In this document: one piece after another, positions 1 to 64,000 of the stretch | Layout: every line of letters starts with the position of its first letter | How positions within the stretch are numbered: the stretch's first letter is position 1 | Assembly (NCBI GenBank): GCA_030649955.1 | Contig: JAUSFD010000025.1 | Location: 1 to 64,000 of the forward strand | Direction of reading: 5' to 3' | DNA length: 64,000 nucleotides | Origin: Candidatus Peregrinibacteria bacterium | GTDB taxonomy: Bacteria > Patescibacteriota > Gracilibacteria > Peribacterales > Peribacteraceae | Notes under the pieces: generated by a model | Database searches by the model: none | What the model saw: only the letters and a program-made list of their open reading frames with translations | What the model was told of the DNA's origin: nothing | Translations under genes and position numbers: made by a program

Positions 1-10
1 GGTATGAACC

Positions 11-52
11 CCAGAGCAAGCTCTGGACTCCTTTTTCCGGAGCAAGCTCCGG
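11..52. repeat. pair of matching hairpins
   Basis: Two perfect 16-nt palindromes, CCAGAGCAAGCTCTGG at 11-26 and CCGGAGCAAGCTCCGG at 37-52, each have 7-bp arms and an AA centre. They differ by a compensating A-to-G/T-to-C change that keeps the stem. The first is followed by actccttttt, so it could terminate a gene left of the window. Confidence 0.6.
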
Positions 53-136
53 GGAATCAGACCATCGACTCCGCAAGCAGGTATACTTTCTCCAGGCCGC
101 TCGTCCGGCGTAGCCCCGCGCACGGGGCGAAGTCGG

Positions 137-355
137 ATTGAAGAAGCGTCACAAGCACAGAGCAAGAGAGACTTCATTTCCAAGCTCTCCATTGCTCTCA
201 AGGAAGCGTATGAATGTCAGTACTGGATACGCTTGCTCCGTGACGTACATTTCCTTCCCGCTGTGGAAGCGGCCGTATTGCATACTGAGGTTAATGAACT
301 TATGCGCCTACTCATTGCGAGTATTCGCACTTCCAAGCAATACTTACGTTCATAA
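137..355 (+). pseudogene. four-helix-bundle protein (23S rRNA intervening-sequence family), 5'-truncated remnant
   Basis: Frame 137-355 encodes 72 residues ending in taa, beginning IEEASQAQSKRDFISKLS and continuing with ALKEAYECQYWIRLL and a helical tail. This matches the C-terminal two thirds of small four-helix-bundle proteins (family motif ANIEEA..AQSK.DFI.KL.IALKEA.E..YWL.LL). The expected N-terminal helix is missing. Upstream DNA is instead an imperfect hairpin at about 104-136 that does not read as the family in this frame. I infer a gene decapitated by repeat insertion or rearrangement, and no start codon is convincing. These proteins bind RNA or associate with rRNA introns; their function is poorly known. 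Confidence 0.65.
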
Positions 356-389
356 TTGTCCACTGTCCGTTGTCCATTATCCACTCTCC
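356..389. repeat. short-word array, tgtccac class (single arm)
   Basis: About five degenerate 7-nt words of the type tgtcca(c/t) run from 356 to 389 and end exactly at the recR start codon. No opposing arm is seen here. The same words form full palindromes at 28385-28495, 43189-43295, 48034-48137 and 50141-50206. Confidence 0.7.
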
Positions 390-986
390 ATGTCACTTCT
401 TCCACCGCAGATTCAAAAGGTCATCGATGAACTGAGTAAGCTCCCGGGCATTGGCCCCAAGTCCGCGGAGCGGCTCACATTCCATATGCTGCGGAGTAGC
501 AGAGCTTCGCCAGAAGCGCTGGGCCGCACACTCCTGAGCCTGAAGACGGACCTCAAGTACTGCAGCAATTGCCAGATGGTGACACTCGAGGAGATGTGTG
601 CAATCTGCAATGACGCAACGCGCGATCACACGACAGTGCTCGTGGTGGAGGATCCGCTCGAAGTCATCGCGTTCGAGAAGACTTCCTATAAAGGTGTGTA
701 TCACGTGCTTCACGGCGTGCTCTCCCCCATCGACGGGATGGGGCCGGAGCAGTTGAAAATGCGCGAACTCGTGACGCGCGCGAAGGAAGGGGATATCAAG
801 GAAGCGATCATCGCGACGAACCCCGATGTGGAGGGTGAGGCGACTGCCGCGTACATCCGCATGCAAATCAAGGATCACGTCCCCACGGTGACGCGCCTCG
901 CACACGGGCTCCCGATGGGAGCGGATATCGAGTTTGCGGATCAGGTCACATTGAAAGAGGCGCTTGCGGGGAGGAGGAGCTTGTAG
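390..986 (+). CDS. recR: recombination mediator protein RecR
   Basis: A 198-residue RecR, the family's normal length. RecR works with RecO in loading RecA on SSB-coated single-stranded DNA at gaps in the cytoplasm. The N-terminal helix-hairpin-helix (LSKLPGIGPKSAERL) is followed by the four-cysteine zinc finger CSNC..C..C near residues 56-72, a Toprim domain (VVEDPLEVIAFE; ATNPDVEGEATA) and the C-terminal TRLAHGLPMGADIEFAD motif. The ATG at 390 was chosen because family homology starts there, although the frame is open further upstream. There is no Shine-Dalgarno; a tgtccac word array abuts the start codon. recO, its partner, lies at 42532-43185 and also has this array at its start. Confidence 0.96.
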   Translation: MSLLPPQIQKVIDELSKLPGIGPKSAERLTFHMLRSSRASPEALGRTLLSLKTDLKYCSNCQMVTLEEMCAICNDATRDHTTVLVVEDPLEVIAFEKTSYKGVYHVLHGVLSPIDGMGPEQLKMRELVTRAKEGDIKEAIIATNPDVEGEATAAYIRMQIKDHVPTVTRLAHGLPMGADIEFADQVTLKEALAGRRSL

Positions 987-1050
987 AAAATATGGCGGGG
1001 ATTCAGTGAGAGACGGGGCGGAGCAGTCATCCAGTCTCTCTCCCTACATC

Positions 1051-1680
1051 TCAGGTATTTGACGGTACATCATCCTCCGATGATTCGGCTTCATCTGGAG
1101 GTATTTCCTTCATTTTCTCCACGAAGAATTCCACGAAGACTTCCTCAAGGACTACAAATGCGCCTCGCTGCTGAATGTCGCGCTCGAAAGTACTACGCTT
1201 CTCTCGAAAAGTCTGGAGGAGAGTATCAATATCCTGCGAAGTCACCTGGATCCCAAACCGATCCATTTGGACCATGCCATTCAGGAGCTGATTCACTCTA
1301 CCTTGGTCCTGAGCACAGAGCTCTTCGAGGAATGCTCCGAGCTCATCGTGCTTACGTTTTCGCAACTGGAATTCCTTCTCCCTGTCGATAACGGCGCACC
1401 AGGTTGCCATGAGAAAGCCTTCGAGAACCTTGCGTTCCGGAACAGTCTTGAGGAGCTCCTCAATGGGAGGCTTCATTTGCTGAACGCAGTTCGCGATGAG
1501 CGTTGCAACCGGGGCATCAATCGTCACCTGCTCCAGGAGGGCAATCTTCTCGAGAGCACCTACGAATTTATTGACGAAACTCTCCGAACAGCCTGGTACC
1601 GCAGTGCAGAGTTGAACAAGCTGATCGCGAACTTCAGGGCCCTGCCATGCACTTCCTGAGGGTACCTCCTGCGGCTGCAT
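1051..1680 (-). CDS. hypothetical helical protein
   Basis: A 209-residue protein I do not recognise. It is predicted mostly alpha-helical and cytoplasmic, with no signal peptide or membrane segment. The middle (REKEFQLRKRKHDELGAFL) and C-terminal (LLQTFREKRSTFERDIQQR) parts look coiled-coil-like, and the tail is acidic (PPDEAESSEDDV). The ATG at 1680 is supported by an extended -10 box, TGCTACACT, whose last base is 6 nt upstream of the codon, implying a leaderless mRNA. It lies downstream of purH on the same strand with a 27-nt gap and ends facing recR. Confidence 0.7.
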   Translation of the reverse strand: MQPQEVPSGSAWQGPEVRDQLVQLCTAVPGCSESFVNKFVGALEKIALLEQVTIDAPVATLIANCVQQMKPPIEELLKTVPERKVLEGFLMATWCAVIDREKEFQLRKRKHDELGAFLEELCAQDQGRVNQLLNGMVQMDRFGIQVTSQDIDTLLQTFREKRSTFERDIQQRGAFVVLEEVFVEFFVEKMKEIPPDEAESSEDDVPSNT

Positions 1681-1686
1681 GCCACG

Positions 1687-1695
1687 AGTGTAGCA
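1687..1695 (-). promoter_or_regulatory. extended -10 promoter, leaderless
   Basis: On the minus strand TGCTACACT ends 6 nt before the ATG at 1680, so transcription should start at or near the start codon. Confidence 0.6.
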
Positions 1696-1707
1696 CACAG
1701 CAACTCC

Positions 1708-2514
1708 TCAGTGCCTAAACGCCCTCACTCCCGTGGTCACCATACAAATCCCCAGCTCATTCGCCCTCGCAAACACCTCCGCATCTTTCACCGATCCGCC
1801 AGGCTGAATGACAGCAGCAATCCCCTGCTTCGCGGCTTCCTCGATGGAGTCTGGAAACGGGAAGAATGCATCGCTCGCGAGGACGGATCCCTTCGCGCGA
1901 TCGCCAGCGCGCTTGAGCGCGATCCAGGTGGAGTCGACGCGGCTCGTCTGCCCGGAGCCGATGCCAACGGTCACTGCATCCTTCGCGAGGACGATGGCAT
2001 TGCTCTTCGCGTACTTCACGACCTTCCAGGCGAAGAGGAGATCAGCGATCTGCTCCGGTGTCGGCTTCTTGTCGGTAACGCAGGTGAGATCACTCGCAGT
2101 GAGCACACGCGCATCGGGATCCTGAACGAGCATGCCGTCTTTCACGGAACGGTAGAGGATCTGCGTGCGCATCACCTCGCCGTTCGTCTGCTCGATGACC
2201 CGAATATTTGGCTTCTGCTTGAGGAAATCTAATGCCCCTTGCTCGTACGATGGTGCGACGACCACCTCCGTGAAGATCTTCTGTTCGATGATCTTCTGCG
2301 CGATGCCCGCCGTGCACGGACGATTCAATGCGATGATGACGCCAAAGGCGGAAATGCGATCGGTATCGTACGCGCGCTGGAATGCTTCTTCGATACTCTC
2401 ATGTGATGCGATGCCACTGGGATTCGCGTGCTTCACCATCACCGCAGTCGGCACTTCGAACTCCATCGCCATCGCCCACGCAGCATCGGCATCGAGGATG
2501 TTCAGGTAGCTCAT
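1708..2514 (-). CDS. purH: PurH C-terminal part: AICAR formyltransferase, separated from its N-terminus by a frameshift
   Basis: This frame carries the AICAR formyltransferase half of bifunctional PurH, which transfers a formyl group from 10-formyl-THF to AICAR in purine synthesis. Visible hallmarks are LQGKEMSYLNILDADAAW at the domain entry, VKHANPSGIA with the catalytic Lys-His pair, the SDAFFPFPDSIEEA segment and VIQPGGSVKD. Homology begins slightly upstream of the ATG at 2514, in the same frame (TILQGKEM). The ATG at 2514 overlaps the stop of the N-terminal frame as ATGA, so coupled re-initiation is possible. The RYGENPHQ motif of this domain is left on the upstream fragment. A true split enzyme would therefore be unusual; a frameshift or phase-variable gene is more likely. 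Confidence 0.85.
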   Translation of the reverse strand: MSYLNILDADAAWAMAMEFEVPTAVMVKHANPSGIASHESIEEAFQRAYDTDRISAFGVIIALNRPCTAGIAQKIIEQKIFTEVVVAPSYEQGALDFLKQKPNIRVIEQTNGEVMRTQILYRSVKDGMLVQDPDARVLTASDLTCVTDKKPTPEQIADLLFAWKVVKYAKSNAIVLAKDAVTVGIGSGQTSRVDSTWIALKRAGDRAKGSVLASDAFFPFPDSIEEAAKQGIAAVIQPGGSVKDAEVFARANELGICMVTTGVRAFRH

Positions 2515-3320
2515 CTCCTTCCCTTGGAGAATCGTCGTCCACGAACGATGCGCATCCTCATCCCTGTTCCCTGTTCCCGGTTCCCCCCATCGGAAGCACC
2601 ACGAACTCCACCCGATCTCCCAGCGTCGTAGAGCTCGTAGTACTTGCCCCACTGATGCGGGTTCTCGCCATACCGGAGCTGCTTTCCTCGGTGGAAGATC
2701 ACGCCGCCGTTGGCGCCTTTGGAGAGGTACGCGGTGATGGCGCTGTCGTATGCGGCGGTGTGGAGAAATGCCTTCGAAGCAAGGGTACTGCGCGTCTCTG
2801 CAGAAGTGTCTCCACTCATCTCCATCTCTCTGAGGATCGCGTCGTAATCCGCGGGATCGCAGAGAACAGTGACGCTCGCGGCATTCTTCGCAGCACTCCT
2901 CAAAAGAGTTGGTCCGCCGATGTCGATCTGCTCGATCACCTCCGCCTGGGATTTCGAGGGATCGGCAGCTGTGCGCGCGAAGGGGTAGAGATTCACGACG
3001 ACCAAGTCGATGGGCTCGATGCCATGCTGCTTCGCCTCCTCTTGATGACTCTTTTCCTCCCGTCGAAAGAGAATGCCTCCCATGATCATCGGGTGCATCG
3101 TCTTCACACGCCCGCCAAAGCATTCGGGGAATCCTGTCACCTCCTCCACTCCGGTGACAGCGATGCCTGCATCCTCCAGAGCTTTCTTCGTCCCACCCGT
3201 CGAAATGAGGGTGAACTGTAGCTTCAGGAGCCTCTGCGCCAGTGCGACGATACCCGTCTTGTCGGAAACGGAGAGGAGCGCGCGTCTGGGCATGAGAGGA
3301 GCCGGAACCGGCCGCGGCAT
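2511..3320 (-). CDS. purH: PurH N-terminal part: IMP cyclohydrolase, frameshifted
   Basis: The IMP cyclohydrolase half of PurH, which closes FAICAR to IMP. RALLSVSDKTGIVALAQ, STGGTKKALEDAG, VTGFPECFGGRVKTMHP and VVNLYPFARTAA are diagnostic, and RYGENPHQ of the second domain follows. Soon after, the frame enters a gggaaca word array (2561-2588) that encodes GGNREQGTG and is then read to a stop at 2511. The rest of PurH continues in another frame. An insertion of 1 mod 3 bases, for example one extra 7-nt word or one extra G in the G6 run next to the array, would fuse the halves. Start at 3320 or 3293; homology favours the latter slightly. Confidence 0.85.
   Translation of the reverse strand: MPRPVPAPLMPRRALLSVSDKTGIVALAQRLLKLQFTLISTGGTKKALEDAGIAVTGVEEVTGFPECFGGRVKTMHPMIMGGILFRREEKSHQEEAKQHGIEPIDLVVVNLYPFARTAADPSKSQAEVIEQIDIGGPTLLRSAAKNAASVTVLCDPADYDAILREMEMSGDTSAETRSTLASKAFLHTAAYDSAITAYLSKGANGGVIFHRGKQLRYGENPHQWGKYYELYDAGRSGGVRGASDGGNREQGTGMRMRIVRGRRFSKGRR
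2561..2588. repeat. gggaaca word array inside purH
   Basis: On the minus strand about 3.6 copies of a 7-nt word (gggaacc, gggaaca, gggaaca, ggga) follow a run of six Gs. The array sits in the variable linker between the PurH domains, precisely where the reading frame is lost. The same words form intergenic palindromes at 11745, 40372, 44301 and 45455. Confidence 0.85.
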
Positions 3321-3528
3321 TGTCCCACAGGATCCTGTTTTCTTCTAGGCACGGCGACGTTTCTCTTCAAACTTTCGTTGGCTTTCTATAGCTGCACTTC
3401 TAGGAGTGATGTTCGCGGAGAAGCGCCGCCGTGCCAATCTCTCCGTTGCCCAAGGCTTTCCGTGTGTGTTTCTTTCACGTGGGAGGCCGATGATTGTCAA
3501 CGACAAAACGCTGCTGGGGTGGGAAAGT

Positions 3529-3537
3529 TGTTACAAT
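3529..3537 (+). promoter_or_regulatory. extended -10 promoter of the prepilin gene
   Basis: TGTTACAAT (TG, one base, TACAAT) lies about 52 nt before the prepilin ATG. No good -35 is present at 17 nt, as expected for an extended -10 promoter. Confidence 0.5.
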
Positions 3538-3589
3538 GCCCGGAGGAAACGGGTTCCGCGAGCCCATCCTCTTCTTTCCACCCCTCCCC

Positions 3590-4105
3590 ATGTCCCAGTC
3601 TCCCTCCTCTTCGTCGGGATTCACCCGGCTTCGCCGCGGCTTCACCCGACTTCGCCCTGGGGGGCTTCGCCGCGGTTTCACCCTCATCGAACTCCTCCTC
3701 GTCATCGGGATCATCGCGATCCTCGCTTCCATTGTCATCGTCGCCCTCAACCCCACGAAGCAATTGGGGGATCATCGCGACGCCCAACGCAGGAGCGATG
3801 TGAACACGATCATGAATGCGGTGTACCAGTGGGTGGTGGACAACGACGGGAGCCTCCCCGGCAACATCTCGACGGCTGCGAAGGAGATCTGCAAGTCGAC
3901 GGTGGACCCGACCGCTTGCATCGCGGATAACGGGGTGAACCTGCGCATGCTCAGTGGCGACTACCTGGTCTCCATGCCCTCTGATCCTCAGGCGCCAGAG
4001 ACGGGCACAGGCACCTGGTACACGATCCTGCGCGACGCGGATGAGCACGTGACGGTGAGCGCCTGGAATGCGGAGCAGTCGACACCGATCAGTATCACGC
4101 GGTGA
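3590..4105 (+). CDS. type IV pilin-like protein (prepilin)
   Basis: A 171-residue prepilin. The class III signal RRGFTLIELLLVIGIIAI is unmistakable: cleavage by prepilin peptidase would occur after the Gly, and the hydrophobic helix would form the pilus core. After the helix comes NPTKQLGDHRDAQRRSDV, typical of Candidate Phyla Radiation pseudopilins, then a globular domain with two cysteines (EICKSTVDPTACIAD). The ATG at 3590 was chosen; the frame is open upstream but without pilin homology. The leader before the cleavage site is built of duplicated GFTRLR-type units (GFTRLRRGFTRLRPGGLRR), reflecting a DNA repeat at 3618-3684. No assembly genes are adjacent, so whether it is a major pilin, minor pilin or secretion pseudopilin is open. 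Confidence 0.9.
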   Translation: MSQSPSSSSGFTRLRRGFTRLRPGGLRRGFTLIELLLVIGIIAILASIVIVALNPTKQLGDHRDAQRRSDVNTIMNAVYQWVVDNDGSLPGNISTAAKEICKSTVDPTACIADNGVNLRMLSGDYLVSMPSDPQAPETGTGTWYTILRDADEHVTVSAWNAEQSTPISITR

Positions 4106-4135
4106 GGGGGAAGCTGAGTACGAAGCTGCAGTGAA

Positions 4136-4157
4136 CAGCCTTCGTAAGCGAAGGCTG
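4136..4157. terminator. hairpin after the prepilin gene
   Basis: CAGCCTTCG and CGAAGGCTG form a perfect 9-bp stem with a TAAG loop, 31 nt after the prepilin stop. There is no T-run, so it is a weak intrinsic-terminator candidate or an mRNA 3'-end stabiliser. Confidence 0.4.
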
Positions 4158-4226
4158 GAGCTCCCTGCTGGATCAGGTGAGGAATGCTGTGGCTCCAAAA
4201 TGGCATGGTGCACCGGTGATGATCTC

Positions 4227-4254
4227 TTGACCCCTTATGCTAAGGGTGTACATT
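4227..4254 (+). promoter_or_regulatory. promoter with operator-like inverted repeat, antirepressor gene
   Basis: TTGACC (4227-4232) and TACATT (4249-4254) are 16 nt apart. Between them CCCTTA (4232-4237) and TAAGGG (4241-4246) form a perfect 6-bp inverted repeat with a 3-nt centre, placed where a bound regulator would block polymerase. The start codon lies only 9 nt after the -10, so the mRNA should have almost no leader. Confidence 0.55.
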
Positions 4255-4263
4255 CATTCACCT

Positions 4264-5112
4264 ATGAATAGCACTCCACCCCCACCAGTCCGCATCGCGA
4301 TCTTTCGCAGCAAGGAGATTCGTAAAATATTGCATAAAAATGAATGGTGGTTCTCGATCATCGATGTGATAGGTGCACTAATAGATAACGAACGAGCGCG
4401 AAAATACTGGAACGATCTCAAGCGTAAGTTAACAGAGGAAGGATATTCCGAGGTGTCCGATAAAATCGGACAACTGAAACTCCCTGCATCTGACGGAAAA
4501 AGTTACCTCACAGATTGTGCAAGTACGGAGACTCTCTTCCGCATCATCCAGTCCATCCCGTCCCGGAAGGCCGAACCCTTCAAGCGATGGCTCGCCAAGG
4601 TCGGCTATGAGCGTGTGCAGGAAATCGAAGATCCTGAATTGGCGACCAAACGCACCCGTGCTCTCTACAAAGCCAAAGGCTATCCCGATGGCTGGATCGA
4701 GAAACGCATGCGCGGCATTGCCGTGCGTGAACAACTCACGGGTGAATGGCAGAAACGAGATGTGAAAGAAGGGATCGAGTACGCCATCTTGACCGCAGAA
4801 ATCTCCAAGGCAACGTTCGGGATTACTCCCGCCGAGTACAAAACGAAGAAGAAATTGAAACGCGAGAACCTCCGTGATCACATGAATGACCTGGAACTCA
4901 TTTTCACGATGCTCGGCGAAGCGGCAACGACGGAGATCACGCAGAAGAAGGATGCGCGGGGATTCGGTCAGAACCGTGATACAGCGCGGAAAGGCGGGAA
5001 GATCGCGGGAGACGCGCGCAAGAAATTGGAATTGGAGAGTGGAAAGCCGGTCATTTCAAAGGAGAACTACCTCGACCTTCCAAGGAAGGAAGAGCTGCCG
5101 GAACTTCCGTAG
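4264..5112 (+). CDS. BRO-N domain protein, phage antirepressor / DinD-like family
   Basis: A 282-residue protein with an N-terminal BRO-type DNA-binding domain (about residues 10-110; WWFSIIDVIGALID, RKYWNDLKRKL, then TLFRIIQSIPSRKAEPFKRWLA). The C-terminal domain (KGIEYAILTAEISKATFGITPAEYK, then LRENLRDHMNDLELIFTMLGEAAT) is that of the widespread DinD/antirepressor family. Family members are phage antirepressors or damage-inducible proteins of uncertain role. The ATG at 4264 is preferred over an in-frame one at 4237, because the latter lies inside the promoter's inverted repeat. The gene is AT-richer than its neighbours and ends 10 nt from the 3' end of a tRNA gene, which suggests acquisition with a mobile element; no integrase is nearby. 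Confidence 0.85.
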   Translation: MNSTPPPPVRIAIFRSKEIRKILHKNEWWFSIIDVIGALIDNERARKYWNDLKRKLTEEGYSEVSDKIGQLKLPASDGKSYLTDCASTETLFRIIQSIPSRKAEPFKRWLAKVGYERVQEIEDPELATKRTRALYKAKGYPDGWIEKRMRGIAVREQLTGEWQKRDVKEGIEYAILTAEISKATFGITPAEYKTKKKLKRENLRDHMNDLELIFTMLGEAATTEITQKKDARGFGQNRDTARKGGKIAGDARKKLELESGKPVISKENYLDLPRKEELPELP

Positions 5113-5122
5113 TGAGGAGATG

Positions 5123-5197
<75 letters not shown>

Positions 5198-5273
5198 ACA
5201 TCGCCGGGAGATAGTAATCGATTCTGGTAGAAAGAGCAGAATTATCTATTACGCCCCGCTCCGCGGGACTGGG

Positions 5274-5291
5274 CTCTGAGCTAGGGCGGCA
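5274..5291 (-). other. 18-bp duplicate of the tRNA-Thr 5' end
   Basis: ctctgagctagggcggca at 5274-5291 is an exact copy of 5181-5198, which covers the tRNA's 5' acceptor strand and start of the D arm. Nothing beyond resembles a tRNA. It is either the scar of a tandem tRNA copy or a duplicated target of an integration event. Confidence 0.7.
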
Positions 5292-5428
5292 GGAGCCGTG
5301 AGATCATGCATCACTTGATACGTTTCGGCAAGACCAGCACCACTGCCGATCTCGATAGGGTAAACTTGATTCGATACCCTTGCATTCCAGTGCTGTGTGA
5401 GGGAACATTTGCCAAATTTTTCCACTCT

Positions 5429-6796
5429 ATGCATCGACTCTTCTCCCCCGTGAGATTCACTGTACTCCTGAGTGGCCTCACATGGAGTACCAATGCAGTA
5501 GCGAGCGAAGGAGCAGCAGCGACATCACACTCCTATGCACTCACGCTCTTCTGGATTGCCATCCTGCTGCTCTTCGGAAAGTGCGCGAGCCTCGTAGAGA
5601 GGTTCGGGCAACCGTCAGTTTTGGGAGAGCTTGTGATCGGCGTCATTCTCGGGAACCTGACGCTCCTGGGCATCACGGCATTCGAGGTGGCGGAGGCAGA
5701 TCCCCTCCTCCGGTTCCTCGCAGAGTTGGGCGTCATCATTCTCCTCTTCCAGATCGGTCTGGAATCGAATCTCAAGAAGATGGCAAAGGTGGGAGTACGC
5801 GCATTTTTGGTCGCCATGGTCGGCGTCGTCGTCCCATTCGCGCTCGGGACGTACATCGTGGGGCCCCTCCTACTGCCTGGTCTGTCTGCGAATGCGTACC
5901 TGTTCCTTGGTGCAGCATTGACCGCAACATCTGTGGGAATCACAGCCCGCGTCTTCAAGGACTTGGGGAAACTCCAGACTCCGGAGGCACAGATCGTGCT
6001 CGGAGCTGCGGTCATCGACGACGTGATTGGCCTCATTATCTTGGCAGTCGTGTCAGCGATCGCCACAGCAGGATCAGTGAGTGCAGTCACGATTGCCCTC
6101 ATCACGGGAAAGGCCGTCGGCTTCCTCGTCTGCGCCATTGCCTTGGGACTCTTGATTGCCCCCTGGCTGGGAAGGATCTTTTCCATGATCCACACAGGGG
6201 TGGGTATGAAGTTCACCCTCGCTATAGCTTTCGGCTTGATTCTGGCAGCGGGTGCGCAGGGAATTGGCCTTGCACCCATCGTCGGAGCATTCGCAGCGGG
6301 CTTGGTCCTCGATCCTGTCCACTTCCGGTACTTCCGTGATCTCCACATTGTCGATGACATTCGCCGCGTGCTCAAGGATGTAGATCCCGTTGTACAGAAG
6401 AAGATTCACAATGCCATCGAACCCCACGCAGAGCGCCACATCGACTACCTCATCGAACCCCTGGGACACTTCTTCGTTCCCCTCTTCTTCGTCATGACGG
6501 GAATGTCCGTGAACCTGTCCACGCTCTTCGATCCCTCCATCATTCTCGTAGCACTCGGTATCACCGTCATCGCCTTCCTGGGGAAGATCGTCGCAGGTAT
6601 TGTTGCGGGGAAGGTGCGAAAGTCACTCGTAGGATGGGGGATGGTACCTCGTGGGGAAGTGGGACTGATCTTCGCAACCATCGGTAGGGGTCTCGGCGTC
6701 GTCAACGATGAACTCTTCTCTGTGATCATCATAGTCGTCATTCTCACAACGCTGCTGACCCCACCCATTCTCGCATACCAGTTGAAGCGAATGTGA
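5429..6796 (+). CDS. CPA2-family cation:proton antiporter
   Basis: A 455-residue membrane protein exchanging Na+ or K+ for H+ across the cytoplasmic membrane. About twelve or thirteen transmembrane helices are visible. Family hallmarks are QPSVLGELVIGVILGN, FLAELGVIILLFQIGLE, TATSVGITARVFKDL and the paired aspartates of VIDDVIGLI, the ion-binding motif of electrogenic NapA-type members. The C-terminal helices carry MVPRGEVGLIFATIGR. No TrkA-N/RCK regulatory domain follows, unlike Kef. The N-terminus before the first helix (MHRLFSPVRFTVLLSGLTW) resembles a signal or extra helix. The ATG at 5429 is chosen over upstream codons lacking homology. Ion specificity cannot be read from sequence. Confidence 0.9.
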   Translation: MHRLFSPVRFTVLLSGLTWSTNAVASEGAAATSHSYALTLFWIAILLLFGKCASLVERFGQPSVLGELVIGVILGNLTLLGITAFEVAEADPLLRFLAELGVIILLFQIGLESNLKKMAKVGVRAFLVAMVGVVVPFALGTYIVGPLLLPGLSANAYLFLGAALTATSVGITARVFKDLGKLQTPEAQIVLGAAVIDDVIGLIILAVVSAIATAGSVSAVTIALITGKAVGFLVCAIALGLLIAPWLGRIFSMIHTGVGMKFTLAIAFGLILAAGAQGIGLAPIVGAFAAGLVLDPVHFRYFRDLHIVDDIRRVLKDVDPVVQKKIHNAIEPHAERHIDYLIEPLGHFFVPLFFVMTGMSVNLSTLFDPSIILVALGITVIAFLGKIVAGIVAGKVRKSLVGWGMVPRGEVGLIFATIGRGLGVVNDELFSVIIIVVILTTLLTPPILAYQLKRM

Positions 6797-6841
6797 TGGG
6801 TCTGCAATCGGAAGTCGTACAGAGAATACTTCCTCATGTAT

Positions 6842-6850
6842 TGGTAGAAT
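6842..6850 (+). promoter_or_regulatory. extended -10 promoter, leaderless
   Basis: TGGTAGAAT ends 6 nt before the GTG at 6857, predicting transcription from the start codon itself. Confidence 0.6.
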
Positions 6851-6856
6851 CGGACG

Positions 6857-7324
6857 GTGAAGTGCTTCCGCCCCCTGCTCTGCGCTCTCTCCTTGCTAGT
6901 GTTAGTCGGCTGCGGGAGTGACTCGGATGAAACTGCAACGTTCTCCCTCAAGGATGCTGGCTTCTCCATCGACTACCCGAAGAACTGGTACGTCGAAGAT
7001 GCGCACTTCGCGGGATTTGTATCGTTCCTCCCAAAGAAGCCAGAGGCAGCAGAGACTGTGGATTCCCTCATGGTCTACATCGCCGATCGGCACCACTACT
7101 CAGCGGAAGAGGTTGCGGAGGGGCACGAGCGAGAGGACGGAGGTTGCGATGATCCGCTGACGTACCGGACCGGTGCTACGGACGTCCTCGAGATGCAGTG
7201 CTGGTCGGGGAACGACTACCTGATCCTCGAGGGGGAGGGGGATGTCTTCTCCGTCGTCTTCAATCGTAAGAGCGCGCATGCGGGTGAATTCAAACGGATG
7301 AGCGCAAGCGCGAGGGTGCAATAA
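6857..7324 (+). CDS. small lipoprotein
   Basis: A 155-residue exported lipoprotein of unknown function. The signal peptide MKCFRPLLCALSLLVLVGCG ends in a lipobox, LVGC, so Cys19 would be diacylated and the protein anchored outside the cytoplasmic membrane. The mature part begins with acidic linker SDSDE, followed by a FSLKDAGFSIDYPKNWYVED segment as in PsbP-like/DUF1795 surface domains, where a strand-turn opens with Y/F-P-W. One further cysteine pair (GGCDD; MQCWSG) may form a disulfide. The GTG start is supported by a -10 box 6 nt upstream. It converges with the 800-residue lipoprotein; a nested hairpin separates them. Confidence 0.8.
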   Translation: MKCFRPLLCALSLLVLVGCGSDSDETATFSLKDAGFSIDYPKNWYVEDAHFAGFVSFLPKKPEAAETVDSLMVYIADRHHYSAEEVAEGHEREDGGCDDPLTYRTGATDVLEMQCWSGNDYLILEGEGDVFSVVFNRKSAHAGEFKRMSASARVQ

Positions 7325-7329
7325 TCATT

Positions 7330-7399
7330 GCAGGGACGTGCGCGGTCGTAGAGGCGTGCGATTCGCACGCCTCTACGGCACCGATTCGCACGTCCCTGC
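7330..7399. terminator. nested perfect palindrome between convergent genes
   Basis: GCAGGGACGTGCG (7330-7342) pairs with 7387-7399, and inside it CGTAGAGGCGTGCG (7347-7360) pairs perfectly with 7364-7377 around an ATT loop. It lies 5 nt after one stop codon and touches the stop codon of the opposite gene, so it probably ends transcription from both sides. Confidence 0.65.
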
Positions 7400-9801
7400 T
7401 ACTGCCCCGCGTAGCTCCCGTTGACGGTCACGACGCCATCATCGGTAACCCAGTGGGTCGTAATGGTCCACAGATCATCGGTCGTCACGGTGCCCACGAG
7501 GGTCCCTTTGCCCGAGTACGAGTCCACCACACCGCTGCTATTGAGATGCGTGCACTCCTCGTGCGTGTACTCCTGGGTCATTTTCATGTTCGTGGTTCCG
7601 CCGATGACGAGGGGCATGGTGAAGGTGCCGCCCTCGCCGAGGCCAGCGTAGAGCTTGCCCTCGTACGCAGAGGTGTACCTGCCGCTCGTTTCCTGGTAGA
7701 TCTCATCGGGGTCGTCCTGGTTGTAGCACCACAGACGGTCCTCCCACGCTCCACTAGCACCGGAAATAGTACCGACGACGGACTTCGTCTTGAAGTCCGC
7801 AGTGAGGATAACTGTGGTGGTGAACACAGTCTTCGGCCCGCCTGCGATGGTCTCTGTGAAGACAGCAGTGGTCGTCACCGTGGGGAGCGGCTGCTCGTCA
7901 GGATCTGCGGAGGTGCTCGACGCTGCTTGCTTCTTGAGGAAGGCGGCGCACGCGCTCTTCGCCTGCGACTGGTTCTTCCCCTTCGCTGCTTCGTCGTAGT
8001 AGCACGCACGGAGATCGGCCGTGACGATCGCGACGGCTGTGGCATCGAACTTGCGCGCCAGGAGGTCGGCCTCGGTCTTCTTCACCTCTCCCTCAATCCA
8101 GGATGTATCCCCTCCTCCCGTCACAGAGCTTGCAGCCGCACTCGACGCAGGATCGGAGCTGACCGCTTGGGAGGATACAACGGATGAAGCTGCAGAGCTT
8201 TTTGCTGGGAGACTGAGCGCAGACGAGGCCTTTCCTGTGGTCGATACCTGCGAGGAAGCCGCTGCACTCGATGCAGCCTTGGAGGAAACAACAGACGACT
8301 GCTCTGCGCTCGAGGCGGAAGCGGAAGCAACGGAGAAGCCCGTGCTCAATGAGGAGCTCTGTACGGACTGCGAGATCGTGACAGACACCGCTCCACCGCC
8401 GAGGTTCGCTCCTCCTTGCCCGACCGCAGCGCACCAGATCTTGTGCTGGCCGACTTTCAGCGGCCAGTTGAGACTCACTTGGCTGCGGCTAGCGCCGTCA
8501 GCCTCGACAACCTGGCCATTGCACGAGAGAACGAAGTCGGCATTTCCCCCCTGCGCCGTCCAGTTCACGGTGAACTTCACCTCCTTCTCGCCTTCAGCGT
8601 ACCCGCGCTTCTCGGCATCAGCCTTGGCAACATCAACCACGCTGTCGATCGTGATGTTCACCCCAACAGTCGGGTTTGTGTTCGTGACGGGTACGCTGCC
8701 CTTCTTCTCTGGGATAGCCACGCCAGCACCCTTGAGGAAGTCCGCGACCGCCGGCTCGTACTTCTTCGCAACAGCTTCCGTACCCTTCACTTCGATCTCC
8801 GTCGCTGCAGCCTTCATCCCATTCTTGAAGACGGGGATGAACTTCTTCTTCGCTGCGTCGACAACTTCTGGATTGTCCTTCCCAAAGTTGTAGAAGTCGA
8901 CGACGAAGATGCCCGTGGGCTGGCGAATCTTGATCTCCTTCCCAGCCGCGAAGGCGATTGGAATCAAGAGAGAACTCTGCGGCTCGCTGCCACCACTGAG
9001 AAGCACGAGGTGCGCTCCGGCAACTTGTCGTGCGAGCATGCTATCCGACTGACCGGAGGCAGTCGTGAGTGTGCGCAGCACAGTGGCATCGAACGGATTG
9101 ACGGAGGTATCGGCCTCCTCGATCGTCACGGTCTTCTCGACTGTCTGCGTGGAGAGGGCGAGCCAGGTCTGGAGCTCCGACCCTTCGGAGAGTTGCGACG
9201 TCACCTGATCCACTTGGTCACCCGTGAGGAACTCGACCGGCTCCGCAGAGGAGGCATCGGCGAGGTGGGCAATGAAGGGATTCACCGTACTCACCCCCTC
9301 AGTCACTGTCGGATTCCACAGACGGCTCCCGTAATCTGCAACGAGAGCGACCTCGGCCTTTGCATCGCCCGTCGCAGCAATCCTCTCGCGGATGTCCTGC
9401 ACCTCGAGAACGAGGGAGTACGAAATGCGGGCGACGTCCGCGTACTGCGCGGCACTCGCCTCACCACCAACCTGTGCTGCCATCGTCGTCGAGAGGGAGG
9501 AAGCGATGGTCGCAACGCGCATCGCCTGCGCAGCAATCTCTCGCGCCTGAGCATCCACGGATGCACCACCCTCCGCGTTCGCTGCTGCAATAAAAGCGAG
9601 TTCCGCGTGATTCAAATCTGCAACGGCAGCGGGGAGGTCCGTCGCGGAGGAGGAGAACTCCTCTGCTGCCAAGGGCACTGCAGGTGACGTCGCTTCGCTC
9701 ACGGAGAAGGAGTTCCCCGTCTGCACGATCGTCTCCGTCGCACAGGCGGAGAGGAGGAGGGAAACGCCAAGGACCATTGCGCTGGAACGACGGTGTGTCA
9801 T
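7399..9801 (-). CDS. large Ser/Ala-rich surface lipoprotein
   Basis: An 800-residue secreted protein. The signal peptide (VLGVSLLLSAC) has a lipobox with Cys19. Residues about 30-290 are helical and Ala-rich (DLNHAELAFIAAANAEGG). Residues about 395-480 look like an Ig/Big-type beta-sandwich (KEVKFTVNWTAQGGNADFVLSC, then LKVGQHKIWCAAVGQGG). A long SSAASSVVSS-type linker follows at about 485-580. The C-terminal 200 residues are Thr-rich beta structure with paired cysteines. Low-complexity linkers of this type are usual in Candidate Phyla Radiation cell-surface proteins. No enzymatic motif is seen; a role in attachment or envelope structure is a guess. Confidence 0.8.
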   Translation of the reverse strand: MTHRRSSAMVLGVSLLLSACATETIVQTGNSFSVSEATSPAVPLAAEEFSSSATDLPAAVADLNHAELAFIAAANAEGGASVDAQAREIAAQAMRVATIASSLSTTMAAQVGGEASAAQYADVARISYSLVLEVQDIRERIAATGDAKAEVALVADYGSRLWNPTVTEGVSTVNPFIAHLADASSAEPVEFLTGDQVDQVTSQLSEGSELQTWLALSTQTVEKTVTIEEADTSVNPFDATVLRTLTTASGQSDSMLARQVAGAHLVLLSGGSEPQSSLLIPIAFAAGKEIKIRQPTGIFVVDFYNFGKDNPEVVDAAKKKFIPVFKNGMKAAATEIEVKGTEAVAKKYEPAVADFLKGAGVAIPEKKGSVPVTNTNPTVGVNITIDSVVDVAKADAEKRGYAEGEKEVKFTVNWTAQGGNADFVLSCNGQVVEADGASRSQVSLNWPLKVGQHKIWCAAVGQGGANLGGGAVSVTISQSVQSSSLSTGFSVASASASSAEQSSVVSSKAASSAAASSQVSTTGKASSALSLPAKSSAASSVVSSQAVSSDPASSAAASSVTGGGDTSWIEGEVKKTEADLLARKFDATAVAIVTADLRACYYDEAAKGKNQSQAKSACAAFLKKQAASSTSADPDEQPLPTVTTTAVFTETIAGGPKTVFTTTVILTADFKTKSVVGTISGASGAWEDRLWCYNQDDPDEIYQETSGRYTSAYEGKLYAGLGEGGTFTMPLVIGGTTNMKMTQEYTHEECTHLNSSGVVDSYSGKGTLVGTVTTDDLWTITTHWVTDDGVVTVNGSYAGQ

Positions 9802-9901
9802 GGGAGAAGGGGTAATAGGGAGTGGAGAATCTTACCAGGATCTATAGTGCCGCACACGTCATCCGGAGCCATCGAGGGGTGTGGATTCATTACCGTTTAT
9901 A

Positions 9902-9910
9902 TGGTATAAT
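9902..9910 (+). promoter_or_regulatory. extended -10 promoter of the CaCA exchanger
   Basis: TGGTATAAT, a perfect extended -10, lies 35 nt before the ATG at 9946. This gene should therefore have a short leader, unlike the leaderless genes. Confidence 0.65.
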
Positions 9911-9945
9911 TATAGAGCCAGAAAAATACCCATATTCCGCTCTGC

Positions 9946-10953
9946 ATGGCCGTTATCCTCCATCTCCTGCTGGCGTTCTCGTCTGTAGCCATCATCTGGT
10001 TCCTCTCCGGAATCCTCATCGAGGCGACGGACCGCGTCGCCAAGCGCTACCACCAGTCGGGGTTCTCTGTGGCGTTCTTCATCCTGGGGTTCCTCACGTC
10101 CATCAGCGAAGCCTCTGTCGCCGTGAACGCCACCATCCAGGGTGTGCCACAGGTCTCCGCGGGAAACCTCATTGGAGCGTCACTCGTCATCTTCCTGCTC
10201 ATCATCCCTGTCCTCGCTATCACCGCGAATGGGATCACCATGCGCCTGGGTCTGACGCGGAAGAACCTGCGGCTCCTCCTCTTTGTCGTGCTCCTCCCCG
10301 CACTCCTCGTCCTCGATGGCGCGGTGAGCCGCAACGAGGGATTGATCATGCTCCTGGTCTACGCTTCCCTCATCTACGCCGTGCAGAAGAAGAGGGGGAA
10401 AGTGAAGAGCACTGGCAATACTGCTGAGGAGGATTTCGTGACGCGGAAACACGCGACAGCCGCCGACATGGTGAAAATCCTCATAGGAGGGGTCCTCATC
10501 TTCGTCGCGGGGAAGATCCTCGTGGATGAGGCCATCTACTTCTCCGCAATCCTCCGGGTGCCTCCGTCCTTCATTGGACTCCTCGTCCTCTCTATAGGAA
10601 CGAACGTCCCGGAGCTGGCGATCGCACTGCGCTGCGTCTTTGGGAGGCACACGAGCATCGCCTTCGGTGACTACATGGGCTCCGCTGCGGCGAATACCCT
10701 CATCCTCGGACTCCTCTCGCTCGCGAACGGGGAGTTCATCCTCGAGCGCAGCGAGTTCATCTCCACATTCCTCCTGCTCACGATCGGCCTCGTACTCTTC
10801 TCTGTCTTCGCACAGTCGAAGTCCATCCTCTCTCGGCGTGAAGGCCTGGTGCTATTGTCACTCTACGTGTTCTTCCTGATCTCGCAGCTCGTCAATGTGA
10901 GCCAGATCATCCCGACGGTGCAGGGAGCGGCGTCGCTTGCGAGGATCCTCTGA
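9946..10953 (+). CDS. sodium/calcium exchanger family (CaCA) membrane protein
   Basis: A 335-residue cation/Ca2+ antiporter of the YrbG/CaCA type, with about ten transmembrane helices in two inverted halves. The two alpha-repeats that form the ion path are clear: GFLTSISEASVAVNA..QG followed by SAGNLIGASL (about residues 48-85), and LSIGTNVPELAIAL followed by IAFGDYMGSAAANTL (about residues 215-255). The second repeat has the acidic E of NVPE, and the first the E of ISEA. A central charged loop (QKKRGKVKSTGNTAEED) separates the halves. It converges with the M50 protease gene, with a cgtttact-word palindrome between them. Confidence 0.9.
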   Translation: MAVILHLLLAFSSVAIIWFLSGILIEATDRVAKRYHQSGFSVAFFILGFLTSISEASVAVNATIQGVPQVSAGNLIGASLVIFLLIIPVLAITANGITMRLGLTRKNLRLLLFVVLLPALLVLDGAVSRNEGLIMLLVYASLIYAVQKKRGKVKSTGNTAEEDFVTRKHATAADMVKILIGGVLIFVAGKILVDEAIYFSAILRVPPSFIGLLVLSIGTNVPELAIALRCVFGRHTSIAFGDYMGSAAANTLILGLLSLANGEFILERSEFISTFLLLTIGLVLFSVFAQSKSILSRREGLVLLSLYVFFLISQLVNVSQIIPTVQGAASLARIL

Positions 10954-10983
10954 CACTTAGGCCGTCTTTCTTGTAACAGAGAA

Positions 10984-11056
10984 CGTTTACTCGTTTATTG
11001 GTTTATTCGTTTATTTGAAGTGCTGCATCTCGAATCAACGAGTAAACGAATAAACG
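10984..11056. repeat. short-word palindrome, cgtttact class
   Basis: Four to five 8-nt words (cgtttact, cgtttatt, ggtttatt) on the left are mirrored by reverse-complement words (gagtaaac, gaataaac) on the right, around a central loop. It lies between convergent genes. Confidence 0.85.
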
Positions 11057-11065
11057 GTGATCCGA

Positions 11066-11743
11066 TCAGACAAACACACTCGCCACGGCAGCGAAAGCGC
11101 GCAGCACCGTCTCCATGATCCAGAAAATCCAGACGGAGAGGAGAGGAAAATGCACGAGGCGCTCAGCGAGGAGGAGGACGAGGAGAATCATCGGGCCGCG
11201 ACGCATGAGCTCGTCGTATTGGTCATCCCACTGGAGCGGAACGAAGGGGTGGATGATCTTCGAGCCATCGAGCGGGGCGATGGGCAAGAGGTTGAAGGCC
11301 ATGAGTCCCAGGTTGAGGAAGAGCGAGCTCCCCGCGAACTGGCGGAGGAACTGGATCGAGACTGCTCCGGACTTCGGCTGACTGAGCAGGCTCTCCGCGA
11401 AGCCATCGACTGGTCCGTGGGAGAGTGCGACGAGGATTGCGAACGCGATGCACGCGAGAATGAGATTACTCAATGGACCTGCGAGCGCCGTGAGGGCTGT
11501 GTCCCTCTTCGGGTGCTGGAAGTAGCGCGGATCCACGGGCACGGGCTTGCCCCACCCGAAGCCAACGGTGACGAAGAGGATGGTGCCGAGCATATCCAAG
11601 TGCGCGAGCGGATTGAGGGTGAGCCGTCCCGCGTACTTCGCGGTCGGGTCCCCCAGCTGGTACGCCATGAAGCCGTGCGCCCACTCGTGGACGCTCAAGG
11701 CGAGGAGAATGCTCAAAATGTAGGTGGGTTCGAGGAAGTTCAT
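11066..11743 (-). CDS. M50 family site-2-type membrane metalloprotease
   Basis: A 225-residue polytopic protease of the compact SpoIVFB/S2P-like group, which cuts substrates inside the membrane. The zinc motif HEWAH is at residues 19-23, within the first helix (ILLALSVHEWAHGFMAYQLG), and the third ligand lies in NLLPIAPLDGSKI (Asp about residue 159). GDPTAKYAGRLTLNPLAHLD is the conserved loop after the first helix. No PDZ domain is present. It is commonly annotated as a peptidase of unknown substrate. It is divergently oriented from rpmB, with a gggaaca-word palindrome at the junction. Confidence 0.93.
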   Translation of the reverse strand: MNFLEPTYILSILLALSVHEWAHGFMAYQLGDPTAKYAGRLTLNPLAHLDMLGTILFVTVGFGWGKPVPVDPRYFQHPKRDTALTALAGPLSNLILACIAFAILVALSHGPVDGFAESLLSQPKSGAVSIQFLRQFAGSSLFLNLGLMAFNLLPIAPLDGSKIIHPFVPLQWDDQYDELMRRGPMILLVLLLAERLVHFPLLSVWIFWIMETVLRAFAAVASVFV

Positions 11744-11744
11744 A

Positions 11745-11809
11745 GGGAGGGAACAGGGAACAGAGTATCAGGGAACAGGGGCCCTGTTATTCTGTTCCCC
11801 ATTCCCTGG
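11745..11809. repeat. short-word palindrome, gggaaca class
   Basis: Words gggaaca are repeated on the left and tgttccc/attccct words on the right, around a ggggcccc-like centre. It sits between divergent genes (M50 protease and rpmB), so it cannot be a terminator for either. Confidence 0.85.
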
Positions 11810-11859
11810 CCCCTTTCCACCGTTGACGGCTAGCCAAGAACCCTTTACAGTCTCCCGGC

Positions 11860-12069
11860 ATGTCACGCGAATGCGCTAAAACCGGTAGGAAAACGAGCTT
11901 CGGGAACACCCGCAGCCACTCGCTGCGGCACACCCGCCGGACGTGGAGACCCAACATCCAGAAGAAGCGCGTGTTCGATCCTGCGACGGGAACATTCAAA
12001 ACGATGAGGGTAACGGCGGCGTACTTGAGGACGCTCTCGAAGAGGTTGCAGGCTGGGAAGAGGGCGTGA
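11860..12069 (+). CDS. rpmB: 50S ribosomal protein L28
   Basis: A 69-residue L28, the usual size. Family signatures are [23 protein letters not shown] near the N-terminus, [12 protein letters not shown] in the middle, and [11 protein letters not shown] near the C-terminus. It is a late-assembling large-subunit protein. The gene stands alone rather than with rpmG, as is common in reduced genomes. No Shine-Dalgarno precedes the ATG. Confidence 0.95.
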
Positions 12070-12126
12070 GGAGTATGTGACATCATCTACTTTTTCCTCG
12101 AGCGCCAACCCCAGCTGCCCGAGGAT

Positions 12127-13677
12127 TCACGGTTTGAACAAGGGTAGGCGAGTGCTCATTTCGATGAAGCGCATTGGTTGGCCTTTGCGAATAGAGATGA
12201 TGCCTCTATTGCTAGCATTTTCAGCGAGTACAAGGCGCCCTTCGCTGTCACCTGCTTTCCAGAATAGAACACTCCTCTGCTTCTCCAGTGCATAGCGAGC
12301 TCCCTTCAACCTGATGATATCGTTGGGGTCAGCCGCTAGCTCGCGGAGAGTGGTCTTTTCCCATTTCAACATTTCGATGGGGTGATCGAGAGTAAGGTCG
12401 AACCCTCCATCGAGTGTCTGCGTCGCCACTGGTGCACCCCCTCGCGCTCGTTGAACGGCTAGGGGATTTACTGTGACAGTCTGTATATTCTTCACACGCA
12501 TCGCATAGTGATCGAGAGGAGATGGCTGCAGAGCTTTCTGATGCACATCAATTCGTCTCTCTTCCTCCATTTCTGTATCGGTCGTCTTGCGCTGACTCTT
12601 CTTCCATTCTGCGCTCTGTAAATTCCCGTTCGGGGCGATGAGCATTGTTTCGACCGGAGTCATCCCTTTCTTCGATGTATCTTCGAGGATGATGGCGATG
12701 CCCATTTCACGCTTCTCCACAATCACGCGCCTAGTCTCAGCATTAACCTTGCTCATAGCCCCCTCTGGAAAATCTTTGTCCGAGTGCTTTCGAAATTGCA
12801 TGTATCCATCCTTGGCCCAGAATATGCCTCTTTTCTCTAGTTCCGCAGGAGTAACACCTTTCAAAACAACATCACATTGAAATCCGGGGACTGTGTCTTT
12901 TTGCTGCGTAGACTCGGCTGGCTTGGGGAGATCCTTTCGGCCCAACTGCCGCATGTAGAGTTCATAGCGCAGCATCATCGCCAGTCGCTTCTGCCACCCT
13001 GGAAAATGGAGCCACACGACGCCGTCACGAATGTGCAGACTCTTTTCTTCTGGATCATGCAGAATAGCAATACCATGCCTCTCGGCGTCTCTACAGAGCT
13101 GTTGGAACTCCTTCGGGATCAATACTCCTTCGGGCAATTCAACATCTTTCTTGGTCTTCACATCGCGGATCTCCAGCAATGTTGCTAACTCAACGCCGTT
13201 CTTCTGCTCTCCGTCGTTCCTTGCCTCTACATCCTCGACTGTTCCATCTCGTATACCCTGTGGAAGGGTAAATGTCCTGCTCCCGTCTCCATAGTATTCT
13301 TTCACGATGGATAGCTCATCACCTGTGCGTTTGAACATGACCTTCTCATCTTCCAGACTGATGGTTGCGAGCTGCATTTTGTGTCGCTTCACCTCATGCC
13401 ATGTGCCCCGGTCGATGATGACAATGCCATACTTTTCCTGCAGCTCCTGAAGAGTCAGCCCATCATGGAGTTCGATTGCGTACAGTTTTTGAGTCTTTCC
13501 GGTTTCCACGTTTTTCACAGCATTTTTCTGCTTCGATCCATCTGATGCAAGGACTCCCCCCACAGAATGCTGAATAGTAGCAACTACAGCCAATGCAGCA
13601 GATAGACTCAAGAATTCGCGACGGGAAGACCCCGCTCCTGCCTCGCGTCTTTCGTCCAGTCCGTGTTCTGTATTCAT
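12127..13677 (-). CDS. Tat-exported hypothetical protein
   Basis: A 516-residue protein of unknown function. The N-terminus has a twin-arginine signal, SSRREFLSLSAALAVVATI, so it should cross the membrane folded via Tat, implying cofactor binding or rapid folding. The mature part has repeated similar segments: LQELQEKYGIVIIDRGTWHEV, EFQQLCRDAERHGIAILHDPEE, LEKRGIFWAKDGYMQF, and VEKREMGIAIILEDTS. Each is a short helix, a hydrophobic strand of the GIxIxxD type and a turn, suggesting a degenerate tandem-repeat fold. The ATG at 13677 is chosen because the signal peptide begins soon after. No catalytic motif is recognised. Confidence 0.75.
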   Translation of the reverse strand: MNTEHGLDERREAGAGSSRREFLSLSAALAVVATIQHSVGGVLASDGSKQKNAVKNVETGKTQKLYAIELHDGLTLQELQEKYGIVIIDRGTWHEVKRHKMQLATISLEDEKVMFKRTGDELSIVKEYYGDGSRTFTLPQGIRDGTVEDVEARNDGEQKNGVELATLLEIRDVKTKKDVELPEGVLIPKEFQQLCRDAERHGIAILHDPEEKSLHIRDGVVWLHFPGWQKRLAMMLRYELYMRQLGRKDLPKPAESTQQKDTVPGFQCDVVLKGVTPAELEKRGIFWAKDGYMQFRKHSDKDFPEGAMSKVNAETRRVIVEKREMGIAIILEDTSKKGMTPVETMLIAPNGNLQSAEWKKSQRKTTDTEMEEERRIDVHQKALQPSPLDHYAMRVKNIQTVTVNPLAVQRARGGAPVATQTLDGGFDLTLDHPIEMLKWEKTTLRELAADPNDIIRLKGARYALEKQRSVLFWKAGDSEGRLVLAENASNRGIISIRKGQPMRFIEMSTRLPLFKP

Positions 13678-13831
13678 AGTGGTGATTGGATAGCTTGAAT
13701 CCAGGGAAAGAACAGTATCTTCCTCTCTCCTCATGCGTGGGGCAAGTTCTTCCTTTTTTGGCTAGCCCATACCAAAACTTCAGATACAATTCCTGCATTT
13801 TCCGCTGAGAAGATTAGGATGCAAGCTCCAT

Positions 13832-15208
13832 TCAATCAGCAACATCTTTCCTCCGTTCCTTTACCTCTCCTCTCTTCCGCTTGTCTTGAAGTATCTTCGC
13901 CTTTGCCTTCCTCGAACGCCTCTGCTTCTGCTTCGCGATGCGGTGCTGCTCCTGACCACGGGCGGAATCATCACCCTTCACTTTCTCCTCAATCTTCTCG
14001 AGGAGGAGCTTGTACGCGGCGATGCGATTGCGGCTCTGCTCACGTTGATCCTGCACACGGACATTCACGTTGAGCGGAGCGTAGTGGAGCTCGACACAAC
14101 TCGATGTTTTGTTGATCTTCTGACCGCCGTGCCCGGAGCCACGGACGAAGTGCTCCTCGATATCCGCTGCAGAAATCTTCAGCTCACGCGCGATCGTGAG
14201 GTACTTCTCCGAGAGTTCTACCGGGAAGTGGAATGACGGCGCGTGCACGGGCTTCGGGAGATCGTGCGCGGTGAACTTCGCGGTAAGCGCGTGGACGAGC
14301 GAGATCTGGTAATGGAGGTAGTAGTCACGATTCTCCATGGATTCCATCTTGTGGAACAGGAGGACATCGAAGAGTCCGGCGATCAGCAAATACTCGGAAA
14401 AGAGTGATTGTGCATCTTGATGCACGCCGTACCATTCGAGAATCTGGCGGTACTCGTCCTCCGGGAACATGAATGCTTCAGTGTCGTAGGAACGGAGGCA
14501 CATCATCGCGAGGTACGCGAGGTCCTCGTACGGATGCCCAATCCGACACCAGTCACAGTCGATGATACCGACTGTCTCTCCCGCATCATCGACGAGGAGA
14601 TTGCCGTGGTGGAAGTCACCGTGGACGAAGCAGAGCTCGCCCTGCTGGACACTGCGGATGTGCTGTTCAACGCGCGTAAATGCGAGGGCGAGGCGCTGCT
14701 GCGCGTGCGGGGAGAGCAGATGTCCCAGAGCGTTGAGTCCGTTCTGCATCTCCGTAAGAAATGGCAAACGCTCATCGAAGAACGTGTGGAGCTTGCCCTT
14801 CGTCGCATCGTGCATGCTCCGCATCGCGGCGCAGACGGTCTTCGTCTCTGCATCCGCTGCAGACGCAACCTGCTCCCACGAATCGAGGATGTGTCCGGGA
14901 ATACGTGCGTACATCGTCCACAGCACACCCTCCTCTACGATGTACGGATGCCCCTCGTGCGTCTCGATGGGGAGCGGCAAACGCAGACTTGTGAGCGCAC
15001 TCGCCGCGCGGATGAGCGACGTCTGCTCACGGAAGGTGTCGATCACCTTGGGGGTACTGGGCTTTCCGCGCAGCACGTGTGCGCCATCGAGGATGTACAC
15101 CGCAGAGAGCACAGCGTGCTCGGCAGGCACGATCGCCTTCGCCTCGATACCGAACCGGCGCGCGAGACCGCGGAGGAAATTCAGGGGATAGGCGTCCCTC
15201 AGAGGCAT
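13832..15208 (-). CDS. APH/choline-kinase-like phosphotransferase fused to a GGQ release-factor domain
   Basis: A 458-residue two-domain protein in a single uninterrupted frame. Residues about 1-320 are an aminoglycoside-phosphotransferase-like kinase with Brenner motif FVHGDFHHGNLLV (about 194-206) and metal-binding IIDCDWCRIGHPYEDLA (about 215-231). Residues about 340-458 are a class I release-factor catalytic domain: EEHFVRGSGHGGQKINKTSS with GGQ at about 361-363, NVRVQDQREQSRNR, and a very basic tail (KQKQRRSRKAKAK), as in ArfB/C12orf65 ribosome-rescue hydrolases. Such factors release peptide from stalled ribosomes without decoding a stop. A kinase partner is unusual; its substrate is unknown. 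The start at 15208 is chosen over 15250 by homology. Confidence 0.88.
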   Translation of the reverse strand: MPLRDAYPLNFLRGLARRFGIEAKAIVPAEHAVLSAVYILDGAHVLRGKPSTPKVIDTFREQTSLIRAASALTSLRLPLPIETHEGHPYIVEEGVLWTMYARIPGHILDSWEQVASAADAETKTVCAAMRSMHDATKGKLHTFFDERLPFLTEMQNGLNALGHLLSPHAQQRLALAFTRVEQHIRSVQQGELCFVHGDFHHGNLLVDDAGETVGIIDCDWCRIGHPYEDLAYLAMMCLRSYDTEAFMFPEDEYRQILEWYGVHQDAQSLFSEYLLIAGLFDVLLFHKMESMENRDYYLHYQISLVHALTAKFTAHDLPKPVHAPSFHFPVELSEKYLTIARELKISAADIEEHFVRGSGHGGQKINKTSSCVELHYAPLNVNVRVQDQREQSRNRIAAYKLLLEKIEEKVKGDDSARGQEQHRIAKQKQRRSRKAKAKILQDKRKRGEVKERRKDVAD

Positions 15209-15299
15209 AGTGCGGGGTGAGTGTTCTTTTGCAGTATACAGGATGTGCATTTGCTCGTCTCTGGGGAAGTCCGAAGAGACTGAAGATACGGACGAATAA

Positions 15300-15358
15300 C
15301 GTTTATTGGTTTACTCGTTTACTGGTTTACTAGCTTCATCCAATAAACGAGTAAACGG
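15300..15358. repeat. short-word palindrome, cgtttact class
   Basis: Left words cgtttatt, ggtttact, cgtttact and ggtttact face caataaac, gagtaaac on the right. It lies between tandem minus-strand genes. The right arm is shorter than the left. Confidence 0.8.
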
Positions 15359-15399
15359 AAAGTGGACTCCTCATTACCCGAGCAACGACCACACCCACC

Positions 15400-16092
15400 T
15401 CAGATATACCCTAACCACTGAAGCCCCCACCCGAGCAGCAGCACATCTGTGAGCCCATGACTGAGCACGCACGCATGGATGCCGCCGCGCATGCGCATGA
15501 GGAGACTCCACAGGACACCCATGATCGTGATGCCAAGGACTGCGGCGGCGATGGGGAGGACGGATACACCGGGCAGTCCGGCGAAGATCAACGCGTGCAT
15601 GGATCCAAAGGCGAACGCGGACACGATGATTCCGATGGTGGCGGTTGATCGGCGGGATATTTCCCGATCCAACCACGCGCGGAAATGCAATTCTTCTAAC
15701 CCCGCGTTCGCGATACCCAGGAAGAGGACAACCGCGACCGCGCCACCGCTCCCGACGGCGAAGCGCGTATCGAAGCCGGCACGGATGACAGCAGGATCGA
15801 GTGCAAAGAACGGCGCAGCCCAGAGCAAAGCCGCGATGCCGAGACCGGAGGAGAGGAGGGCAATCGCAACGCCGTACATCCACACCCGGAAGGACGGGAG
15901 CGGCTCATTGGTCGGCCAGAGGATGCGCAGTCCCCGGGCACCGGAGCGGTACCTCCACACGATGGGAATCAGCAACTGCAGAATCTTGTATGACGATTGG
16001 AGCACGTACCCAGTGAGGCCAAACGCGAGCACAGCACCCTTCGCGAGGAAAGGGAGAGCAGCGGGGGAGAGAACGGTGACGAGAGGAGACAT
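15400..16092 (-). CDS. CPBP family intramembrane glutamic/metallo protease
   Basis: A 230-residue membrane protein of the Rce1/CPBP (Abi) family with about seven or eight helices. The three family motifs are in order: EELHFRAWLDREI (EExxxR), AFAFGSMHALIF (FxxxH) and LSHGLTDVLL (HxxxD). The glutamates and histidines form the active site facing the membrane interior. Bacterial members are linked to bacteriocin self-immunity or protein maturation; the target here is unknown. The ATG has a TAGAGT -10-like box 6 nt upstream, suggesting a leaderless message. Confidence 0.88.
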   Translation of the reverse strand: MSPLVTVLSPAALPFLAKGAVLAFGLTGYVLQSSYKILQLLIPIVWRYRSGARGLRILWPTNEPLPSFRVWMYGVAIALLSSGLGIAALLWAAPFFALDPAVIRAGFDTRFAVGSGGAVAVVLFLGIANAGLEELHFRAWLDREISRRSTATIGIIVSAFAFGSMHALIFAGLPGVSVLPIAAAVLGITIMGVLWSLLMRMRGGIHACVLSHGLTDVLLLGWGLQWLGYI

Positions 16093-16098
16093 AGGAGT

Positions 16099-16104
16099 AC
16101 TCTA
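16099..16104 (-). promoter_or_regulatory. -10 box, leaderless (CPBP protease)
   Basis: Minus-strand TAGAGT, preceded by TG, ends 6 nt before the ATG at 16092. The match to TATAAT is 4 of 6. Confidence 0.4.
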
Positions 16105-16107
16105 CAG

Positions 16108-16222
16108 AAATTCCAACTTCCAACTATCAACTACCAAGAAAGCTTTGAAAGAATCAAAACTGAAAATTTGGAGATTGTTCATTGTGATTTTCTTGCGCAT
16201 TGGAAGTTGAAACTTGGAATTT
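16108..16222. repeat. short-word palindrome, ttccaac class
   Basis: Left words ttccaac, ttccaac, tatcaac are matched on the right by ggaagttg and aacttgga words. The long loop itself contains gaaagctttgaaag. The segment spans nearly the whole gap between the CPBP and DUF4383 genes and is AT-rich. Confidence 0.65.
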
Positions 16223-16279
16223 ATCCCTTCGTACGAAAAGAGCGGGCACACGCTCGCTCTTCTCCAATGCCAAAGACCG

Positions 16280-16654
16280 TTACGCTGTGACGACCCTCTT
16301 GTTCGTGAAGGCAGAAGCGAGTGCCCACAGACCCACGACGAGGTGAATAACATTGTCGACGGGGTTATCCAGTTGTACGAGACCGTAGTAGTTGAGCGGA
16401 GGATCCCCAGCGACCATGAAGCCGGCGACGCCGAAGTAGAGGGCAACGAGACCAACGAGCACCACCACCCACTTCTTGAGATCACCCAAGGGGAGTGGGG
16501 CGAGCACGAGCGCCACGATACCGAGCACGAGGTGCGCGATGTTCTCGTACGGGCTGAAGCTCAGTAGCGTGCCGATCTCCGGGACGAGGTACCCGAGGAT
16601 ACCGAGGGCGAGGAGGACCACGCCTCCAATCTGCAAGAAGGACTTCGGATTCAT
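16280..16654 (-). CDS. DUF4383-like small membrane protein
   Basis: A 124-residue protein with four transmembrane helices: LQIGGVVLLALGILGYLV, IAHLVLGIVALVLAPL, WVVVLVGLVALYFGVAGF and VIHLVVGLWALASAF. The repeated (N/D)(I/V)xHLVxGxxAL pattern is that of the DUF4383 family, whose function is not known. The ATG at 16654 is chosen because the preceding in-frame residues are polar and unrelated. The C-terminus is short and basic. Confidence 0.75.
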   Translation of the reverse strand: MNPKSFLQIGGVVLLALGILGYLVPEIGTLLSFSPYENIAHLVLGIVALVLAPLPLGDLKKWVVVLVGLVALYFGVAGFMVAGDPPLNYYGLVQLDNPVDNVIHLVVGLWALASAFTNKRVVTA

Positions 16655-16791
16655 GGGGTGGGAGGGAAGGGATAGATTTAAGCGAGCATACGCCCAATCA
16701 GAGCTGTTTTGAGCGGGATTCCATTGACTGGAAAGGAAAGTTGTCACGTAGGCTTATATGGCCCGAAACCATGGAAAGAAGTGGGAATTTT

Positions 16792-16800
16792 TGGTAGAAT
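16792..16800 (+). promoter_or_regulatory. extended -10 promoter of the AAA/VWA operon
   Basis: TGGTAGAAT, identical to the box at 6842-6850, ends 23 nt before the ATG at 16824. It predicts a short leader for the two-gene operon. Confidence 0.55.
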
Positions 16801-16823
16801 AGATAGATTTACACCCACAACCT

Positions 16824-19800
16824 ATGGCCCTCTTCGGTAATTTATTCGGGAAAGGGAAAGCAGAGGATGACAAAGCTGCTGCGAAGAAGACGCCAGCAAA
16901 TAAGGGGGCATTGGAAAAGAGGCAGCAGGCAGAGACAGCGCCCCTGCAATTGGAGCTGAAGCAGGTCTTCACTACCAAGGAAGCTCTATACAATATCACA
17001 AAGCCACTGGGAGTCGACCACTTGAATGTAGAGGGACGGAATTACGTTATCGCTGCAATGAATGATCAACTATGCATCTTTGGTATGGATGGAAAATGCA
17101 TACGTGATTTGGACAAGGACGATAGGAGTTCAGGAGAAGCGGTTGTGGCCTGGCGTGCTATTTGTACCGCTCTAGGAAAACGAGGACTGCAGAGAGGAGA
17201 GAGTACTCCTCAGTTCATTGGTACTGACGATCTCCCCTTCTACATGCAGGAGGATGCAAAACAAGCCATAGGGACCTACAGGAACACATTTCTCGAGCAG
17301 TTGTCGAAAGACTACGTAAGACATGAGATGAAGAAGGCAACGCTCTCCGTGATTCTCAATGGCAAGTACATACTGCTCTGGGATCCTCAAGAACGTGCAT
17401 TCGTCGCATGGCAAACAGAACTCGATGGTCGCCCCCAACTCCCTCGGAATTGGATCCGCTACTCCACCGCAACAGCAACGGGCGTACCGGAAGACCTCAC
17501 CGAACACCTCAGAGGACTATTTGCCTCCGCAGAGAAGTACAAGGATTGTAAACGAGTGAACGATACGTACGTCGCTGTCATTGATAACAATAGAGGTATT
17601 GGATTTGTGCGGGATGACGATAGAGCGAACATTGTGTACCCGGATGCGCTCCCCGGAATCCGGGAGAACTTCGTCGTAGACCCGAACGACGATCAGACGG
17701 TGTTCTACTGCCAGCACGAAAAACCCACCGACATCTACGAACTCAACGTGAGCGGAGATCCGACGAAATGGGAAGCGCGTCTCATTCACCTCCCAGAAAC
17801 GAAGTCGTACTCGAAGATAGAAAAACTCAATATCCACCCGAGCGGGAAATTCTTCGATTGCTGGGCCCTCCAGACAATAATGGTCATGCGGAAAGATGAG
17901 TACTCAGGGGAGGAGAAGAGAGTGAGAGAGAACCACATGGGCATTGTCCACATCGACCGCCAGACGGGCGCAGAGTTACCGAGCCCGTTCATTGGCGTCT
18001 CATCGCACAGGTATAACGACGGGGGGGAGTTATGCGGCCTCCAGAATGGGAATGTGCCCGTGGTGTATCAGACAAACCTCGGAACAATCGCAAAGGAGCA
18101 GCAACGCCAGCAAGCAGCGAAGAAAGCGAGCACCATCGACATCGAAACACTCATGGATAGCGACACAAGTACAAAAGGACCGGGAAAGGAGGATGAGCCA
18201 CAGGAAGACACGACCGTCTACAACCGGCAACGCGCACAATGTGATGAAAAATTCCTTGGAGCGATACAGCAAGCGACAACTCCTGAACAATTGGAGCAGA
18301 AGGTCATTGGTCCACTTAATAGAGTTCGCACCGGTCTCCGCGATCGGAAACGGCTGAGTCCTGCTGCCGTACGCTACATCACAGAGACCGTCGATGCAGC
18401 ACTACAAAAGAAGAACCAGGAGCTTGCTAGTGCGACGGCAACAACGCTCATCGGGCAGATTCGTACACAGCTCGGCGAGAGGAATCTCCCGCTGAATCGA
18501 CTCGAAGCCATCCAAGCAGATGTGAAAGCAGCACAGAATCTTCCCAATCTTCCCGAGCCGTTGTCGCAGACAATCGGCGAACTCACGCAGCTATTCGAAG
18601 GACGCCTGGCCGAAGCGATGAATAGAGATGCAGTCGAAATAGAAAGGGAAGTCCGAGCAGAAATTGACCGTGAACGTCAGCGGGCGAGCACATTCCATAG
18701 CTTGCCTCAGGTCACGCAGTGGCTGCGCGAAACGATCCCCACGCTCCAGAGCAAGTACGTCGAGCAGCAGGGTCGGTGCCTTCCCGGTAGTCCCGTCTTC
18801 GGTGTGTACCAGCGTGCGCAGGAGACACTACGAGAGCTCGGAGCTGCGACGCGGAAGAAGTTTGAGCAGAACTACGACAAGCTCCGCGAGCAGGCGAGGA
18901 GTCAGCTCTCTGCGACGATTACCTCTGTTGGGCTCAACATCGATGAATGCTTCGCTACGCTGAGACTGGCAGCATTTCCCTCGCGAGAAGCAGCGGAGAA
19001 CGCCATCGACACAGGCGCTGACTACCGGCAACTCGAGCAGCAGATCCAGATCATTGAAGAGCAAGATCGAGAGGAAGCGAGAACACTCCGAGACAAGCTC
19101 CACGCCGGCCGGGCACGATTCATAGGAGAAGTGGAACGGAAGCTTGCCGCTGTGACAGACGATCAGGGGAAGAGAGTGTACAGATTTGGATCCATATCAT
19201 TCCCCATCTACGAAGCAGCCACGAAGAAAGTGGGTGCGAAGCAGACCGCAATCACTTTCATTCCCAGTGGAGGGGGAGGTGCCTCACCAGGCGAGACGCA
19301 GGGCAGCATTGTAGTGCGCGTGGAGACGGGCCGAGGGAAGAAAATCGACGTGATCCCGTGGGAGCAGAAGCTCGACGCAGAGAACTTCCAAACCGGAGTG
19401 ACCACCTACCGGGGAGTGGAGGACGGGAAGGGGGGGAAAGACAGACTGATCGCCCCATCGACGATGATGCAAGCGGAGTACTCGAAGATCCGCAAGCTCT
19501 ACCAGCGCTGGCAATCTGGGGAGCTCAAGCGCGAGTGGCAGAGCAGACGTGCAACGCTCATGCAGCTGTACCTCGGCAAACCGCGCTTCGATGCGCGCAT
19601 GCAGGCACGGGGCGAGCAAATCGAAGCTGTACCTGGCACGGGACGAGAACTGCCTGGCGGGAAGAACTTCACGGCAAGCCGTCAGCCACGCGGGAAAGCG
19701 GATAAGACCTGGCAGGGACAGTACAAGAAGCTCCTCGGAGAGTACGCGGACTTCTGCCAGCAGAATGCTATTCCCCTCCTGCGCGAGCTCGAGAGGATCG

Positions 19801-20894
19801 AACACGCTCCGGAGTCGGAGTACGCCAACGGCGTGGGCTTCGTCCCGAAGTGGAAGGATGAGTGGGTGGTCGCACCGGAAGATGAGGAAGTACTCGGCGA
19901 GATGGCGAGGCAGTTCAGCTTCCAGCTCGAGAAGCAGTGCGGACTCCTAGATCTCAAAGGGCCGCCGGGCACTGGCAAGGACGTCTACCTCCAGATCTTC
20001 GCCGAGCGCACGAAGCGACCGCTCTTTTCGCACGACTGCTCGAAGACGGACTCCGAGGGCGAACTCGTCGAGGACATCTTCTTTGAGGCGGAGGGCGGCG
20101 CGACCCGCACGGTGTTCGTCCCGTCGAAAATCCTCCAGGGCATCCAGACACCTGGGGCTATCATCTACATGAACGAGTTCAACCTGCTCCCGGAAGACAC
20201 GCAAAAGTTCCTCAATTCCCTCTTCGATTCCAAGCGGAGCCTCACCCTCAAGACGAAGTCCGGCCGCGTGATCAAGTCGCAGCCCGATGTGCTCTTCACG
20301 TGCTCACAGAACCCCAGCGAGGGGAAGCAATCACACCCCTCCGTGCTAAGCCGCATGGTGCACATCGAGGTGGATTACCCACCGCTCTACGGGAAGAAGA
20401 AGCCGGGCGATACGCGCAGTTCTCCTCCATTTTCCCCATCCGAGCCACTGAAGATTGCGCGCATGATGCGGGGATTCAAGGACTCTACTCTCGAGGAGAA
20501 TATGGAGAAAAACCCCTTCGTGAAGCACTGGGATTTCTACGCGAACGGCATCGGCGAGGATCCGAATCTTCCGCAGGCACAGCAGTTCGACATGCAAGTG
20601 ACCCTCTGTTTGGTCCAGCTGGGGAATTACCTACGCACGGAGTTCAAGAAGCACACGATCGAGGACGACGACAGCGCTGTCCCCGTGGCACTTCCCGTCA
20701 CTCTCCGCGAGATGCAGAGCTGCGGCACAGAACTGGGGAGTATCCCTGTGGAGGAGAAAACGAGAGCTGGAGCTGATCCAGAGAAGCTTGCAAAGTTGCT
20801 CATGCGCCGCTACTTCCTCATGCACTTCCAGCCCAAAGAACGTCAGCCGATCGAGGATGCCGTGCGGAGCTGGAGCATGCAGAAGCGCACGTGA
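16824..20894 (+). CDS. giant MoxR/dynein-like AAA+ ATPase
   Basis: A 1356-residue cytoplasmic protein. Residues about 50-410 are beta-rich and propeller-like (LWDPQERAFVAWQTELDG; IEKLNIHPSGKFFDCWAL). A charged linker precedes a long helical region at about 470-790 (DREEARTLRDKLHAGRARFI). A basic region follows at about 840-1000. The AAA+ module occupies about 1010-1250, with Walker A GPPGTGKD at 1046-1053, sensor-1 FTCSQNPSE and arginine-finger-like SVLSRM. The Walker B reads YMNEFN, with Asn1117 in place of the usual Asp before Glu1118. MoxR-like ATPases act with VWA proteins to remodel or mature clients, and such a partner starts 4 nt downstream. N-terminal assignments are tentative. Confidence 0.85.
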   Translation: MALFGNLFGKGKAEDDKAAAKKTPANKGALEKRQQAETAPLQLELKQVFTTKEALYNITKPLGVDHLNVEGRNYVIAAMNDQLCIFGMDGKCIRDLDKDDRSSGEAVVAWRAICTALGKRGLQRGESTPQFIGTDDLPFYMQEDAKQAIGTYRNTFLEQLSKDYVRHEMKKATLSVILNGKYILLWDPQERAFVAWQTELDGRPQLPRNWIRYSTATATGVPEDLTEHLRGLFASAEKYKDCKRVNDTYVAVIDNNRGIGFVRDDDRANIVYPDALPGIRENFVVDPNDDQTVFYCQHEKPTDIYELNVSGDPTKWEARLIHLPETKSYSKIEKLNIHPSGKFFDCWALQTIMVMRKDEYSGEEKRVRENHMGIVHIDRQTGAELPSPFIGVSSHRYNDGGELCGLQNGNVPVVYQTNLGTIAKEQQRQQAAKKASTIDIETLMDSDTSTKGPGKEDEPQEDTTVYNRQRAQCDEKFLGAIQQATTPEQLEQKVIGPLNRVRTGLRDRKRLSPAAVRYITETVDAALQKKNQELASATATTLIGQIRTQLGERNLPLNRLEAIQADVKAAQNLPNLPEPLSQTIGELTQLFEGRLAEAMNRDAVEIEREVRAEIDRERQRASTFHSLPQVTQWLRETIPTLQSKYVEQQGRCLPGSPVFGVYQRAQETLRELGAATRKKFEQNYDKLREQARSQLSATITSVGLNIDECFATLRLAAFPSREAAENAIDTGADYRQLEQQIQIIEEQDREEARTLRDKLHAGRARFIGEVERKLAAVTDDQGKRVYRFGSISFPIYEAATKKVGAKQTAITFIPSGGGGASPGETQGSIVVRVETGRGKKIDVIPWEQKLDAENFQTGVTTYRGVEDGKGGKDRLIAPSTMMQAEYSKIRKLYQRWQSGELKREWQSRRATLMQLYLGKPRFDARMQARGEQIEAVPGTGRELPGGKNFTASRQPRGKADKTWQGQYKKLLGEYADFCQQNAIPLLRELERIEHAPESEYANGVGFVPKWKDEWVVAPEDEEVLGEMARQFSFQLEKQCGLLDLKGPPGTGKDVYLQIFAERTKRPLFSHDCSKTDSEGELVEDIFFEAEGGATRTVFVPSKILQGIQTPGAIIYMNEFNLLPEDTQKFLNSLFDSKRSLTLKTKSGRVIKSQPDVLFTCSQNPSEGKQSHPSVLSRMVHIEVDYPPLYGKKKPGDTRSSPPFSPSEPLKIARMMRGFKDSTLEENMEKNPFVKHWDFYANGIGEDPNLPQAQQFDMQVTLCLVQLGNYLRTEFKKHTIEDDDSAVPVALPVTLREMQSCGTELGSIPVEEKTRAGADPEKLAKLLMRRYFLMHFQPKERQPIEDAVRSWSMQKRT

Positions 20895-20898
20895 ACCC

Positions 20899-23800
20899 AT
20901 GCCCAGAGAATCCCTCACCCCTGGCCCCAACAGAGCCGAGCATGCACGCGAGATGCTCCGCCTCGCGGAGCGTGCGGCTGCAGGAAACCTCAAGGTACTG
21001 CCCGGGAAGCAGTGGGCGTATGCATACCCGAAAAACGCGGAAGCGCGGAACGCGATCCTCCAAGGACTCGTGAACGGCACAGTGCAACCCGATGCGGTAG
21101 CGGACCAATTGAAGCCACAGGCACTCCTCTACGATCAGAACGACCTCTCGCACGGGCTTGAGTACATGCAGGGCCGTATCCGCGATGCAACGGCAACAGT
21201 GGAGCACTACGACTACGACCGCTTCGCGCGGTTCATCGCGAGTATGCAGGGGAAGCAGGTGGACCTGACGACGGTGCAATCGCTCTACGACGGCACCGCG
21301 CAGTGCAGGACGCGCCGGAAGGTCTTCGACTCCTACGGAGGAACAGGGCAAACCCAGTTGCGCGCAGCCTTCCAGCATGAGGCTCGTGCAATCGCGAAGG
21401 ATTTCCCGACGATGCGTGGAATGACACGCGTTCTCAGTGCGCTGAAGCTCCACTGGATGGAGAGCGCGGGCTTCGCGAAGGGCGGTGAGACGGCAGCGGT
21501 CCAGCAGGAACTCACACCACTTGAGCGTGAGCTCGTGGAAGCGCTCCGCGCGCAATACACGCAGTACGCCGAGACCGGAGAAGAGGCTGCTTATGAAGCA
21601 CTCGCTCACGTTGTTCGCGAGTCTCTGCCGTCCATAGACCATCTCAAGGAACAGAGGAGCCCGAGCATGGAGCGTCTCGCAGAGGAGCTCAGGGAATTCG
21701 AAGATCGCGCTGTTCCCCCACAGACACCTGGGGATCCTGCCATCTCTCCGGATGATCAAGATGAATACATCACTCCTCCGCAGGAGGGTGGATTGGAATC
21801 ACCAGAAGGCCAGGCTCCGGTGATGTTCGAGATTTCACCATCGGGAACGAGCACGAAGCCGCTCATCGGTGACTACTGCGCCGGGAGGAAGAGCTATTAC
21901 GATGCGTCGGCGAAGACATGGAGCAAGCGAAAGAACCTCCAGAACTACAGAACGACCATACAAGGTGTAGAGCGACAGCAGTACCGCGGCGTCATCGATA
22001 CAGGACTCAAGTCGCTCCCGCTCCCTAACGGGTACGCCTTCGATGCGAGCACTCTCCAGTGCTCCGATGGGGCGAAGGGTGTCCTCCAGCGCGACCAGAA
22101 CGGGTGCTTCTACATCCAAGCGGATACGCCCTGTGCGTTCACCTGCGAATTTCTGAAGGAGGACCCGCTCTTCGCAGGTCCACCGATCGATGACGATCGA
22201 GAACCGCTCACGACGCAGTCGCTCTCGCACGCAACGGAGCAGTTCCTCCAGAGTCTCCAGGGGGATGACCTGCAGCGAGCCCAGCAGATCCGGCAGTACA
22301 TTCACCGCCAGCACTTCTATCCTGGCGGCGGTGACTTGAACGCTGCCCAAGCTCTCCAGCTCAAGCTCCGCAGTGCGTCGGCTGACACGTACATCCAATC
22401 ACTCGATGCCTCGGAGTACCTAGAATGCTACTCCGCCAATACGCTCTTCGTGCACAGCGCTCGACGCTTGAGAATTCCCGCACGGCTCGTCGTGGGGCAC
22501 AAGATCGAGTCCGCGAAGGATGGGAAAGCGAGAATCACAACGAGTACGGGGCACGCGTGGTCGGAAGTGTGGGATGGTTCGGCGTGGCGCCGCATCGATG
22601 CAACTCCGCCACCGAAACCTGAGGACATGAAGAAAGACCAGAAGGGCGATGTGGGAGGGCAGGGCGGGACGGGAACCGGGCAGGGTCCCCCCACCGAGGA
22701 AGCGAATGACGGGGGACTCCCTATGCCAGAGCAGCCGCAGCAAGGTGATATCACCGAGCAGGTGCGCGACCGCACGCTGCGGAAGCTGGAATCTGTGCAT
22801 GGGGATCGAATGGGCGAAGCGGACGAACAGGATGTTGCTCAGGGAGAGGAGACGATGGACGAAGCGCAGCGAGAGGTGAAGCAATCAGGAGGCAAAGCGC
22901 AGGAACTCCGGGACAAGACGAAGCAGGCCAAATCATTCGAGGACCTCGAGAATGTGCAGAAGGAGATTGATCAAGAGCAGCTCGGCGATCGACTGCAGGA
23001 AGAGCTGGAGAAAGACATCGCGGAGAAACTCGATCAAAAGAAACGCGAGATAGAGAAGCAAGTGAATGATATGCATGACGGAGGATTCATCGATGATGAG
23101 CAGAAGAAGAAACTCAAGGAGGCATTGGAGAAACAGAAGGGAAAGGAACTCGACACGCTGAAGAAGAACCTGGCGGAAAATCCTCTCTACAAGGAATACA
23201 ACGAGCTGAAGAGAGAGGTCATGCCCCTCGTGAAAGAGTGGACCGAGAAGCTCGCGAGGGAGCTCCCGAAAGTGCGCGAGATGCAGCCGGACGAGACGAA
23301 GCTCGCGCGTAGCGGGAAGATCAACAAGAAGGAGATGCACAAACCCCTCAAGCTCATGACAGGGAAGGTGAAGCACCCAAAAGTGGAGCTCGAGACTACC
23401 GTCCCGCGGTTCATTGCGAACGTCGTGCTCGATGTGAGTCTCTCGATGAAGGACGATGGCAAATTGCGCAATGGGAGAAAGTACCTGATCTTCATCAACG
23501 AGCTATTCTCCGCAATCTCCGAACAATACGGGTACATGCGCTTCGGCAACTTCACGTTTGCGCAAACGATCAGTGTGATTAAGACGTGCGGTCAGGATTA
23601 CAACGCATCGACCAGGTACACCTACGACGATGACGGACGTGAGATACGAGGGACGGTGAAGCAGCGCGTCATGGCGTGCTCACAGCCACGCGGCGGGACG
23701 AATATGCTCCCGGCAATGCAGAAAGTCGCAGCCGACCTCAGGCAAGAGAAGAAAAAGTACCCGGATCACTTCACGGCGCTGTACTACATCGGCGACGGAG

Positions 23801-24075
23801 AGGACACCTGCAAAAATGCGCCGAACGTCCGCGCATTCATGCAAAATTCCTCGAAAGAGGGCTTCGGTGAGCACGCACAGTCTGCGATCCTGATGGGGGG
23901 CGGAGCGGCGAAACAGATCCTCTCGAGCATCTTCGGCGAGAAGAACACCACCGTGGTTCCCCCGAATGCGAAGGATCCACAGGGGAGCTTCCGCGCACTC
24001 GTGAACGCGAGCATGGCGCAGATGATCGGCAACATCCGGACCTTTAAAGCGAAGCACCGGAGGAAGTTCGAGTGA
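20899..24075 (+). CDS. transglutaminase-like plus VWA domain protein
   Basis: A 1058-residue protein coupled to the AAA+ gene by a 4-nt gap. Residues about 440-570 are a transglutaminase-like (papain-fold) domain with a complete triad: Cys510 (LECYSANTLF), His552 (GHAWSEVW) and Asp567 (RRIDATPP). A glycine-rich linker and a long charged coiled coil (about 640-800; EKDIAEKLDQKKREIEKQV) lead to a C-terminal VWA domain at about 838-1058. This has an intact metal site: DVSLSM (Asp845, Ser847, Ser849), Thr934 (GGTNM) and Asp966 (GDGED). No signal peptide, so probably cytoplasmic. The pairing with a MoxR-type ATPase suggests a client-processing machine in which the peptidase-like domain cleaves or crosslinks. 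The substrate is unknown. Confidence 0.87.
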   Translation: MPRESLTPGPNRAEHAREMLRLAERAAAGNLKVLPGKQWAYAYPKNAEARNAILQGLVNGTVQPDAVADQLKPQALLYDQNDLSHGLEYMQGRIRDATATVEHYDYDRFARFIASMQGKQVDLTTVQSLYDGTAQCRTRRKVFDSYGGTGQTQLRAAFQHEARAIAKDFPTMRGMTRVLSALKLHWMESAGFAKGGETAAVQQELTPLERELVEALRAQYTQYAETGEEAAYEALAHVVRESLPSIDHLKEQRSPSMERLAEELREFEDRAVPPQTPGDPAISPDDQDEYITPPQEGGLESPEGQAPVMFEISPSGTSTKPLIGDYCAGRKSYYDASAKTWSKRKNLQNYRTTIQGVERQQYRGVIDTGLKSLPLPNGYAFDASTLQCSDGAKGVLQRDQNGCFYIQADTPCAFTCEFLKEDPLFAGPPIDDDREPLTTQSLSHATEQFLQSLQGDDLQRAQQIRQYIHRQHFYPGGGDLNAAQALQLKLRSASADTYIQSLDASEYLECYSANTLFVHSARRLRIPARLVVGHKIESAKDGKARITTSTGHAWSEVWDGSAWRRIDATPPPKPEDMKKDQKGDVGGQGGTGTGQGPPTEEANDGGLPMPEQPQQGDITEQVRDRTLRKLESVHGDRMGEADEQDVAQGEETMDEAQREVKQSGGKAQELRDKTKQAKSFEDLENVQKEIDQEQLGDRLQEELEKDIAEKLDQKKREIEKQVNDMHDGGFIDDEQKKKLKEALEKQKGKELDTLKKNLAENPLYKEYNELKREVMPLVKEWTEKLARELPKVREMQPDETKLARSGKINKKEMHKPLKLMTGKVKHPKVELETTVPRFIANVVLDVSLSMKDDGKLRNGRKYLIFINELFSAISEQYGYMRFGNFTFAQTISVIKTCGQDYNASTRYTYDDDGREIRGTVKQRVMACSQPRGGTNMLPAMQKVAADLRQEKKKYPDHFTALYYIGDGEDTCKNAPNVRAFMQNSSKEGFGEHAQSAILMGGGAAKQILSSIFGEKNTTVVPPNAKDPQGSFRALVNASMAQMIGNIRTFKAKHRRKFE

Positions 24076-24254
24076 AATTCATGGAAGCGGTCAGTTGCTG
24101 CTATCCGGAGCTTCAGCCAACAGCTTTCGCTATGCATTCCTCAGGACCGCAATCCTTGCAACTGCGCTCAGCGCTTCGAGGCAATCTTCTTGAGTTCCTG
24201 CAAACACCCCCCCCCTCATTTTTTTCGTAAACGGAGGCAGGCTAGCTCTTTTCC

Positions 24255-24263
24255 TGCTAAAAT
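24255..24263 (+). promoter_or_regulatory. extended -10 promoter of the Pif1-like helicase
   Basis: TGCTAAAAT ends 13 nt before the ATG at 24277, giving a leader of only a few bases. Confidence 0.5.
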
Positions 24264-24276
24264 CTGTTCCATTCTC

Positions 24277-25968
24277 ATGGACAAAACTTCCCCGAATCAG
24301 GCCGTACTCACGAGTTGCCAAGCGAAAGGACTCGATGTGTTTGAGCGTCAGGGGAATGTCTTCCTCACCGGCGCGGCCGGCACCGGCAAGAGCTTCCTCC
24401 TCCAGCGCTATCTTGCAGGGAAGCCCACGGCAAGCTTTCCCATCGTTGCAAGCACCGGGGCTGCCGCTGTCCTTGTCGGAGGGAGAACGTTCCACAGCTT
24501 CTTTGGATTAGGAATTCTGGAAGGCGGGCCTGACGCCGCAGTTCTCCGCGCCCTGAGGAGCAGAAAACTCATCAGTAGGCTCAACCGAGCTTGCTGCGTG
24601 ATCATTGATGAAGTATCGATGCTCCCTGGCACGACACTGAAGGCAGCGGAGACGGTCGCCCGGCGGGCCCGGGGGAGCAGTGAACCATGGGGAGGACTGC
24701 GGATCATCGCTGTTGGGGACTTCGCGCAGCTCCCTCCCGTGACACCTGACAAGAAGGATAAAGATTGGGCTTTTTTGCATCCGGTCTGGCAAGAGAGTGA
24801 CTTTCAGCCAGCGCTCCTCTCGACCGTCATGCGCACGCAGGACATTGAGTTTTTGACGATTCTGAATTTCGTCCGGGAAGGAATCGTGAATGATCAAGTT
24901 CATGAATTTCTGAACCGCCGTATCACCACATCAACCGAACGTGAGGAAGGAACACGCTTGTATCCGCATCGCGCACAAGCAGAGGCCTACAATCTTCGAC
25001 GATTGGAAGCGATTGCCCGTCCGCTTCGTTCATTCCAGACACAGTACACAGGCAAAGAGCAATTCATCGAAGCGGCGAAGAAAGTAGTTCCTATTCCCGA
25101 AACACTGCTTTTAAAAGAAGGCGCCCTCATCATGATGCGCAAGAACGACATCACCGGTGGATTGCACTACGTGAACGGCAGCTTGGGGTACATTCAGGAT
25201 ATCATGGACGATTCTTTGGGGATCACACTCTTCTCCGGAGAGGAGATCGAGGTGGGCAGGGAAAAATTCTCCTACCTCGATGGAGATGGCAACGAGGTCA
25301 TCGCTGCTTGGAACTTTCCCGTCACACTCGCATGGGCGACGACGATTCACAAGGCTCAGGGCGCCTCGCTCGACCGTATGATCGTTGACCTGCATCAACT
25401 CTGGGAACCCGGGCAGGCGTACGTGGCTCTCAGCCGTGTCCGTTCGGGCTCGGGTCTGATGATAGAGCGCTGGAGTCCAGCTTCCATTCTGGCCGAACCG
25501 CTCGTCACGCAGTTCTACAACACCTTGGCTGACCAAGCACAGAAGTACGTTCCACGACCGCTCTATGTTCCACCGCGCGCGATGCAGGAAGTACCCAGCG
25601 TAAAACGAAAAGTTGGGCTCGTACGACAGCAGCGGGCACAAACAATCGCTCGGCTCATCAAAGAAAAAGTCAGCCTCGAGAACATCGCGGAGCAATGGGG
25701 CATCAAGCAGGAACGTGTCATTCTCTACATTGAGAAACTCCTCGCAAGTGGTGCGAAATTCGATATCCAGTACCTCACATCGAATATTCCTGATCGGCAG
25801 AAGATCAGCGATGCATTTGAGGAGTGTGGTCACGATTTTCTGAAGCCGGTCTTCGAGGCACTCGGCGGCAGAGTTCCGTACGAAACCCTGCGACTCGTTC
25901 GCTGTGCTCGATACACCGAGATCCTTGAAAAAGCGGACAATCCCCAAGCGGAAAAAAATGGAGGCTGA
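24277..25968 (+). CDS. Pif1-like / RecD2-like superfamily 1 DNA helicase
   Basis: A 563-residue 5'-to-3' helicase of the Pif1 group. Motifs in order: Walker A FLTGAAGTGKSFLL (about 30-43), Ia ASTGAAAVLVGGRTFHSFFGLG, DEVSML (Walker B), GDFAQLPPV (motif III), LSTVMRT (motif IV region), TIHKAQGASLDRMIVDL (motif V) and YVALSRVRS (motif VI). The C-terminal ~110 residues form a helix-turn-helix segment (QRAQTIARLIKEKVSLENIAEQWGI) like the helicase-associated HTH domain of bacterial Pif1/RecQ proteins. It probably unwinds G-quadruplexes or replication barriers. The upstream 200 nt hold no gene. Confidence 0.92.
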   Translation: MDKTSPNQAVLTSCQAKGLDVFERQGNVFLTGAAGTGKSFLLQRYLAGKPTASFPIVASTGAAAVLVGGRTFHSFFGLGILEGGPDAAVLRALRSRKLISRLNRACCVIIDEVSMLPGTTLKAAETVARRARGSSEPWGGLRIIAVGDFAQLPPVTPDKKDKDWAFLHPVWQESDFQPALLSTVMRTQDIEFLTILNFVREGIVNDQVHEFLNRRITTSTEREEGTRLYPHRAQAEAYNLRRLEAIARPLRSFQTQYTGKEQFIEAAKKVVPIPETLLLKEGALIMMRKNDITGGLHYVNGSLGYIQDIMDDSLGITLFSGEEIEVGREKFSYLDGDGNEVIAAWNFPVTLAWATTIHKAQGASLDRMIVDLHQLWEPGQAYVALSRVRSGSGLMIERWSPASILAEPLVTQFYNTLADQAQKYVPRPLYVPPRAMQEVPSVKRKVGLVRQQRAQTIARLIKEKVSLENIAEQWGIKQERVILYIEKLLASGAKFDIQYLTSNIPDRQKISDAFEECGHDFLKPVFEALGGRVPYETLRLVRCARYTEILEKADNPQAEKNGG

Positions 25969-26161
25969 AATTGAGAAGATGAACAGATTTACCGCAGATG
26001 TTCTTGGGATACACAATGAGATCAAGATTCCAGAGATGGATGTGCGAGGATACGCGAAGTACGTCCTGAAGAATGGGACGGCCGATGAAAAAAGAGAGCT
26101 TTTGGGATGTCTGAAGAGCAAGCTTATCCTGACCAATGGGCGGCTTGGATTGACGGAGTAG
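25958..26161 (+). CDS. small ORF resembling a serine-recombinase C-terminal tail
   Basis: A 67-residue frame whose ATG overlaps the helicase stop by 11 nt. Its second half, GYAKYVLKNGTADEKRELLG then SKLILTNGRLGL, resembles the extreme C-terminus of large serine recombinases of Candidate Phyla Radiation genomes (pattern KKRE.L..LGSNL.LKDK.L). If so, it is the last piece of a recombinase whose catalytic domain was lost, or a captured domain now translated with the helicase. No resolvase catalytic region is present. The resemblance is from memory and modest. Confidence 0.45.
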   Translation: MEAEIEKMNRFTADVLGIHNEIKIPEMDVRGYAKYVLKNGTADEKRELLGCLKSKLILTNGRLGLTE

Positions 26162-26206
26162 TTGGTAATGTCTATGGGCTCATCCATAGGAAGACCTAGC
26201 CTTTTC

Positions 26207-26215
26207 TGCTATACT
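26207..26215 (+). promoter_or_regulatory. extended -10 promoter, duplicated-domain protein
   Basis: TGCTATACT lies 31 nt before the ATG at 26247, so this gene has a short untranslated leader. Confidence 0.6.
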
Positions 26216-26246
26216 AAGACAATAGGCATATTTCACCGCCCCTCTC

Positions 26247-27182
26247 ATGGTAGAAATAAGAACCAATCACCCCGACGAAGTACCTGCCCTGCCTCTCGAC
26301 GTTGAGAGAGCAGGAGCAGAAGTCAGGCACGATTTGGCAAATTCTTTGGCGAGCAAAGGCGATGAATCGCAGCTGCAAAATACAATTGTTACTGCAGATG
26401 CAATCATCGAAGAGGAACGCCCCAAGCTTACAGCGCTCGTTGATGACAAAATCCTCACCCAAGAAGAGATGGATCGACTCATTATCCTGATGGGTGGTGG
26501 GAAGAAACTCGATACAATCCGAACCGGAATTCGCGCATTGGAGGCCAATCAAATTGCATGTAAAAGATTCAATACCTTGCCGGAGTTTCAATTACATATG
26601 GGTGTAATAGACAAAGAGGGTGTCCCCATCGGTCGCATGCCGGGTTTTGCCATCGGCACGTTTTCAGTAATGGCTGGGCAAAAGGAGCTCTTCTCTCGCA
26701 TAGCGGCACTCGATGTGTTGAATACACTCTTAGGTTACGGATCCCTTGAAGACTCAAAAGCACGCTGCTTGGATGAGCGAAAAAAAGCGGCATTCATACG
26801 TAAAGGCATCGAAGACGAACGTCCCATGCTTACTGCGCTCGTCGATAACAAAATTCTCACCCAAGAAGAGATGGATCGGCTTGTTGCCATGATGGGTGGT
26901 GACAGACAAAAAATGTGGGATATCCTAAGTGCCTTGAGATCACTGACAAGAATTCAAAAACACTTTGCCGATACTAGGAATGCTACACTCGCCAAATGCT
27001 TCCAGCTGCATGTTGATTCAACCGATGACGAGGATCGCATTGGAAGGATGCCCGGCGAAGCGATTGGTGCATTTATAGACCTAAAAAATTTAGGTGCTGC
27101 TGCTATCAATCAAAGCGCCGATTTTTTGAATCAATTGCTTGGGTTGCATTCCATTGAAGATACAGAAGGTGGAAAAGGGTGA
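26247..27182 (+). CDS. hypothetical protein with an internal tandem duplication
   Basis: A 311-residue soluble protein I do not recognise. It is two copies of a ~117-residue unit (about 54-170 and 187-304). Both carry ERP.LTALVD.KILTQEEMDRL, then MGG, FQLH, GRMPG.AIG.F and LN.LLG..S.ED. The matches are scattered along the full unit, so the copies have diverged but keep a shared fold. The KILTQEEMDRLI segment resembles an EF-hand-like or short helical hairpin, without proof. No signal peptide or membrane span. The gene is AT-richer than average and lies between the helicase cluster and tRNA-Ser. Confidence 0.75.
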   Translation: MVEIRTNHPDEVPALPLDVERAGAEVRHDLANSLASKGDESQLQNTIVTADAIIEEERPKLTALVDDKILTQEEMDRLIILMGGGKKLDTIRTGIRALEANQIACKRFNTLPEFQLHMGVIDKEGVPIGRMPGFAIGTFSVMAGQKELFSRIAALDVLNTLLGYGSLEDSKARCLDERKKAAFIRKGIEDERPMLTALVDNKILTQEEMDRLVAMMGGDRQKMWDILSALRSLTRIQKHFADTRNATLAKCFQLHVDSTDDEDRIGRMPGEAIGAFIDLKNLGAAAINQSADFLNQLLGLHSIEDTEGGKG

Positions 27183-27362
27183 TGTGATCACAGCATTCTG
27201 CAACCGACTGTGCTTGCGTTCCTTTATGCAGCAAGTAGATAGGAGAGTGGGTCACCCCATAACCGCAGCTTCCCCTATGTATGTGGGTCCATTCGGCCCA
27301 AAACATCATGCCCCTCGGCTCGTCGCTGCGCTCCTCGCTCGGGACACTCACCTCGTATGGAA

Positions 27363-27408
27363 GTGGCCGAAGGCCACGAGCGAGCCTCGTGAACGAAGTG
27401 AACGAGGC
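27363..27408. repeat. hairpins downstream of tRNA-Ser
   Basis: GTGGCC-gaa-GGCCAC (27363-27377) and GCCTCGT...ACGAGGC (27384-27390 with 27402-27408) form two stems, the second made of gtgaacga words. They lie just beyond the tRNA 3' end and could end its transcript. The rest of 27183-27362 shows no gene. Confidence 0.5.
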
Positions 27409-27416
27409 GAGTCGAG

Positions 27417-27506
<90 letters not shown>

Positions 27507-27630
27507 GTACGTACTTGACATTGAACAATGAAAGTCCTGGAAGGACAAGATATTCCCAGAAGCCCTAGAGGAAGTCACGCGGGAAGTGGCTCTCCTCATG
27601 GCTTTCATCGCAGGGATGCAGGGTCTGCGC

Positions 27631-27999
27631 TCACTCCTCGGTGCAAGAACCCGTCATGATCTCCTCGGGCACACCGTACGTTCGGTAGTCATCGCAGGAA
27701 CCGAGGCCGTTCCCCTGGAGTTCCGCTGGGAGATCCCAGGATCCATCCTCCTGCTGTATGCCAACGAAGACGAAGCCCGAGCCAGGTTCATCCTTCACGG
27801 ATACAGAACCCTGCACGAAGTTCTCCACCCTCTTCATAACCTGGAGATCGAGCTCTTCAACACTCACAGACAACTGTGCTGCCACCCCCTGCTGCAGCAC
27901 AGACATCTCTTCAGACGTGAGGACTAGTGGTTCACTCGAGCTGGAGCACCCACTCAGGAGTACGAATGCAACGATCGATACTGGTAGTGCGTTCTTCAT
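27631..27999 (-). CDS. small lipoprotein
   Basis: A 122-residue exported protein. The signal peptide MKNALPVSIVAFVLLSGC has lipobox LLSGC followed by SSSSE, so it should be membrane-anchored and outside the cytoplasm. The mature region contains VLQQGVAAQLSVSVEELDLQVMKR, a segment common in small Candidate Phyla Radiation lipoproteins, and later a cysteine pair (SCDDY; GSCTEE). No function is recognised. The start at 27999 is set by the signal peptide. It lies between tRNA-Ser and a small membrane-protein gene on the same strand. Confidence 0.75.
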   Translation of the reverse strand: MKNALPVSIVAFVLLSGCSSSSEPLVLTSEEMSVLQQGVAAQLSVSVEELDLQVMKRVENFVQGSVSVKDEPGSGFVFVGIQQEDGSWDLPAELQGNGLGSCDDYRTYGVPEEIMTGSCTEE

Positions 28000-28057
28000 A
28001 GGAGAGAGAGAGGAACGAAATCCAAGAATGATGGAGTATATCCAGAGCGTGGTTGAG

Positions 28058-28312
28058 CTACTTCCCGTTGCACATCTCGCACTTCCCGCCAGCACAGTAC
28101 TTGAGCTGGTGGACGGTGAGGGAGACGGAGATCACGAAGGCCATGATGGCGAGCGAGCCGGTCATGCTGCCGAAGACGAAGCCCGTGGAGGGCATATGCG
28201 ACTTGAGGACACCGAGGAACGCCGCGAGGCTCGCGAGTGTGAGGAGTACGAGGACGAGCATGTTGCACGCGAGGCACGCGCCGGTGTGCGGGGACTTCTT
28301 CTTGAAGAGCAT
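28058..28312 (-). CDS. small two-helix membrane protein with cysteine motifs
   Basis: An 84-residue protein with two transmembrane helices (MLVLVLLTLASLAAFLGVL and GSMTGSLAIMAFVISVSLTV). A CLAC pair lies before the first helix, and a C-terminal CAGGKCEMC cluster follows the second. Both cysteine groups fall on the same side of the membrane, probably the cytoplasm given KKK at the N-terminus, so they could bind one metal ion. Homology is unknown to me. The ATG at 28312 is chosen by the membrane topology; the frame is open far upstream but antisense to pheT. Confidence 0.7.
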   Translation of the reverse strand: MLFKKKSPHTGACLACNMLVLVLLTLASLAAFLGVLKSHMPSTGFVFGSMTGSLAIMAFVISVSLTVHQLKYCAGGKCEMCNGK

Positions 28313-28384
28313 GGGGGATCGGGAAGGGATGGGGAGAAAGTACTCTCCTCCTGAATTCTCTGCAATAGAGGCGCTGTGCATGGA

Positions 28385-28495
28385 AGTGGATAGTGGACAA
28401 TGGATAACGGACAATACTGAAACGGCACCGATGCACGAAGGAACTCCACTTTCCTTGCTAGTGTATTGTCCACTGTCCACTATCCACTGTCCGTT
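28385..28495. repeat. short-word palindrome, tgtccac class
   Basis: Left arm (28385-28415) of ggacaat/ggata words and right arm (28465-28495) of tgtccac/tatccac words are roughly reverse complements. It lies between divergent genes, upstream of pheT. Confidence 0.85.
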
Positions 28496-28519
28496 CATCC
28501 GTACTAGCAATGCTGAGGA

Positions 28520-28528
28520 TGTTATACT
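28520..28528 (+). promoter_or_regulatory. extended -10 promoter of pheT, leaderless
   Basis: TGTTATACT ends 6 nt before the pheT ATG. It is among the clearest leaderless promoters in the window. Confidence 0.7.
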
Positions 28529-28534
28529 CGTCCC

Positions 28535-30925
28535 ATGAAGATCTCCCTGAACTGGCTCTCGGACTTCGTCGAGCTCACGGAGCGCGATCCCAAGGTGATT
28601 GCGGACCGCGTGACCGAGGGGACGGCGGAGGTGGATGAGGTGACCGTGCAGGGGGAGCTCTTGGAGAAGTGCGTGGTCGGGAAAGTCCTCTCTGTGACCA
28701 AGCATCCGCAGGCGGACAGGCTCTCGCTGTGCGAGGTGATGACGGATAAAGGGAAGAAGCGCGTCGTCTGCGGAGGAACAAATCTCCGCGTCGGCATGCG
28801 CGTTGCGTTCGCGCACGTGGGTGCGCGCGTGCGCTGGCACGGCACGGAGATAACGACCCTCGAGAAGACGAAGATCCGCAGCGAGGAGAGCGAGGGGATG
28901 ATCTGCGCTGCGGAGGAACTCGATCTCTCCACCCAGTTCCCAGAATCGAAGGAGCGCGTGATCATCGACATGGGCGATGGGGATGCGGATGTGGGGAAGC
29001 CCCTCAAGCGAGTGCTCGGACTCGATGACGTCGTCCTGCACATCGACAACCATGCCATCACACAGCGCCCAGACCTGTTCTCGCATGTCGGCTTCGCGCG
29101 GGAGTTCGTGGCCCTAGGCCTCGCGAGGTGGCGTAAGCAGCCGCTCAAGAAGCGTCCCATTTTCTCGAAGGCTGCCATGCCCTTCGCATTCAAGAATGAC
29201 ATCCCGACCCTCGTCCCGCGGTACGCGTCGTGCATCATCCAGATCGACAGTGCGGGGAAGACACCGGAGTGGATGGAGCGACGACTCACGGCAACGGGGT
29301 GGCGGCTCGTGAATCTCCCCGTCGACATCACGAACTACGTCGCAATGGAGACGGGCATGCCACTCCACAGCTTCGATGCAGATGATCTGAAGGGAACCGT
29401 CCACATCTGCCAATCGAAGAAGGGGGAGAAAATCACAACCCTCGATGAGGTCGCGCGCCCACTGCCGGACGGCGCGATCGTGCTCAGTGATGATGAGGGA
29501 ATCTTCGACCTCATGGGCATCATGGGGGGACTCCGGAGTTCGACGAAGGCGACGACAAAGCGGATCTACCTGCACTCAACGATCGTGGATCCCGTCTCTA
29601 TCCGCCGCGCGATCATTGCTACAGGCCACCGCACGGATGCCGCAACGGTGTACGAGAAGGGCATTCCTAGAGTCACCTGCATGCTGGGATTCACTCGCGC
29701 ACTGGAGCTCATCCTTGAGCTCGTCCCCGGGGCGCGCATCGTATCGAAGATGGAGGAGTGGGGTGACGACGGGAAGGGGAAGCCGATTGCAGTTAGTGTT
29801 GCGCGTGCACAGCGGACACTGGGTGAAGATATTCCCGCGAAGACGATGACACGCATCCTCACGGACCTGGGATGCACAGTGAAGTCCGCAGGATCAAAGG
29901 CAAAGGGCACGACGCTCACCGTCACTCCTCCCCTCTTCCGCTTGGGAGACATGCGCGGGGAGCACGACGTGATCGAGGAAATCGGGCGCATCTACGGCTA
30001 CAACACGATTGCCGTCACCATGCCTGCTGCGTCCATCGATCCGCAGCCACGGGATAAGCGGGTGCACTGGATGCGCGAATACCTCAAGGAGGAAGGCTAC
30101 ACAGAGATCCTCCCGCTCTCCCTTGTTGGAGCTTCACTCCTCCGGAAGGCGGAGCTGGATCCCGCGGAAGCGATTGCGATCCAGAACCCCATTGGAGAGG
30201 AAGAGAGTCTCTTCCAAACATCGACGCTTCCGCGATTACTCGAGCATGCGCAGAGAAATCTCCTCACAGCAGACGGTGAATTGAAGACATTCCTCTGGGG
30301 TCATGTGCTGCGCGCAGGGGGCATCGAGCACACAGAGATGAGCATGCTGCTCTGGTGCAGGGAGGAGAAGGATCTCAAGAGTGCAGCCCTCCTGACCTTG
30401 AAGGAGAATCTCCTCTACGCGCTCTCGCCTCTGGGACTCAGCGTGTCCGTGACGCATAGGAAAGACGCGCCACTCTTCGCTCACCCAGGGCGCGACGCGG
30501 ACATCCGCGTCGAGGGCGTCACGATGGGCCAGCTCTACGAACTGCATCCCAAGATCGCGCAGCGCTTTGATCTCCTGGGACGCGCGGCGATCGCAACGAT
30601 CGATCTGGATTCGCTCTTCTCCCTCCCAGTGAAGACGAAGGTCGTCTCTCCTCTGCCCCTCTTCCCTGCGGTCACGTACGACATCACCGCCCGCATGGCG
30701 CACGCCAAAGCCATCGACTCGCTCCTGAAGAAACTGGAGTCCAGCCACGAGCTCCTGGAAAAGGCGCAGATTGCAGATCTCTACGCCGGGACAGGGATGG
30801 AGAAGGGGAAGTACAACGTGACGATCCGCTGCACGTACCGGTCACCGGAGCGCACGCTCCGGGAGGATGAAGCGCAAGCGGCACATAAGACTGTGGAGGA
30901 GTTGGTGACGGAGTACGCGAAGTAA
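28535..30925 (+). CDS. pheT: phenylalanyl-tRNA synthetase beta subunit
   Basis: A 796-residue PheT of normal length. With PheS it charges tRNA-Phe as an alpha2-beta2 enzyme. An N-terminal MKISLNWLSDFVEL is followed by the EMAP-like tRNA-binding domain with KHPQADRLSLCEV (about 57-70), the B3/B4 editing region (NHAITQRPDLFSHVGFAREF; VDITNYVAMETGMPLHSFD), the B5 domain with GDMRGEHDVIEEIGRIYGYN, and a C-terminal ferredoxin-fold anticodon-binding domain ending TVRCTYRSPERTLR-like. pheS is not next to it, so the subunits are transcribed apart. The ATG is backed by a -10 box 6 nt upstream. Confidence 0.96.
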   Translation: MKISLNWLSDFVELTERDPKVIADRVTEGTAEVDEVTVQGELLEKCVVGKVLSVTKHPQADRLSLCEVMTDKGKKRVVCGGTNLRVGMRVAFAHVGARVRWHGTEITTLEKTKIRSEESEGMICAAEELDLSTQFPESKERVIIDMGDGDADVGKPLKRVLGLDDVVLHIDNHAITQRPDLFSHVGFAREFVALGLARWRKQPLKKRPIFSKAAMPFAFKNDIPTLVPRYASCIIQIDSAGKTPEWMERRLTATGWRLVNLPVDITNYVAMETGMPLHSFDADDLKGTVHICQSKKGEKITTLDEVARPLPDGAIVLSDDEGIFDLMGIMGGLRSSTKATTKRIYLHSTIVDPVSIRRAIIATGHRTDAATVYEKGIPRVTCMLGFTRALELILELVPGARIVSKMEEWGDDGKGKPIAVSVARAQRTLGEDIPAKTMTRILTDLGCTVKSAGSKAKGTTLTVTPPLFRLGDMRGEHDVIEEIGRIYGYNTIAVTMPAASIDPQPRDKRVHWMREYLKEEGYTEILPLSLVGASLLRKAELDPAEAIAIQNPIGEEESLFQTSTLPRLLEHAQRNLLTADGELKTFLWGHVLRAGGIEHTEMSMLLWCREEKDLKSAALLTLKENLLYALSPLGLSVSVTHRKDAPLFAHPGRDADIRVEGVTMGQLYELHPKIAQRFDLLGRAAIATIDLDSLFSLPVKTKVVSPLPLFPAVTYDITARMAHAKAIDSLLKKLESSHELLEKAQIADLYAGTGMEKGKYNVTIRCTYRSPERTLREDEAQAAHKTVEELVTEYAK

Positions 30926-30934
30926 GCGTAAACC

Positions 30935-31017
30935 CGTTTATTCGTTTATTGGTTTACTCGTTTATTCGAGTGCTCATCTTATTCAAGTAAACGAATCAAC
31001 GAGTAAACGAATAAACG
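30935..31017. repeat. short-word palindrome, cgtttact class
   Basis: Left arm 30935-30969 (cgtttatt, cgtttatt, ggtttact, cgtttatt) and right arm 30985-31017 (aagtaaac, gaatcaac, gagtaaac, gaataaac) flank a short loop. It lies between the tandem genes pheT and the adenosyltransferase gene. Confidence 0.88.
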
Positions 31018-31055
31018 TCCGAAGAGGACAAAACACCGTCAGCAACACCTCCCCG

Positions 31056-31064
31056 TGGTACACT
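31056..31064 (+). promoter_or_regulatory. extended -10 promoter, leaderless
   Basis: TGGTACACT ends 7 nt before the ATG at 31072. Confidence 0.6.
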
Positions 31065-31071
31065 GACACCA

Positions 31072-31611
31072 ATGGGTATCGTCACCAAAACCGGCGACAA
31101 AGGAACCACTGGCCTTTATGGCGGGAAGCGCGTGTCGAAGGGCTCCGTGCGCCTCCACGCCTACGGCTCGGTGGATGAACTCAACGCAATCCTGGGAGTC
31201 ATCCTCGCAGAGGAGGGATTGAGTGAGAATCTCCGCGATCAACTGATCGAGACACAGAGATTCCTCTTCCGCGTCGGTGCCGATCTCGCAACACCGGAAG
31301 TCGACAATGCAGCGAAGGTGAAGCGCATCGAAGCAGCGGATACAGAGCGCGTGGAGAAATGGATTGCGATCCTCGAACTCACCCTCCCCCCGCTCACGCG
31401 CTTCATCCTCCCCAGCGGCTCGCGCGCAGGATCGCTCCTCCATCAAGCGCGCACCGTCTGCAGGCGAGCCGAGCGATGGGTAGCAACTCTCGGGGAGCAG
31501 GAGCAAGTGAACGGGGAGCTCCTCATCTGCCTGAATCGATTGAGCGATTACCTCTTCCTCGCCGCGCGTGCGGCGAATAGGGCAGCAGGGGCGGAGGAGA
31601 TGGAGGTCTAA
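31072..31611 (+). CDS. PduO-type ATP:cob(I)alamin adenosyltransferase
   Basis: A 179-residue enzyme that transfers the adenosyl group of ATP to cob(I)alamin, making coenzyme B12. The N-terminal nucleotide loop TKTGDKGTTGLYGGKRVSK is diagnostic. YGSVDELNAILG, the central FRVGADLATP, the ILPSGSRAGSLLHQARTVCRRAER signature (the Arg and Glu of RRAER bind ATP) and the C-terminal NRLSDYLFLAARAANR follow. No B12 synthesis gene or B12-dependent enzyme is in the window. A cell without the corrin pathway would use salvaged cobalamin, perhaps for a class II ribonucleotide reductase elsewhere. Confidence 0.94.
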   Translation: MGIVTKTGDKGTTGLYGGKRVSKGSVRLHAYGSVDELNAILGVILAEEGLSENLRDQLIETQRFLFRVGADLATPEVDNAAKVKRIEAADTERVEKWIAILELTLPPLTRFILPSGSRAGSLLHQARTVCRRAERWVATLGEQEQVNGELLICLNRLSDYLFLAARAANRAAGAEEMEV

Positions 31612-31652
31612 CCGACGGAGAATATTAAATAGGGGAATATTCGAATCTCAAA

Positions 31653-34600
31653 TCAATCGCCGTTCCCATTCTCTAATCCAATAAATTTGGCGTCTTCCTG
31701 ATGGAGTGTGTTCTCATCAGCAATGCCATCGTTAATGAGATGGAACATTACACGTTGTGTCTGCAAATTCTTACTCTGCACCTGATCATACGTCCCCTGC
31801 TCGAAGAAAGCTTGGTACGCTGTCTGCCAGGGATTTTTCTGCTCCTCTTCATCATCATGTTCCTCCTCCGGTGGCCTGCCGGAGCCTTCGTACTCCTCCC
31901 ACGTGCCACCTTCTTGCTTACGCACCCATTTCTTCTTCATGCGCTCGAGGAAACGAGTTGGGTATAGGGCCTGCATCTGATAATACTGCACGGCCGCGTG
32001 AGTCTGATGACTTGCATCGATACGGTGAGTGCGATCTTCAGCCTGAATATCCTCCTTGCAGTCGCTCGGAAGATCATCGTAAATTGTTGCCTTTCCGGCG
32101 GTGAAGGTACTACCCACAGAACCTGCTGCATAGGTTGCAATGAGAATCTTCCGTTCAGGAATGTATTGGAACATGTGCCGTTCGTAATCGAGAACGAGCA
32201 TCGGCTCTCCATTCGAATCTTCAATGGGTAATCCTTCCTTCAGAGAGAATAATTTTGGTTTGTTTGTAAGAGGATTTCGAACGTACCCCTGTCGTGAAGT
32301 TTGCCCTATGTACAGCACCGGCTGATATCCCTCGAAGATCTCTGCATACTTCTGTGCTTGTGCTTCGTACATGCAGAATAGTACGACTTTGCGACCATCG
32401 CGAATGCACTTGTGAACAATGCGCTTCATCTGCTCTGTCTTGGGGTCCTCTCCTGATCGGTCATTGATAAATGATGGATTATTAATCGTCTGACGATAGG
32501 CATGCATTTTCGCGAATCCATGTTTCGTCCGCAGACCGTCCTCTTCATGGATTTTATCCTTCGGGATGTACTTCCCGTTCCTCCTACACCAGGTTGGCCA
32601 ATCGAGGAACATTTCGTAGACCGCTTGCGCCTGCTTCTCCGTCGTTTCGAACTTGCCCAGCACCCCGGGAGAGATGTGCTCCTTTTTTGGAAGACAATGC
32701 AATTGCTCCTCTAAGGGCAACTCTGGATTGATTTCCTCCATCACCTCGTACTTCCGGAAACGGAGCGTGTATTGATCGACAATGAGTTTCAGTTGTTTCA
32801 GGGCGGCAGGATCATTACTTGGGAATGCTTTCCGGAATGCTTCATCGCTGCGAAACTCCGAGCGACCAGGATCCAACGTATGGAGCATGCGTCGCAGTTC
32901 CACTGGATTGCGAGCAAGAGTGGCCGTTACATTGATCACGAACTTGTGCTTGAGCATCCTAGCTCCCTTGCTCTGCTCAGAGTGCTCATTCTTGCGGCTA
33001 TGCGCTTCGTCGTGAACTACAATCGTCTGTTCATCACTAATAAGCTGGAACCGTTCTTTATCCTCGATATTTCGCAAATACTGCACATTCGTCACGATGC
33101 GCTTGTGATGATTCCTGCGTAACGTTTCTTTCCGCTGCATGTGTCCCGACTCATGTAAAACGAGCAAATCTGTCTGTTCAAGACTTGCATCCGCCTCCTC
33201 ACGCCATGCTCCTACAACACTATTGGGAGTAAAGATTGCTGCCTTGCGATCTGCGACCACTGCCCACACGGTGCGCGTCTTGCCAAGACCCGGATCATTG
33301 CAAAGGTTGATGCCATTTTTCCCACTGTCGATCGCCTGTCGAATCTTGTAGGCGCAGTACTTTTGGAAGAACATGAGCGACCCCTCTTGGACATTGGGCA
33401 ACTGCGCAGCGTCGATCCATTCAAAATTGTTGAGCACCTGTTTGATGATGCGTCGTAGAGCAGGATGCTTCGTCGTTTCCAGGAGTCGAGAAACATATTG
33501 CTCGCCTTCCTCAAATGATTTGCTGAATTTCTTGATCAATGTCCTCTCCATGCACTCTGCGAGGAATTCTTGTCTTCCCGGGTCTTCGGCAATCTGCTTT
33601 GTGAGGCTGGCACCAAGTTGTTCCAGTAATTTCACGAGCGCAGCAACATCATCCGGCTTGTCAGTTTGTTGTACAGTGATTCCTTTTGATGTGTCGCTGC
33701 GGAGATTCTTCTCACGATGAAGCGCAAGCCACATGATTTCATTTGTTTTGCCGATGGCCAATGGAATGGTAACAGTAAATGTTCCGTCAGGTGCGACGGG
33801 CACGCGACGTCTCCATGTGCCATAGATGTAGACGCAGTCAGAGCCGGACGCTCTTCCGGTCAATGTCGCTATTTTCTCTCCGGTCTTGGCGGGAATCTTA
33901 CTTATGATTTCAACGTCCGGCAATTTCGGCTTCCATTGTAGATACTGGTCGAGCTGGCTGGGACCACTGCCATGCAGTCCTTTGAAACTGCGAATGACGA
34001 TGCGATTGATTTCTTCGTCGCTCAATTCCTTATGTGCAAATTGGAGGTAAAGTTTCAACTTCATTTCTCCGCCCGGTTGATTGCGAAAGAATGCAACGAC
34101 TTCTTCTAATTTGAGCTGAGAAAATTGTTCAAATTCGACATCTTCTCTCCCTTCCTCTCCTAAATCGGCCAAGAGTTTTGCTTCCTCAAAACTGTAACCA
34201 GCTGCCAGACATTCAACAAAATGGACGCATTTCTTCGATATCGTCCAATCTCTCCAAAGCGCATGCCCGACTTGTGACAAAAATCTGCGCGCAGAATCAT
34301 AATATACATTCTCACCATCTTTGATTATTTTTTTCTGTGCATCGTATAGGTTCCCGTTGCATGCGTTCAGAAGAGCTTTGGCCATGGATGAGGTGAACGC
34401 GGGCGGCGCAGGAAGCAGCTTATCTTTTTGCTTCTCATGTTTTTTTTCTTCACGATCAATCGATTTTTTTACTGCCTCATGAGTTTTACCAGTTGCGATC
34501 CCTTTTATATAAGACACACCTCTTCGTCCCCAATGAATGAAGTCTCCCCAGACAGCAAGTGAAATTCGCCTGCAATAAGCGCTAGGAGAATCCTGATACT

Positions 34601-35528
34601 TTTTCCTTTGTATATTGATTGTATATCGTCTGGTATCTTGCACACGAATTGGTTTGCAAGCAGTCAAAAATTCTTGGGCAATCGCAGGCGTAAGATTCAA
34701 AGGGTCTGGAAGTGTCAGGATCTTGTTGTTTTCTAAGTCATTGATCTTTCGTAGTGCATCTTCGTGACTAAATTGCATAGCAATATATTCAACATACTTT
34801 ATCGACTTATATGCCTCACCCTTGTTTTTCCAAATACGTTGTCCAATACGCTGAATCAGAGCACTGGGTGACTCACAAAAATCTTTGCCACTCACACTAA
34901 AATTTCGCTTTTTTGAATCTCTAGAGCTAATTTTCCTACCACAAGCAGAAAGAAATGTTGTACACATCAAAGGCGTCAGATCGGGTGGAGCAGGTAGCGA
35001 TGATCCTGCTTGCTCAATTTTTTCACTTACACTTGAGAAAGCTTCTTCGTGATTTTTCCCTGACTCAATTTGTTCTATGTAACGACTTGCAAATGACATT
35101 TTTCCCGCAAGACCGAAAAGTGCATGTTTTACGCGTTGTATAAGGAGACGCGGGGCATCTTCGTATTGTATCCCATTCACAAAAAATTTACGTCGTTTGC
35201 CATCCGAGGGGGGTAATTTTCCATTACAAATTTTTCTGAGTTCTCGAATCATTTCAGTAGTAAGTGCTGGTGGATGAGGGAGTTTGGGTAATACTGAGGT
35301 CTCGGTTACGCTATTTGCTGCTCTTCTAAATTTGAGAATTGCACACCGTATGTTCTTTTCTTCACCGCTGATTAGGGCTTCGTGCAGTCGTGCAGCCGCA
35401 TCATTGATGCAGTCTTTGATTTCCCCATCGATTTTCCTTTGGAATGCCTCTTGAATTTCCTCCGCAAGTTCTTCTTTCTCAGGGAGATCCGAAGTTGCGA
35501 GGACCCTTAAAGTGTCCTTAATATCCAC
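31653..35528 (-). CDS. giant SNF2/DEAH-type helicase with four N-terminal repeats
   Basis: A 1291-residue protein. Residues about 86-165, 181-262, 275-355 and 375-455 are four copies of an ~80-residue unit (P..LT..M...LL.AC.GK, then YxDSPSALxxRIG.ALW, then YIE.IA.G.SHEEA). Residues about 540-620 look like an Ig-type beta-sandwich (VPVAPDGTFTVTIPLAIG). The helicase follows: Walker A DPGLGKTRT (about 745-753), DEAH box VVHDEAHS (840-843), VTATLARNP, and a C-terminal lobe (RKVVLFCMYEAQAQKYAEIF, then AEDRTHRIDASHQ). Probably a DNA translocase; SNF2 proteins also serve in phage defence. The gene is visibly AT-richer than its surroundings. GTG start at 35528. Confidence 0.85.
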   Translation of the reverse strand: MDIKDTLRVLATSDLPEKEELAEEIQEAFQRKIDGEIKDCINDAAARLHEALISGEEKNIRCAILKFRRAANSVTETSVLPKLPHPPALTTEMIRELRKICNGKLPPSDGKRRKFFVNGIQYEDAPRLLIQRVKHALFGLAGKMSFASRYIEQIESGKNHEEAFSSVSEKIEQAGSSLPAPPDLTPLMCTTFLSACGRKISSRDSKKRNFSVSGKDFCESPSALIQRIGQRIWKNKGEAYKSIKYVEYIAMQFSHEDALRKINDLENNKILTLPDPLNLTPAIAQEFLTACKPIRVQDTRRYTINIQRKKYQDSPSAYCRRISLAVWGDFIHWGRRGVSYIKGIATGKTHEAVKKSIDREEKKHEKQKDKLLPAPPAFTSSMAKALLNACNGNLYDAQKKIIKDGENVYYDSARRFLSQVGHALWRDWTISKKCVHFVECLAAGYSFEEAKLLADLGEEGREDVEFEQFSQLKLEEVVAFFRNQPGGEMKLKLYLQFAHKELSDEEINRIVIRSFKGLHGSGPSQLDQYLQWKPKLPDVEIISKIPAKTGEKIATLTGRASGSDCVYIYGTWRRRVPVAPDGTFTVTIPLAIGKTNEIMWLALHREKNLRSDTSKGITVQQTDKPDDVAALVKLLEQLGASLTKQIAEDPGRQEFLAECMERTLIKKFSKSFEEGEQYVSRLLETTKHPALRRIIKQVLNNFEWIDAAQLPNVQEGSLMFFQKYCAYKIRQAIDSGKNGINLCNDPGLGKTRTVWAVVADRKAAIFTPNSVVGAWREEADASLEQTDLLVLHESGHMQRKETLRRNHHKRIVTNVQYLRNIEDKERFQLISDEQTIVVHDEAHSRKNEHSEQSKGARMLKHKFVINVTATLARNPVELRRMLHTLDPGRSEFRSDEAFRKAFPSNDPAALKQLKLIVDQYTLRFRKYEVMEEINPELPLEEQLHCLPKKEHISPGVLGKFETTEKQAQAVYEMFLDWPTWCRRNGKYIPKDKIHEEDGLRTKHGFAKMHAYRQTINNPSFINDRSGEDPKTEQMKRIVHKCIRDGRKVVLFCMYEAQAQKYAEIFEGYQPVLYIGQTSRQGYVRNPLTNKPKLFSLKEGLPIEDSNGEPMLVLDYERHMFQYIPERKILIATYAAGSVGSTFTAGKATIYDDLPSDCKEDIQAEDRTHRIDASHQTHAAVQYYQMQALYPTRFLERMKKKWVRKQEGGTWEEYEGSGRPPEEEHDDEEEQKNPWQTAYQAFFEQGTYDQVQSKNLQTQRVMFHLINDGIADENTLHQEDAKFIGLENGNGD

Positions 35529-35641
35529 ACATTGAGCCTATCAGAAAAAGTGATACTATTCAACATTTTTTCACTTAAACAACCGATGGCTCCCCTGATT
35601 GGCTGTTTTCCGAACTTATGACGATCTACAGAAGCATCCGC

Positions 35642-35699
35642 AATGTAGAATATTGGATACGTCGTCATTCCACATTCAATATTCTATATTCAACATTCT
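35642..35699. repeat. short-word palindrome, aatgtag/aatattg class
   Basis: Left words aatgtag, aatattg and right words attccac, attcaat, attctat, attcaac flank a short centre. It lies between tandem minus-strand genes; the region 35529-35641 otherwise shows no gene. Confidence 0.75.
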
Positions 35700-35701
35700 C
35701 G

Positions 35702-36091
35702 TTAGATTTGTGCACCTGTTGCCGTTGCCTCTGATGCTCCTTGGTCCCCCTCCGCCTGGGGCTGCTGGGTCGTCCCCGTTCCCCAGAGGAGCTTCTGAAT
35801 GTCGAGGCTCCAGAAATTGAGGACGAGGAGGAAGAGGAAGAGTGCAGTGAGGGGGAGACCGATGAGGATCTTCAGAAGCCACCGGTAGCGCTCGCCACGG
35901 ATGCTGTTGTACAGACTCGTGCCACCGAAGACGACTGCACTGAGGGCGAGGGGGAGATCAGCGACTTGCAACCACCAAGCTGCCCACGGCGCTTCGACCC
36001 CGTTCTGCAGGAGGATGTACGCAACGAAGAACGTGAGGACGAGGATGTAGAACAGGAATGCCGACACGCGATTGAGGAGCATAGGGGGCAT
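35702..36091 (-). CDS. small membrane protein
   Basis: A 129-residue protein with three or four transmembrane helices: VSAFLFYILVLTFFVAYIL, VADLPLALSAVVFGGTSLY, and WLLKILIGLPLTALFLFLLV. A polar tail follows (GTGTTQQPQAEGDQGASEATATGAQ). The family is unknown to me. It follows rpmH by 25 nt on the same strand, where many bacteria carry rnpA, but it shows no RNase P protein motif. Starts at 36091 and 36082 are both possible. The Gln/Ala-rich tail ends at the palindrome beginning at 35642. Confidence 0.7.
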   Translation of the reverse strand: MPPMLLNRVSAFLFYILVLTFFVAYILLQNGVEAPWAAWWLQVADLPLALSAVVFGGTSLYNSIRGERYRWLLKILIGLPLTALFLFLLVLNFWSLDIQKLLWGTGTTQQPQAEGDQGASEATATGAQI

Positions 36092-36116
36092 CGGGAGAGA
36101 ACCCGTCAGAGACGGC

Positions 36117-36260
36117 TCATAAACCCTTCTTCTGCACCGTGAGCCGCTTCCTGCCTGCACGGCGGCGGCGGGCCAGCACTTTGCGGCCGTCGGACGTCGC
36201 ACTCCGGGAACGGAAGCCGTGCTTTCGGAGCCGTTTGCGCCACTTCAGTTTATTGAGCAT
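36117..36260 (-). CDS. rpmH: 50S ribosomal protein L34
   Basis: A 47-residue basic protein, the normal L34 size. The signature [20 protein letters not shown] then [15 protein letters not shown] is unmistakable. L34 is a small large-subunit protein. In most bacteria rpmH begins the rpmH-rnpA-yidC cluster next to the origin. Here rnpA and yidC are not adjacent, and the DnaA-box cluster is 24 kb away. Confidence 0.96.
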
Positions 36261-36332
36261 AGCTAGGGCAGAGTAAAGAGAAAATGCAAGGAAGTCCAGA
36301 CCGAATCCTCAACTCCCTAGACCCGCATGCAC

Positions 36333-36406
36333 CGTTTATTCGTTTACTCGTTGATTCGTTTATTCGAATGGATGAGAATTCGAGTAAACGAGTAAACCAA
36401 TCAACG
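36333..36406. repeat. short-word palindrome, cgtttact class, left copy of a pair
   Basis: Left words cgtttatt, cgtttact, cgttgatt, cgtttatt and right words gagtaaac, gagtaaac, caatcaac flank the loop cgaatggatgagaat. It lies between divergent genes. Including the loop it is almost identical to 37753-37836. Confidence 0.88.
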
Positions 36407-36475
36407 ACGCTTGGCCCAGAGGGAAATACGGGGGACACCTTGCACCTTGCAGTATCTCCCCTAGACTTCGCCGCG

Positions 36476-37735
36476 ATGTACACCGTGAATCCCCTCCCCT
36501 CCGGTCTCCCTGTCCTCACCGCTCCCATCGACGGGACAGAGGCATTCACGGTCATGGTCTTCGCGGGGGCGGGCTCCCGGTACGAGACGCACGAAGAGCG
36601 CGGCATCAGCCACTTCCTGGAGCACATGTTCTTCAAGGGGGGCAACAAGTTCAAGAATACGAAGGAGGTGAGTGCGGCGATCGACGGCGTGGGCGGCGAC
36701 TTCAACGCATTCACAGGGAAAGAGTATGCAGGCTACTACGTGAAAGCGGCGGCGAGTCAGGTGGAGCTCGCGTGTGATGTGCTGAGCGACATGCTCCTCC
36801 ACGCATCGTTCCCGCAGGAGGAGATCGAGAAGGAGCGCGGCGTGATCATCGAGGAGGAACGCATGTACCAGGACACGCCGATGTACCGCGCGGGGTGGGA
36901 CTTCGAGGAGCTGCTCTTCGGCGATCACCCGTTGGGATGGGATACGATCGGCCGCGAGGAGGTGATCCGCTCGGTGAACCAGGCGGACTTCCAGAAGCAC
37001 AAGGACGCCCTCTACACGCCGCAGAACACGGTGCTCACCTTCGCGGGGAAGATCACGGTGGAGCGCGCGCAGGAGCTCGCGGAGCGGTACTTCGCGCCCT
37101 TAGGAGGGAAAGGGAAGAGCACATTCAAAGCCCTCACGGAGTACGGGAAGGATCGCGTGTACCTGCGGACGAAGAAGACAGAGCAAGCGCACCTCGTCCT
37201 GGGTGTCCCGAGCGTGAGCTCACAGGATGAGCACCACTTCGCGCACAAACTCCTCGCGATCATCCTCGGCGGGAACATGAGCTCGCGCATGTTCCTCTCC
37301 GTGCGAGAAGCGCGTGGACTCTGCTACTACATCTCGACAGAGACGGACAGTTACCTCGATGCCGGTGCGCTCTCCACACGAGCGGGCGTCGACCAGTCGC
37401 GCTTGCACGAGGCGATTGCGGCGATCAAAGAGGAGTACATGCTCTGCGCGAAGGACGGCATCACGGATGAGGAGCTGGTCCGTGCGAAGGCGTACCTGAA
37501 AGGGAAGACAACGCTCTCCCTCGAGGACAGCGAGGAGCGCGCGCACTTCTTCGGCAAGCAGCTGCTGCTCTATCCAAAGGTGCGCGAAGTGAGCGAGTAC
37601 TTCCGCGAAATCGACAAGGTAACGATCGACCAGGTGAACGCGCTCGCGAAGCGCCTCCTCAAGCTCGATGCCCTGCGCCTCGTTGTCATTGGGAAGGAGG
37701 AAGGGAAAGCGACGCTCGAGAATCTTCTGAAGTAA
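36476..37735 (+). CDS. M16 family zinc peptidase (processing-peptidase-like)
   Basis: A 419-residue single-unit M16 protease like PqqL/mitochondrial processing peptidase beta. The inverted zinc motif HFLEH is in ERGISHFLEHMFFKG (about residues 41-45), and the distal Glu lies in the KERGVIIEEERMYQD helix about 75 residues later. Domain 2 has the R-Y motif region MFLSVREARGLCYYIS. Bacterial homologues degrade peptides in the cytoplasm, usually as dimers. The ATG at 36476 is chosen by homology. The gene is flanked on both sides by near-identical copies of the cgtttact palindrome, as if it were a small cassette. Confidence 0.93.
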   Translation: MYTVNPLPSGLPVLTAPIDGTEAFTVMVFAGAGSRYETHEERGISHFLEHMFFKGGNKFKNTKEVSAAIDGVGGDFNAFTGKEYAGYYVKAAASQVELACDVLSDMLLHASFPQEEIEKERGVIIEEERMYQDTPMYRAGWDFEELLFGDHPLGWDTIGREEVIRSVNQADFQKHKDALYTPQNTVLTFAGKITVERAQELAERYFAPLGGKGKSTFKALTEYGKDRVYLRTKKTEQAHLVLGVPSVSSQDEHHFAHKLLAIILGGNMSSRMFLSVREARGLCYYISTETDSYLDAGALSTRAGVDQSRLHEAIAAIKEEYMLCAKDGITDEELVRAKAYLKGKTTLSLEDSEERAHFFGKQLLLYPKVREVSEYFREIDKVTIDQVNALAKRLLKLDALRLVVIGKEEGKATLENLLK

Positions 37736-37752
37736 TTCGAGACCACGAGTTT

Positions 37753-37836
37753 CGTTTATTTGTTTACTCGTTGATTCGTGTATTCGAATGGATGAGAACT
37801 CGAGTAAACGAATAAACCAATCAACGAATAAACGAA
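37753..37836. repeat. short-word palindrome, cgtttact class, right copy of a pair
   Basis: About 70 aligned bases match 36333-36406 with roughly four differences, including the same loop cgaatggatgaga. It carries one extra word (gaataaac) on its right arm. It lies between the tandem M16 and ndk genes. Confidence 0.88.
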
Positions 37837-37919
37837 CCTCTCATCGAATTCCTGTACGGAATTCGGAGTTGTTCCCTGTAAGGTTTACGCCTAGTATCTT
37901 CGCCACTTCCTCCACTCCC

Positions 37920-38339
37920 ATGGAACGCACCCTCATCCTCCTCAAGCCCGACGCCGTCCAGAAGCGCATGTGCGGCAAGGTGATCTCCCGCTTCGAGCAG
38001 GAGGGTCTCACGATCCGCGGCTGCAAGATGCTGCACCTCAATCCCGCAGTACTGCGCGAGCACTACGCGCACATCGCGGATAAGCCCTTCTACCCAGAGG
38101 TGGAGGATTTCATGGGATCAGCACCGGTCATCGCTCTCGTACTGGAAGGAGACAATGCCGTGGCAAAAGTACGGGACATGCTCGGCGTCACCGATAGTCG
38201 CAAGGCCGCTCCTGGAACGATCCGTGCGGAGCTCGGCGTCGATCAGATGGTGAACGTTGCACACGCTTCGGATAGCCCAGAGACCGCGGTGAAAGAAGTG
38301 AAGCGCTTCTTCTCTGAGGACGAGCTATTCGAGTACTGA
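37920..38339 (+). CDS. ndk: nucleoside diphosphate kinase
   Basis: A 139-residue Ndk, which balances NTP and dNTP pools by phosphoryl transfer through a histidine. ERTLILLKPDAVQKRMCGKV opens the protein, and KPFYPEVEDFMGSAPV and GVTDSRKAAPGTIRAELG follow. The active site NVAHASDSPETAVKE holds the phosphorylated His (usually NxxHGSDS; here AHASDS). Length is normal. The ATG at 37920 agrees with homology. Confidence 0.97.
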   Translation: MERTLILLKPDAVQKRMCGKVISRFEQEGLTIRGCKMLHLNPAVLREHYAHIADKPFYPEVEDFMGSAPVIALVLEGDNAVAKVRDMLGVTDSRKAAPGTIRAELGVDQMVNVAHASDSPETAVKEVKRFFSEDELFEY

Positions 38340-38356
38340 GGGAATCCGGAAGAAAA

Positions 38357-38424
38357 TGGACAATGTACAATGTGCAATGGTCTGCTCTCAATGTTCCACA
38401 ATTGTCCATTGTTCATTGAACATT
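38357..38424. repeat. short-word palindrome, ggacaatgt class
   Basis: Left words tggacaa, tgtacaa, tgtgcaa and right words attgtcc, attgttc, attgaac face each other around tctgctctcaatg. It sits between the convergent ndk and S41 protease genes. Confidence 0.78.
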
Positions 38425-38427
38425 CGG

Positions 38428-39714
38428 TCACTCAGATTCCTCCACAACCTTTAGCCGATCTTTGGAGAGATCCTCTTTGTCGGTAATCCACTCAATCGCG
38501 GCCTCGAGTTGGGGATCACGTTCGGCTTCGTAGTCCTCAGTACTGCGATCGACTTTGATATCGGGTTCGATACCCTCCTTCGCGAGATTGCGACCCTTCG
38601 GAGTGAGCCAGTGCGCGACGGTGACGCGGAGGCTGGAGCCACCAGGGAGATCGATCACTTCCTGCACGGTGCCCTTGCCAAAGCTCTTCATGCCAATGAT
38701 CTTCGCACGGCCATGATCTTGCAGAGCACCTGCGACAATCTCCGACGCACTCGCGGAACCTTGGTTGATGATCACCGCAAGGGGGACATCCGGCAACAGC
38801 GGGCGGCCGTAGACGTAGTGCCGCTCTGGTTCGCCTTCTCTGCGCTCAACGGAGACGACTTCCCCCTGGGTGAGGAAGAGCGACGTGAGCTCCACTGCCC
38901 CTTCCAGGTACCCACCGCCATTGAACCGCAGGTCGATGACGATACCCTTCAACGGTTCATCCTTGAACTCCTTCACGGCGTTGCGGATCTCCTCGATGCT
39001 GCCATCCCCAAACTGGTTCAAGGCAATGTACCCAACCGAGCCGCTCTGGGTCTTCTTGATCTCCGATTCCACACTCGGGATGGTGATTTCCTCACGCACG
39101 ATGGTGAACGTGCGCGGCTCCCGCTCTCCCGGGCGCACGATCTTCAGCTTCACTTCCGTCCCCTCTTTCCCGCGGATGCGCCGCACCACTTGATTGAGCG
39201 ACTCGCCATCCACATCGTTGCCATCGACCTCCGTGATGATGTCCTCCGGCAGCAGACCCGCCTTCGCCGCAGGAGATCCCTTGAGGGGAGCCACGACAAC
39301 AACCAGACCATCGCGCAGGGTCAGCTCCGCGCCAATGCCCTGCAGTGTTCCCTGTAGCGCCTCGCGGAAATCCTTGTTCTCCGAAGGTGTCATGAAGACC
39401 GTGTAGGGATCGTCGACTGCGCGGACCATCCCCTCGATCGCCCCAAAAACGAGGGGGGTCACCTCCAGGTCCTCCGGGGCAATGTAGTGCTTGATGAGGA
39501 GCCGCCACACACTCCAGAGAAGGGAAATATCCACTTCCTTCTGAGGATCGGTGACCAGCCTTCCACTGCCACTCTCCCCGGAATAGAGCATATCCAAGCG
39601 CTCCTGGGCTTCCTGGAGGATGGTCTGCTCATAGCGCGCTCCGAGCTGCCACCCCAGGAGGAGCGTGAAGATGGGGAGCAGGGCGATGGTGCTGAGGCGC
39701 AGGAAACGAGACAT
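38428..39714 (-). CDS. S41 family C-terminal processing peptidase
   Basis: A 428-residue CtpA/Prc-like serine protease. An N-terminal signal or anchor (LSTIALLPIFTLLLGWQLG) places it outside the membrane. Next come a helical segment, a PDZ domain (QGIGAELTLRDGLVVVV then PLKGSPAAKAGLLPEDIITEVDG) and the protease core. The catalytic Ser is in INQGSASASEIVAGAL, with the Lys in MKSFGKGTVQE. LRFNGGGYLEGAVEL is also conserved. It trims or degrades envelope proteins at their C-termini. It converges with ndk. Confidence 0.95.
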   Translation of the reverse strand: MSRFLRLSTIALLPIFTLLLGWQLGARYEQTILQEAQERLDMLYSGESGSGRLVTDPQKEVDISLLWSVWRLLIKHYIAPEDLEVTPLVFGAIEGMVRAVDDPYTVFMTPSENKDFREALQGTLQGIGAELTLRDGLVVVVAPLKGSPAAKAGLLPEDIITEVDGNDVDGESLNQVVRRIRGKEGTEVKLKIVRPGEREPRTFTIVREEITIPSVESEIKKTQSGSVGYIALNQFGDGSIEEIRNAVKEFKDEPLKGIVIDLRFNGGGYLEGAVELTSLFLTQGEVVSVERREGEPERHYVYGRPLLPDVPLAVIINQGSASASEIVAGALQDHGRAKIIGMKSFGKGTVQEVIDLPGGSSLRVTVAHWLTPKGRNLAKEGIEPDIKVDRSTEDYEAERDPQLEAAIEWITDKEDLSKDRLKVVEESE

Positions 39715-39756
39715 GGGAACTCAGGAGATTGATGGCTCTGGGTACGCGAGCCACTG

Positions 39757-39762
39757 TACCAT
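39757..39762 (+). promoter_or_regulatory. -10 box, leaderless
   Basis: TACCAT, preceded by TG, ends 6 nt before the GTG at 39769. The match to TATAAT is 4 of 6, but the spacing fits the other leaderless genes. Confidence 0.4.
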
Positions 39763-39768
39763 GGAACC

Positions 39769-40413
39769 GTGGCGGCTGCAGTCCGGAAATCGGCGAAATC
39801 CGCAGGGAAGCGAAAGACCCGCTCTCCCAAGGCTGCGCGTGCACAGAATGTCATTCAGAAAACCATGCGCGTCTCCGATATCCTCGCGCTCTGTCCGGAG
39901 GCAACGGGCATCGTCGCCGAGTATGGATTGCACTGCTTCAGTTGTGCATCGAACACGATGGAGACGCTCGAGGAGGGGTGCCAGAGCCACGGCTTCACCG
40001 ATGACGACATCGACGACCTGGTCACCGATCTCAATACTCTCCTCCGCGAGCGACCGGAGCGGCCCGCAACGCTCACTGTCACAGAGTCCGCTGCGAAGGC
40101 ACTGCAGGATATCGCCGAGAGCGAGGGCAAGAAGACAGAAGGCCTCGCGGTCATCGCCGATGAGCACGGCGGATTCTGCATGGAGTTCCGCTCTGCGGCA
40201 GAGAAGGGCGACAAAATATTCGGCCATGAGGAAGTTCCTCGCCTCAAAGTCTTCGCGTCTGTCCTCACACTCCAGCGCATCGGCGGATCGAGGATCGACT
40301 ACCGGGAGGGACGGTTTAAGTTAGATATGGAGGGAGATGCGTGCGGGTGTGGGAGTGGTGAGTGTGGTTGTAGGGAACAGGAATCAGGGAACCGGGAACC
40401 GGGAGTAGAGTAA
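39769..40413 (+). CDS. DUF1858 domain fused to a HesB/IscA-type iron-sulfur carrier
   Basis: A 214-residue fusion. After a basic N-terminus, residues about 33-92 are a DUF1858 domain (VSDILALCPEATGIVAEYGLHC then ASNTMETLEEGC), known beside hybrid-cluster and redox proteins. Residues about 98-200 are HesB/IscA-like (LTVTESAAKALQDIAE). The usual CSG loop reads GFCMEF, and the C-terminal pair lies in DACGCGSGECGC. It may hold or deliver Fe-S clusters with redox sensing by the first domain. The last 14 residues (EQESGNREPGVE) are encoded by a gggaaca word array. GTG start. Confidence 0.82.
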   Translation: MAAAVRKSAKSAGKRKTRSPKAARAQNVIQKTMRVSDILALCPEATGIVAEYGLHCFSCASNTMETLEEGCQSHGFTDDDIDDLVTDLNTLLRERPERPATLTVTESAAKALQDIAESEGKKTEGLAVIADEHGGFCMEFRSAAEKGDKIFGHEEVPRLKVFASVLTLQRIGGSRIDYREGRFKLDMEGDACGCGSGECGCREQESGNREPGVE

Positions 40414-40457
40414 GAGGATTCGGCCCCTGTTCCCTGTTCCCGGTTCCCTGTTCCCTT
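40372..40457. repeat. short-word palindrome, gggaaca class
   Basis: Left words agggaaca, gggaacc, gggaacc and right words tgttccc, tgttccc, ggttccc are reverse complements. The left arm overlaps the last ~42 nt of the DUF1858-IscA gene; the right arm stops 22 nt before the RNase H start. Confidence 0.9.
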
Positions 40458-40479
40458 TCGTCACGCTACCCTTGCTTCC

Positions 40480-41076
40480 ATGAAGCTCCCCGCTCCGCTG
40501 GAGCGAAAACTCGTGGAACTCTTCCCACGTGCACGGGAACGTGAGCGGTTCGTTGCGAACCTGATCGAGGAAGCGCTCTCGAAGGAATCAACGCGGGAGG
40601 AGGCGCTCCCGCAGGCCGTTGGTGGAACACTCCACCTCTTCACGGACGGCGGATCGCGCGGGAATCCGGGGCAGGCGGCGATCGGCTGTGTCCTGGAGGA
40701 TCCGAAGAGCGGGACGATTCTCAAGGAGCACGCGGAGCGCATCGGTATAGAGACGAACAACGTCGCGGAGTACCGCGCGCTCATCGAGGGATTGAAGATT
40801 GCCGAGGAATACCGCCCCAATCGCCTCATCTGTCACCTCGACTCCGAGCTCATCGTGAAGCAGCTCAATGGGGAGTATCGAGTGAAGATGCAGACCCTGC
40901 AGCCGCTCGTCGAGGAGATTAAGGAGCTCTCCATGGGCTTCCCGGACATCGTCTTCAAGCACATTCCCCGCGAGGACAATCACCGCGCAGATGCCCTCGT
41001 GAACCGCGCCCTCGATGAGCTGCCGCCCCCGGCGTTCCAACCTACGACCCACCCGCGGCCGCCTTCGTTGTTTTGA
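40480..41076 (+). CDS. ribonuclease HI family protein
   Basis: A 198-residue RNase H of the archaeal/bacterial type I short group. The four acidic residues of the active site appear in FTDGGSRGNPG (Asp about 52), NNVAEYRAL (Glu about 92), CHLDSELIVKQLNG (Asp about 117) and REDNHRADALVNRAL (Asp about 168). It cuts RNA in RNA-DNA hybrids, for example R-loops and primers. The N-terminal 45 residues are a helical extension (KLVELFPRARERERFVANLIEE) without the hybrid-binding motif of eukaryotic enzymes. Confidence 0.93.
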   Translation: MKLPAPLERKLVELFPRARERERFVANLIEEALSKESTREEALPQAVGGTLHLFTDGGSRGNPGQAAIGCVLEDPKSGTILKEHAERIGIETNNVAEYRALIEGLKIAEEYRPNRLICHLDSELIVKQLNGEYRVKMQTLQPLVEEIKELSMGFPDIVFKHIPREDNHRADALVNRALDELPPPAFQPTTHPRPPSLF

Positions 41077-41082
41077 AACATC

Positions 41083-41149
41083 CTCCTACCGCAGCGCGGG
41101 TTCGTTACCCGCGCGGACCACCGGGGTAGCCGAACCCCGGCTGCGGAAG
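41083..41149. repeat. three-way-junction palindrome
   Basis: An outer stem CCGCAG (41089-41094) with CTGCGG (41141-41146), extended by CATCCT/AGGATG, encloses two hairpins: CGCGGGT-tcgtt-ACCCGCG (41095-41113) and CCGGGGT...ACCCCGG (41121-41140). It lies in the 128-nt gap between the RNase H and VanW genes. The second hairpin recurs at 50892-50935. Confidence 0.75.
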
Positions 41150-41204
41150 GATGAACTCCGCGAAACCATTGCATTGCCCCACATCTCCCTCACAATATTC
41201 GCTC

Positions 41205-42470
41205 ATGCGTCCGCTCCTCCTCACGGCGCTCGCTCTATGCGTGCTCTCCGTAGCGTGTCCATCCGCGGATGCTGCGTACCCGCCCATCACGTACCGGTAC
41301 CGGCATTTCCTCTTCACCATCGATCCCGACGCGCATCCGGAGTGGCAGACGCCAGAGGAAGTATGGCTCTACCGCGGCGCCCCCGTGCGCCCGCCAGCGG
41401 AGCTCCGCGTGGATGGGGACGAGATACCACCGCTGCCCCCGGGAATGATTCGCTCGCAGAGAGTGGCGTGGAACGCGGAGGCGATCCGCGCGACGATCGC
41501 GGCGGAGATTGCAGCGAAGTTCGATAGACCTGCGCGCAACGTGGTCATCCGCCGTGCCGCGAGCGGCAGCATCGTCTTCGACGGCGTTGGTCTCCCCGGC
41601 AGGAGGGTAGACCTCGCTCTCGCTGCAGCCCTCACGGTGGAAGCGATCGAGCGCGGAGGGGCGGAGGTGGTGCTGCCGGTCATCGAGCTACCGGCAGAGG
41701 TCACCGTGGACGATGCAGAACTCTCCGCCCTCGGTATCCGCGAGGTGGTGACAGTCGGGGAGTCGAACTACACCGGCTCACCCGAGGCGCGGAAGCACAA
41801 CATCGCCGTTGGGCTGAGCAAGTTCAATGGTCACATCATCCTGGCGGGGGAGACATTCTCATTCAATGAAGTCCTCGGGGACGTCAATGCATCGACAGGC
41901 TACCGGAAGGAGCTCGTGATCCTGGGTGACCAGACGCTGCCTGACTACGGCGGCGGGCTCTGCCAGGTGAGTACGACCGCGTACCGCGGCGCGTGGGAGT
42001 ACGGGCTCCCCATTACGCAGCGCCGCAACCACAGCTACGCCGTGAGCTACTACAGCCCTCAGGGGACGGACGCGACGATCTACCCGCCACACACGGACAT
42101 GCAGTTCACGAACGACTCGCCCGCGGCACTCCTCCTGCAGACGTACGCGGAGGACAACCGAGCGTACTTCATCTACTACGGCACGCGCGACGCGCGCGCA
42201 TCCGAGATCATTGGACCCTTCACCTGGGGCTACACTGCCCCGCCAGCAGATCGTACCGAGTACACGACAGACATCGCAGCAGGTACGCGTAGGAAGGTGG
42301 GGGACAAGCACCCGGGTATGAAGACCCTGTGGTTCCGCTCGCTCACGAGCCCCAGCGGTGAAGAGCGTCTGGAGAGCGTGTTTTCGGGATACGAAGCCCG
42401 TCCTCTCTTCTACCAGATTGGGATAGATGCGGAGGCAGACGTCCCCGATTGGTTCGATGCCACAGAATGA
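41205..42470 (+). CDS. VanW family exported protein
   Basis: A 421-residue protein with a signal peptide (MRPLLLTALALCVLSVACPSADA; a lipobox-like SVAC also fits). The VanW domain occupies about residues 180-320: NIAVGLSKFNGHIILAGETFSFNEVLG, then LPDYGGGLCQVSTTAYRGAWEYGLPITQRRNHSYAVSYY compressed across about 40 residues. The invariant GGGLCQVSTT motif is present. VanW proteins are widespread in Gram-positive and Candidate Phyla Radiation envelopes, and their function is unknown despite the vancomycin-cluster name. The N-terminal 150 residues resemble a peptidoglycan-binding-4-like region. The start at 41205 is set by the signal peptide. Confidence 0.9.
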   Translation: MRPLLLTALALCVLSVACPSADAAYPPITYRYRHFLFTIDPDAHPEWQTPEEVWLYRGAPVRPPAELRVDGDEIPPLPPGMIRSQRVAWNAEAIRATIAAEIAAKFDRPARNVVIRRAASGSIVFDGVGLPGRRVDLALAAALTVEAIERGGAEVVLPVIELPAEVTVDDAELSALGIREVVTVGESNYTGSPEARKHNIAVGLSKFNGHIILAGETFSFNEVLGDVNASTGYRKELVILGDQTLPDYGGGLCQVSTTAYRGAWEYGLPITQRRNHSYAVSYYSPQGTDATIYPPHTDMQFTNDSPAALLLQTYAEDNRAYFIYYGTRDARASEIIGPFTWGYTAPPADRTEYTTDIAAGTRRKVGDKHPGMKTLWFRSLTSPSGEERLESVFSGYEARPLFYQIGIDAEADVPDWFDATE

Positions 42471-42478
42471 ACCATGAG

Positions 42479-42498
42479 GGCAGGCATACTTGCCTGCC
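42479..42498 (+). terminator. intrinsic-terminator-like hairpin after vanW
   Basis: GGCAGGCA-tact-TGCCTGCC is a perfect 8-bp stem beginning 9 nt after the stop codon, followed by gactttt. It separates the convergent VanW and recO genes. Confidence 0.65.
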
Positions 42499-42531
42499 GA
42501 CTTTTGGCATCCCTGGAAAATTCCAATTTCC

Positions 42532-43185
42532 TCAAGAAGGACTTCCGTGCATGAGCGCCGCAGAGACTCCTGCTGACTTGAGCGGTCCACGGAGGTGATC
42601 GCCTAAAAAGCGCTCCGTCAGAGAACGGAGGTGACGCGCCGAGGATATTTTCGGGAGTGAGAGGAATCGCCCCTCCCGCGCAGCCTGTAGGAAAATCTTT
42701 TCTTCGTCCGTTAGATCGGCGAAGAACCGCGGGTTATCGCCAGACGGGAGGAGGCCCAGCTCCCGGAGGAGCACGATCCTGTACGCGAGCACGGCATTCT
42801 GCGGCGCCTCGGCGCAGGCAGCGAGGAAACCCAAGGTCGCCTCGAAGAGGGCAGGCATCGGCTCATCGTTCTCCGTGAGAGCGAGGAGGAGCTCTATTCC
42901 CTGCTCAGCCTCGGCGAACTGCCGGAGGGAGGGGTGCGGGCGATCGAGCGCCTCGATACGCTGCGCGGACGTGATGAGAATACCGCCGCGACTCTCACTC
43001 ACACCGACCGTGACGGCGCTGAGGGGGAGGAGCGATCCTCCCATGCGGCTCTTCACCTTCCGCACGCCATTGGCGCGCGCAGCTAGTCGCCCTCGTTCGT
43101 GCGTGAAGAGAATGCAGAACCGGTCCGCTTCACCAACATCGTAGGTGCGGAGGACGATGGCCTGGAGTGTCTGGGATCGCGACAT
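42532..43185 (-). CDS. recO: DNA repair protein RecO
   Basis: A 217-residue RecO, which anneals single strands and loads RecA together with RecR. The N-terminal OB fold shows SQTLQAIVLRTYDVGEADRFC then LFTHERGRLAARANGVRK. A helical domain with GIELLLALTENDEPMPALFE follows. The usual zinc-finger cysteines are absent, as in many short RecO proteins. The start at 43185 is chosen by homology; a tgtccac word array reaches to within one base of the ATG, much as at recR. Confidence 0.9.
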   Translation of the reverse strand: MSRSQTLQAIVLRTYDVGEADRFCILFTHERGRLAARANGVRKVKSRMGGSLLPLSAVTVGVSESRGGILITSAQRIEALDRPHPSLRQFAEAEQGIELLLALTENDEPMPALFEATLGFLAACAEAPQNAVLAYRIVLLRELGLLPSGDNPRFFADLTDEEKIFLQAAREGRFLSLPKISSARHLRSLTERFLGDHLRGPLKSAGVSAALMHGSPS

Positions 43186-43188
43186 CAG

Positions 43189-43295
43189 AACGGACAGTGG
43201 ACAGTGGATAATGGACAATCCACTAGTAAAGCTGGGAGTTCGTTATCCTCCAACCGATTCGTCATTGTCCACTGTCAATTGTCCACTGTCCACTA
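43189..43295. repeat. short-word palindrome, tgtccac class
   Basis: Left arm words ggacagt, ggacagt, ggataat, ggacaat (43189-43220) face right arm words attgtcc, actgtca, attgtcc, actgtcc (43264-43291). It fills the gap between the tandem ftsX and recO genes. Confidence 0.88.
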
Positions 43296-44282
43296 CGCAA
43301 GAGACAGCGTCGACGTTCGGAGTTGCGGCCGCAATCCGAGCCACACTGCACCGATGGCGAGGAGTGGAGCCAGGAGGAGCTCAAGCGTGAAGACTCCCGG
43401 GAGGGCGACTCTCAGCAGAGTGGAGAGTTCACCGTGCAGTGGGGCGAACGCGCCCTCGTTGCCGAGTGAGGAGATGGCGAGCGGGAGACCATACAGAAGG
43501 ACGAGGAGGAGCACCGCACTCGAAACAACCGCGATGAGGATGAGCAGGGAAGCCTCTGTAGCGAAGGGCACGACGGTCGTGAGATTGTTCGCTCCCACGA
43601 GCCGCTCCACGGTGATCTCCTCGCGTCGGAGGAGTGCCCTCCTGCGCGTCCACTCGATGAGGAGGAAGAGGAGGATTACGGCGGCGAGGGCGAAGAAGAA
43701 GCCGAGGAGTATGCCCCCCGCCTGGGTGAGTTGCAGGTAGTTGAACACCTGGACTTCCTGGTCCGTCACGTGCGAGAGGAATGCTGGATCGACGACGGCG
43801 CTCCACTCCTGAGAGCGAATGAATGTCGAGAACTGCTCGTACCCTTCGAGGGAATTGAGGGTGATGCGGAAGGTATCGGGGAAGGGATTATCGATGCGGA
43901 ACTGCTCCAGGAAATTCACGAGATTTGGGTCGCGTTTGCGCTCCGCTTCATACGCCTGCTGCTTTGTGACGTACGTGACTGTCTCCACAACAGGCAATTG
44001 CTGAGCCGCAGCGTTGAATGTTTGGATTGCCTGATCACTCGCTTGTGGGAGGACTTCCAGGCGCAGGTCCGTCTGGGACTTGAGCAGGTGTTCCATTCCT
44101 CGTACTCCCAGAGCTCCTACCACGAGGAGCTGCACAAGGAGTGCTACCCCCGTGAGCGCCACCAGCGACGCTCCCCAGCTACGGTCACGCCAAAGAGCGG
44201 CGATGCCGCGCCTGATCCCGCGCGTAAGGAGGAGAGAGGTATCGGGACCTATGCCCGATCGGCGTTGTACGGCGGCTGCCAT
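43293..44282 (-). CDS. ftsX: cell division protein FtsX
   Basis: A 329-residue FtsX, the membrane subunit that, with the FtsE ATPase, activates septal peptidoglycan hydrolases. A cytoplasmic N-terminus is followed by helix 1 (WGASLVALTGVALLVQLLVVGAL), a large external domain with VVETVTYVTKQQAYEAERK and DNPFPDTFRITL (the family's NPLPxS-type motif), and three further helices (GGILLGFFFALAAVILLFLLI and so on). ILLFLLIEWTRRRALLRREEITVERLVGAN is the conserved third segment. ftsE is not next to it. The ATG has TATACT 7 nt upstream. Confidence 0.9.
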   Translation of the reverse strand: MAAAVQRRSGIGPDTSLLLTRGIRRGIAALWRDRSWGASLVALTGVALLVQLLVVGALGVRGMEHLLKSQTDLRLEVLPQASDQAIQTFNAAAQQLPVVETVTYVTKQQAYEAERKRDPNLVNFLEQFRIDNPFPDTFRITLNSLEGYEQFSTFIRSQEWSAVVDPAFLSHVTDQEVQVFNYLQLTQAGGILLGFFFALAAVILLFLLIEWTRRRALLRREEITVERLVGANNLTTVVPFATEASLLILIAVVSSAVLLLVLLYGLPLAISSLGNEGAFAPLHGELSTLLRVALPGVFTLELLLAPLLAIGAVWLGLRPQLRTSTLSLA

Positions 44283-44289
44283 GGCACCG

Positions 44290-44295
44290 AGTATA
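44290..44295 (-). promoter_or_regulatory. -10 box of ftsX, leaderless
   Basis: Minus-strand TATACT ends 7 nt before the ftsX ATG at 44282. Confidence 0.6.
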
Positions 44296-44300
44296 CCGAA

Positions 44301-44372
44301 GGGAACGGGGAACAGGGAACAGGGGGGACAGGAAAATCGTACCTGTTCCCTGTTCTCTGATCCCAGTTCCCT
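44301..44372. repeat. short-word palindrome, gggaaca class
   Basis: Left words gggaacg, gggaaca, gggaaca and right words tgttccc, tgttctc, agttccc flank gaaaatcgt. It lies between the tandem TPR and ftsX genes, just upstream of the ftsX promoter. Confidence 0.88.
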
Positions 44373-45005
44373 CTAGCGTCGCGCGTTCTGCCTCACCACC
44401 GCCTGGCGCCCGCCAACCGCACTGCCCTTCATGCGCTTCATGGCCTGGAGACACTCCTGTGCCCGCTCATTCTGGGGATCGAGGTCGAGAGCGCGGAGGA
44501 AGAGGAGACGCGCTTTCTCTGTGTGCTGCACCTGTAGGTAGGCAACACCCAGATCGCAGAGGATGAGCGTACTCTCGCCATCGAGATTGAGCGCTCGCTC
44601 GAGGGTGACCACCCCCTGCACACGCTGGTCAGCATTGAAGAGTGCCCATCCGAGGCAACGGAGAATCTCTGGATTATTCGGCTTGAGGGTATTCGCCCGA
44701 CGCAGGTGGAATGACGCATGCTCCCAGTCCTCTGCGCGCGAGGCGAGGAATCCTAGGATGTAGTGACCCGTGTAGCTCCCGTCATCGAGGCCGACTGCCT
44801 GCTTCGCCGCCGTCTCCGCTCGGTCGTACCGCTGCAGAGAGAGCTCGTTGTCCGCGATCTCCTCGAGCGCAGAAATGTTCTCTGGATCCTCCAAGAGGAG
44901 CTCCTCCAGGATCACGAGTGCTTCGGCGTACTCACCGTTGAGCTTCAGTTGCTCGGCTCTCTCCAAACGCTCTAGGACATCCGACGGAAGGGGATCGTGA
45001 GTCAT
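44373..45005 (-). CDS. TPR-repeat protein
   Basis: A 210-residue protein of tetratricopeptide repeats, a helical scaffold for protein-protein contact. At least four TPR units are visible: AEQLKLNGEYAEALVILEEL, AALEEIADNELSLQRYDRAETAAK, HYILGFLASRAEDWEHASFHLRRA and LCDLGVAYLQVQHTEKARLLFLRAL, each ending near a DP turn (EDPENISAL, LDPQNERAQ). The C-terminus is basic (GGRQAVVRQNARR). There is no signal peptide. Its partner is unknown; it sits in a run of minus-strand genes downstream of the VirB2-like gene. Confidence 0.85.
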   Translation of the reverse strand: MTHDPLPSDVLERLERAEQLKLNGEYAEALVILEELLLEDPENISALEEIADNELSLQRYDRAETAAKQAVGLDDGSYTGHYILGFLASRAEDWEHASFHLRRANTLKPNNPEILRCLGWALFNADQRVQGVVTLERALNLDGESTLILCDLGVAYLQVQHTEKARLLFLRALDLDPQNERAQECLQAMKRMKGSAVGGRQAVVRQNARR

Positions 45006-45051
45006 CGGGCGTAGAACTATAGACCAGGGTCAAGGGGCTGACCACAGGAAT

Positions 45052-45396
45052 CTAGGTGAAGTAGAGGATGTAGACGACCGTGCGCAGAATGCCGTAGGCG
45101 CCCAGAACGACGGCCAAACCGACGAGGGAGTAAATCATCAGGTCCTTGCCGCGGGTCACGAATTTCTCCTGCCCGTGAGAGAATACGAAGTGGAAGGCCC
45201 CCGCCGCAAAGAGCACCGTGCAGAGCATGATGATCGCGGTGACGAGGAATTCGAGCACGTTGCCGATGATATCCCCGAGTTTGAGGTCTACCCCGATAGC
45301 CACCTGCAGTCTATTCGGCTTCTGGTGGGTGGCGAGCACCGCCTGGGGGAGGCAGAGGAGAGCAGCAGTCAGCCAGAGGAGGCGCTTTCGGAGCAT
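45052..45396 (-). CDS. TrbC/VirB2-like small membrane protein
   Basis: A 114-residue protein with a cleavable-looking signal (MLRKRLLWLTAALLCLPQAVLA, cut after AVLA), then two long hydrophobic helices (LEFLVTAIIMLCTVLFAAGAF, and YSLVGLAVVLGAYGILRTVVYIL) joined by a basic loop (GQEKFVTRGKDL). This is the layout of VirB2/TrbC pilins, which are very common in Candidate Phyla Radiation genomes without a type IV secretion system. It could form a pilus or simply a membrane oligomer. The ATG has an extended -10 box 6 nt upstream. Confidence 0.78.
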   Translation of the reverse strand: MLRKRLLWLTAALLCLPQAVLATHQKPNRLQVAIGVDLKLGDIIGNVLEFLVTAIIMLCTVLFAAGAFHFVFSHGQEKFVTRGKDLMIYSLVGLAVVLGAYGILRTVVYILYFT

Positions 45397-45402
45397 CTGA
45401 GT

Positions 45403-45411
45403 AGTATAGCA
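45403..45411 (-). promoter_or_regulatory. extended -10 promoter, leaderless
   Basis: Minus-strand TGCTATACT ends 6 nt before the ATG at 45396, with the same box and spacing as upstream of pheT. Confidence 0.7.
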
Positions 45412-45454
45412 TAGAATGAACAAATCTGGAAGATGCCACAGGAGAAAGCGACGT

Positions 45455-45543
45455 AGGGAACAGGAATCCGGGAACCGGGAACAGGGGGGATGAGGGTCCT
45501 GTTACTCGGTTCCCTGTTCCCTGTTCCCGGTTCCCGGTTCCCT
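45455..45543. repeat. short-word palindrome, gggaaca class
   Basis: Left words gggaaca, gggaacc, gggaaca and right words ggttccc, tgttccc, tgttccc, ggttccc, ggttccc. The right arm overlaps the last ~40 nt of the minus-strand nucleotidyltransferase gene. Confidence 0.9.
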
Positions 45544-45915
45544 CATCAGGCTGCTCTTGTACTTCCCCGGCTCATGGGCCGACAGCCGCTCCATCGGACA
45601 CGGCAAATCCTCCATAGTCACTCCCGGCGGCAGCTCCTGGTCGTAGCCGAGGAGAATCAGATCGGGCTTGTACGCGCGGACGGGGACGAGGAAATCCTCC
45701 AGATCACCGAGAATCACTTCCGCAGCCGGGAACGCCTCCTGCACAGCAGCTCTGCGCTCCTCCTCCGGTTGCTGCGGAGATCGCCCTTTGATGCGCAGGA
45801 CATTCGCATCCCGCGCAACGATCACCGTGAGATCCCCGCGCTTCAGGGCCTCGGCGAGGAGAAAGCGATGGCCGGGGTGGAGGGCATCGAAGGTGCCGAA
45901 GACGAGGATACGCAT
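45502..45915 (-). CDS. cytidylyltransferase-like nucleotidyltransferase
   Basis: A 137-residue protein of the HIGH-motif nucleotidyltransferase superfamily, like glycerol-3-phosphate cytidylyltransferase, RfaE or archaeal FAD synthetase. MRILVFGTFDALHPGHRFLL carries the GTFDxLHxGH active site, and YKPDLILLGYDQ is the second conserved segment. It would transfer CMP or AMP to a small phosphorylated substrate. The usual ISTS/RTS motif is reduced to KYKSSLMR. The tail EPGTGNREQGTE is translated from a gggaaca word array, so the ancestral stop was probably earlier. Confidence 0.85.
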   Translation of the reverse strand: MRILVFGTFDALHPGHRFLLAEALKRGDLTVIVARDANVLRIKGRSPQQPEEERRAAVQEAFPAAEVILGDLEDFLVPVRAYKPDLILLGYDQELPPGVTMEDLPCPMERLSAHEPGKYKSSLMREPGTGNREQGTE

Positions 45916-45920
45916 ACCAG

Positions 45921-45996
45921 AATGTAAAATGTTGAATGTAAAATGAAGAATGTTGGAAGCGAATACATTCTACATTCTGCATTCTACATTCAGCAT
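45921..45996. repeat. short-word palindrome, aatgtag class
   Basis: Left words aatgtaa, aatgttg, aatgtaa, aatgaag, aatgttg and right words acattct, acattct, gcattct, acattca. It lies between tandem minus-strand genes and reaches the start region of the nucleotidyltransferase. Confidence 0.88.
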
Positions 45997-45997
45997 C

Positions 45998-47968
45998 CTA
46001 TTTCGCCGCGAGATCAATCACATGCAACCGCTTCTCATCCAACACATAGAGGTGTGTCTGATCGAGGTCGACGAAGAGGTCCGTGAGTTTCCCGATCTGA
46101 TCCCCTTCTAAGACATACTGACGAACGTACGAGGACTCGCCAGTTGTGCCGCCATCCGTCGCGACGATCACGCGAGCGCGCACGGGATCGAGGAAGTAGA
46201 AGTTGCCATCCGAGACTTTGTACATCCTCGCAACATCCTTCAACACCTCCTCCGGTGCATGGCGGATGGAGAAGGGCTGCACTTCGCCACGGAGCAGCTT
46301 CACGATCGTCCCACCCTCCTTCAGGACGTAGACGCTCGTGTCGATGACCATGTCGACGCTGCCAGCGAGATCACCGTTCACGTTGTACTGGACCGGTGCG
46401 CCGTAGCGATTGCTCAGGCGCTCGTACTTGTAGATCTGGTTGTTCTCTGGCGAGAGGATGTAGAGGAAGCGCAAGTACGTCTCCATGTCCTTCCCCGTAA
46501 TCCAGCCCGCGGGGTCCTCTGTCTTCATGGTCGTGGGTTGATCCGCAATGAGCTCTAGCACGCTATTACCCGAGGTGAGGAACGCGAGGGTCTTGTACCG
46601 TGTGAAGGAAACACCATCGATGATGACATCCTCCTCCGTGAGCGGATCGGGATCCTCCACAGTGTTGAGGAGGACACGGTAGAGGTTCTGCCGATCGTAG
46701 GCGATGAACTCTCCATCCGCGAGTCCGATGATCCCCTGCGCAGTGACATCTGGATTCTTCGCACCGATGTTCACAACCACACGTGGCGAGAGCCGGACGA
46801 TATTGTTGATCTCCTCGCGCTTCGCGCGGATGCGGTCGAGGAGGTCTAGAGCCTCGATGCGGAAGAGCCCGCTCTCGTTGTCCATCACCTGCTTCGCCCG
46901 CTCCTCTGCACGCACCAGGATGGCATTTGCAGAGTCGACGTCCCCGGTGAGGTGCCGGTTCTCCGCGGTCCGTAGTTCTGCATTGATCTGCCCCACGAGC
47001 TCCTCCAGCTCCGTCCGCGTCTTGCTGCGCTGGCTCGAGGTCATGAGCCGGACGGTCATCCAGACGACGAGGAATGCTGCGAGCGCCCCCGCGAGCAGGA
47101 GTAGGTGTGCTCTGCGCTTGCGCTCCGGGTGCTTGAGATCTCGGAAGAATGCTGCAGCCTTCTCCTGCACAACCGACTGCGCGGACTTGAACTGTGGAAT
47201 GCGCGCCTTCCCCTGCGCAGAGATGCGTTCGAGGAACCCCTTCAAAGGAGCCAGGTAGGCACCTGCGGAGGAGAGATTCCTCTGCCGACCATTCCTCCTG
47301 CTCGGAAGCGCAGCTGTTCGTGCAGGAGCGGCCTTCACCTCGTTGACACGCTGCATGCGCGAAGGAACGGCGACAGTCGCGAGCGCGCTCATCTCCCTCT
47401 CCGCCTCCAGCTTGATGACGACTTCATCGAGGAGCTGGTCGCCCCGCTGCGCGAGCTGCGAGAGTTGTGCGGGGGTAACCGTGCGGAGTAGGCGCTGCGT
47501 GGAGAGCACGACGGCGTCGCGCGGTTCTAGTTGCCCGCTGGAGATGTTCACGAAGGCCGGAGCGGGCTTGCCCTTCATGAAATCGGTGATCTGGCTCGTA
47601 GCGCCGCCGCGAATGAGGTACGCCTCCGCCCGGCCGGCCGGGGAGACGTGGACCGTACCGTTGCGGTCAACGATGGAGACGATGGCGTGCACTTCCTTGA
47701 TGGAGTCCGAGACGAGGAGTCCTTTGAAGAGCCCATTCATCTCCTTGAGAGTCCCGTCGAGGCGCTGCCACGCATCCCCCTCCGCTCCCAGCAACGCGTG
47801 CTCCACGATCGATGTGCACTCCTCCTCCAGGGTCTTCGCGTCGCGCGGGGGAGCCGTGATCTGGAGCAGCAGCATCGCGTGCTCGCCGTGCGCAGACGGA
47901 AAATCCAGCGCAACGAGAGTCGTGCCGCTGCCCGATTGCGTGTGCCCCGTGCGTACCTGCAGGTCCAT
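45998..47968 (-). CDS. PP2C-like domain, membrane helix and beta-propeller-like protein
   Basis: A 656-residue membrane protein. Residues about 10-205 look like a degenerate PPM/PP2C phosphatase (VHAIVSIVDRNGTVHVSPAG then RAEAYLIRGGATSQIT, a match to the PP2C nucleation strand). The metal-binding aspartates are not clear, so it may be inactive. A basic linker precedes one transmembrane helix (LLLLAGALAAFLVVWMTV, about 290-308), then a coiled coil (EELVGQINAELRTAENRHL), then a beta-rich region about 395-656 of propeller type, probably outside the cell (FLYILSPENNQIYKYERL; TDLFVDLDQTHLYVLDEKRL). It could be a transmembrane sensor with reversed topology. The family is not named to my knowledge. 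Confidence 0.75.
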   Translation of the reverse strand: MDLQVRTGHTQSGSGTTLVALDFPSAHGEHAMLLLQITAPPRDAKTLEEECTSIVEHALLGAEGDAWQRLDGTLKEMNGLFKGLLVSDSIKEVHAIVSIVDRNGTVHVSPAGRAEAYLIRGGATSQITDFMKGKPAPAFVNISSGQLEPRDAVVLSTQRLLRTVTPAQLSQLAQRGDQLLDEVVIKLEAEREMSALATVAVPSRMQRVNEVKAAPARTAALPSRRNGRQRNLSSAGAYLAPLKGFLERISAQGKARIPQFKSAQSVVQEKAAAFFRDLKHPERKRRAHLLLLAGALAAFLVVWMTVRLMTSSQRSKTRTELEELVGQINAELRTAENRHLTGDVDSANAILVRAEERAKQVMDNESGLFRIEALDLLDRIRAKREEINNIVRLSPRVVVNIGAKNPDVTAQGIIGLADGEFIAYDRQNLYRVLLNTVEDPDPLTEEDVIIDGVSFTRYKTLAFLTSGNSVLELIADQPTTMKTEDPAGWITGKDMETYLRFLYILSPENNQIYKYERLSNRYGAPVQYNVNGDLAGSVDMVIDTSVYVLKEGGTIVKLLRGEVQPFSIRHAPEEVLKDVARMYKVSDGNFYFLDPVRARVIVATDGGTTGESSYVRQYVLEGDQIGKLTDLFVDLDQTHLYVLDEKRLHVIDLAAK

Positions 47969-48014
47969 CGGAGAGTAAGGCTACCCTCCGCGCGAAATGA
48001 GAGCAAGGAATGTT

Positions 48015-48033
48015 CGCTGCACGAAGTGCAGCG
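48015..48033. repeat. perfect hairpin
   Basis: CGCTGCAC-gaa-GTGCAGCG is an 8-bp stem adjoining the tgtccac palindrome in the divergent gap. Confidence 0.6.
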
Positions 48034-48137
48034 AAAGTGGACAGTGGACAGTGGATAATGGATAGGCTGCGACAGAGCATTCTTGCATACTCCTCCATCA
48101 TCATTCATTGTCCACTTTCCACTATCCACTGTCCGTT
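48034..48137. repeat. short-word palindrome, tgtccac class
   Basis: Left words ggacagt, ggacagt, ggataat, ggata and right words attgtcc, actttcc, actatcc, actgtcc. It lies between divergent genes. The following 48138-48302, upstream of RNase J, holds no recognised gene, only a CTCCCC-tca-GGGGAG hairpin at 48248-48262. Confidence 0.85.
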
Positions 48138-48302
48138 ATACCGCGGATTCGATTGCCCAGAGGGAGAAGCTGAGCAAATCGCAGAAGTTAAAATTCGTTG
48201 TTATGAAGCCATAAACCAGTGTTCGCGACAAATTGATCCTTGCGCTCCTCCCCTCAGGGGAGTACAGTGGGGATGTATTCGTTTCTCTACTCAATACAGA
48301 AC

Positions 48303-50117
48303 ATGATACCAGATCAGAGGAAAGCGGAGGGTGCAACACCACCGCAGGAAAATAGGAATCAGCGCCCCGGGAACGCTGGGGGTTTCGAGCGGCGGCCGGT
48401 CGGCCAGCAGCCCGGCCAGCAGCAAGTTGCCAAGGCCGGCCAGAATCCGAAGCAGCACTTGCGCGTCTACCCCCTTGGGGGATTCGAGCAGGTGGGACGC
48501 AACTGCTTCGTCATCGAAGTCGATAACGACATCTACATCATCGACTTGGGACTCCAGTTCCCGGATGAGGACATGCTCGGGATCGACTACTTGATCCCCG
48601 ATATCTCCAGCCTACGCGGGCGCGAGAACCGCATTAAGGCGGTCCTCTTCACGCACGGGCACTTGGACCACATCGGCGCCGTGCAGCACCTGCTGCCAGC
48701 CCTCCACTTCCCTCCGTGCTACGGCACGCGCCTCACCATGGCGTTCGTGCGCAAGCGTCTAGAGGAGGAGAAGCTGACGTCGAAAGCGCAGCTGAAAACC
48801 GTGCAGTTCCGCGAGAAGATCCGCATCGGCAAGGTCGAGGTGGAGTTCCTCCGCGTCACGCACAGCATCCCGGACTCCGCCGCAATCGCGCTGCATACGC
48901 CCTACGGCACCATCGTGCACACGGGCGACTTCAAGTTTGACCTCACTCCCATGAACGAACCGCCCGCGGATTTCCCGCGGCTCGCCGAGCTGGGGGACAA
49001 GGGCGTGCTCGCGATCATCGCGGACTCCACCAATGCGCTCAAGCCAGGCCATAGCAAGAGCGAGAAGGAGATCAGCGAGACGTTGCGTTCCCTCATTCGC
49101 GAAGCGAAGGGGCGCGTGATCATCTCCACGTTCTCCTCGCTCCTCAATCGCATTGAGCAGATCGTGGAACATGCGAAGGAGTTCAATAGGAAAGTCTTCA
49201 TCGCCGGCAGGAGCATGGAGACGAACGTCGATATCGCACAGAATTTGGGCTACCTCCGTGCTCCGCGCGGCCTCATCCGGCAGGTAAACCCTGCGATGGA
49301 GAAGCTCCCGGATCGCGAAGTACTCATCATCACAACGGGCAGCCAAGGCGAGGAGATGGCAGGGCTCGCCCGCATTGGCCTGGGTACGCACCGCCACATC
49401 GCCGTGAAGAAGGGCGACACCGTCATCCTGAGTTCGAATCCGATCCTCGGGAATGAGCGCGCCGTCGCGAAGGTGGTGAACAACCTCTCTGTGAAGGGCG
49501 CAATCGTGAAGACCAACCAGGAACTCGCCCTCCACACGACCGGCCACGGCTTCCAGGGCGACCTGCTCCTCATGCACCGTCTGGTGCGCGCGAAGCACGT
49601 TATCCCGGAGCACGGCGAGCCGCACATGAAGGCTGCCCACGCGGAGCTGGTGCGTGGCATTGGCTACCAGGAGAATCAACTGCACTTGCTGTTGAACGGC
49701 GAGATCCTCGAGTTCGACACGCAGGGCAACGCGCGGAAAAGTAAGCAGAAACTCCAGGCGAACGACGTCATCATCGACGGCCGCGGCGCCGCGGGCGAAG
49801 GCCAGCGCGTGCTCAATGATCGCAAGATCATGAGCAGCAGCGGGGCCATCATCGTCATCTTCCGCGTCTACGCGGAGAGCAAGCGACTCGTCGGCGACCC
49901 CGATGTCCTCTCCCGCGGGCTCATTTACGGCTCCGAGCAGCAGGAGATCACCCGCGAGGTGGTCCAGACCGCTCGCAAGGCGTACGATGAAGAGCTCAAT
50001 CGTGGCGAGAAAGAGCGAAAAGGTCTTAAGCGCGCCGTCACGGGAGCACTCTACCGGTACTTCGATAGGAAGCTGGATCGGGAACCCATGGTGATACCCA
50101 TCCTAGTCGAAGTCTAA
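48303..50117 (+). CDS. rnj: ribonuclease J
   Basis: A 604-residue metallo-beta-lactamase-fold RNase, with 5'-exonuclease and endonuclease roles in mRNA turnover and rRNA maturation. LRVYPLGGFEQVGRNCFVIE opens the core; the zinc motif THGHLDHIGAV, HTGDFKFD, the beta-CASP segment (STNALKPGHSKSE, ISTFSSLLNRI) and the late motif VIPEHGEPHM follow. The C-terminal region carries the RNase J dimerisation domain. A 50-residue Gln/Pro-rich leader (GGFERRPVGQQPGQQQ) precedes the catalytic core, as in several bacterial RNase J proteins. Start uncertain: 48303 or 48273. Confidence 0.95.
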   Translation: MIPDQRKAEGATPPQENRNQRPGNAGGFERRPVGQQPGQQQVAKAGQNPKQHLRVYPLGGFEQVGRNCFVIEVDNDIYIIDLGLQFPDEDMLGIDYLIPDISSLRGRENRIKAVLFTHGHLDHIGAVQHLLPALHFPPCYGTRLTMAFVRKRLEEEKLTSKAQLKTVQFREKIRIGKVEVEFLRVTHSIPDSAAIALHTPYGTIVHTGDFKFDLTPMNEPPADFPRLAELGDKGVLAIIADSTNALKPGHSKSEKEISETLRSLIREAKGRVIISTFSSLLNRIEQIVEHAKEFNRKVFIAGRSMETNVDIAQNLGYLRAPRGLIRQVNPAMEKLPDREVLIITTGSQGEEMAGLARIGLGTHRHIAVKKGDTVILSSNPILGNERAVAKVVNNLSVKGAIVKTNQELALHTTGHGFQGDLLLMHRLVRAKHVIPEHGEPHMKAAHAELVRGIGYQENQLHLLLNGEILEFDTQGNARKSKQKLQANDVIIDGRGAAGEGQRVLNDRKIMSSSGAIIVIFRVYAESKRLVGDPDVLSRGLIYGSEQQEITREVVQTARKAYDEELNRGEKERKGLKRAVTGALYRYFDRKLDREPMVIPILVEV

Positions 50118-50140
50118 GAAGAAGTTATTGAATAACGAAT

Positions 50141-50206
50141 AGTGGAAAGTGGATAACGGACAGTGGACAATTACCAATCCAATTTTCCACTGTCCACTGT
50201 CCACTC
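50141..50206. repeat. short-word palindrome, tgtccac class
   Basis: Left words agtggaa, agtggat, aacggac, agtggac and right words ttttcca, ctgtcca, ctgtcca. It lies between the tandem RNase J and HAD genes. Confidence 0.85.
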
Positions 50207-50230
50207 GCGAGAAAAACCTCAGGAGAATCG

Positions 50231-50236
50231 TATACT
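50231..50236 (+). promoter_or_regulatory. -10 box of the HAD gene
   Basis: TATACT ends 10 nt before the ATG at 50247, giving a leader of zero to a few bases. Confidence 0.5.
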
Positions 50237-50246
50237 GTCTTCGCAC

Positions 50247-50885
50247 ATGAAGAATTCCACTCTCCTCTTCGACCTGGACGGCACGCTCGTCGATACGATC
50301 AGTCTCTACGAGATCGCCTGCTTGCAGATCCTGCGTGAGTACGGGGCTGAGGTCCCGCTCGAGAAGTTCCAGGGCTGGTACATGAGCGGTCTCCATACTA
50401 AGCAGATCGCTGAGCTCTGCGGCCTCTCAGAAGATATCGTTCCTGAGCTCCGCAAGCGGAGGGATGACCTCTACATGCAAATGCTCGCGACAGAAACAAC
50501 GTGGCTCCCGGGTGCGGAAGATGTCCTGAAGGCAGCGAAGAAGAAGGGCCCTGTCGGCATCGTCACGGGATCGTGGAAGTCGTACCTGGATGCCATGCGT
50601 CCGCGGACGAACATCTACCCCTACGCTGGTGCGATTGTGACGGCGGATGACATGCACGACTTCATGAAACCGCACCCGCATGGGCTACTTCTCTGCGCTG
50701 ATCGATTGGGGGTCGACCCGACGACCTGCGTCTACATTGGCGATCAGGCCTTCGATATTGAGGCAGCGAACGCCGCAGGTATGGTGAGCGTCTTATTCCG
50801 AGGAAAGCACACACCGGAGAATGCAGAAAAAGGGGCAACGCACGTCTGCGACACGCTGGAAGGGATACGAGAATTTTTTCCGTAG
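50247..50885 (+). CDS. HAD-superfamily phosphatase (phosphoglycolate-phosphatase-like)
   Basis: A 212-residue HAD hydrolase with an alpha-helical cap. Motif I LFDLDGTLVDTISLY supplies the Asp nucleophile; motif II is GIVTGSWKSYL; the Lys of motif III is probably in MKPHPHGLLL; motif IV is CVYIGDQAFDIEAANAAG. It would dephosphorylate a small metabolite such as phosphoglycolate or a sugar phosphate; the substrate is not readable from sequence. The ATG at 50247 is supported by homology and by the -10 box. The stop codon is part of a nested palindrome. Confidence 0.92.
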   Translation: MKNSTLLFDLDGTLVDTISLYEIACLQILREYGAEVPLEKFQGWYMSGLHTKQIAELCGLSEDIVPELRKRRDDLYMQMLATETTWLPGAEDVLKAAKKKGPVGIVTGSWKSYLDAMRPRTNIYPYAGAIVTADDMHDFMKPHPHGLLLCADRLGVDPTTCVYIGDQAFDIEAANAAGMVSVLFRGKHTPENAEKGATHVCDTLEGIREFFP

Positions 50886-50941
50886 GACCCGCCGGGGTAA
50901 CCCTTCGACTCTGCTCAGGGCAGGCCGAACCCCGGCTACGG
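50880..50941. repeat. nested palindrome containing a widespread hairpin
   Basis: Outer CCGTAG/CTACGG (50880-50885, 50936-50941) encloses CCGGGGT/ACCCCGG (50892-50898, 50929-50935), which encloses a CCCT...AGGG hairpin with the core cttcgactctgctcaggg (50903-50920). That core is, from memory, a repeat common in many environmental genomes. It fills the convergent gap between the HAD gene and pyrC and may end both transcripts. Confidence 0.75.
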
Positions 50942-50945
50942 TCCA

Positions 50946-52277
50946 TCAAATTACACGCACAACCGATCCGCTCACCTTCCATCCCTCGTACGGCGTCCAG
51001 CCGCACTTGCTCTTGAGCTGAGCCGCGGTGATCGTCCACTCGCGCTTGGGATCCACGAGCACAATTGCGTCACGCGAGCCCTCTCGGAGCCCCTGCTTCC
51101 CGAGCCCGAAGATCCTGTTGGGATTCTCGAAGCAGAGACGAACGATATCCTGATAGCGGAAGAGGGTGTTCGGTTGCATGGATGCCTGCGGATCGAAGCG
51201 CGGTTGCTTCGCTGATGCACACGTGAGCAGGAGTGGCAGCATCGTTGCTACACCAGGGATTCCACTCGGTGCCTGACGAGGATCTGCTACGTTCTTCTCT
51301 TCGAGAGTGTGCGGCGCGTGATCCGTCGCAATGCAATCGACGACTCCATCCTTGATGCCCTGCCACAGTGCCGCCTGATCTGCCTCTGTGCGCAGCGGCG
51401 GATTCATTTTTGCGAGAGTACCCAGGTGCGCGTACGCCTTCTGATTCAGCAGAAGATGATGCGGCGCGACTTCGCACGTCACGGACAAACCAGCAGCCTT
51501 CGCGGAGCGGATGAGATCCATTCCTCCAGCGGTGGAGAGGTGCGCAATGTGGAGAGGGGTTTTGTACTTCTCTGCGAGAGTAATCGCCTTCTCGATCGAG
51601 CGGACCTCGGATTCGGGAGGTCGCATCAGCGAATGCGCACTCACATCATTGGGGAGATCTTTTCGCTGAGCTGCCTGTGCATTCATCTCCGGATCCTCGC
51701 AGTGGCAGACCATCGGAATCTTGAGCTCACCGCAGGCGCGGAAGATATCCTCGAGGATGTCCTCCTGGACCTTCTGATCTCCCGTGGAGTGATCGAGGAA
51801 GAGCTTCGCACCGACGCAGCGTTCGCGTAAATGTTTGAACTCAGGGGAGGTCCCACTCCAGAGCTCACGCAGTGCCTCGAGATTGAATCCATCGGTGACG
51901 CCGAAGAAGAAGCGAATATCGCAATCACTGATCTCCTCGGCTCTGCGCACCTTATCCGCGAGCGCCATGATGGTCACCGTCGGAGGAATCGTATTGGGCA
52001 TCTCGCAGACGGTCGTCACTCCGCCTGCGCGTGCCGATGCAGATTCAGACTTCATATCAGCCTTCTGCGTGAGCCCCGGCTCGCGGAAGTGGACGTGGCA
52101 ATCGATGAGACCAGGGAAGAGGAGCAGCCCCGCCGCATTCACGTCCTCATCCACCGAAGAGAATGAAGAACCATGAGGGGCAACCCTCTCGATGACGCCA
52201 TCGCGGAGAAGGACATCCGCCTTCTCCTCCTCCGTCGCGCGGACGATCGTGCCGTTGCGGAGCAGTACTGACGTCAT
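50946..52277 (-). CDS. pyrC: dihydroorotase
   Basis: A 443-residue type I dihydroorotase, closing carbamoyl-aspartate to dihydroorotate. The metal site DCHVHFREPG (HxH), the carboxylated Lys region VGAKLFLDHSTGD, IPMVCHCEDPE, LHIAHLSTAGG and DCIATDHAPHTLEEK (catalytic Asp) are all present. The N-terminal strand domain (VLLRNGTIVRATEEEKADVLLRDG) and C-terminal strand (LVDPKREWTITA) close the composite fold. Its ATG overlaps the stop of the preceding tauE-like gene as ATGA, so it is the third gene of a coupled pyrB-tauE-pyrC operon. Confidence 0.96.
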   Translation of the reverse strand: MTSVLLRNGTIVRATEEEKADVLLRDGVIERVAPHGSSFSSVDEDVNAAGLLLFPGLIDCHVHFREPGLTQKADMKSESASARAGGVTTVCEMPNTIPPTVTIMALADKVRRAEEISDCDIRFFFGVTDGFNLEALRELWSGTSPEFKHLRERCVGAKLFLDHSTGDQKVQEDILEDIFRACGELKIPMVCHCEDPEMNAQAAQRKDLPNDVSAHSLMRPPESEVRSIEKAITLAEKYKTPLHIAHLSTAGGMDLIRSAKAAGLSVTCEVAPHHLLLNQKAYAHLGTLAKMNPPLRTEADQAALWQGIKDGVVDCIATDHAPHTLEEKNVADPRQAPSGIPGVATMLPLLLTCASAKQPRFDPQASMQPNTLFRYQDIVRLCFENPNRIFGLGKQGLREGSRDAIVLVDPKREWTITAAQLKSKCGWTPYEGWKVSGSVVRVI

Positions 52278-52996
52278 GTGAAGAAGAGGAGGCGAACCGC
52301 TCCCAGGAAGACGATGCCGAGGAGGAGGTTCTCGAAGACCATAGGGCTTACGTACTTGAGCAGCTTCTTGCCAATCCATACTCCCACGAAGACGGTGGGC
52401 GCCGCGCAGAGGAAGAGGATGAACGCATCCTGGGACCAGGAGAACTGCTGCACGTACACCACACTCTTCCCCGCATTCATGAGGAATGCAATCACGGAGG
52501 ATGTTGCCACGAACTGCTCCTTCGTAAGCCCAAAGGCGAGGAGGGTGGGCAAGCGCAGGAGAGAGCCATGGCCGACGACTCCTCCCACGAGTCCATTGAA
52601 CCCACCAAGGAGAATGAGGTTCGTGATGCTCGCTTGCACCTTCGGCCGGAGGTGGAGAACGTGTACTAGGATGTAGACGATGCAGAGCGTTGCGAGTGCG
52701 ATCTCAATGACGCGAACGGGGAGGAGGAAGAGGAAGAGCGCGCCAATGAAGCTCATGGGAACGCCGAGGAGCAGGTACCAGCCGACGATGTTCCACCGCG
52801 TATGCTGGGAGAAATGCGCGATCTTCGCGGCCTGGATGATGAAGCCCAGGAGGGAGACGAGCACGATGCTCACGCGCACATCGACGAAGAACGTCGAGGC
52901 GATGGTGAGGAGAATCCCAAGTCCACCACCGGAGATCGTAGAAACAATCCCGCCGAGGAAGAGAATCGGCAGGAGAACGGCGATCGGAGGGATCAT
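52274..52996 (-). CDS. TauE/SafE family membrane transporter
   Basis: A 240-residue membrane protein with about seven or eight helices of the TauE/SafE (DUF81) family. GGIVSTISGGGLGILLTIAS is the first conserved repeat and GGFNGLVGGVVGHGSLLRLPTLLAFGLTKEQFVATSSV is the second, with the family's G-x-G-G-S-type loop reading GHGS. These carriers move sulfite, sulfoacetate or other small organic anions. The gene is coupled on both sides, with ATGA overlaps to pyrB and pyrC, so it should be made with the pyrimidine enzymes. Transport of a pathway intermediate or aspartate-like anion is an inference from context. Confidence 0.88.
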   Translation of the reverse strand: MIPPIAVLLPILFLGGIVSTISGGGLGILLTIASTFFVDVRVSIVLVSLLGFIIQAAKIAHFSQHTRWNIVGWYLLLGVPMSFIGALFLFLLPVRVIEIALATLCIVYILVHVLHLRPKVQASITNLILLGGFNGLVGGVVGHGSLLRLPTLLAFGLTKEQFVATSSVIAFLMNAGKSVVYVQQFSWSQDAFILFLCAAPTVFVGVWIGKKLLKYVSPMVFENLLLGIVFLGAVRLLFFT

Positions 52997-53910
52997 GCAG
53001 CGTTGAGGAGCATCGCGAGGAGCGCCATGCGGACGGGGACACCGTTACGCACTTGGCGGAAGTACGCGGCGGTGGGCAGCGCATCCACATCCGTTGCAAT
53101 CTCCCCCACGCGCGGCAGCGGGTGCATCACGGTGACCTTCTTTCCCTTGAGCGGCTTCGCCGTAAGGCAGTACTTATTCTTGAGTCGCTCGTACTCGGAG
53201 TGGTCGGCGAAGCGCTCCTCCTGCACGCGCGTCATGTAGAGGACATCGCAGTCGTAGCTAGCAGCGAGCTTATCCGTCTCCTCGAAGGGAATGCCTTTCT
53301 CCTGCAGGAAGTCCGTGACCTTCGCGGGCATCGTGAGCTCCTTCGGTGAGATGAACACGAACGAGATATCTTTGTAGAGGCCCAAGAGAAAACTGAGCGA
53401 GTGCACTGTGCGGCCGTACCGCAGGTCACCGGCCATCGCGATCTTCAGTCCATCGATGCGCTTGCGTTCCTTCTGGATCGTGAAGAGATCGAGGAGTGCT
53501 TGCGTGGGATGCTGACCAGGTCCATCACCCGCGTTGATGAACGGCACGGGACTCACAGCGGCAGCGCGGTCTGCGCTCCCCTGTTCTGGATGGCGCATGC
53601 AGATGATGTCCGCGTACTGCCCGACGACGGTGATCGTGTCCTCCACCGTCTCCCCTTTGTAGAGCGAACTGAACTGGAATCCATCCGCGGTGATCACGCT
53701 CCCGCCGAGTCGTAACATCGCCGTCTCGAAACTCAAACGCGTCCGTGTGCTCGGCTCGTAGAACAAGCTCGCGAGCACTTTCTTCGCGAGGCGATTGTCA
53801 CCACCTTTCTTCAAGACCGCCTCCATCTCTGCAGCCACTTGTACAATGGAATCAGTGTCCTTCCGGAGGAGTTGCTTTGTGCTTGTGAGGTGCTTGAAGC
53901 TAAGAGGCAT
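52993..53910 (-). CDS. pyrB: aspartate carbamoyltransferase catalytic subunit
   Basis: A 305-residue PyrB that joins carbamoyl phosphate and aspartate, the first committed step of pyrimidine synthesis. FYEPSTRTRLSFETAM holds the carbamoyl-phosphate loop; RHPEQGSADRAA, GDGPGQHPTQALLDL, GDLRYGRTVHSL and HPLPRVGEIATDVD follow in the expected order. No pyrI regulatory subunit is seen here. The ATG at 53910 is chosen by homology. Its stop overlaps the transporter's start as ATGA. First gene of the operon. Confidence 0.97.
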   Translation of the reverse strand: MPLSFKHLTSTKQLLRKDTDSIVQVAAEMEAVLKKGGDNRLAKKVLASLFYEPSTRTRLSFETAMLRLGGSVITADGFQFSSLYKGETVEDTITVVGQYADIICMRHPEQGSADRAAAVSPVPFINAGDGPGQHPTQALLDLFTIQKERKRIDGLKIAMAGDLRYGRTVHSLSFLLGLYKDISFVFISPKELTMPAKVTDFLQEKGIPFEETDKLAASYDCDVLYMTRVQEERFADHSEYERLKNKYCLTAKPLKGKKVTVMHPLPRVGEIATDVDALPTAAYFRQVRNGVPVRMALLAMLLNAA

Positions 53911-53991
53911 TCTAGATACGCAGATTAGAGCAATCAGAAGGGGCTGTCTACGACAATTGACAGAATAAAGAATAAGGTTTATTAAATATAT

Positions 53992-54783
53992 ATGCCCGAC
54001 CACTTGCCATCGCCTGAGTCCCATCTTGAGCGTCAGGGAATTGCTGACGATATCCTCAAATTACTCCAAACGAAGCAGCCAGGCGAAAATTGGAAGCCGG
54101 TAACACTCGGAACAATCACCAGTGTTGCTCGAGGAACAAGTGACAATGTAACGACACCGGAGAGGATGGAAGTGATTGGAGTGAACGGCACCGGCGATAA
54201 GCACATTGTTTGGGGATGCAATGGTCCAGAGGACTACACAGCAAAAGTAGTGCCAGCACCGGACAGCGAAGGAGCCAGATATAAGGAGGTAAAGATGCCT
54301 CGTAAGGTCGAGATAAGCGTCATAGTTGGAACGATCGCATACATGCTCCTATTCGTACTGCTGAGAGAAATGGGGAGGGAGAGACCAATGCCTGATCCCG
54401 TGAGAAAGCCATCGATCAAAGCACCGAAAGTACCTAGATTCGTACCCGAGAATTACGATCTTTCACTAAAAGGCATGACAGCAGAAGAATTCCAAAGTGA
54501 ATGTAAGATGAGGGGAATTGGACTCGAACCGGGTCTTATTCAACTCGCAGGAGCCGAAGATGGGCAGGGGGTAATCTATCCTCTCCCTCCTAGAGTCCGA
54601 ATAGTCATGAAAGTTAAGAAACAAGGCACGATACTTATTGGAAAAAACATCAGGGAAGAAACAATTGACCTGATATTTGAGGTGAAGTGTAATGACGAAG
54701 TATTGAATTTTAGAGTAAAGCCGAATGGTGATGTGTTTCAAAGGTTCAAAATCCGGGATGCAGTCCAGATTATCATCAAGTAG
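53992..54783 (+). CDS. hypothetical single-span membrane protein
   Basis: A 263-residue protein I do not recognise. Residues about 1-105 are soluble (WKPVTLGTITSVARGTSDNV; VNGTGDKHIVWG). One transmembrane helix follows (ISVIVGTIAYMLLFVLLREM, about 107-126), then a Pro/Lys-rich linker (PVRKPSIKAPKVPRF) and a C-terminal beta-rich domain (VRIVMKVKKQGTILIG; DLIFEVKCNDEVLNFRV). The gene is AT-richer than the neighbouring operons. It is divergent from pyrB. The start at 53992 lies directly after an AT-rich run, tattaaatatat, which could include its -10 box. Confidence 0.65.
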   Translation: MPDHLPSPESHLERQGIADDILKLLQTKQPGENWKPVTLGTITSVARGTSDNVTTPERMEVIGVNGTGDKHIVWGCNGPEDYTAKVVPAPDSEGARYKEVKMPRKVEISVIVGTIAYMLLFVLLREMGRERPMPDPVRKPSIKAPKVPRFVPENYDLSLKGMTAEEFQSECKMRGIGLEPGLIQLAGAEDGQGVIYPLPPRVRIVMKVKKQGTILIGKNIREETIDLIFEVKCNDEVLNFRVKPNGDVFQRFKIRDAVQIIIK

Positions 54784-54893
54784 GTAGTCCGTACCTCTGA
54801 TGACGAATCAGGAAGGGAGTTGTGGCCGGGCTCTATTACGGAGCATACATTCTCCGAATCAATACAAAGAGACATTGAGAGCCTCGTATCGGT

Positions 54894-54899
54894 TATTAT
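54894..54899 (+). promoter_or_regulatory. -10 box of the flippase, leaderless
   Basis: TATTAT ends 6 nt before the ATG at 54906. Confidence 0.55.
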
Positions 54900-54905
54900 G
54901 GTGTT

Positions 54906-56387
54906 ATGTCCACCCGCGCAATCGCCTCCTCCACTCTCTGGCAACTCGTGAGCCAGGTCGCGATGGCAGTGCTGAGCATCATCACGGTGAAGTTCGTGAC
55001 TATTGGTCTCAGTAAGGAACTAGTGGGGTACTACAATTCGGCGTACGGGTACCTGCAGTTGTTTGGAATCCTCGCAGACTTTGGGCTGTATGCGATCGCG
55101 GTGCGGGAGGTGAGCAGGGCAGAGGATAAGAACAAGACACTCGGGGCACTCATCGTGCTGCGGGCAGTGATCCTCATCATCTCGCTCTCCTCTGCACTCC
55201 TCATCGCGTGGGTGATTCCGCAGTGGCAGGGGACGCCGCTGCCACTCAGCATCGCCATCGCATCCCTCGTTCCATTCTTCACGCTCCTCGCGGGAATGCT
55301 CCGGACGATTTTCCAAGTCCGCTACCGGATGCACTACGTCTTCATCGCAGAGGTGACGCAGCGGGTGATCACGGCGTCGGCCATCGGCGCGTTTGTGTTG
55401 TGGGGACTTCATGAGACCACCGACGTCCAGTACCTCCACCTCTTCCTCCTCATTGGCGGCATCGGGGCATTCGTACTCTTCGCGCTCTCTGCACTCTACG
55501 GGAATCGCCTGCTGCGCCCGTCCTTCGACATCGATCGACGAACGGTGCTCGCGTTCTTCCGCCACGCAGCACCGTACGGCATCGCCTTCCTGTGCATGGC
55601 GCTCTACCGGCAGTTCGACATCACCCTCATCGCCATCTTGCGTCCGGACTTCGAACTGCAGAACGCGTACTACGGATCAGTGCAGCGTATGGCGGACATG
55701 GCGTACCTGCTCCCCACGTTTCTCCTCAATTCCGTCCTGCCGATCTTGAGTGAGCGCGATGCGAAGAACCAGAGCGTGCAGGGTCTCCTGGAGAAGACGT
55801 TCCTGACGATTCTCCTCATCGGCGCGATCGCGATGCTCTTCGCATTCTTCTGGGCTCGCCCCCTCGTGCTCCTCCTCACCACCGCGGACTACCTGAGCAC
55901 CCCCGATCGTCTGGGTTCCGATACCGCACTCCGTCTCGCGGCGCTCCCGATGTTCCTGAACGGCATCATCCTCTTCAGTTTCTACTCGCTGCTCACCAAG
56001 CACGCGTGGGAGAGACTCGTGAAGACCCTCTTCATCGGCGCGTTCGTCTCCCTCGTGTGCAACCTCTGGCTCATCCCAGGGCTCGGCTTCGTCGGGGCTT
56101 CGCTCACGTCCATCGTCGTCCACATCCTGCTGGCCTGTCTCCTCCTCCCGCAGAGCCTACGCGTCCTGCCTGTTCACCTCCACCCATCGAAGCTGATCCG
56201 CTGCTTCCTCTTCGCCTTTCTCCTCGCATTCCCGCTCTACACCTCCGCGCACCTCCTCACCTCTGAACTCACCACCGTGATCGGCCTCGGGCTTGCAACA
56301 CTCTGGATGGGGTTCCTGGCGTGGGCATTGGGATTCCGAGAGCTGCTTTGGAGTGAGGAAAGGCAGGAATGGCAGCAAAGGCAGTAA
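54906..56387 (+). CDS. polysaccharide/lipid-linked oligosaccharide flippase (Wzx-like)
   Basis: A 493-residue membrane protein with about 13-14 helices of the MOP superfamily polysaccharide-biosynthesis group. It would flip lipid-linked sugar units for surface glycans. SSTLWQLVSQVAMAVLSIITVKF is the typical first helix, LADFGLYAIAVREVSR matches the conserved LxxFGL.x.xRxxa motif, and AYYGSVQRMADMAYLLPTFL and FVGASLTSIVVHILLACL are later signatures. No glycosyltransferase genes are adjacent. The last 11 residues (SEERQEWQQRQ) are encoded by the left arm of a ggcagg-word palindrome. Confidence 0.88.
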   Translation: MSTRAIASSTLWQLVSQVAMAVLSIITVKFVTIGLSKELVGYYNSAYGYLQLFGILADFGLYAIAVREVSRAEDKNKTLGALIVLRAVILIISLSSALLIAWVIPQWQGTPLPLSIAIASLVPFFTLLAGMLRTIFQVRYRMHYVFIAEVTQRVITASAIGAFVLWGLHETTDVQYLHLFLLIGGIGAFVLFALSALYGNRLLRPSFDIDRRTVLAFFRHAAPYGIAFLCMALYRQFDITLIAILRPDFELQNAYYGSVQRMADMAYLLPTFLLNSVLPILSERDAKNQSVQGLLEKTFLTILLIGAIAMLFAFFWARPLVLLLTTADYLSTPDRLGSDTALRLAALPMFLNGIILFSFYSLLTKHAWERLVKTLFIGAFVSLVCNLWLIPGLGFVGASLTSIVVHILLACLLLPQSLRVLPVHLHPSKLIRCFLFAFLLAFPLYTSAHLLTSELTTVIGLGLATLWMGFLAWALGFRELLWSEERQEWQQRQ

Positions 56388-56443
56388 GGGCAGGAAAGTA
56401 GTCCACCTTCCTGCCTTTCCTGCCCTGATTGCCCTTCCTGCCC
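56356..56443. repeat. short-word palindrome, ggcagga class
   Basis: Left words aaggcagg, aatggcag, caaaggcag, taagggcagg and right words cttcctgc, ctttcctgc, cctgattgc, ccttcctgc. The left arm overlaps the end of the flippase gene by about 30 nt. Confidence 0.85.
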
Positions 56444-56476
56444 TCATCCTAGATCCTTGGCAGAGGACCCAATTTT

Positions 56477-56485
56477 TGCTACAAT
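56477..56485 (+). promoter_or_regulatory. extended -10 promoter of the Fn3 protein
   Basis: TGCTACAAT lies 24 nt before the ATG at 56510. Confidence 0.55.
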
Positions 56486-56509
56486 ACTCAGAAACACACA
56501 TTTCTCCCT

Positions 56510-57730
56510 ATGACACAGAAATCCCTCATCCGGGCACTCGTGATCACGACCTCGCTCTTGTGGCCGCTCGGCGTGAGCGCTGCCGTGGGCAGCGTCACCG
56601 GTATTCAGGCAGAGGCGAAGAACGGAGGTATTGAGGTGAAGTGGAACCCCGTCCCCGGGGCGACGATCGCGGAGTACCGGGTCTACTACAGCCAAGCATC
56701 CATCCTCCAGAACAATGGAGCCTACGACGAGTTCGAAGTGGTGCCAGTGGGGAAGACGGACTTCGTCCTCACGAGCTTCCCGCAGGTTCCAACACTCTAC
56801 GTGAGTGTATTGGCGTTCGACCGCCAGGGGGACAGCAGCCGCTTCACGGAGGAGGCGAAGGTCACCCTGCGCGAAGGGGGAGCGGCATCGTCCGCTCAGA
56901 CATCCACGCAGGCATCAACTGCGGCGAGTTCCCGTACGACCGTAACGAGCAGCGCACCTGCGACAGAGGCAACATTCCACCTCCTGTCCGCAACCGCCAT
57001 CTCCGCAACTGGGGTGACCCTCGCGTTCTCGCAGAACGTCACCATCCCGCAGGCGGAGGCCAAAAATGCGTTCACGATTCAGGATGCGAGCGGCACCTTC
57101 CTCACCCTCAAGCGCCTGGTCATCCAGGGGAGCTCCGTCACCATCCACACAGAGCCGCAGAAGCCGGGGGCAGTCTACGAGCTCAATGTCTCGCAAGTCG
57201 TCCAGGCAGCCGATGGCGCACCCCGACCGGGGGGAGTCTTCTCCACGCTCTTCTCTGCCTACAGTGGCGCACAGCCTTCCTCTTCGAGTACTTCGCAACC
57301 TCCATCGCCGGGCAGCCCCGCAGACGTGACGGACCTGCGCCTGCGCGCAACGGCCCAGCGCAGCGGGCGCTACAGCGTGACCGCGCAGTGGCAACCGGCG
57401 ACGACATCCGGACTCACCGCGTACGTCGTGCGACAGAGCTTCGACCGTGGGACGACCTTCGGCGATCCGCAGGCGATCGCCGCAGAGACGACGACGGTAC
57501 AGTTTGAGGAAGTCCCCGCCGGAGAGTTCGGTATCGCGGTGCAAGCGGTGAACCAGAATGGCCTCGCGTCGCGCGGCATCTTCAGTTCGATTACGCTTCC
57601 GGCTGTCGGCGCGCAGCAACCTGTGAAGAAACCGGACATGCCACTCTCAAGCTCTGGCCCTGCAGCCCTCCTCGCATTCGTGGCAGCAGGTGGTATCGCC
57701 GGGTGGAGGAAAGTGAGGAAAGGTAAGTGA
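56510..57730 (+). CDS. surface-anchored fibronectin type III protein
   Basis: A 406-residue exported protein. The signal peptide (LVITTSLLWPLGVSA) is followed by a first Fn3 domain (VTGIQAEAKNGGIEVKWNPV then YRVYYSQAS, residues about 26-120), a Ser/Thr linker, a Big/SbsA-like domain (LLSATAISATGVTLAFSQNV, about 150-245), a second linker and another Fn3 domain (about 270-370). The C-terminus has LSSSGPAALLAFVAAGGIAG then WRKVRKGK: a short motif, a helix and basic residues, the architecture of a wall- or membrane-sorting signal. Likely adhesion or surface scaffold. Confidence 0.82.
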   Translation: MTQKSLIRALVITTSLLWPLGVSAAVGSVTGIQAEAKNGGIEVKWNPVPGATIAEYRVYYSQASILQNNGAYDEFEVVPVGKTDFVLTSFPQVPTLYVSVLAFDRQGDSSRFTEEAKVTLREGGAASSAQTSTQASTAASSRTTVTSSAPATEATFHLLSATAISATGVTLAFSQNVTIPQAEAKNAFTIQDASGTFLTLKRLVIQGSSVTIHTEPQKPGAVYELNVSQVVQAADGAPRPGGVFSTLFSAYSGAQPSSSSTSQPPSPGSPADVTDLRLRATAQRSGRYSVTAQWQPATTSGLTAYVVRQSFDRGTTFGDPQAIAAETTTVQFEEVPAGEFGIAVQAVNQNGLASRGIFSSITLPAVGAQQPVKKPDMPLSSSGPAALLAFVAAGGIAGWRKVRKGK

Positions 57731-57737
57731 AAGCGAA

Positions 57738-57809
57738 GAATATGGAATGTAGAATGTAGAATGTTGAATACGTCCTATTCAATATTCCACATTCCATATT
57801 CAACATTCA
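57738..57809. repeat. short-word palindrome, aatgtag class
   Basis: Left words aatatgg, aatgtag, aatgtag, aatgttg and right words attcaat, attccac, attccat, attcaac. It lies between tandem plus-strand genes. Confidence 0.88.
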
Positions 57810-57838
57810 GTCAGAAATATCCTTGCACCTACAGTATA

Positions 57839-58828
57839 GTGGGCTGCTTGCGCGACCTCTCCCCTCGCTACTGGCTCATCGCGTGCACTATCCTCCTGGC
57901 GGGGCATGCGCTCGTCATCCATGAACTCGTGCGTGTGGGGGATGGGAAGACGCATGTCTACATCCTCGATGTTGATCAGGGGGACTCGATCTTCATCGTG
58001 AGTCCGACGGGGAAGCAGATCCTCGTCGATGGTGGACCAAACCTCACTGCTCTCGAGCACTTAGGCCGGTTGATGCCGGCTCTCGATCGTTCGCTCGACC
58101 TCGTCGTACTCACGCACCCCGATCTCGATCACCTGGTGGCAATCCCGGAAGTCGTGGAACGCTACCGCATCGGGGGAATCGTCCTCACCGGGATCGCCGT
58201 GAGTAATCCCCGTTACCAACGGCTGCTCACGGAGATAGAGGAGCGACACATCCCTGTGCTCCTCGCAGATCCCCGCGCGGACATCGACCTCGGCGACGGC
58301 GTGCTCCTCGATACAGTATGGCCAGAGGCAGGATTACTCGGGAGAACAGTGAAAGCGCCGAACGACACCTCCGTCGTCATGCGTCTCTTCACCGGATCGC
58401 AATCCATTCTCCTCACGGGCGACATTGAGAAGGATGCGGAGGAGGACATCCTCCGCTCCGGTGTGGACATACGATCTACGATCCTCAAAGTTGCACACCA
58501 TGGCAGCAAGACCTCCTCGTCGACGGGATTCCTCCTCGCGGTGAATCCCGATCGCGCAGTGATCTCCGTTGGTAGGGATAACTCCTTCGGGCACCCACAC
58601 CCGTCGGTTCTCGAGCGGTACCGGCATTTTGGGATTCCGGTGGAAACCACTGTAGAGGAGGGGACGATTGAGATTGAAATGAACCCTGCGGGAAGTCCCA
58701 AAACCCAATCACCAAATAAAGCCCAAAAACAAAATCCCAATGCTCAAGACTCCAATTATTCCCATATTTGGGCTTTGGGCTTTGTGTTTTGGGTTTTTCG
58801 CATGATCTATCCCTCCCCCTCCTCCTAA
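57839..58828 (+). CDS. ComEC-like metallo-beta-lactamase hydrolase
   Basis: A 329-residue protein with an N-terminal membrane anchor (YWLIACTILLAGHALVIHEL) and a metallo-beta-lactamase domain. LDVDQGDSIFIVSPTGKQILVDGG, the metal motif LTHPDLDHL, LTGDIEKDAE and KVAHHGSKTSSS are those of the C-terminal domain of the DNA-uptake protein ComEC. The ComEC channel is missing, so this stand-alone form may degrade one DNA strand or another phosphodiester outside the membrane. GTG at 57839 is the best start; TTG at 57848 is possible. The last ~45 residues are read from a palindromic repeat. Confidence 0.85.
   Translation: MGCLRDLSPRYWLIACTILLAGHALVIHELVRVGDGKTHVYILDVDQGDSIFIVSPTGKQILVDGGPNLTALEHLGRLMPALDRSLDLVVLTHPDLDHLVAIPEVVERYRIGGIVLTGIAVSNPRYQRLLTEIEERHIPVLLADPRADIDLGDGVLLDTVWPEAGLLGRTVKAPNDTSVVMRLFTGSQSILLTGDIEKDAEEDILRSGVDIRSTILKVAHHGSKTSSSTGFLLAVNPDRAVISVGRDNSFGHPHPSVLERYRHFGIPVETTVEEGTIEIEMNPAGSPKTQSPNKAQKQNPNAQDSNYSHIWALGFVFWVFRMIYPSPSS
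58697..58798. repeat. short-word palindrome, cccaaaa class
   Basis: Left words cccaaaa, cccaatc, gcccaaaa, atcccaat and right words atttgggc, tttgggc, tttgtg, ttttgggt. It is entirely inside the 3' end of the ComEC-like gene's frame and extends the protein by ~45 residues. Confidence 0.85.
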
Positions 58829-58831
58829 TCC

Positions 58832-58837
58832 TATACT
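58832..58837 (+). promoter_or_regulatory. -10 box, leaderless
   Basis: TATACT ends 6 nt before the GTG at 58844. Confidence 0.65.
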
Positions 58838-58843
58838 CCCTTC

Positions 58844-60157
58844 GTGAAGACCCTTTTGATCCTCGCCGGCCAATCGCGTCGGTTCTGGCCTCTGCGGGAG
58901 AAGTCGCTGTTCCCCATCGTGGGGAAGACGCTCCTGGAGCATCAGATTGAGCGATTGAGGAAGGGTGGGTGTAGGGAGATCATCCTCGTGTGCGGACCGC
59001 ATAACATCAAGGAGACACGGAAGCTCCTGCCAAAGATGACCATCATGCAACAGAAAGATATGACCGCCGGAATGCGTGGTGCTTTCCTGAGCGCACTCCC
59101 GAGGGTGAAGAGCGAGCCGGTGCTTGTGGTGGGAGCGAACGACGTCATCGAGCCAGAGGCGTACGCGGCGCTGATCAAGGCTGCGAAAGTGAAGGGTGTT
59201 GATGGTGCGATCCTCGCGAGAAAGGTGAAGCGGTACTTCCCGGGAGGCTACCTCACGGTTGCGCGGGGAAGAGTCACGTCGATCGTGGAGAAGCCTGGAG
59301 AAGGGAACGAGCCGAGCAAGCTCGTGAACATCGTGGCGCACGTGCACAACGATCCCGCATCACTCCTCGCCAGTCTGAAGAAAACACCGAGCGGGAAGGA
59401 CGATGGGTATGAGCGTGCGCTCAGCTCGCTCTTCACGGACAAGCGCTACGTCTCCGTTGAGTACACAGACCCATGGCACGCCGTAAAGTACCCATGGCAC
59501 CTCTTACCTCTGCTTGAACGGTTGCTCGCGGAAATCCGCGCGCCCTCCACGCACCGCACCGCAAAAGTGCATCCCACAGCGGTAATCGAGGGGGACGTGA
59601 TCCTCGATGCCGATGCGCGCGTCCTCCCGCACGCGACGATCATCGGCCCCAGCTACATCGGGAAAGGGGCAACCATCGGTACGGGGGCGCTCGTGCGCGG
59701 ATCAAGTGTGGGGGATGGGTGCGTCATCGGGTATGGGACAGAGGTGAAGGGTAGCCTCCTCGCCTCGAACGTGTGGGCGCACATGGCGTACCTGGGCGAC
59801 AGCATCATCGCGAGTAACGTCTCCTTCGGCGGCGGCACGCTCACGGGAAACTTCCGCCTGGACGAGGGGGAGATCACCTCCGCGGACGGGGAGCTCATGG
59901 TGAACACGGGACTCACGAAGCTCGGGGCGATCATCGGGAGTGGGAGCCGACTCGGGATCAACGTGAGTCTCAACCCGGGTGTGAAAATCGGTGAAGGAAC
60001 CTTCGTCGCCGCGGCGAGTGTGGTGCAGGCAGATGTCCCCACAGGAAGCTTCATCATGATGAAGGATGGGAAGTACACAGTCCGGGAGAACCGCAGCACC
60101 GCTCCGGTTGCGGAGAGCCGCAATGTTTTCCGGAACTCCGTGCGGAAAAACCCCTAA
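58844..60157 (+). CDS. GlmU-like sugar nucleotidyltransferase / left-handed beta-helix protein
   Basis: A 437-residue two-domain protein. Residues about 1-220 are a nucleotidyltransferase: LILAGQSRRFWPLREKSLFPIVGKTLLEHQ corresponds, across ~30 residues, to the LAAGxGTRM..PKxLxPVxGKPLxEH motif, and VVGANDVIEP to the metal-binding Asp. Residues about 235-405 are hexapeptide repeats forming a left-handed beta-helix (HPTAVIEGDVILDADARVLP; GVKIGEGTFVAAASVVQADV). It may make UDP- or dTDP-sugars for surface glycans; the acetyltransferase half may be active or a scaffold. GTG start, leaderless. It ends at the origin region. Confidence 0.87.
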   Translation: MKTLLILAGQSRRFWPLREKSLFPIVGKTLLEHQIERLRKGGCREIILVCGPHNIKETRKLLPKMTIMQQKDMTAGMRGAFLSALPRVKSEPVLVVGANDVIEPEAYAALIKAAKVKGVDGAILARKVKRYFPGGYLTVARGRVTSIVEKPGEGNEPSKLVNIVAHVHNDPASLLASLKKTPSGKDDGYERALSSLFTDKRYVSVEYTDPWHAVKYPWHLLPLLERLLAEIRAPSTHRTAKVHPTAVIEGDVILDADARVLPHATIIGPSYIGKGATIGTGALVRGSSVGDGCVIGYGTEVKGSLLASNVWAHMAYLGDSIIASNVSFGGGTLTGNFRLDEGEITSADGELMVNTGLTKLGAIIGSGSRLGINVSLNPGVKIGEGTFVAAASVVQADVPTGSFIMMKDGKYTVRENRSTAPVAESRNVFRNSVRKNP

Positions 60158-60429
60158 ATGCTCTCCGAATTGCACACAAAAGTTATCCACAGACCCTGTG
60201 GATAATCCCCGAGGGCGTTCGGGAAGTTTGGCGAGAGTTGTGCACAGGGATAATGGGTTTTTGGCTTCCTCTTGAGGAAGAGTGAATTGGAAAGAGAGGT
60301 TGTCTTCCCTCTCACTTTTCCACGAGTTTTCCACATCCCCCCCACACAACAATTGTATTCGCTCTCTGGGTACTTTCGTGAAAATCCGTACTGAAGATTC
60401 TGCCGCTGATACCCTCTGGTGAGCTTGTA

Positions 60430-60473
60430 GTTGGTAGTCTGTAGGTGCGACTACTCTCCTACAGACTACCAAC
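60430..60473. repeat. perfect 16-bp inverted repeat
   Basis: GTTGGTAGTCTGTAGG (60430-60445) and its exact complement (60458-60473) flank a 12-nt loop. It lies within the origin region, between the DnaA boxes and dnaN. Confidence 0.85.
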
Positions 60474-60558
60474 CCACCGCTCTTTTTGGGAATCTTTCCA
60501 CACACCACACTTCATATCACCCTTCCTTGTGAAGATGTTATGATGACGACGAATTTAG

Positions 60559-60564
60559 TATAAT
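60559..60564 (+). promoter_or_regulatory. -10 box of dnaN
   Basis: A perfect TATAAT (60559-60564) lies 23 nt before the dnaN ATG. No matching -35 stands 16-18 nt upstream. Confidence 0.6.
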
Positions 60565-60587
60565 CCATTTCTTCTCCTTCTCATCTC

Positions 60588-61757
60588 ATGAAATTTTCCT
60601 GCAATACCCAAGACTTCCTCCAGGCGCTCCAGCTTGTAAGTAGGGCAATCGGAAGTCAGCAGGCTCTCCCCATTCTCGGAAACATTCTCATGGTGGTAGA
60701 AGGGAAGCGCTGTACGGTGAGTGCAACGGATTTGGAATTGAGTATTATTACCAGTTTCGAAGCGAAGATTGAAAATGAGGGATCAATCACTATTCCCGCG
60801 CGTGCCATCCTTAATTTTGCGCAGTACAACACTGATACAGAAGTTCTCCTAGAGACGAGTGAAGGGACACAACTCAAGTGCACATCAAAACATGCAAAAA
60901 CCCTTATTGCAGGAGAAGCGGCGAGTGAATATCCCACTATTACTCCTGTAGAGAAACAGACGTCCTTCTCTATGGAAGCAGCCCCCCTCTTAAATGCTCT
61001 CGATCTCGTAACATTCGCATCTGCGAAGAATGCCCTACGCCCCGTCCTCTCTGGTGTCTATTTCCGCAGTGAGAAGGGGAAGTTGATCCTCGTCGCAACA
61101 GACAGCTACCGCCTGTCGGAGTACACGATTCCCACAGAAGGAGGGGATGTGGATATCTCGTGCATTATCCCCGTGAAGATCCTGGAGGAACTCCGGGCGA
61201 TCCTCTCAGGAAAGAAGGACAAGGAGAAGAAGGGGAAGGAGAAGGACGATGACGAGAAGAAGGAGAGTGCGAAGATGCCCGCCCGCGTCGAGGCGACACT
61301 AAGTAAGCAGCAGATCGAGCTCCAGGTAGGTGGGACCAAACTCCTCTCACGTTTGATTGACGGGAAGTTCCCGGACTACCAACAGATCATCCCCAAGGAA
61401 TCGGTGACGAAGTCGCAGTTCCCCGTGAAGGACCTCATCACTGCTGTGCGCCGCATGCACTACTTCGCGAAAGAGACGAACAACAACCTCACCTTCCACC
61501 TCAAGGGCGAGCAGGCGCGCGTGGTCACGCAGCAGACGCAGGTAGGCAAGGATGAAGCTCTCATCGGCATCGAGACGACGGGTGAGGAGAACAAGATCGC
61601 CCTGAGCTCCAGCTACCTTCTCGATTTCCTCTCACATGTCCAAGGGGACACGGTGGAAATGCAGGTGACGGATAGTATGCACCCAGCGGTGTTCTCTGTG
61701 CCGAAGGATGCGCTATTCCTCCACTTGATCATGCCGCTGAGGATGCAGGAGGAATGA
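60588..61757 (+). CDS. dnaN: DNA polymerase III beta subunit (sliding clamp)
   Basis: A 389-residue clamp that encircles DNA and tethers polymerase III. MKFSCNTQDFLQALQLVSRA is the standard start; ALPILGNILMV, ALRPVLSGVYFRSEKGKLILVATDSYRLS and the C-terminal HLIMPLRM (family HLIMPMRL) are clear. Three clamp domains are present. A Lys/Glu/Asp-rich insertion (KKDKEKKGKEKDDDEKKESAK, split over about residues 208-230) lies in the second domain, between LRAILSG and the PARVEATLS strand. It is absent from typical clamps and would form a charged surface loop. The DnaA-box region is directly upstream. Confidence 0.97.
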   Translation: MKFSCNTQDFLQALQLVSRAIGSQQALPILGNILMVVEGKRCTVSATDLELSIITSFEAKIENEGSITIPARAILNFAQYNTDTEVLLETSEGTQLKCTSKHAKTLIAGEAASEYPTITPVEKQTSFSMEAAPLLNALDLVTFASAKNALRPVLSGVYFRSEKGKLILVATDSYRLSEYTIPTEGGDVDISCIIPVKILEELRAILSGKKDKEKKGKEKDDDEKKESAKMPARVEATLSKQQIELQVGGTKLLSRLIDGKFPDYQQIIPKESVTKSQFPVKDLITAVRRMHYFAKETNNNLTFHLKGEQARVVTQQTQVGKDEALIGIETTGEENKIALSSSYLLDFLSHVQGDTVEMQVTDSMHPAVFSVPKDALFLHLIMPLRMQEE

Positions 61758-61795
61758 AATCCTCGGATTCTTCCCCTTTACTCAATCCGCCGATT

Positions 61796-61866
61796 GCTAT
61801 ATTGTACTACTGTTATATTGCTAAGGAGAACGGAGAACAACATAGCAATGTAGCGATAGTACAATT
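61796..61866. repeat. short-word palindrome, tattgcta class
   Basis: Left words tatattgta, ctactgt, tatattgct and right words agcaatgta, gcgatagta, caattt are imperfect complements. It lies between the tandem dnaN and mfd genes. Confidence 0.65.
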
Positions 61867-61886
61867 TCTGAAGCCTTCGCTTCAGA
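61867..61886. repeat. hairpin before mfd
   Basis: TCTGAAGC-cttc-GCTTCAGA is a perfect 8-bp stem that ends 19 nt before the mfd ATG. It adjoins the word palindrome. No T-run follows. Confidence 0.55.
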
Positions 61887-61905
61887 GACCTTTGGTTCTG
61901 TTGCA

Positions 61906-64000
61906 ATGAAACCATCGCTCCTCCTGGGAAGGGAGACACATCGGGAATTGAGCGAGCTGCTGTCGGACAAGCGGCGTCTTGTCGTGTCCGGCGCCTCCAA
62001 CGAGACAGCGAAGGCGCTGCTCCTGAGCCATCTCCTCTCCTACACACCCAGGCGAACGCTCCTCCTCACGGAGAACGACAACCGTGCAGAGGCTCTGAAG
62101 CACTGGCTCCAGTTCTTCGAGCAGCCCGCGTTCCCGCTCCTGCCCGTCGAGGATGATTCTGGCACGCCGACGGCGGAGGGGCTGCAGAGCTTCCTGCTCT
62201 TCATGCATGGGAACGGTGCGGAGTCTGTCTGCGTCGTCCCGCGCGAACTGTGGGATGCGCCATTCCCCTCGTTCGCAGAGCTCTCCGAGGGGAAAATCAC
62301 GCTGACGGAGGGGGACGCAGTCGACTTCACCGAGCTCTTCGAATCCTTCATCGATCGCGGCTACCGCCACGGCGCGGACCTCTATTTGCATCCCGGCGAG
62401 TACCGCCGCACGGGTGACGTGCTGGATATCTACCCCATCCAGTCACCGCACCTCTACCGTGTACTCTTCGACTTCGACAAGGTTTCGCAAATCCTCCTTG
62501 TCGACGATGCAGATCTGTCGAAGACGGAGGAGGATGGAGGGGAACTCGTCATCTTCCCCGCAGCGTACGAGCGCACACTGCCCTTGAGGGATCAGCTCCC
62601 GGAGGAAGTATTCCTGGTCCTCGATGACCAGGATGATGTGGAGCCACCCCTGAGGAATGCCGTGCTGCGCTTCACTGCGTTCCCTGAGAGTCAGCAGAAC
62701 CACGTGCACCTGCGCTACCTCTCCGTCCTCAAGTTCTACACGCTCACAGACTTCTTGAACGACGTCCGCGACAAGCTCCAACAGGGCTGGACGCTCCTCG
62801 TCGTCACGAAGCGCAGGAAGGAACTGGAGGAGATTCTTACGGAAGAGCGCGTGCCCCATACCACGCACGAGACGAGCCGGCCGGGAGCGGTGACGCTGAT
62901 CTCTGCGCAGGAGGATGACCTGCTCCCCCACTCTCTGCAGAACCCAGACCTCAAGTGCGCGCTCCTCACAGATCGCGAGATTTTCTCTCTACGCAAAGCA
63001 GGAAAGCAGCGCAGTGTCGCGAAGCTCGCGCTGGATTTCGTCACGTCCCTCCAGCCCGGCGACTACGTCGTCCACATGGAGCACGGCATCGGGCACTTCG
63101 AGGGAATGACGCAGAAGGTAGTCGATGACATTGCGCGCGAGTACTTAGAACTCACCTACGCCCAGGGCGACAAGCTCTTCATCCCCGTCGACCAGGCGGA
63201 CAAATTATCAAAGTTCGTCTGCGAGGAGGGCGAGGAGCCGGTCCTCACGCGTCTGGGGACGGTGGAGTGGAAGCGCATCACGGACAAGATGCGCGAGGAG
63301 ACGAAGCAGATCGCGAAGGAGCTCCTAGAGCTCTACGCCAAGCGTGCGAAGGCGAAGGGGTACCGGTTCGACGAGGACACAGAGGTGCAGCGCAAGTTCG
63401 AGTCCGACTTCCCCTACGAGGAGACGCCGGGGCAGCGCAAAGCGATCCAGGACATCAAGGAGGATATGGAGAGCGATCAACCGATGGACCGCCTCATCTG
63501 TGGAGACGTCGGATTTGGGAAAACGGAAGTCGCGATGCGCGCTGCCTTCAAGGCAGTGCAGAGCGGCAAGCAAGTGGCCGTCGTTGCGCCCATCACCATC
63601 CTCGCGGACCAGCACTACCATAACTTCGTCGAGCGCATGGCGAAGTACGGGGTGAAGATCGAGATGCTCAGCCGCTTCCGCACCGCGCGCGAGCAGAAGG
63701 TGATCCTCGAGGACCTGCGAAAGGGGAACCTGAACATCGTCATTGGGACGCACCGGCTCCTCCAGGATGACGTCGAGTTCTTCAATCTGGGCCTTGTAGT
63801 TATCGATGAGGAGCAGCGCTTCGGCGTGAAGCAGAAGGAGAAGTTCAAGGAGATGCGCGCGTCCGTGGATATCCTCACCCTCACCGCGACCCCGATTCCG
63901 CGCACGCTCAACTTGGGTCTCCACAAGCTGCGCGACATCACGACGATCACCACTCCTCCACCCGGACGCCTCCCGATCATCACAGAGGTGCGCAAGTACA
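61906..64000 (+). CDS. mfd: transcription-repair coupling factor Mfd (runs off the window)
   Basis: The first 698 codons of Mfd, which removes RNA polymerase stalled at DNA lesions and recruits UvrA. The N-terminal UvrB-like region (LYLHPGEYRRTGDVLDIYPI) is followed by the RNA-polymerase-interacting domain (PGDYVVHMEHGIGHFEGMT; YLELTYAQGDKLFIPVDQ) and the first half of the helicase motor: Walker A GDVGFGKTEVAMRA, IGTHRLLQDDV, DEEQ box VVIDEEQRFGVKQKEK and TATPIPRTLNLGL. The N-terminal part is somewhat shorter than in E. coli. The remaining motor motifs and C-terminal domain are beyond base 64000. Confidence 0.95.
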   Translation, partial: MKPSLLLGRETHRELSELLSDKRRLVVSGASNETAKALLLSHLLSYTPRRTLLLTENDNRAEALKHWLQFFEQPAFPLLPVEDDSGTPTAEGLQSFLLFMHGNGAESVCVVPRELWDAPFPSFAELSEGKITLTEGDAVDFTELFESFIDRGYRHGADLYLHPGEYRRTGDVLDIYPIQSPHLYRVLFDFDKVSQILLVDDADLSKTEEDGGELVIFPAAYERTLPLRDQLPEEVFLVLDDQDDVEPPLRNAVLRFTAFPESQQNHVHLRYLSVLKFYTLTDFLNDVRDKLQQGWTLLVVTKRRKELEEILTEERVPHTTHETSRPGAVTLISAQEDDLLPHSLQNPDLKCALLTDREIFSLRKAGKQRSVAKLALDFVTSLQPGDYVVHMEHGIGHFEGMTQKVVDDIAREYLELTYAQGDKLFIPVDQADKLSKFVCEEGEEPVLTRLGTVEWKRITDKMREETKQIAKELLELYAKRAKAKGYRFDEDTEVQRKFESDFPYEETPGQRKAIQDIKEDMESDQPMDRLICGDVGFGKTEVAMRAAFKAVQSGKQVAVVAPITILADQHYHNFVERMAKYGVKIEMLSRFRTAREQKVILEDLRKGNLNIVIGTHRLLQDDVEFFNLGLVVIDEEQRFGVKQKEKFKEMRASVDILTLTATPIPRTLNLGLHKLRDITTITTPPPGRLPIITEVRKY

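Follow-up and report, generated by a model that had tools for sequence, protein, structure and literature searches.

A 64,000-nucleotide stretch of DNA from Candidatus Peregrinibacteria bacterium (contig JAUSFD010000025.1, here called the window) carries a gene at 13832..15250 (-) whose single reading frame encodes an APH-type kinase followed by a GGQ ribosome-rescue domain. From the first ATG the product has 472 aa; the stop codon is at 13832-13834, and a homologue lies at L036:7941-9365. The APH-type kinase region (14255..15208 (-), residues about 15-332; Pfam APH) is joined by the short linker KPVHAPSFH (14228..14254 (-)) to a C12orf65-like RF-PH (GGQ) domain with a basic helical tail (13835..14233 (-), residues 340-472; Pfam RF-1). 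No stop codon separates the two domains, and the linker has no ATG and a single in-frame GTG (residue 335). In Pfam searches, PF01636 (APH) matched residues 59-253 (E 6.7e-22, 78.9 bits vs. a cut-off of 23.2) and PF00472 (RF-1) matched residues 356-467 (E 6.9e-20, 71.6 bits vs. a cut-off of 35). An alternative start is the ATG at 15206-15208 (-) (residue 15), which gives a product of 458 aa. It is likely the better start, because the only full-length homologue, from genome G031, aligns from residue 15 of the window protein (MPLRDAYPL / MPKSFPL).

The kinase half has a Brenner loop, HGDFHHGN (residues 210-217), a metal aspartate in IDCD (230-233), and GHPYEDL (238-244). GGQ is at residues 375-377 and is conserved in the G031 homologue. 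GSGHGGQKINKTSS and GHGGQKINKTSS are likewise present. The GGQ half has a Lys/Arg-rich tail (32 K+R in 134 aa), and in the kinase half acidic residues outnumber basic ones (42 D+E to 29 K+R in 333 aa). The two halves agree in GC content by codon position (0.65/0.38/0.76 and 0.63/0.36/0.70), so the fused frame is coding throughout and reads as one gene. An earlier note, made from the sequence, had described one uninterrupted frame at 13832-15208, with the ATG at residue 15 as its start, joining a kinase with intact Brenner and metal motifs to a GGQ domain with a basic tail. The ORF, the Pfam matches and the G031 homologue confirm the single frame, and all of these motifs are found in the sequence.

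Several neighbouring genes mark the chromosomal position of the fused gene. An S2P-type (site-2 protease-like) gene, named from its sequence rather than from a family search, lies at 11075..11740 (-); its counterpart next to the fusion in G031 has 60% identity. The bL28 gene (11860..12069 (+); Pfam PF00830, E 1.5e-21, and synteny) is on the strand opposite the GGQ gene. The other flank has a DUF4383 membrane protein gene (16280..16747 (-)), tRNA-Ser(GGA) (27417..27506 (-)), pheT (28535..30925 (+)), and, in the slot order of the window, a cobalamin adenosyltransferase gene at 31072. About 12 kb of other genes intervene between the fusion and tRNA-Ser.

A same-strand gene for a 535-aa protein (12127-13734 (-)) lies between bL28 and the fused gene, beginning 97 bp downstream of the latter. 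The N-terminus of this protein is twin-arginine-like (SRREFLSLSAAL). It has no Pfam match, and the related slots that were compared contain no homologue of it. A promoter and terminator scan gave signals at or below shuffle expectation. A 1356-aa protein is encoded at 16824-20894 (+); its C-terminal part is an AAA_5 (dynein-related) ATPase domain, and the rest of it is without a Pfam match.

Conservation and origin of the fusion

A search of 96 related genomes found one full-length homologue of the fused protein. It is encoded in Candidatus Peribacteria RIFCSPHIGHO2_01_FULL_51_35 (G031; contig MFXP01000004.1), which was assembled independently of the window's genome (G000) and belongs to a separate genus of the same family. 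The homologue is 46% identical over residues 26-470, without a stop, in an open frame of 493 codons. Because the same two-domain protein occurs at 46% identity in a second genus, the fusion is not a chance product. The kinase was also searched for in 74 genomes of the family, 353 of the class, and 380 drawn from the phylum. In all three sets, family-level matches were confined to the window's genome and G031 (two of the 353 class genomes) and were fused both times; the remaining matches were few and were weak, generic APH matches.

In the relatives' loci that were read out, the C12orf65-type GGQ gene stands alone and encodes about 135-150 aa. A stand-alone GGQ gene in all other relatives examined is what an assembly, stop-loss or annotation error merging two separate genes might leave behind. 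However, the identical architecture occurs in another genus and a separate assembly, homology and coding composition are continuous through the junction, and no relative examined in the family and class genome searches has a kinase gene adjoining its GGQ gene. Adjacent split genes in close relatives, which the earlier note had named as the sign of an artefact, were looked for and are absent; the nearest homologue, assembled independently, is itself a fusion. An artefact is thus effectively refuted, and the fusion is genuine, inherited, and conserved in two genera.

The only separate member of this kinase family found is a partial stand-alone protein, 35% identical, in Patescibacteria CP_BM_ER_67 (L037). 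It stops at the boundary of the fused kinase domain and mostly shares the catalytic motifs of the fused kinase, and no GGQ gene follows it. The kinase family therefore also occurs as a free protein. The gene after this kinase is unrelated to the 535-aa gene of the window.

The GGQ gene of the relatives occupies a conserved chromosomal slot. Their common gene order, with variations, is tRNA-Thr, S2P-type protease, bL28, GGQ gene, tRNA-Ser, pheT, and cobalamin adenosyltransferase (compared in L090, L091, L092, L093, L094, and L101), with the GGQ gene antisense to bL28. The fused gene is in the GGQ position of this slot in both the window and G031, where the order is pheT, tRNA-Ser, fusion, bL28, S2P. 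An rpoB tree groups G000, G031, G013, and G023 in a single clade (support 100/99). The GGQ gene is absent from the slot in G013 and G023 (L097, L098), and both have a stand-alone GGQ gene at another locus (L087, L086). In G023, which is without the fused gene, the DUF4383 gene directly follows bL28. The simplest account is a single in-place fusion in the ancestor of the clade, followed by loss or replacement in two genera. The GGQ tree groups the two fused domains with 59% support only, and the fusion could alternatively have been transferred between the two fused lineages.

Other features of the GGQ loci were observed. Among 30 GGQ loci, six have a tRNA gene no more than about 1.5 kb away from the GGQ gene, and all six are tRNA-Ser, with GGA or CGA anticodons (L002, L003, L012, L013, L015, and L030), so that rescue gene and tRNA-Ser are associated in a conserved way. 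In several relatives a full-size release factor gene (prfA/prfB type) shares the strand of the stand-alone GGQ gene and lies about 3-4 kb from it (L092 in G011, L093 in G020, L094 in G045, and L101 in G016). A Bro-N (PF02498) gene at 4237-5112 (+) of the window is 86% identical to L090:7902-8780 (genome G029), and in both genomes it adjoins tRNA-Thr and the S2P gene. The housekeeping genes near it are only about 52-77% identical between the window and G029, and the Bro-N gene looks like a recently moved element.

Class and constraint of the GGQ half

The best PDB match of the GGQ half is human C12orf65 (7a5h; E 2.1e-16 over 111 residues, tail included). Matches to RF1/RF2 (E about 1e-8) and to ArfB (E about 1e-4, short, GGQ part only) are weaker. 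According to the release-factor survey of Burroughs and Aravind (2019; PMC6514570), an alpha-i segment divides ArfB class 1/ICT1 from C12orf65 and classical ArfB. This segment is missing between the last two core strands of the GGQ half, and the alignment to human C12orf65 is nearly gapless there. Pfam found no PCRF (codon-recognition) domain in the fused protein, and a long C-terminal helix is predicted in its otherwise poor AlphaFold model. Scores were below the NCBIfam cut-offs for ArfB (NF006718; 50 bits vs. 100), the RF1/RF2 families (49-55 bits vs. 370-423), and PrfH (40 bits vs. 166.65).

By sequence criteria (GGQ, no alpha-i, no codon-recognition domain, basic tail), the GGQ half is an RF-PH domain of the C12orf65/classical ArfB type. 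Identity with E. coli-type ArfB was rejected in favor of this class on the sub-cut-off score, the lack of alpha-i, and the PDB ranking. The earlier note had called the domain C12orf65/ArfB-like; this holds for C12orf65 and "classical ArfB," and the PDB matches do not extend it to the E. coli-ArfB type. Among known factors, mtRF-R/C12orf65 likewise has a GGQ RF-PH domain without alpha-i or a codon-recognition domain and with a basic helical C-terminal tail, but it has no kinase. ArfB/YaeJ and ICT1 (ArfB class 1) share the codon-independent GGQ rescue domain and basic tail, but their alpha-i segment is missing from the fused protein. PrfH (with RtcB) is similar in being a GGQ factor for which a link with another enzymatic activity has been suggested; it differs in having a codon-recognition-like domain and in that its partner, RtcB, is a separate protein.

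Alignment of 28 stand-alone GGQ homologues gives 31 near-invariant positions, and both fusions keep every one of them. The fused pair's GGQ domains are 64% identical at 87% rpoB identity, and eight comparable genome pairs have a mean of 64% (sd 11). The fused domain thus diverges at the stand-alone rate, which indicates ordinary constraint and argues for retained function. Some RF-PH relatives have become non-catalytic, such as MRPS35 (PMC6514570), and by this precedent the GGQ half could be hydrolytically dead and serve only to target the kinase to ribosomes. Such a role is highly improbable given that neither fusion has lost GGQ or any near-invariant position, that the domain changes at a stand-alone rate, and that no other short C12orf65-type GGQ copy was seen in G000 or G031. 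On its conserved residues, the GGQ half probably retains peptidyl-tRNA hydrolysis.

Rescue by this domain can be viewed against the other rescue systems of these bacteria. All 14 Peribacteria-like genomes tested, including G000 and G031, have tmRNA and SmpB. The NFACT-N (RqcH) domain was found in none of 14 Peribacteria-like genomes, and the same search was positive in 11 of 14 control genomes; this family therefore appears to be without canonical bacterial RQC. Since tmRNA/SmpB is present and RqcH was not detected, the GGQ factor is probably a backup to trans-translation. Human mtRF-R works together with MTRES1, and its substrate is the split large subunit bearing peptidyl-tRNA (PMC8786322); by analogy the bacterial GGQ factor may act on split large subunits in place of RqcH. 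mtRF-R gave no in vitro release on 70S or 55S ribosomes (PMC8786322), which makes any exact target assigned to the GGQ half provisional.

Family and possible substrates of the kinase half

The kinase half is a member of the PF01636 superfamily, having a profile score above cut-off, the Brenner motif HGD....N, and the metal aspartate. Its catalytic motifs are intact in both fusions, and the motif regions are largely invariant between the window and G031. No NCBIfam kinase subfamily cut-off was reached, and scores were far below all of them; the best score to an antibiotic phosphotransferase was for APH(3') (36 bits vs. a cut-off of 205), with APH(2''), Mph, and Cph lower. The top NCBIfam-level matches differ between the two fusions, being APH(3') for the window kinase and homoserine kinase/CcrZ for the G031 kinase, and the weak matches include Bud32 and other translation-related kinases. 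PDB profile matches were to bifunctional AAC/APH(2''), APH(3'), capreomycin, and macrolide kinases (E 1e-4 to 1e-2). Reference libraries are full of antibiotic kinases, and because of this bias the matches name a fold class, not a substrate. On profile comparison, the homology of the kinase is too generic to name its substrate. The tRNA, nascent-chain, antibiotic or ribosomal targets put forward in the earlier note, and its link between rescue and the kinase, are conjectural on this evidence.

Structure prediction gave similar information. Two AlphaFold models were poor (mean pLDDT 58 and 54, from alignments of 4-5 rows), and Foldseek on the first model placed APH(2'')-IIIa/Ia and N-acetylhexosamine kinase at the top (TM 0.3-0.5). 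For such a model, this ranking confirms little beyond the kinase fold class. The kinase half shares its fold, HGD....N, and ID.D with APH/choline-kinase-like proteins (PF01636: APH(3'), APH(2''), capreomycin/macrolide phosphotransferases, CotS, homoserine kinase, and CcrZ), but the fused protein bears a release-factor domain and fits no subfamily. The bifunctional AAC(6')-Ie/APH(2'')-Ia, to which there are weak profile and fold matches, is a precedent for an APH domain joined to a second enzymatic domain, although its partner is an acetyltransferase and not a ribosome factor.

Mobile elements were considered as a source. Plasmid or phage origin was rejected: the fused protein has no plasmid match, and the one phage record that matched did so over 58 residues of the GGQ part only. 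A scan of viral contigs found one distant kinase domain (L039), fused to what is inferred to be a nucleotidyltransferase-like domain. An anti-phage defence system was also rejected, as neither the fused protein nor two of its neighbours had a PADLOC match.

The two halves evolve at different rates: between the window and G031 the kinase half is 40% identical, vs. 66% for the GGQ half. The much faster divergence of the kinase speaks for a chance union, in which an unrelated small-molecule or metabolic kinase was joined to a rescue factor and both halves work but are uncoupled. The stand-alone kinase of L037, which ends at the domain boundary away from any GGQ gene, points the same way, as does the loss or original absence of the kinase in the sister genera. 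Against this, two genera retain the fusion in frame, with proteins 46% identical and with the gene in the GGQ gene's own slot, and no separate GGQ copy was seen in either fused genome. We regard a chance union as somewhat unlikely, but as an explanation to be taken seriously.

Another candidate substrate is a component of translation. The kinase could modify the nascent chain, a ribosomal protein, rRNA, or the tRNA released with the peptide; rescue would then mark or repair the stalled complex, much as RtcB has been proposed to repair RNA for PrfH. RF-PH factors have been argued to be coupled to RNA repair, and a fusion of a C12orf65-like domain to an MJ1316 RNA-end-binding domain has been published (PMC6514570); the weak matches to Bud32 and other translation-related kinases are also consistent with such a target. 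However, the kinase has no specific similarity to any RNA or protein kinase, its acidic composition does not favour RNA binding, and no RNA-repair gene is among the immediate neighbours examined. We therefore consider action on a translation component improbable.

A proposed link between ribosome rescue and phosphorylation

We propose that the fused protein is a backup rescue peptidyl-tRNA hydrolase combined with a competent ribosome-tethered kinase whose substrate is most likely a small molecule directed at the ribosome, and we give this proposal roughly an even chance. It builds directly on the fusion, its conservation, its slot, the intact motifs, and the normal constraint on GGQ. An ORF for an APH-fold kinase would have been joined upstream of a stand-alone C12orf65-like rescue gene in the ancestor of a small Peribacteria-like clade. 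The GGQ domain, most likely still working, would be a codon-independent peptidyl-tRNA hydrolase. Its basic helix would dock onto a ribosome that has stalled, or onto a large subunit after splitting; GGQ would then enter the peptidyl-transferase centre and free the chain, as a backup to tmRNA/SmpB. The kinase, kept at ribosomes by the GGQ half, would be catalytically active with ATP or GTP and would phosphorylate a hydroxyl on a ribosome-located target, for which an antibiotic-type small ribosome-binding molecule is our first guess. Both activities, the tethering, the substrate, and the coupling are what we infer. The lack of the kinase in the sister genera counts against the proposal, as do the sub-cut-off and discordant kinase matches, the poor models, and the absence of in vitro release by mtRF-R. 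A stronger version, in which peptide release is coupled to phosphorylating the stalling drug ("clear and disarm") or the released tRNA or chain ("clear and mark"), is speculative and in our judgment unlikely.

Couplings of RF-PH factors to other activities have been surveyed. The survey by Burroughs and Aravind describes PrfH with RtcB, C12orf65-like domains with MJ1316, and ArfB with a pseudouridine synthase gene, and the words "kinase," "phosphotransferase," and "APH" are absent from its main text (PMC6514570). The earlier note knew of no described system with this fusion, and our literature search agrees: the open-licence full-text papers searched hold no description of an APH or phosphotransferase family joined to a GGQ/RF-1 rescue domain, although one may exist elsewhere. 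The fusion is apparently undescribed, and both halves are of known kinds.

C12orf65-type factors are poorly understood in bacteria, and the fusion is a "Rosetta stone" hint to what they respond to. It suggests a rescue factor that also carries out chemical modification where ribosomes stall, and it comes from bacteria whose genomes are reduced and gave no RqcH match. Were the two activities coupled, this would be a new link of ribosome rescue to drug inactivation or to the marking of RNA or protein, and a one-protein system that both clears and disarms or marks, if true, is not known elsewhere. Even if the activities are uncoupled, a C12orf65-type rescue gene is documented as conserved beside bL28 in Peribacteria-like bacteria.

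Follow-up and report, generated by a model that had tools for sequence, protein, structure and literature searches.

The closest described counterparts of the two genes analysed here are systems in which an AAA+ protein is coupled to a VWA domain. In NorQ-NorD and CbbQ-CbbO these are two separate proteins, while Rea1 (midasin), with its MIDAS domain of VWA fold, acts in ribosome assembly and has several AAA units in a single chain. MoxR-vWA ternary systems join a MoxR-type AAA+ protein and a vWA partner to a third core component (VMAP, iSTAND, FtsH or a propeller protein) and, as far as the accessible text of PMC7159879 goes, include peptidase domains (rarely transglutaminase-like thiol peptidases), propellers in one class, and an association with retroelements; CPR bacteria, where the present pair is found, were excluded from the multicellularity statistics given there. 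CPR bacteria have numerous diversity-generating retroelements (DGR), whose commonest target there is described as an AAA+ module fused to a variable lectin domain, CLec-AAA (accessible text of PMC10907252).

In the window (64,000 nt of a Candidatus Peregrinibacteria contig, JAUSFD010000025.1) two adjacent genes on the + strand encode a beta-propeller/helical/AAA+ protein of 1356 aa (gene 1; 16,824–20,894) and a transglutaminase-fold/helical/VWA protein of 1058 aa (gene 2; 20,899–24,075). Because relatives preserve both reading frames (gene 1, 28–31% identity in five full-length relatives; gene 2, 41–47% in seven, a lower bound, the contig scan having used gene 2 patterns alone), neither is a chance ORF. 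Together they comprise 2414 residues, in line with the more than 2,400 of the first-pass annotation, and they are neighbours, as it had expected, in all five relatives' loci with flanking sequence, all from CPR bacteria. The 4 nt that it placed between the two starts are in fact the gap from the gene 1 stop (20,894) to the gene 2 ATG (20,899), and its view that the genes had been condensed into two long proteins was a guess. Gene 2 contains no hydrophobic segment (maximum Kyte-Doolittle 19-mer value 1.0), so the pair is probably cytosolic, again as annotated, judging by sequence. NCBIfam and PADLOC searches returned no informative family for the pair. The architecture is well supported by the features described below, from which we infer a function.

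Gene 1 begins with a predicted WD40-like beta-propeller (residues 35–425; 16,926–18,098) for which the AF2 model is of low confidence (mean pLDDT 63), though its best structural match reaches Z 16.5 and all 50 matches listed look like beta-propellers by title. A long helical region (460–775; 18,201–19,148) and a small beta domain (780–845; 19,161–19,358; low confidence) follow, both defined from AF2 secondary structure. The AAA+ module (approximately residues 1011–1260; 19,854–20,603) matches Pfam AAA_5 (E 2.3e-12; 47.5 bits against a cut-off of 22), and its closest PDB sequences are NorQ and CbbQ (E about 1e-12); this AAA_5/NorQ-like core places it in the CbbQ/GvpN/NorQ branch of MoxR-class AAA+ proteins. 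The P-loop, GPPGTGKD, contains Walker A (residues 1046–1053), and GTGKD, N1163, R1177 and R1295 are invariant in 6/6 sequences, the last three being presumably sensor 1, the Arg finger and sensor 2. The segment aligned with the NorQ/CbbQ helix-2 region (1078–1092; 20,055–20,099) is acidic, with a net charge of −5 to −7 in the same six. Walker B (1112–1118; 20,157–20,177) lacks the canonical Asp-Glu, N1117-E1118 being invariant in 6/6, whereas Asp-Glu is found in 5/5 members of a cousin branch described below; with Asn in place of Asp throughout, ATP hydrolysis by gene 1 may therefore be weak or changed.

Gene 2 opens with a mostly helical region (residues 1–270; 20,899–21,708; AF2, partly low confidence), followed by a beta domain (306–420; 21,814–22,158; AF2) and a transglutaminase-like core (436–575; 22,204–22,623). 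Transglut_core was detected by Pfam above cut-off (E 2.2e-8) and is present in 16/16 members scanned, with the triad Cys510-His552-Asp567 invariant in 16/16 aligned relatives. In the predicted structure Cys opens a helix, His lies on the following strand and Asp comes after the next strand, an arrangement that, on the model, appears to match a transglutaminase core. Residues 271–574, including the beta domain, align with TgpA (Z 18.0; 243 residues aligned; rmsd 3.6), which likewise has a beta domain plus a transglutaminase core (PDB 6g4h, 6g49) but in which the enzyme domain is periplasmic according to the PDB titles, while that of gene 2 is in a protein without a membrane segment and is fused to VWA. 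A helical/coiled-coil linker (643–788; 22,825–23,262; AF2) leads to the VWA domain (838–1050; 23,410–24,048). Here Pfam VWA_2 scored only E 0.033, below cut-off, and a sequence-only PDB search with gene 2 found no meaningful match and weak antitoxin matches, but the model aligns with the Rea1 MIDAS domain (Z 22.7) and NorD (Z 21.1), making the predicted VWA identity clear, and the MIDAS residues D845, S847, S849, T934 and D966 are invariant in 8/8 close relatives. The AAA+ motor, propeller-like region, transglutaminase with Cys-His-Asp triad, coiled coil and intact VWA proposed by the first-pass annotation were thus all recovered. As far as topology goes, its prediction that the triad residues lie together agrees with the helix and strand order and the TgpA alignment.

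The papain-like transglutaminase fold and its triad also serve proteases and other hydrolases, and TgpA, the nearest structure, has been described as a protease; the gene 2 enzyme is most likely a TgpA-like thiol enzyme acting as a protease. True transglutaminase chemistry in a protein crosslinking or transamidating machine would likewise fit fold and triad, but nothing points to an amine acceptor; we regard it as very unlikely, and beyond fold and triad nothing was found in favour of the crosslinking complex suggested earlier.

AAA+ (NorQ/CbbQ) and VWA (Rea1-MIDAS/NorD) each lead, independently of one another, to one type of motor pair. The likeness to NorQ-NorD and CbbQ-CbbO is one of AAA+ sequence family, VWA fold and division between two proteins. 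Gene 2 has in addition a conserved, basic segment at the place, before the MIDAS strand, where NorD has its finger. The NorD finger comprises residues 403–448, from which the equivalent in gene 2 was estimated by alignment at 789–834 (23,263–23,400). This segment had the highest proportion of invariant columns (57%) of eight segments in the seven relatives, but with the window sequence added the value is 28%, below those of the transglutaminase (41%), beta (34%) and VWA (32%) segments. Residues 800–828 carry a net charge of +5 to +9, opposite to that of the gene 1 pore insert in every row of the alignment, and residues 796–828 fall below pLDDT 50 in the gene 2 monomer model, as one would expect if contact with the partner were what ordered it. 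The basic segment may face the acidic insert of gene 1, in a position like that of the NorD finger, which enters the AAA+ pore. Departures from NorQD and CbbQO are also evident: a propeller and some 1000 additional residues are present in the AAA+ gene, a transglutaminase-fold enzyme is part of the VWA gene (which also sets it apart from Rea1), Walker B reads NE, and an acidic pore insert stands in place of the GRxLL motif. Among the 10 neighbouring ORFs scanned, none is a cNOR or RuBisCO gene.

We propose, with a probability of about 0.5, that the two proteins form a motor of the NorQD type, which gates a papain-fold protease in the cytosol upon recognition of a ligand. The AAA+ module of gene 1 would assemble into a ring on which the gene 2 VWA docks, the basic finger (789–834) entering the acidic pore. 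Capture of a ligand by the propeller, or possibly by the MIDAS face, would trigger ATP-driven twisting, relayed via the helical linker to the enzyme, whose active site would be exposed or fed and would then cut a target protein, protease being favoured over transferase activity. The purpose may be surveillance of invaders or of damaged or foreign proteins. The MoxR-type/VWA machine envisaged by the first-pass annotation is retained in this proposal; the fast-changing propeller, the retroelement-linked branch and the NorQD likeness had been overlooked.

The propeller is the fastest-evolving part of the pair: between loci L003 and L007 it retains 28% identity, compared with 88% in the AAA+ core, 73% in the beta/transglutaminase region and 81% in VWA, a pattern that could be mere relaxed constraint. 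Distribution is very patchy, with the pair in 0/23 same-family genomes, full-length only in the window's own genome in a phylum scan of 379 genomes, and in 5/373 genomes of the class of genome G402. Loci of close relatives (class I) adjoin ftsA/ftsZ, glycolytic, rpoA/ribosomal or S2/EF-Ts genes, outside any recognisable defence island; only genes 1 and 2 are conserved together, with flanks varying between loci. Of the scanned neighbours in the window, some are unmatched and the others are transporter, membrane, helicase and tRNA synthetase genes; none of the 10 neighbouring ORFs is a DUF58 or separate VWA gene, for which reason an ordinary DUF58-type MoxR operon was set aside for class I. No match to the pair was found in plasmid and phage records. 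In viral contigs, profile searches detected no relative of gene 2 and just four matches to gene 1, all AAA+-only and within residues 1044–1187. Such housekeeping surroundings, the NorQ/CbbQ-like motor, the lack of a retroelement in the window genome and the lack of plasmid or phage matches would suit a maturation or quality-control machine that remodels a single fixed client in these small-genome bacteria, as NorQD and CbbQO do, the transglutaminase-fold domain trimming or holding the client and the propeller serving as its adaptor. This explanation is possible but not favoured, the patchiness, a propeller diverging far faster than the motor and hypermutated recognition domains in cousins all speaking against it.

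These distant cousins (AAA+ plus transglutaminase-VWA) occupy 14 loci, the AAA_5-type gene being adjacent or one small gene away in 10/14; L037, L047 and L048 have no AAA+ gene within the fetched stretch, and the stretches of L033 and L036 stop at contig ends. The link to the window branch (transglutaminase region E 9e-29; AAA+ E 1.9e-6, 89.6% probability) is a distant one. A reverse transcriptase gene lies within the fetched stretch at 8/14 cousin loci; at the first 10, which lie in genomes with reverse transcriptase counts and form the scope of the chance calculation, five loci have one where chance would give 0.31 (P about 3e-6). At the seven retroelement loci whose repeats were examined (all except L048), template and variable repeats differ almost only at template adenines (7/7). 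An initial script found such pairs in 3/5 retroelement loci; a directed one recovered the two missed plus L045 and L046, and found no variable repeat in the cousin AAA+ genes of L031, L035, L038 and L046. That the window pair is itself a retroelement target was ruled out, as its own genome has no reverse transcriptase (no RVT_1); nor were template/variable repeats found in the window or seven class I loci, with a script that missed 2/5 known cases.

Cousin AAA+, vWA and peptidase with a retroelement-mutated C-terminal domain recall the DGR-diversified MoxR/vWA sensors of PMC10907252, in the accessible text of which the word transglutaminase is absent; the window branch differs in having no retroelement. 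By comparison with the ternary systems, as presented in the accessible text of PMC7159879, the MoxR-type AAA+ with vWA partner is shared, but the third core component is missing, transglutaminase and vWA form a single protein, the propeller forms the N-terminal part of the AAA+ protein and does not follow vWA on its C-terminal side, and the P-loop is GPPGTGKD, not the GXXXTAKS of the propeller class. A dedicated anti-invader defence (abortive or neutralising), the CPR counterpart of those conflict systems, would account for the motor/VWA logic, peptidase and diversified sensor held in common (PMC7159879 and PMC10907252, as far as their accessible texts go) and for a defence reverse transcriptase of UG19 type that lies immediately downstream of the pair at one locus (L008; PADLOC E 4e-54). 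It is nevertheless rather doubtful, since a toxin-like effector and a third component are lacking, class I is not surrounded by a defence island and no PADLOC defence model matches the pair. A defence role of the window pair is not demonstrated, because its genome has no retroelement and the close relatives lie among housekeeping genes.

Returning to the gated protease, the pair in the window and the cousins linked to retroelements might, tentatively, represent one CPR-wide intracellular immune-like machine, with an invariant motor-protease core (AAA+ ring, VWA finger and transglutaminase-fold protease) and fast-changing recognition domains. These would be propellers in the window branch and C-terminal domains hypermutated by retroelements in the cousin branch, a few members also having LRR or other repeat proteins close by. 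We know of no accepted purpose for CPR DGR targets of the AAA+-lectin type, and a literature search, mostly of openly readable papers, found no paper describing such a partner, with transglutaminase and VWA in one protein, from CPR bacteria. The conserved transglutaminase-VWA partner of the cousin AAA+ genes suggests that a gated thiol protease is the likely output of such targets, and the immune-like reading, if true, would explain what the AAA+-fused proteins most often targeted by CPR retroelements do, namely aim a protease. The proposed finger/pore pairing supplies a precise, testable docking site. Alongside NorQD, CbbQO and Rea1, the pair would be a further AAA+/VWA system, one whose motor seems to work on an enzyme and not on metal insertion or assembly-factor release.

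Two same-strand genes separated by 4 nt (gene 1, 16,824–20,894; gene 2, 20,899–24,075) were identified by ORF calling in the window. Gene 1 encodes a protein of 1356 aa with a C-terminal AAA_5 module (Pfam, E 2.3e-12), and gene 2 one of 1058 aa with a transglutaminase-like core (Pfam, E 2.2e-8). The VWA domain of gene 2 misses the Pfam threshold (E 0.033), yet the structure model shows it clearly. No membrane segment was found in either protein sequence. The pair matches the window in G+C content (0.570 vs 0.569) and is single-copy in a genome of 1.67 Mb (34 contigs, estimated 98.6% complete). Just downstream, the ORF at 24,190–25,968 (+), whose true start is probably internal, encodes a PIF1-like helicase that bears HTH_40 at its C-terminus, and at 13,832–15,250 (−) a single ORF fuses aminoglycoside-phosphotransferase-like and RF-1 (peptidyl-tRNA hydrolysis) domains.

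The gene 2 protein was modelled from 16 rows (mean pLDDT 72; about 80–94 for the greater part of the enzyme and VWA regions). In this model residues 271–574 match the periplasmic domain of TgpA (Z 18.0), and residues 761–1049 match Rea1-MIDAS (Z 22.7) and the VWA domain of NorD (Z 21.1). The Cys510/His552/Asp567 triad is invariant (16/16 sequences), with Cys510 predicted at the start of a helix (510–523), His552 within a strand (551–558) and Asp567 after another (563–566).

The nearest PDB matches of the AAA+ part of gene 1 are NorQ and CbbQ (E about 1e-12). Walker A and the putative sensor 1, Arg finger and sensor 2 residues are invariant (6/6). Walker B is hhhhNE rather than DE in all six sequences of class I (the window pair and its close relatives), and DE in all five from a cousin branch of distant transglutaminase-VWA loci. 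The first 990 residues were modelled from seven rows (mean pLDDT 63); all 50 matches listed for residues 35–425 look like beta-propellers by title, the best among them having Z 16.5 over 259 residues (rmsd 3.7), and Foldseek matched propellers as well. In 10/10 pairs of relatives, conservation is lowest in the propeller, e.g. 28% identity between loci L003 and L007 vs 50% for the helical region, 73% for beta/TG, 81% for VWA and 88% for the AAA+ core; between the window and its relatives the helical region is about as poorly conserved. This divergence is compatible with a recognition module under changing selection, and also with weak constraint.

In NorQD, according to PMC13036017, a NorD finger (403–448) enters the NorQ pore, contacts the helix-2 insert and is required for remodelling. 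The equivalent in gene 2 lies at approximately 789–834, a position estimated by offset from the alignment range (model 768–1047 with NorD 382–638) and not residue by residue. Among seven relatives this is the most conserved of eight segments (mean column identity 0.89 with 57% of columns invariant, against 0.82 and 49% for the VWA core). With the window row included its mean identity is still highest (0.83), but invariant columns fall to 28%, a lower share than in the TG core (41%), the beta domain (34%) or VWA (32%); the window row diverges most here. Residues 796–828 have pLDDT <50 in the monomer model, and residues 800–828 carry a net charge of +5 to +9 (8/8 rows), while the corresponding pore-insert segment in gene 1 (1078–1092) carries −5 to −7 (6/6). 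Conservation and opposite charges give the appearance expected of a docking pair, suggesting from sequence that the finger may enter the gene 1 pore.

A single pattern scan across 84,980 species genomes yielded seven relatives of gene 2, all in CPR MAGs (Levybacteria, Uhrbacteria, Daviesbacteria, Roizmanbacteria and a Patescibacteria). Their names, together with the size of the window's genome, suggest that this too is a Patescibacteria/CPR genome. Gene 1 is immediately upstream in all five loci with flank (L003, L004, L005, L007 and L009); L006 and L008 start within gene 2 and fall outside this count. The L008 genome has an N-terminal fragment of gene 1 on a separate contig, and none was found in that of L006. 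Directly after gene 2 on the L008 contig (Daviesbacteria), 3,143–5,407 encodes a reverse transcriptase of 754 aa that belongs to the defence-type UG19 group. Class I surroundings vary from locus to locus: the pair lies between ftsA and ftsZ in L003 (2,757–15,010), just upstream of ftsZ in L004 (4,016–8,307), and beside GAPDH and enolase (L005), rpoA and S9 (L007) or S2 and EF-Ts (L009). The full protein is absent from all 39 other genomes compared (23 of the same family), occurs in its own genome only among 379 of the phylum, and is present in 5/373 genomes of the class of genome G402, each a previously known relative; the pair is therefore rare and patchily distributed.

Profile searches added 14 transglutaminase-VWA loci from 13 other genomes, the cousin branch, related to class I in the beta/TG region (E 9e-29, 99.8%) and AAA+ module (E 1.9e-6, 89.6%) by profile comparison. 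An AAA_5-type gene adjoins, or is one small gene away, in 10/14, downstream of the transglutaminase-VWA gene and thus in reversed order compared to the window. The stretch around the locus includes a reverse transcriptase gene in 8/14; in the first 10 loci, five were observed, against an expectation of 0.31 based on how many such genes each genome has (P about 3e-6). Five of the eight have a bAvd-like match (L032, L038, L039, L046 and L048; two under the Pfam cut-off), these being the five from which an Avd ORF was scanned. Template/variable pairs were found in all seven retroelement loci searched (L032, L034, L038, L039, L040, L045 and L046; L048 was left out), with 9 to 21 mismatches per 90-nt stretch, mainly at template adenines (14/14, 11/11, 9/9, 14/14 and similar; lowest 18/21 and 14/16). 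Variable sequence forms the C-terminus of the AAA+ protein (L032, L034, L039, L040, L045) and/or that of small neighbours (L038, L039, L040, two each in L045 and L046); by their look, these ends may be C-type-lectin folds. In L045 (5,166–14,318) three variable-repeat genes, for the AAA+ protein and two small proteins, lie behind the transglutaminase-VWA gene. In L031 an LRR protein adjoins the pair instead, and several alike ORFs follow the AAA+ gene (1–5,846), the one examined having leucine-rich repeats. Beside the transglutaminase-VWA gene of L037, the position of the AAA+ gene is occupied by one for a short-repeat protein (229–1,083). L047, from the same genome as L046, has a 1133-aa transglutaminase-VWA ORF (6,536–9,937), and the surrounding stretch lacks an AAA+ gene belonging to this family.

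Kaur et al. 2020 (PMC7159879) describe MoxR-vWA ternary systems, including a propeller class, whose third component rarely bears transglutaminase-like thiol peptidases; the window pair differs from the systems described there in lacking a third component. Permuted transglutaminase-like peptidases appear in one further MoxR-vWA class in a 2021 paper (PMC8195603), and a 2024 paper (PMC10907252) proposes a sensor role in MoxR systems for retroelement-diversified targets, quoting CLec-AAA as the most frequent target in CPR. Literature searches turned up no account of a CPR transglutaminase-VWA partner.

Most likely, the two proteins assemble as a NorQD-like motor whose ring turns the VWA/finger of gene 2; the helical linker would relay this motion to the TgpA-like enzyme, with recognition provided by the propeller. 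Given the NE Walker B, ATP may act by hydrolysis or by binding alone, and the signal may run in either direction. We put this proposed function at about even odds. Invader surveillance and handling of a set of the cell's own proteins are both candidate purposes: the cousin branch favours changing targets, and the housekeeping surroundings and the absence of a retroelement from the window genome advise caution. The pair itself is real and conserved, and represents a new variant within the MoxR/VWA kind.
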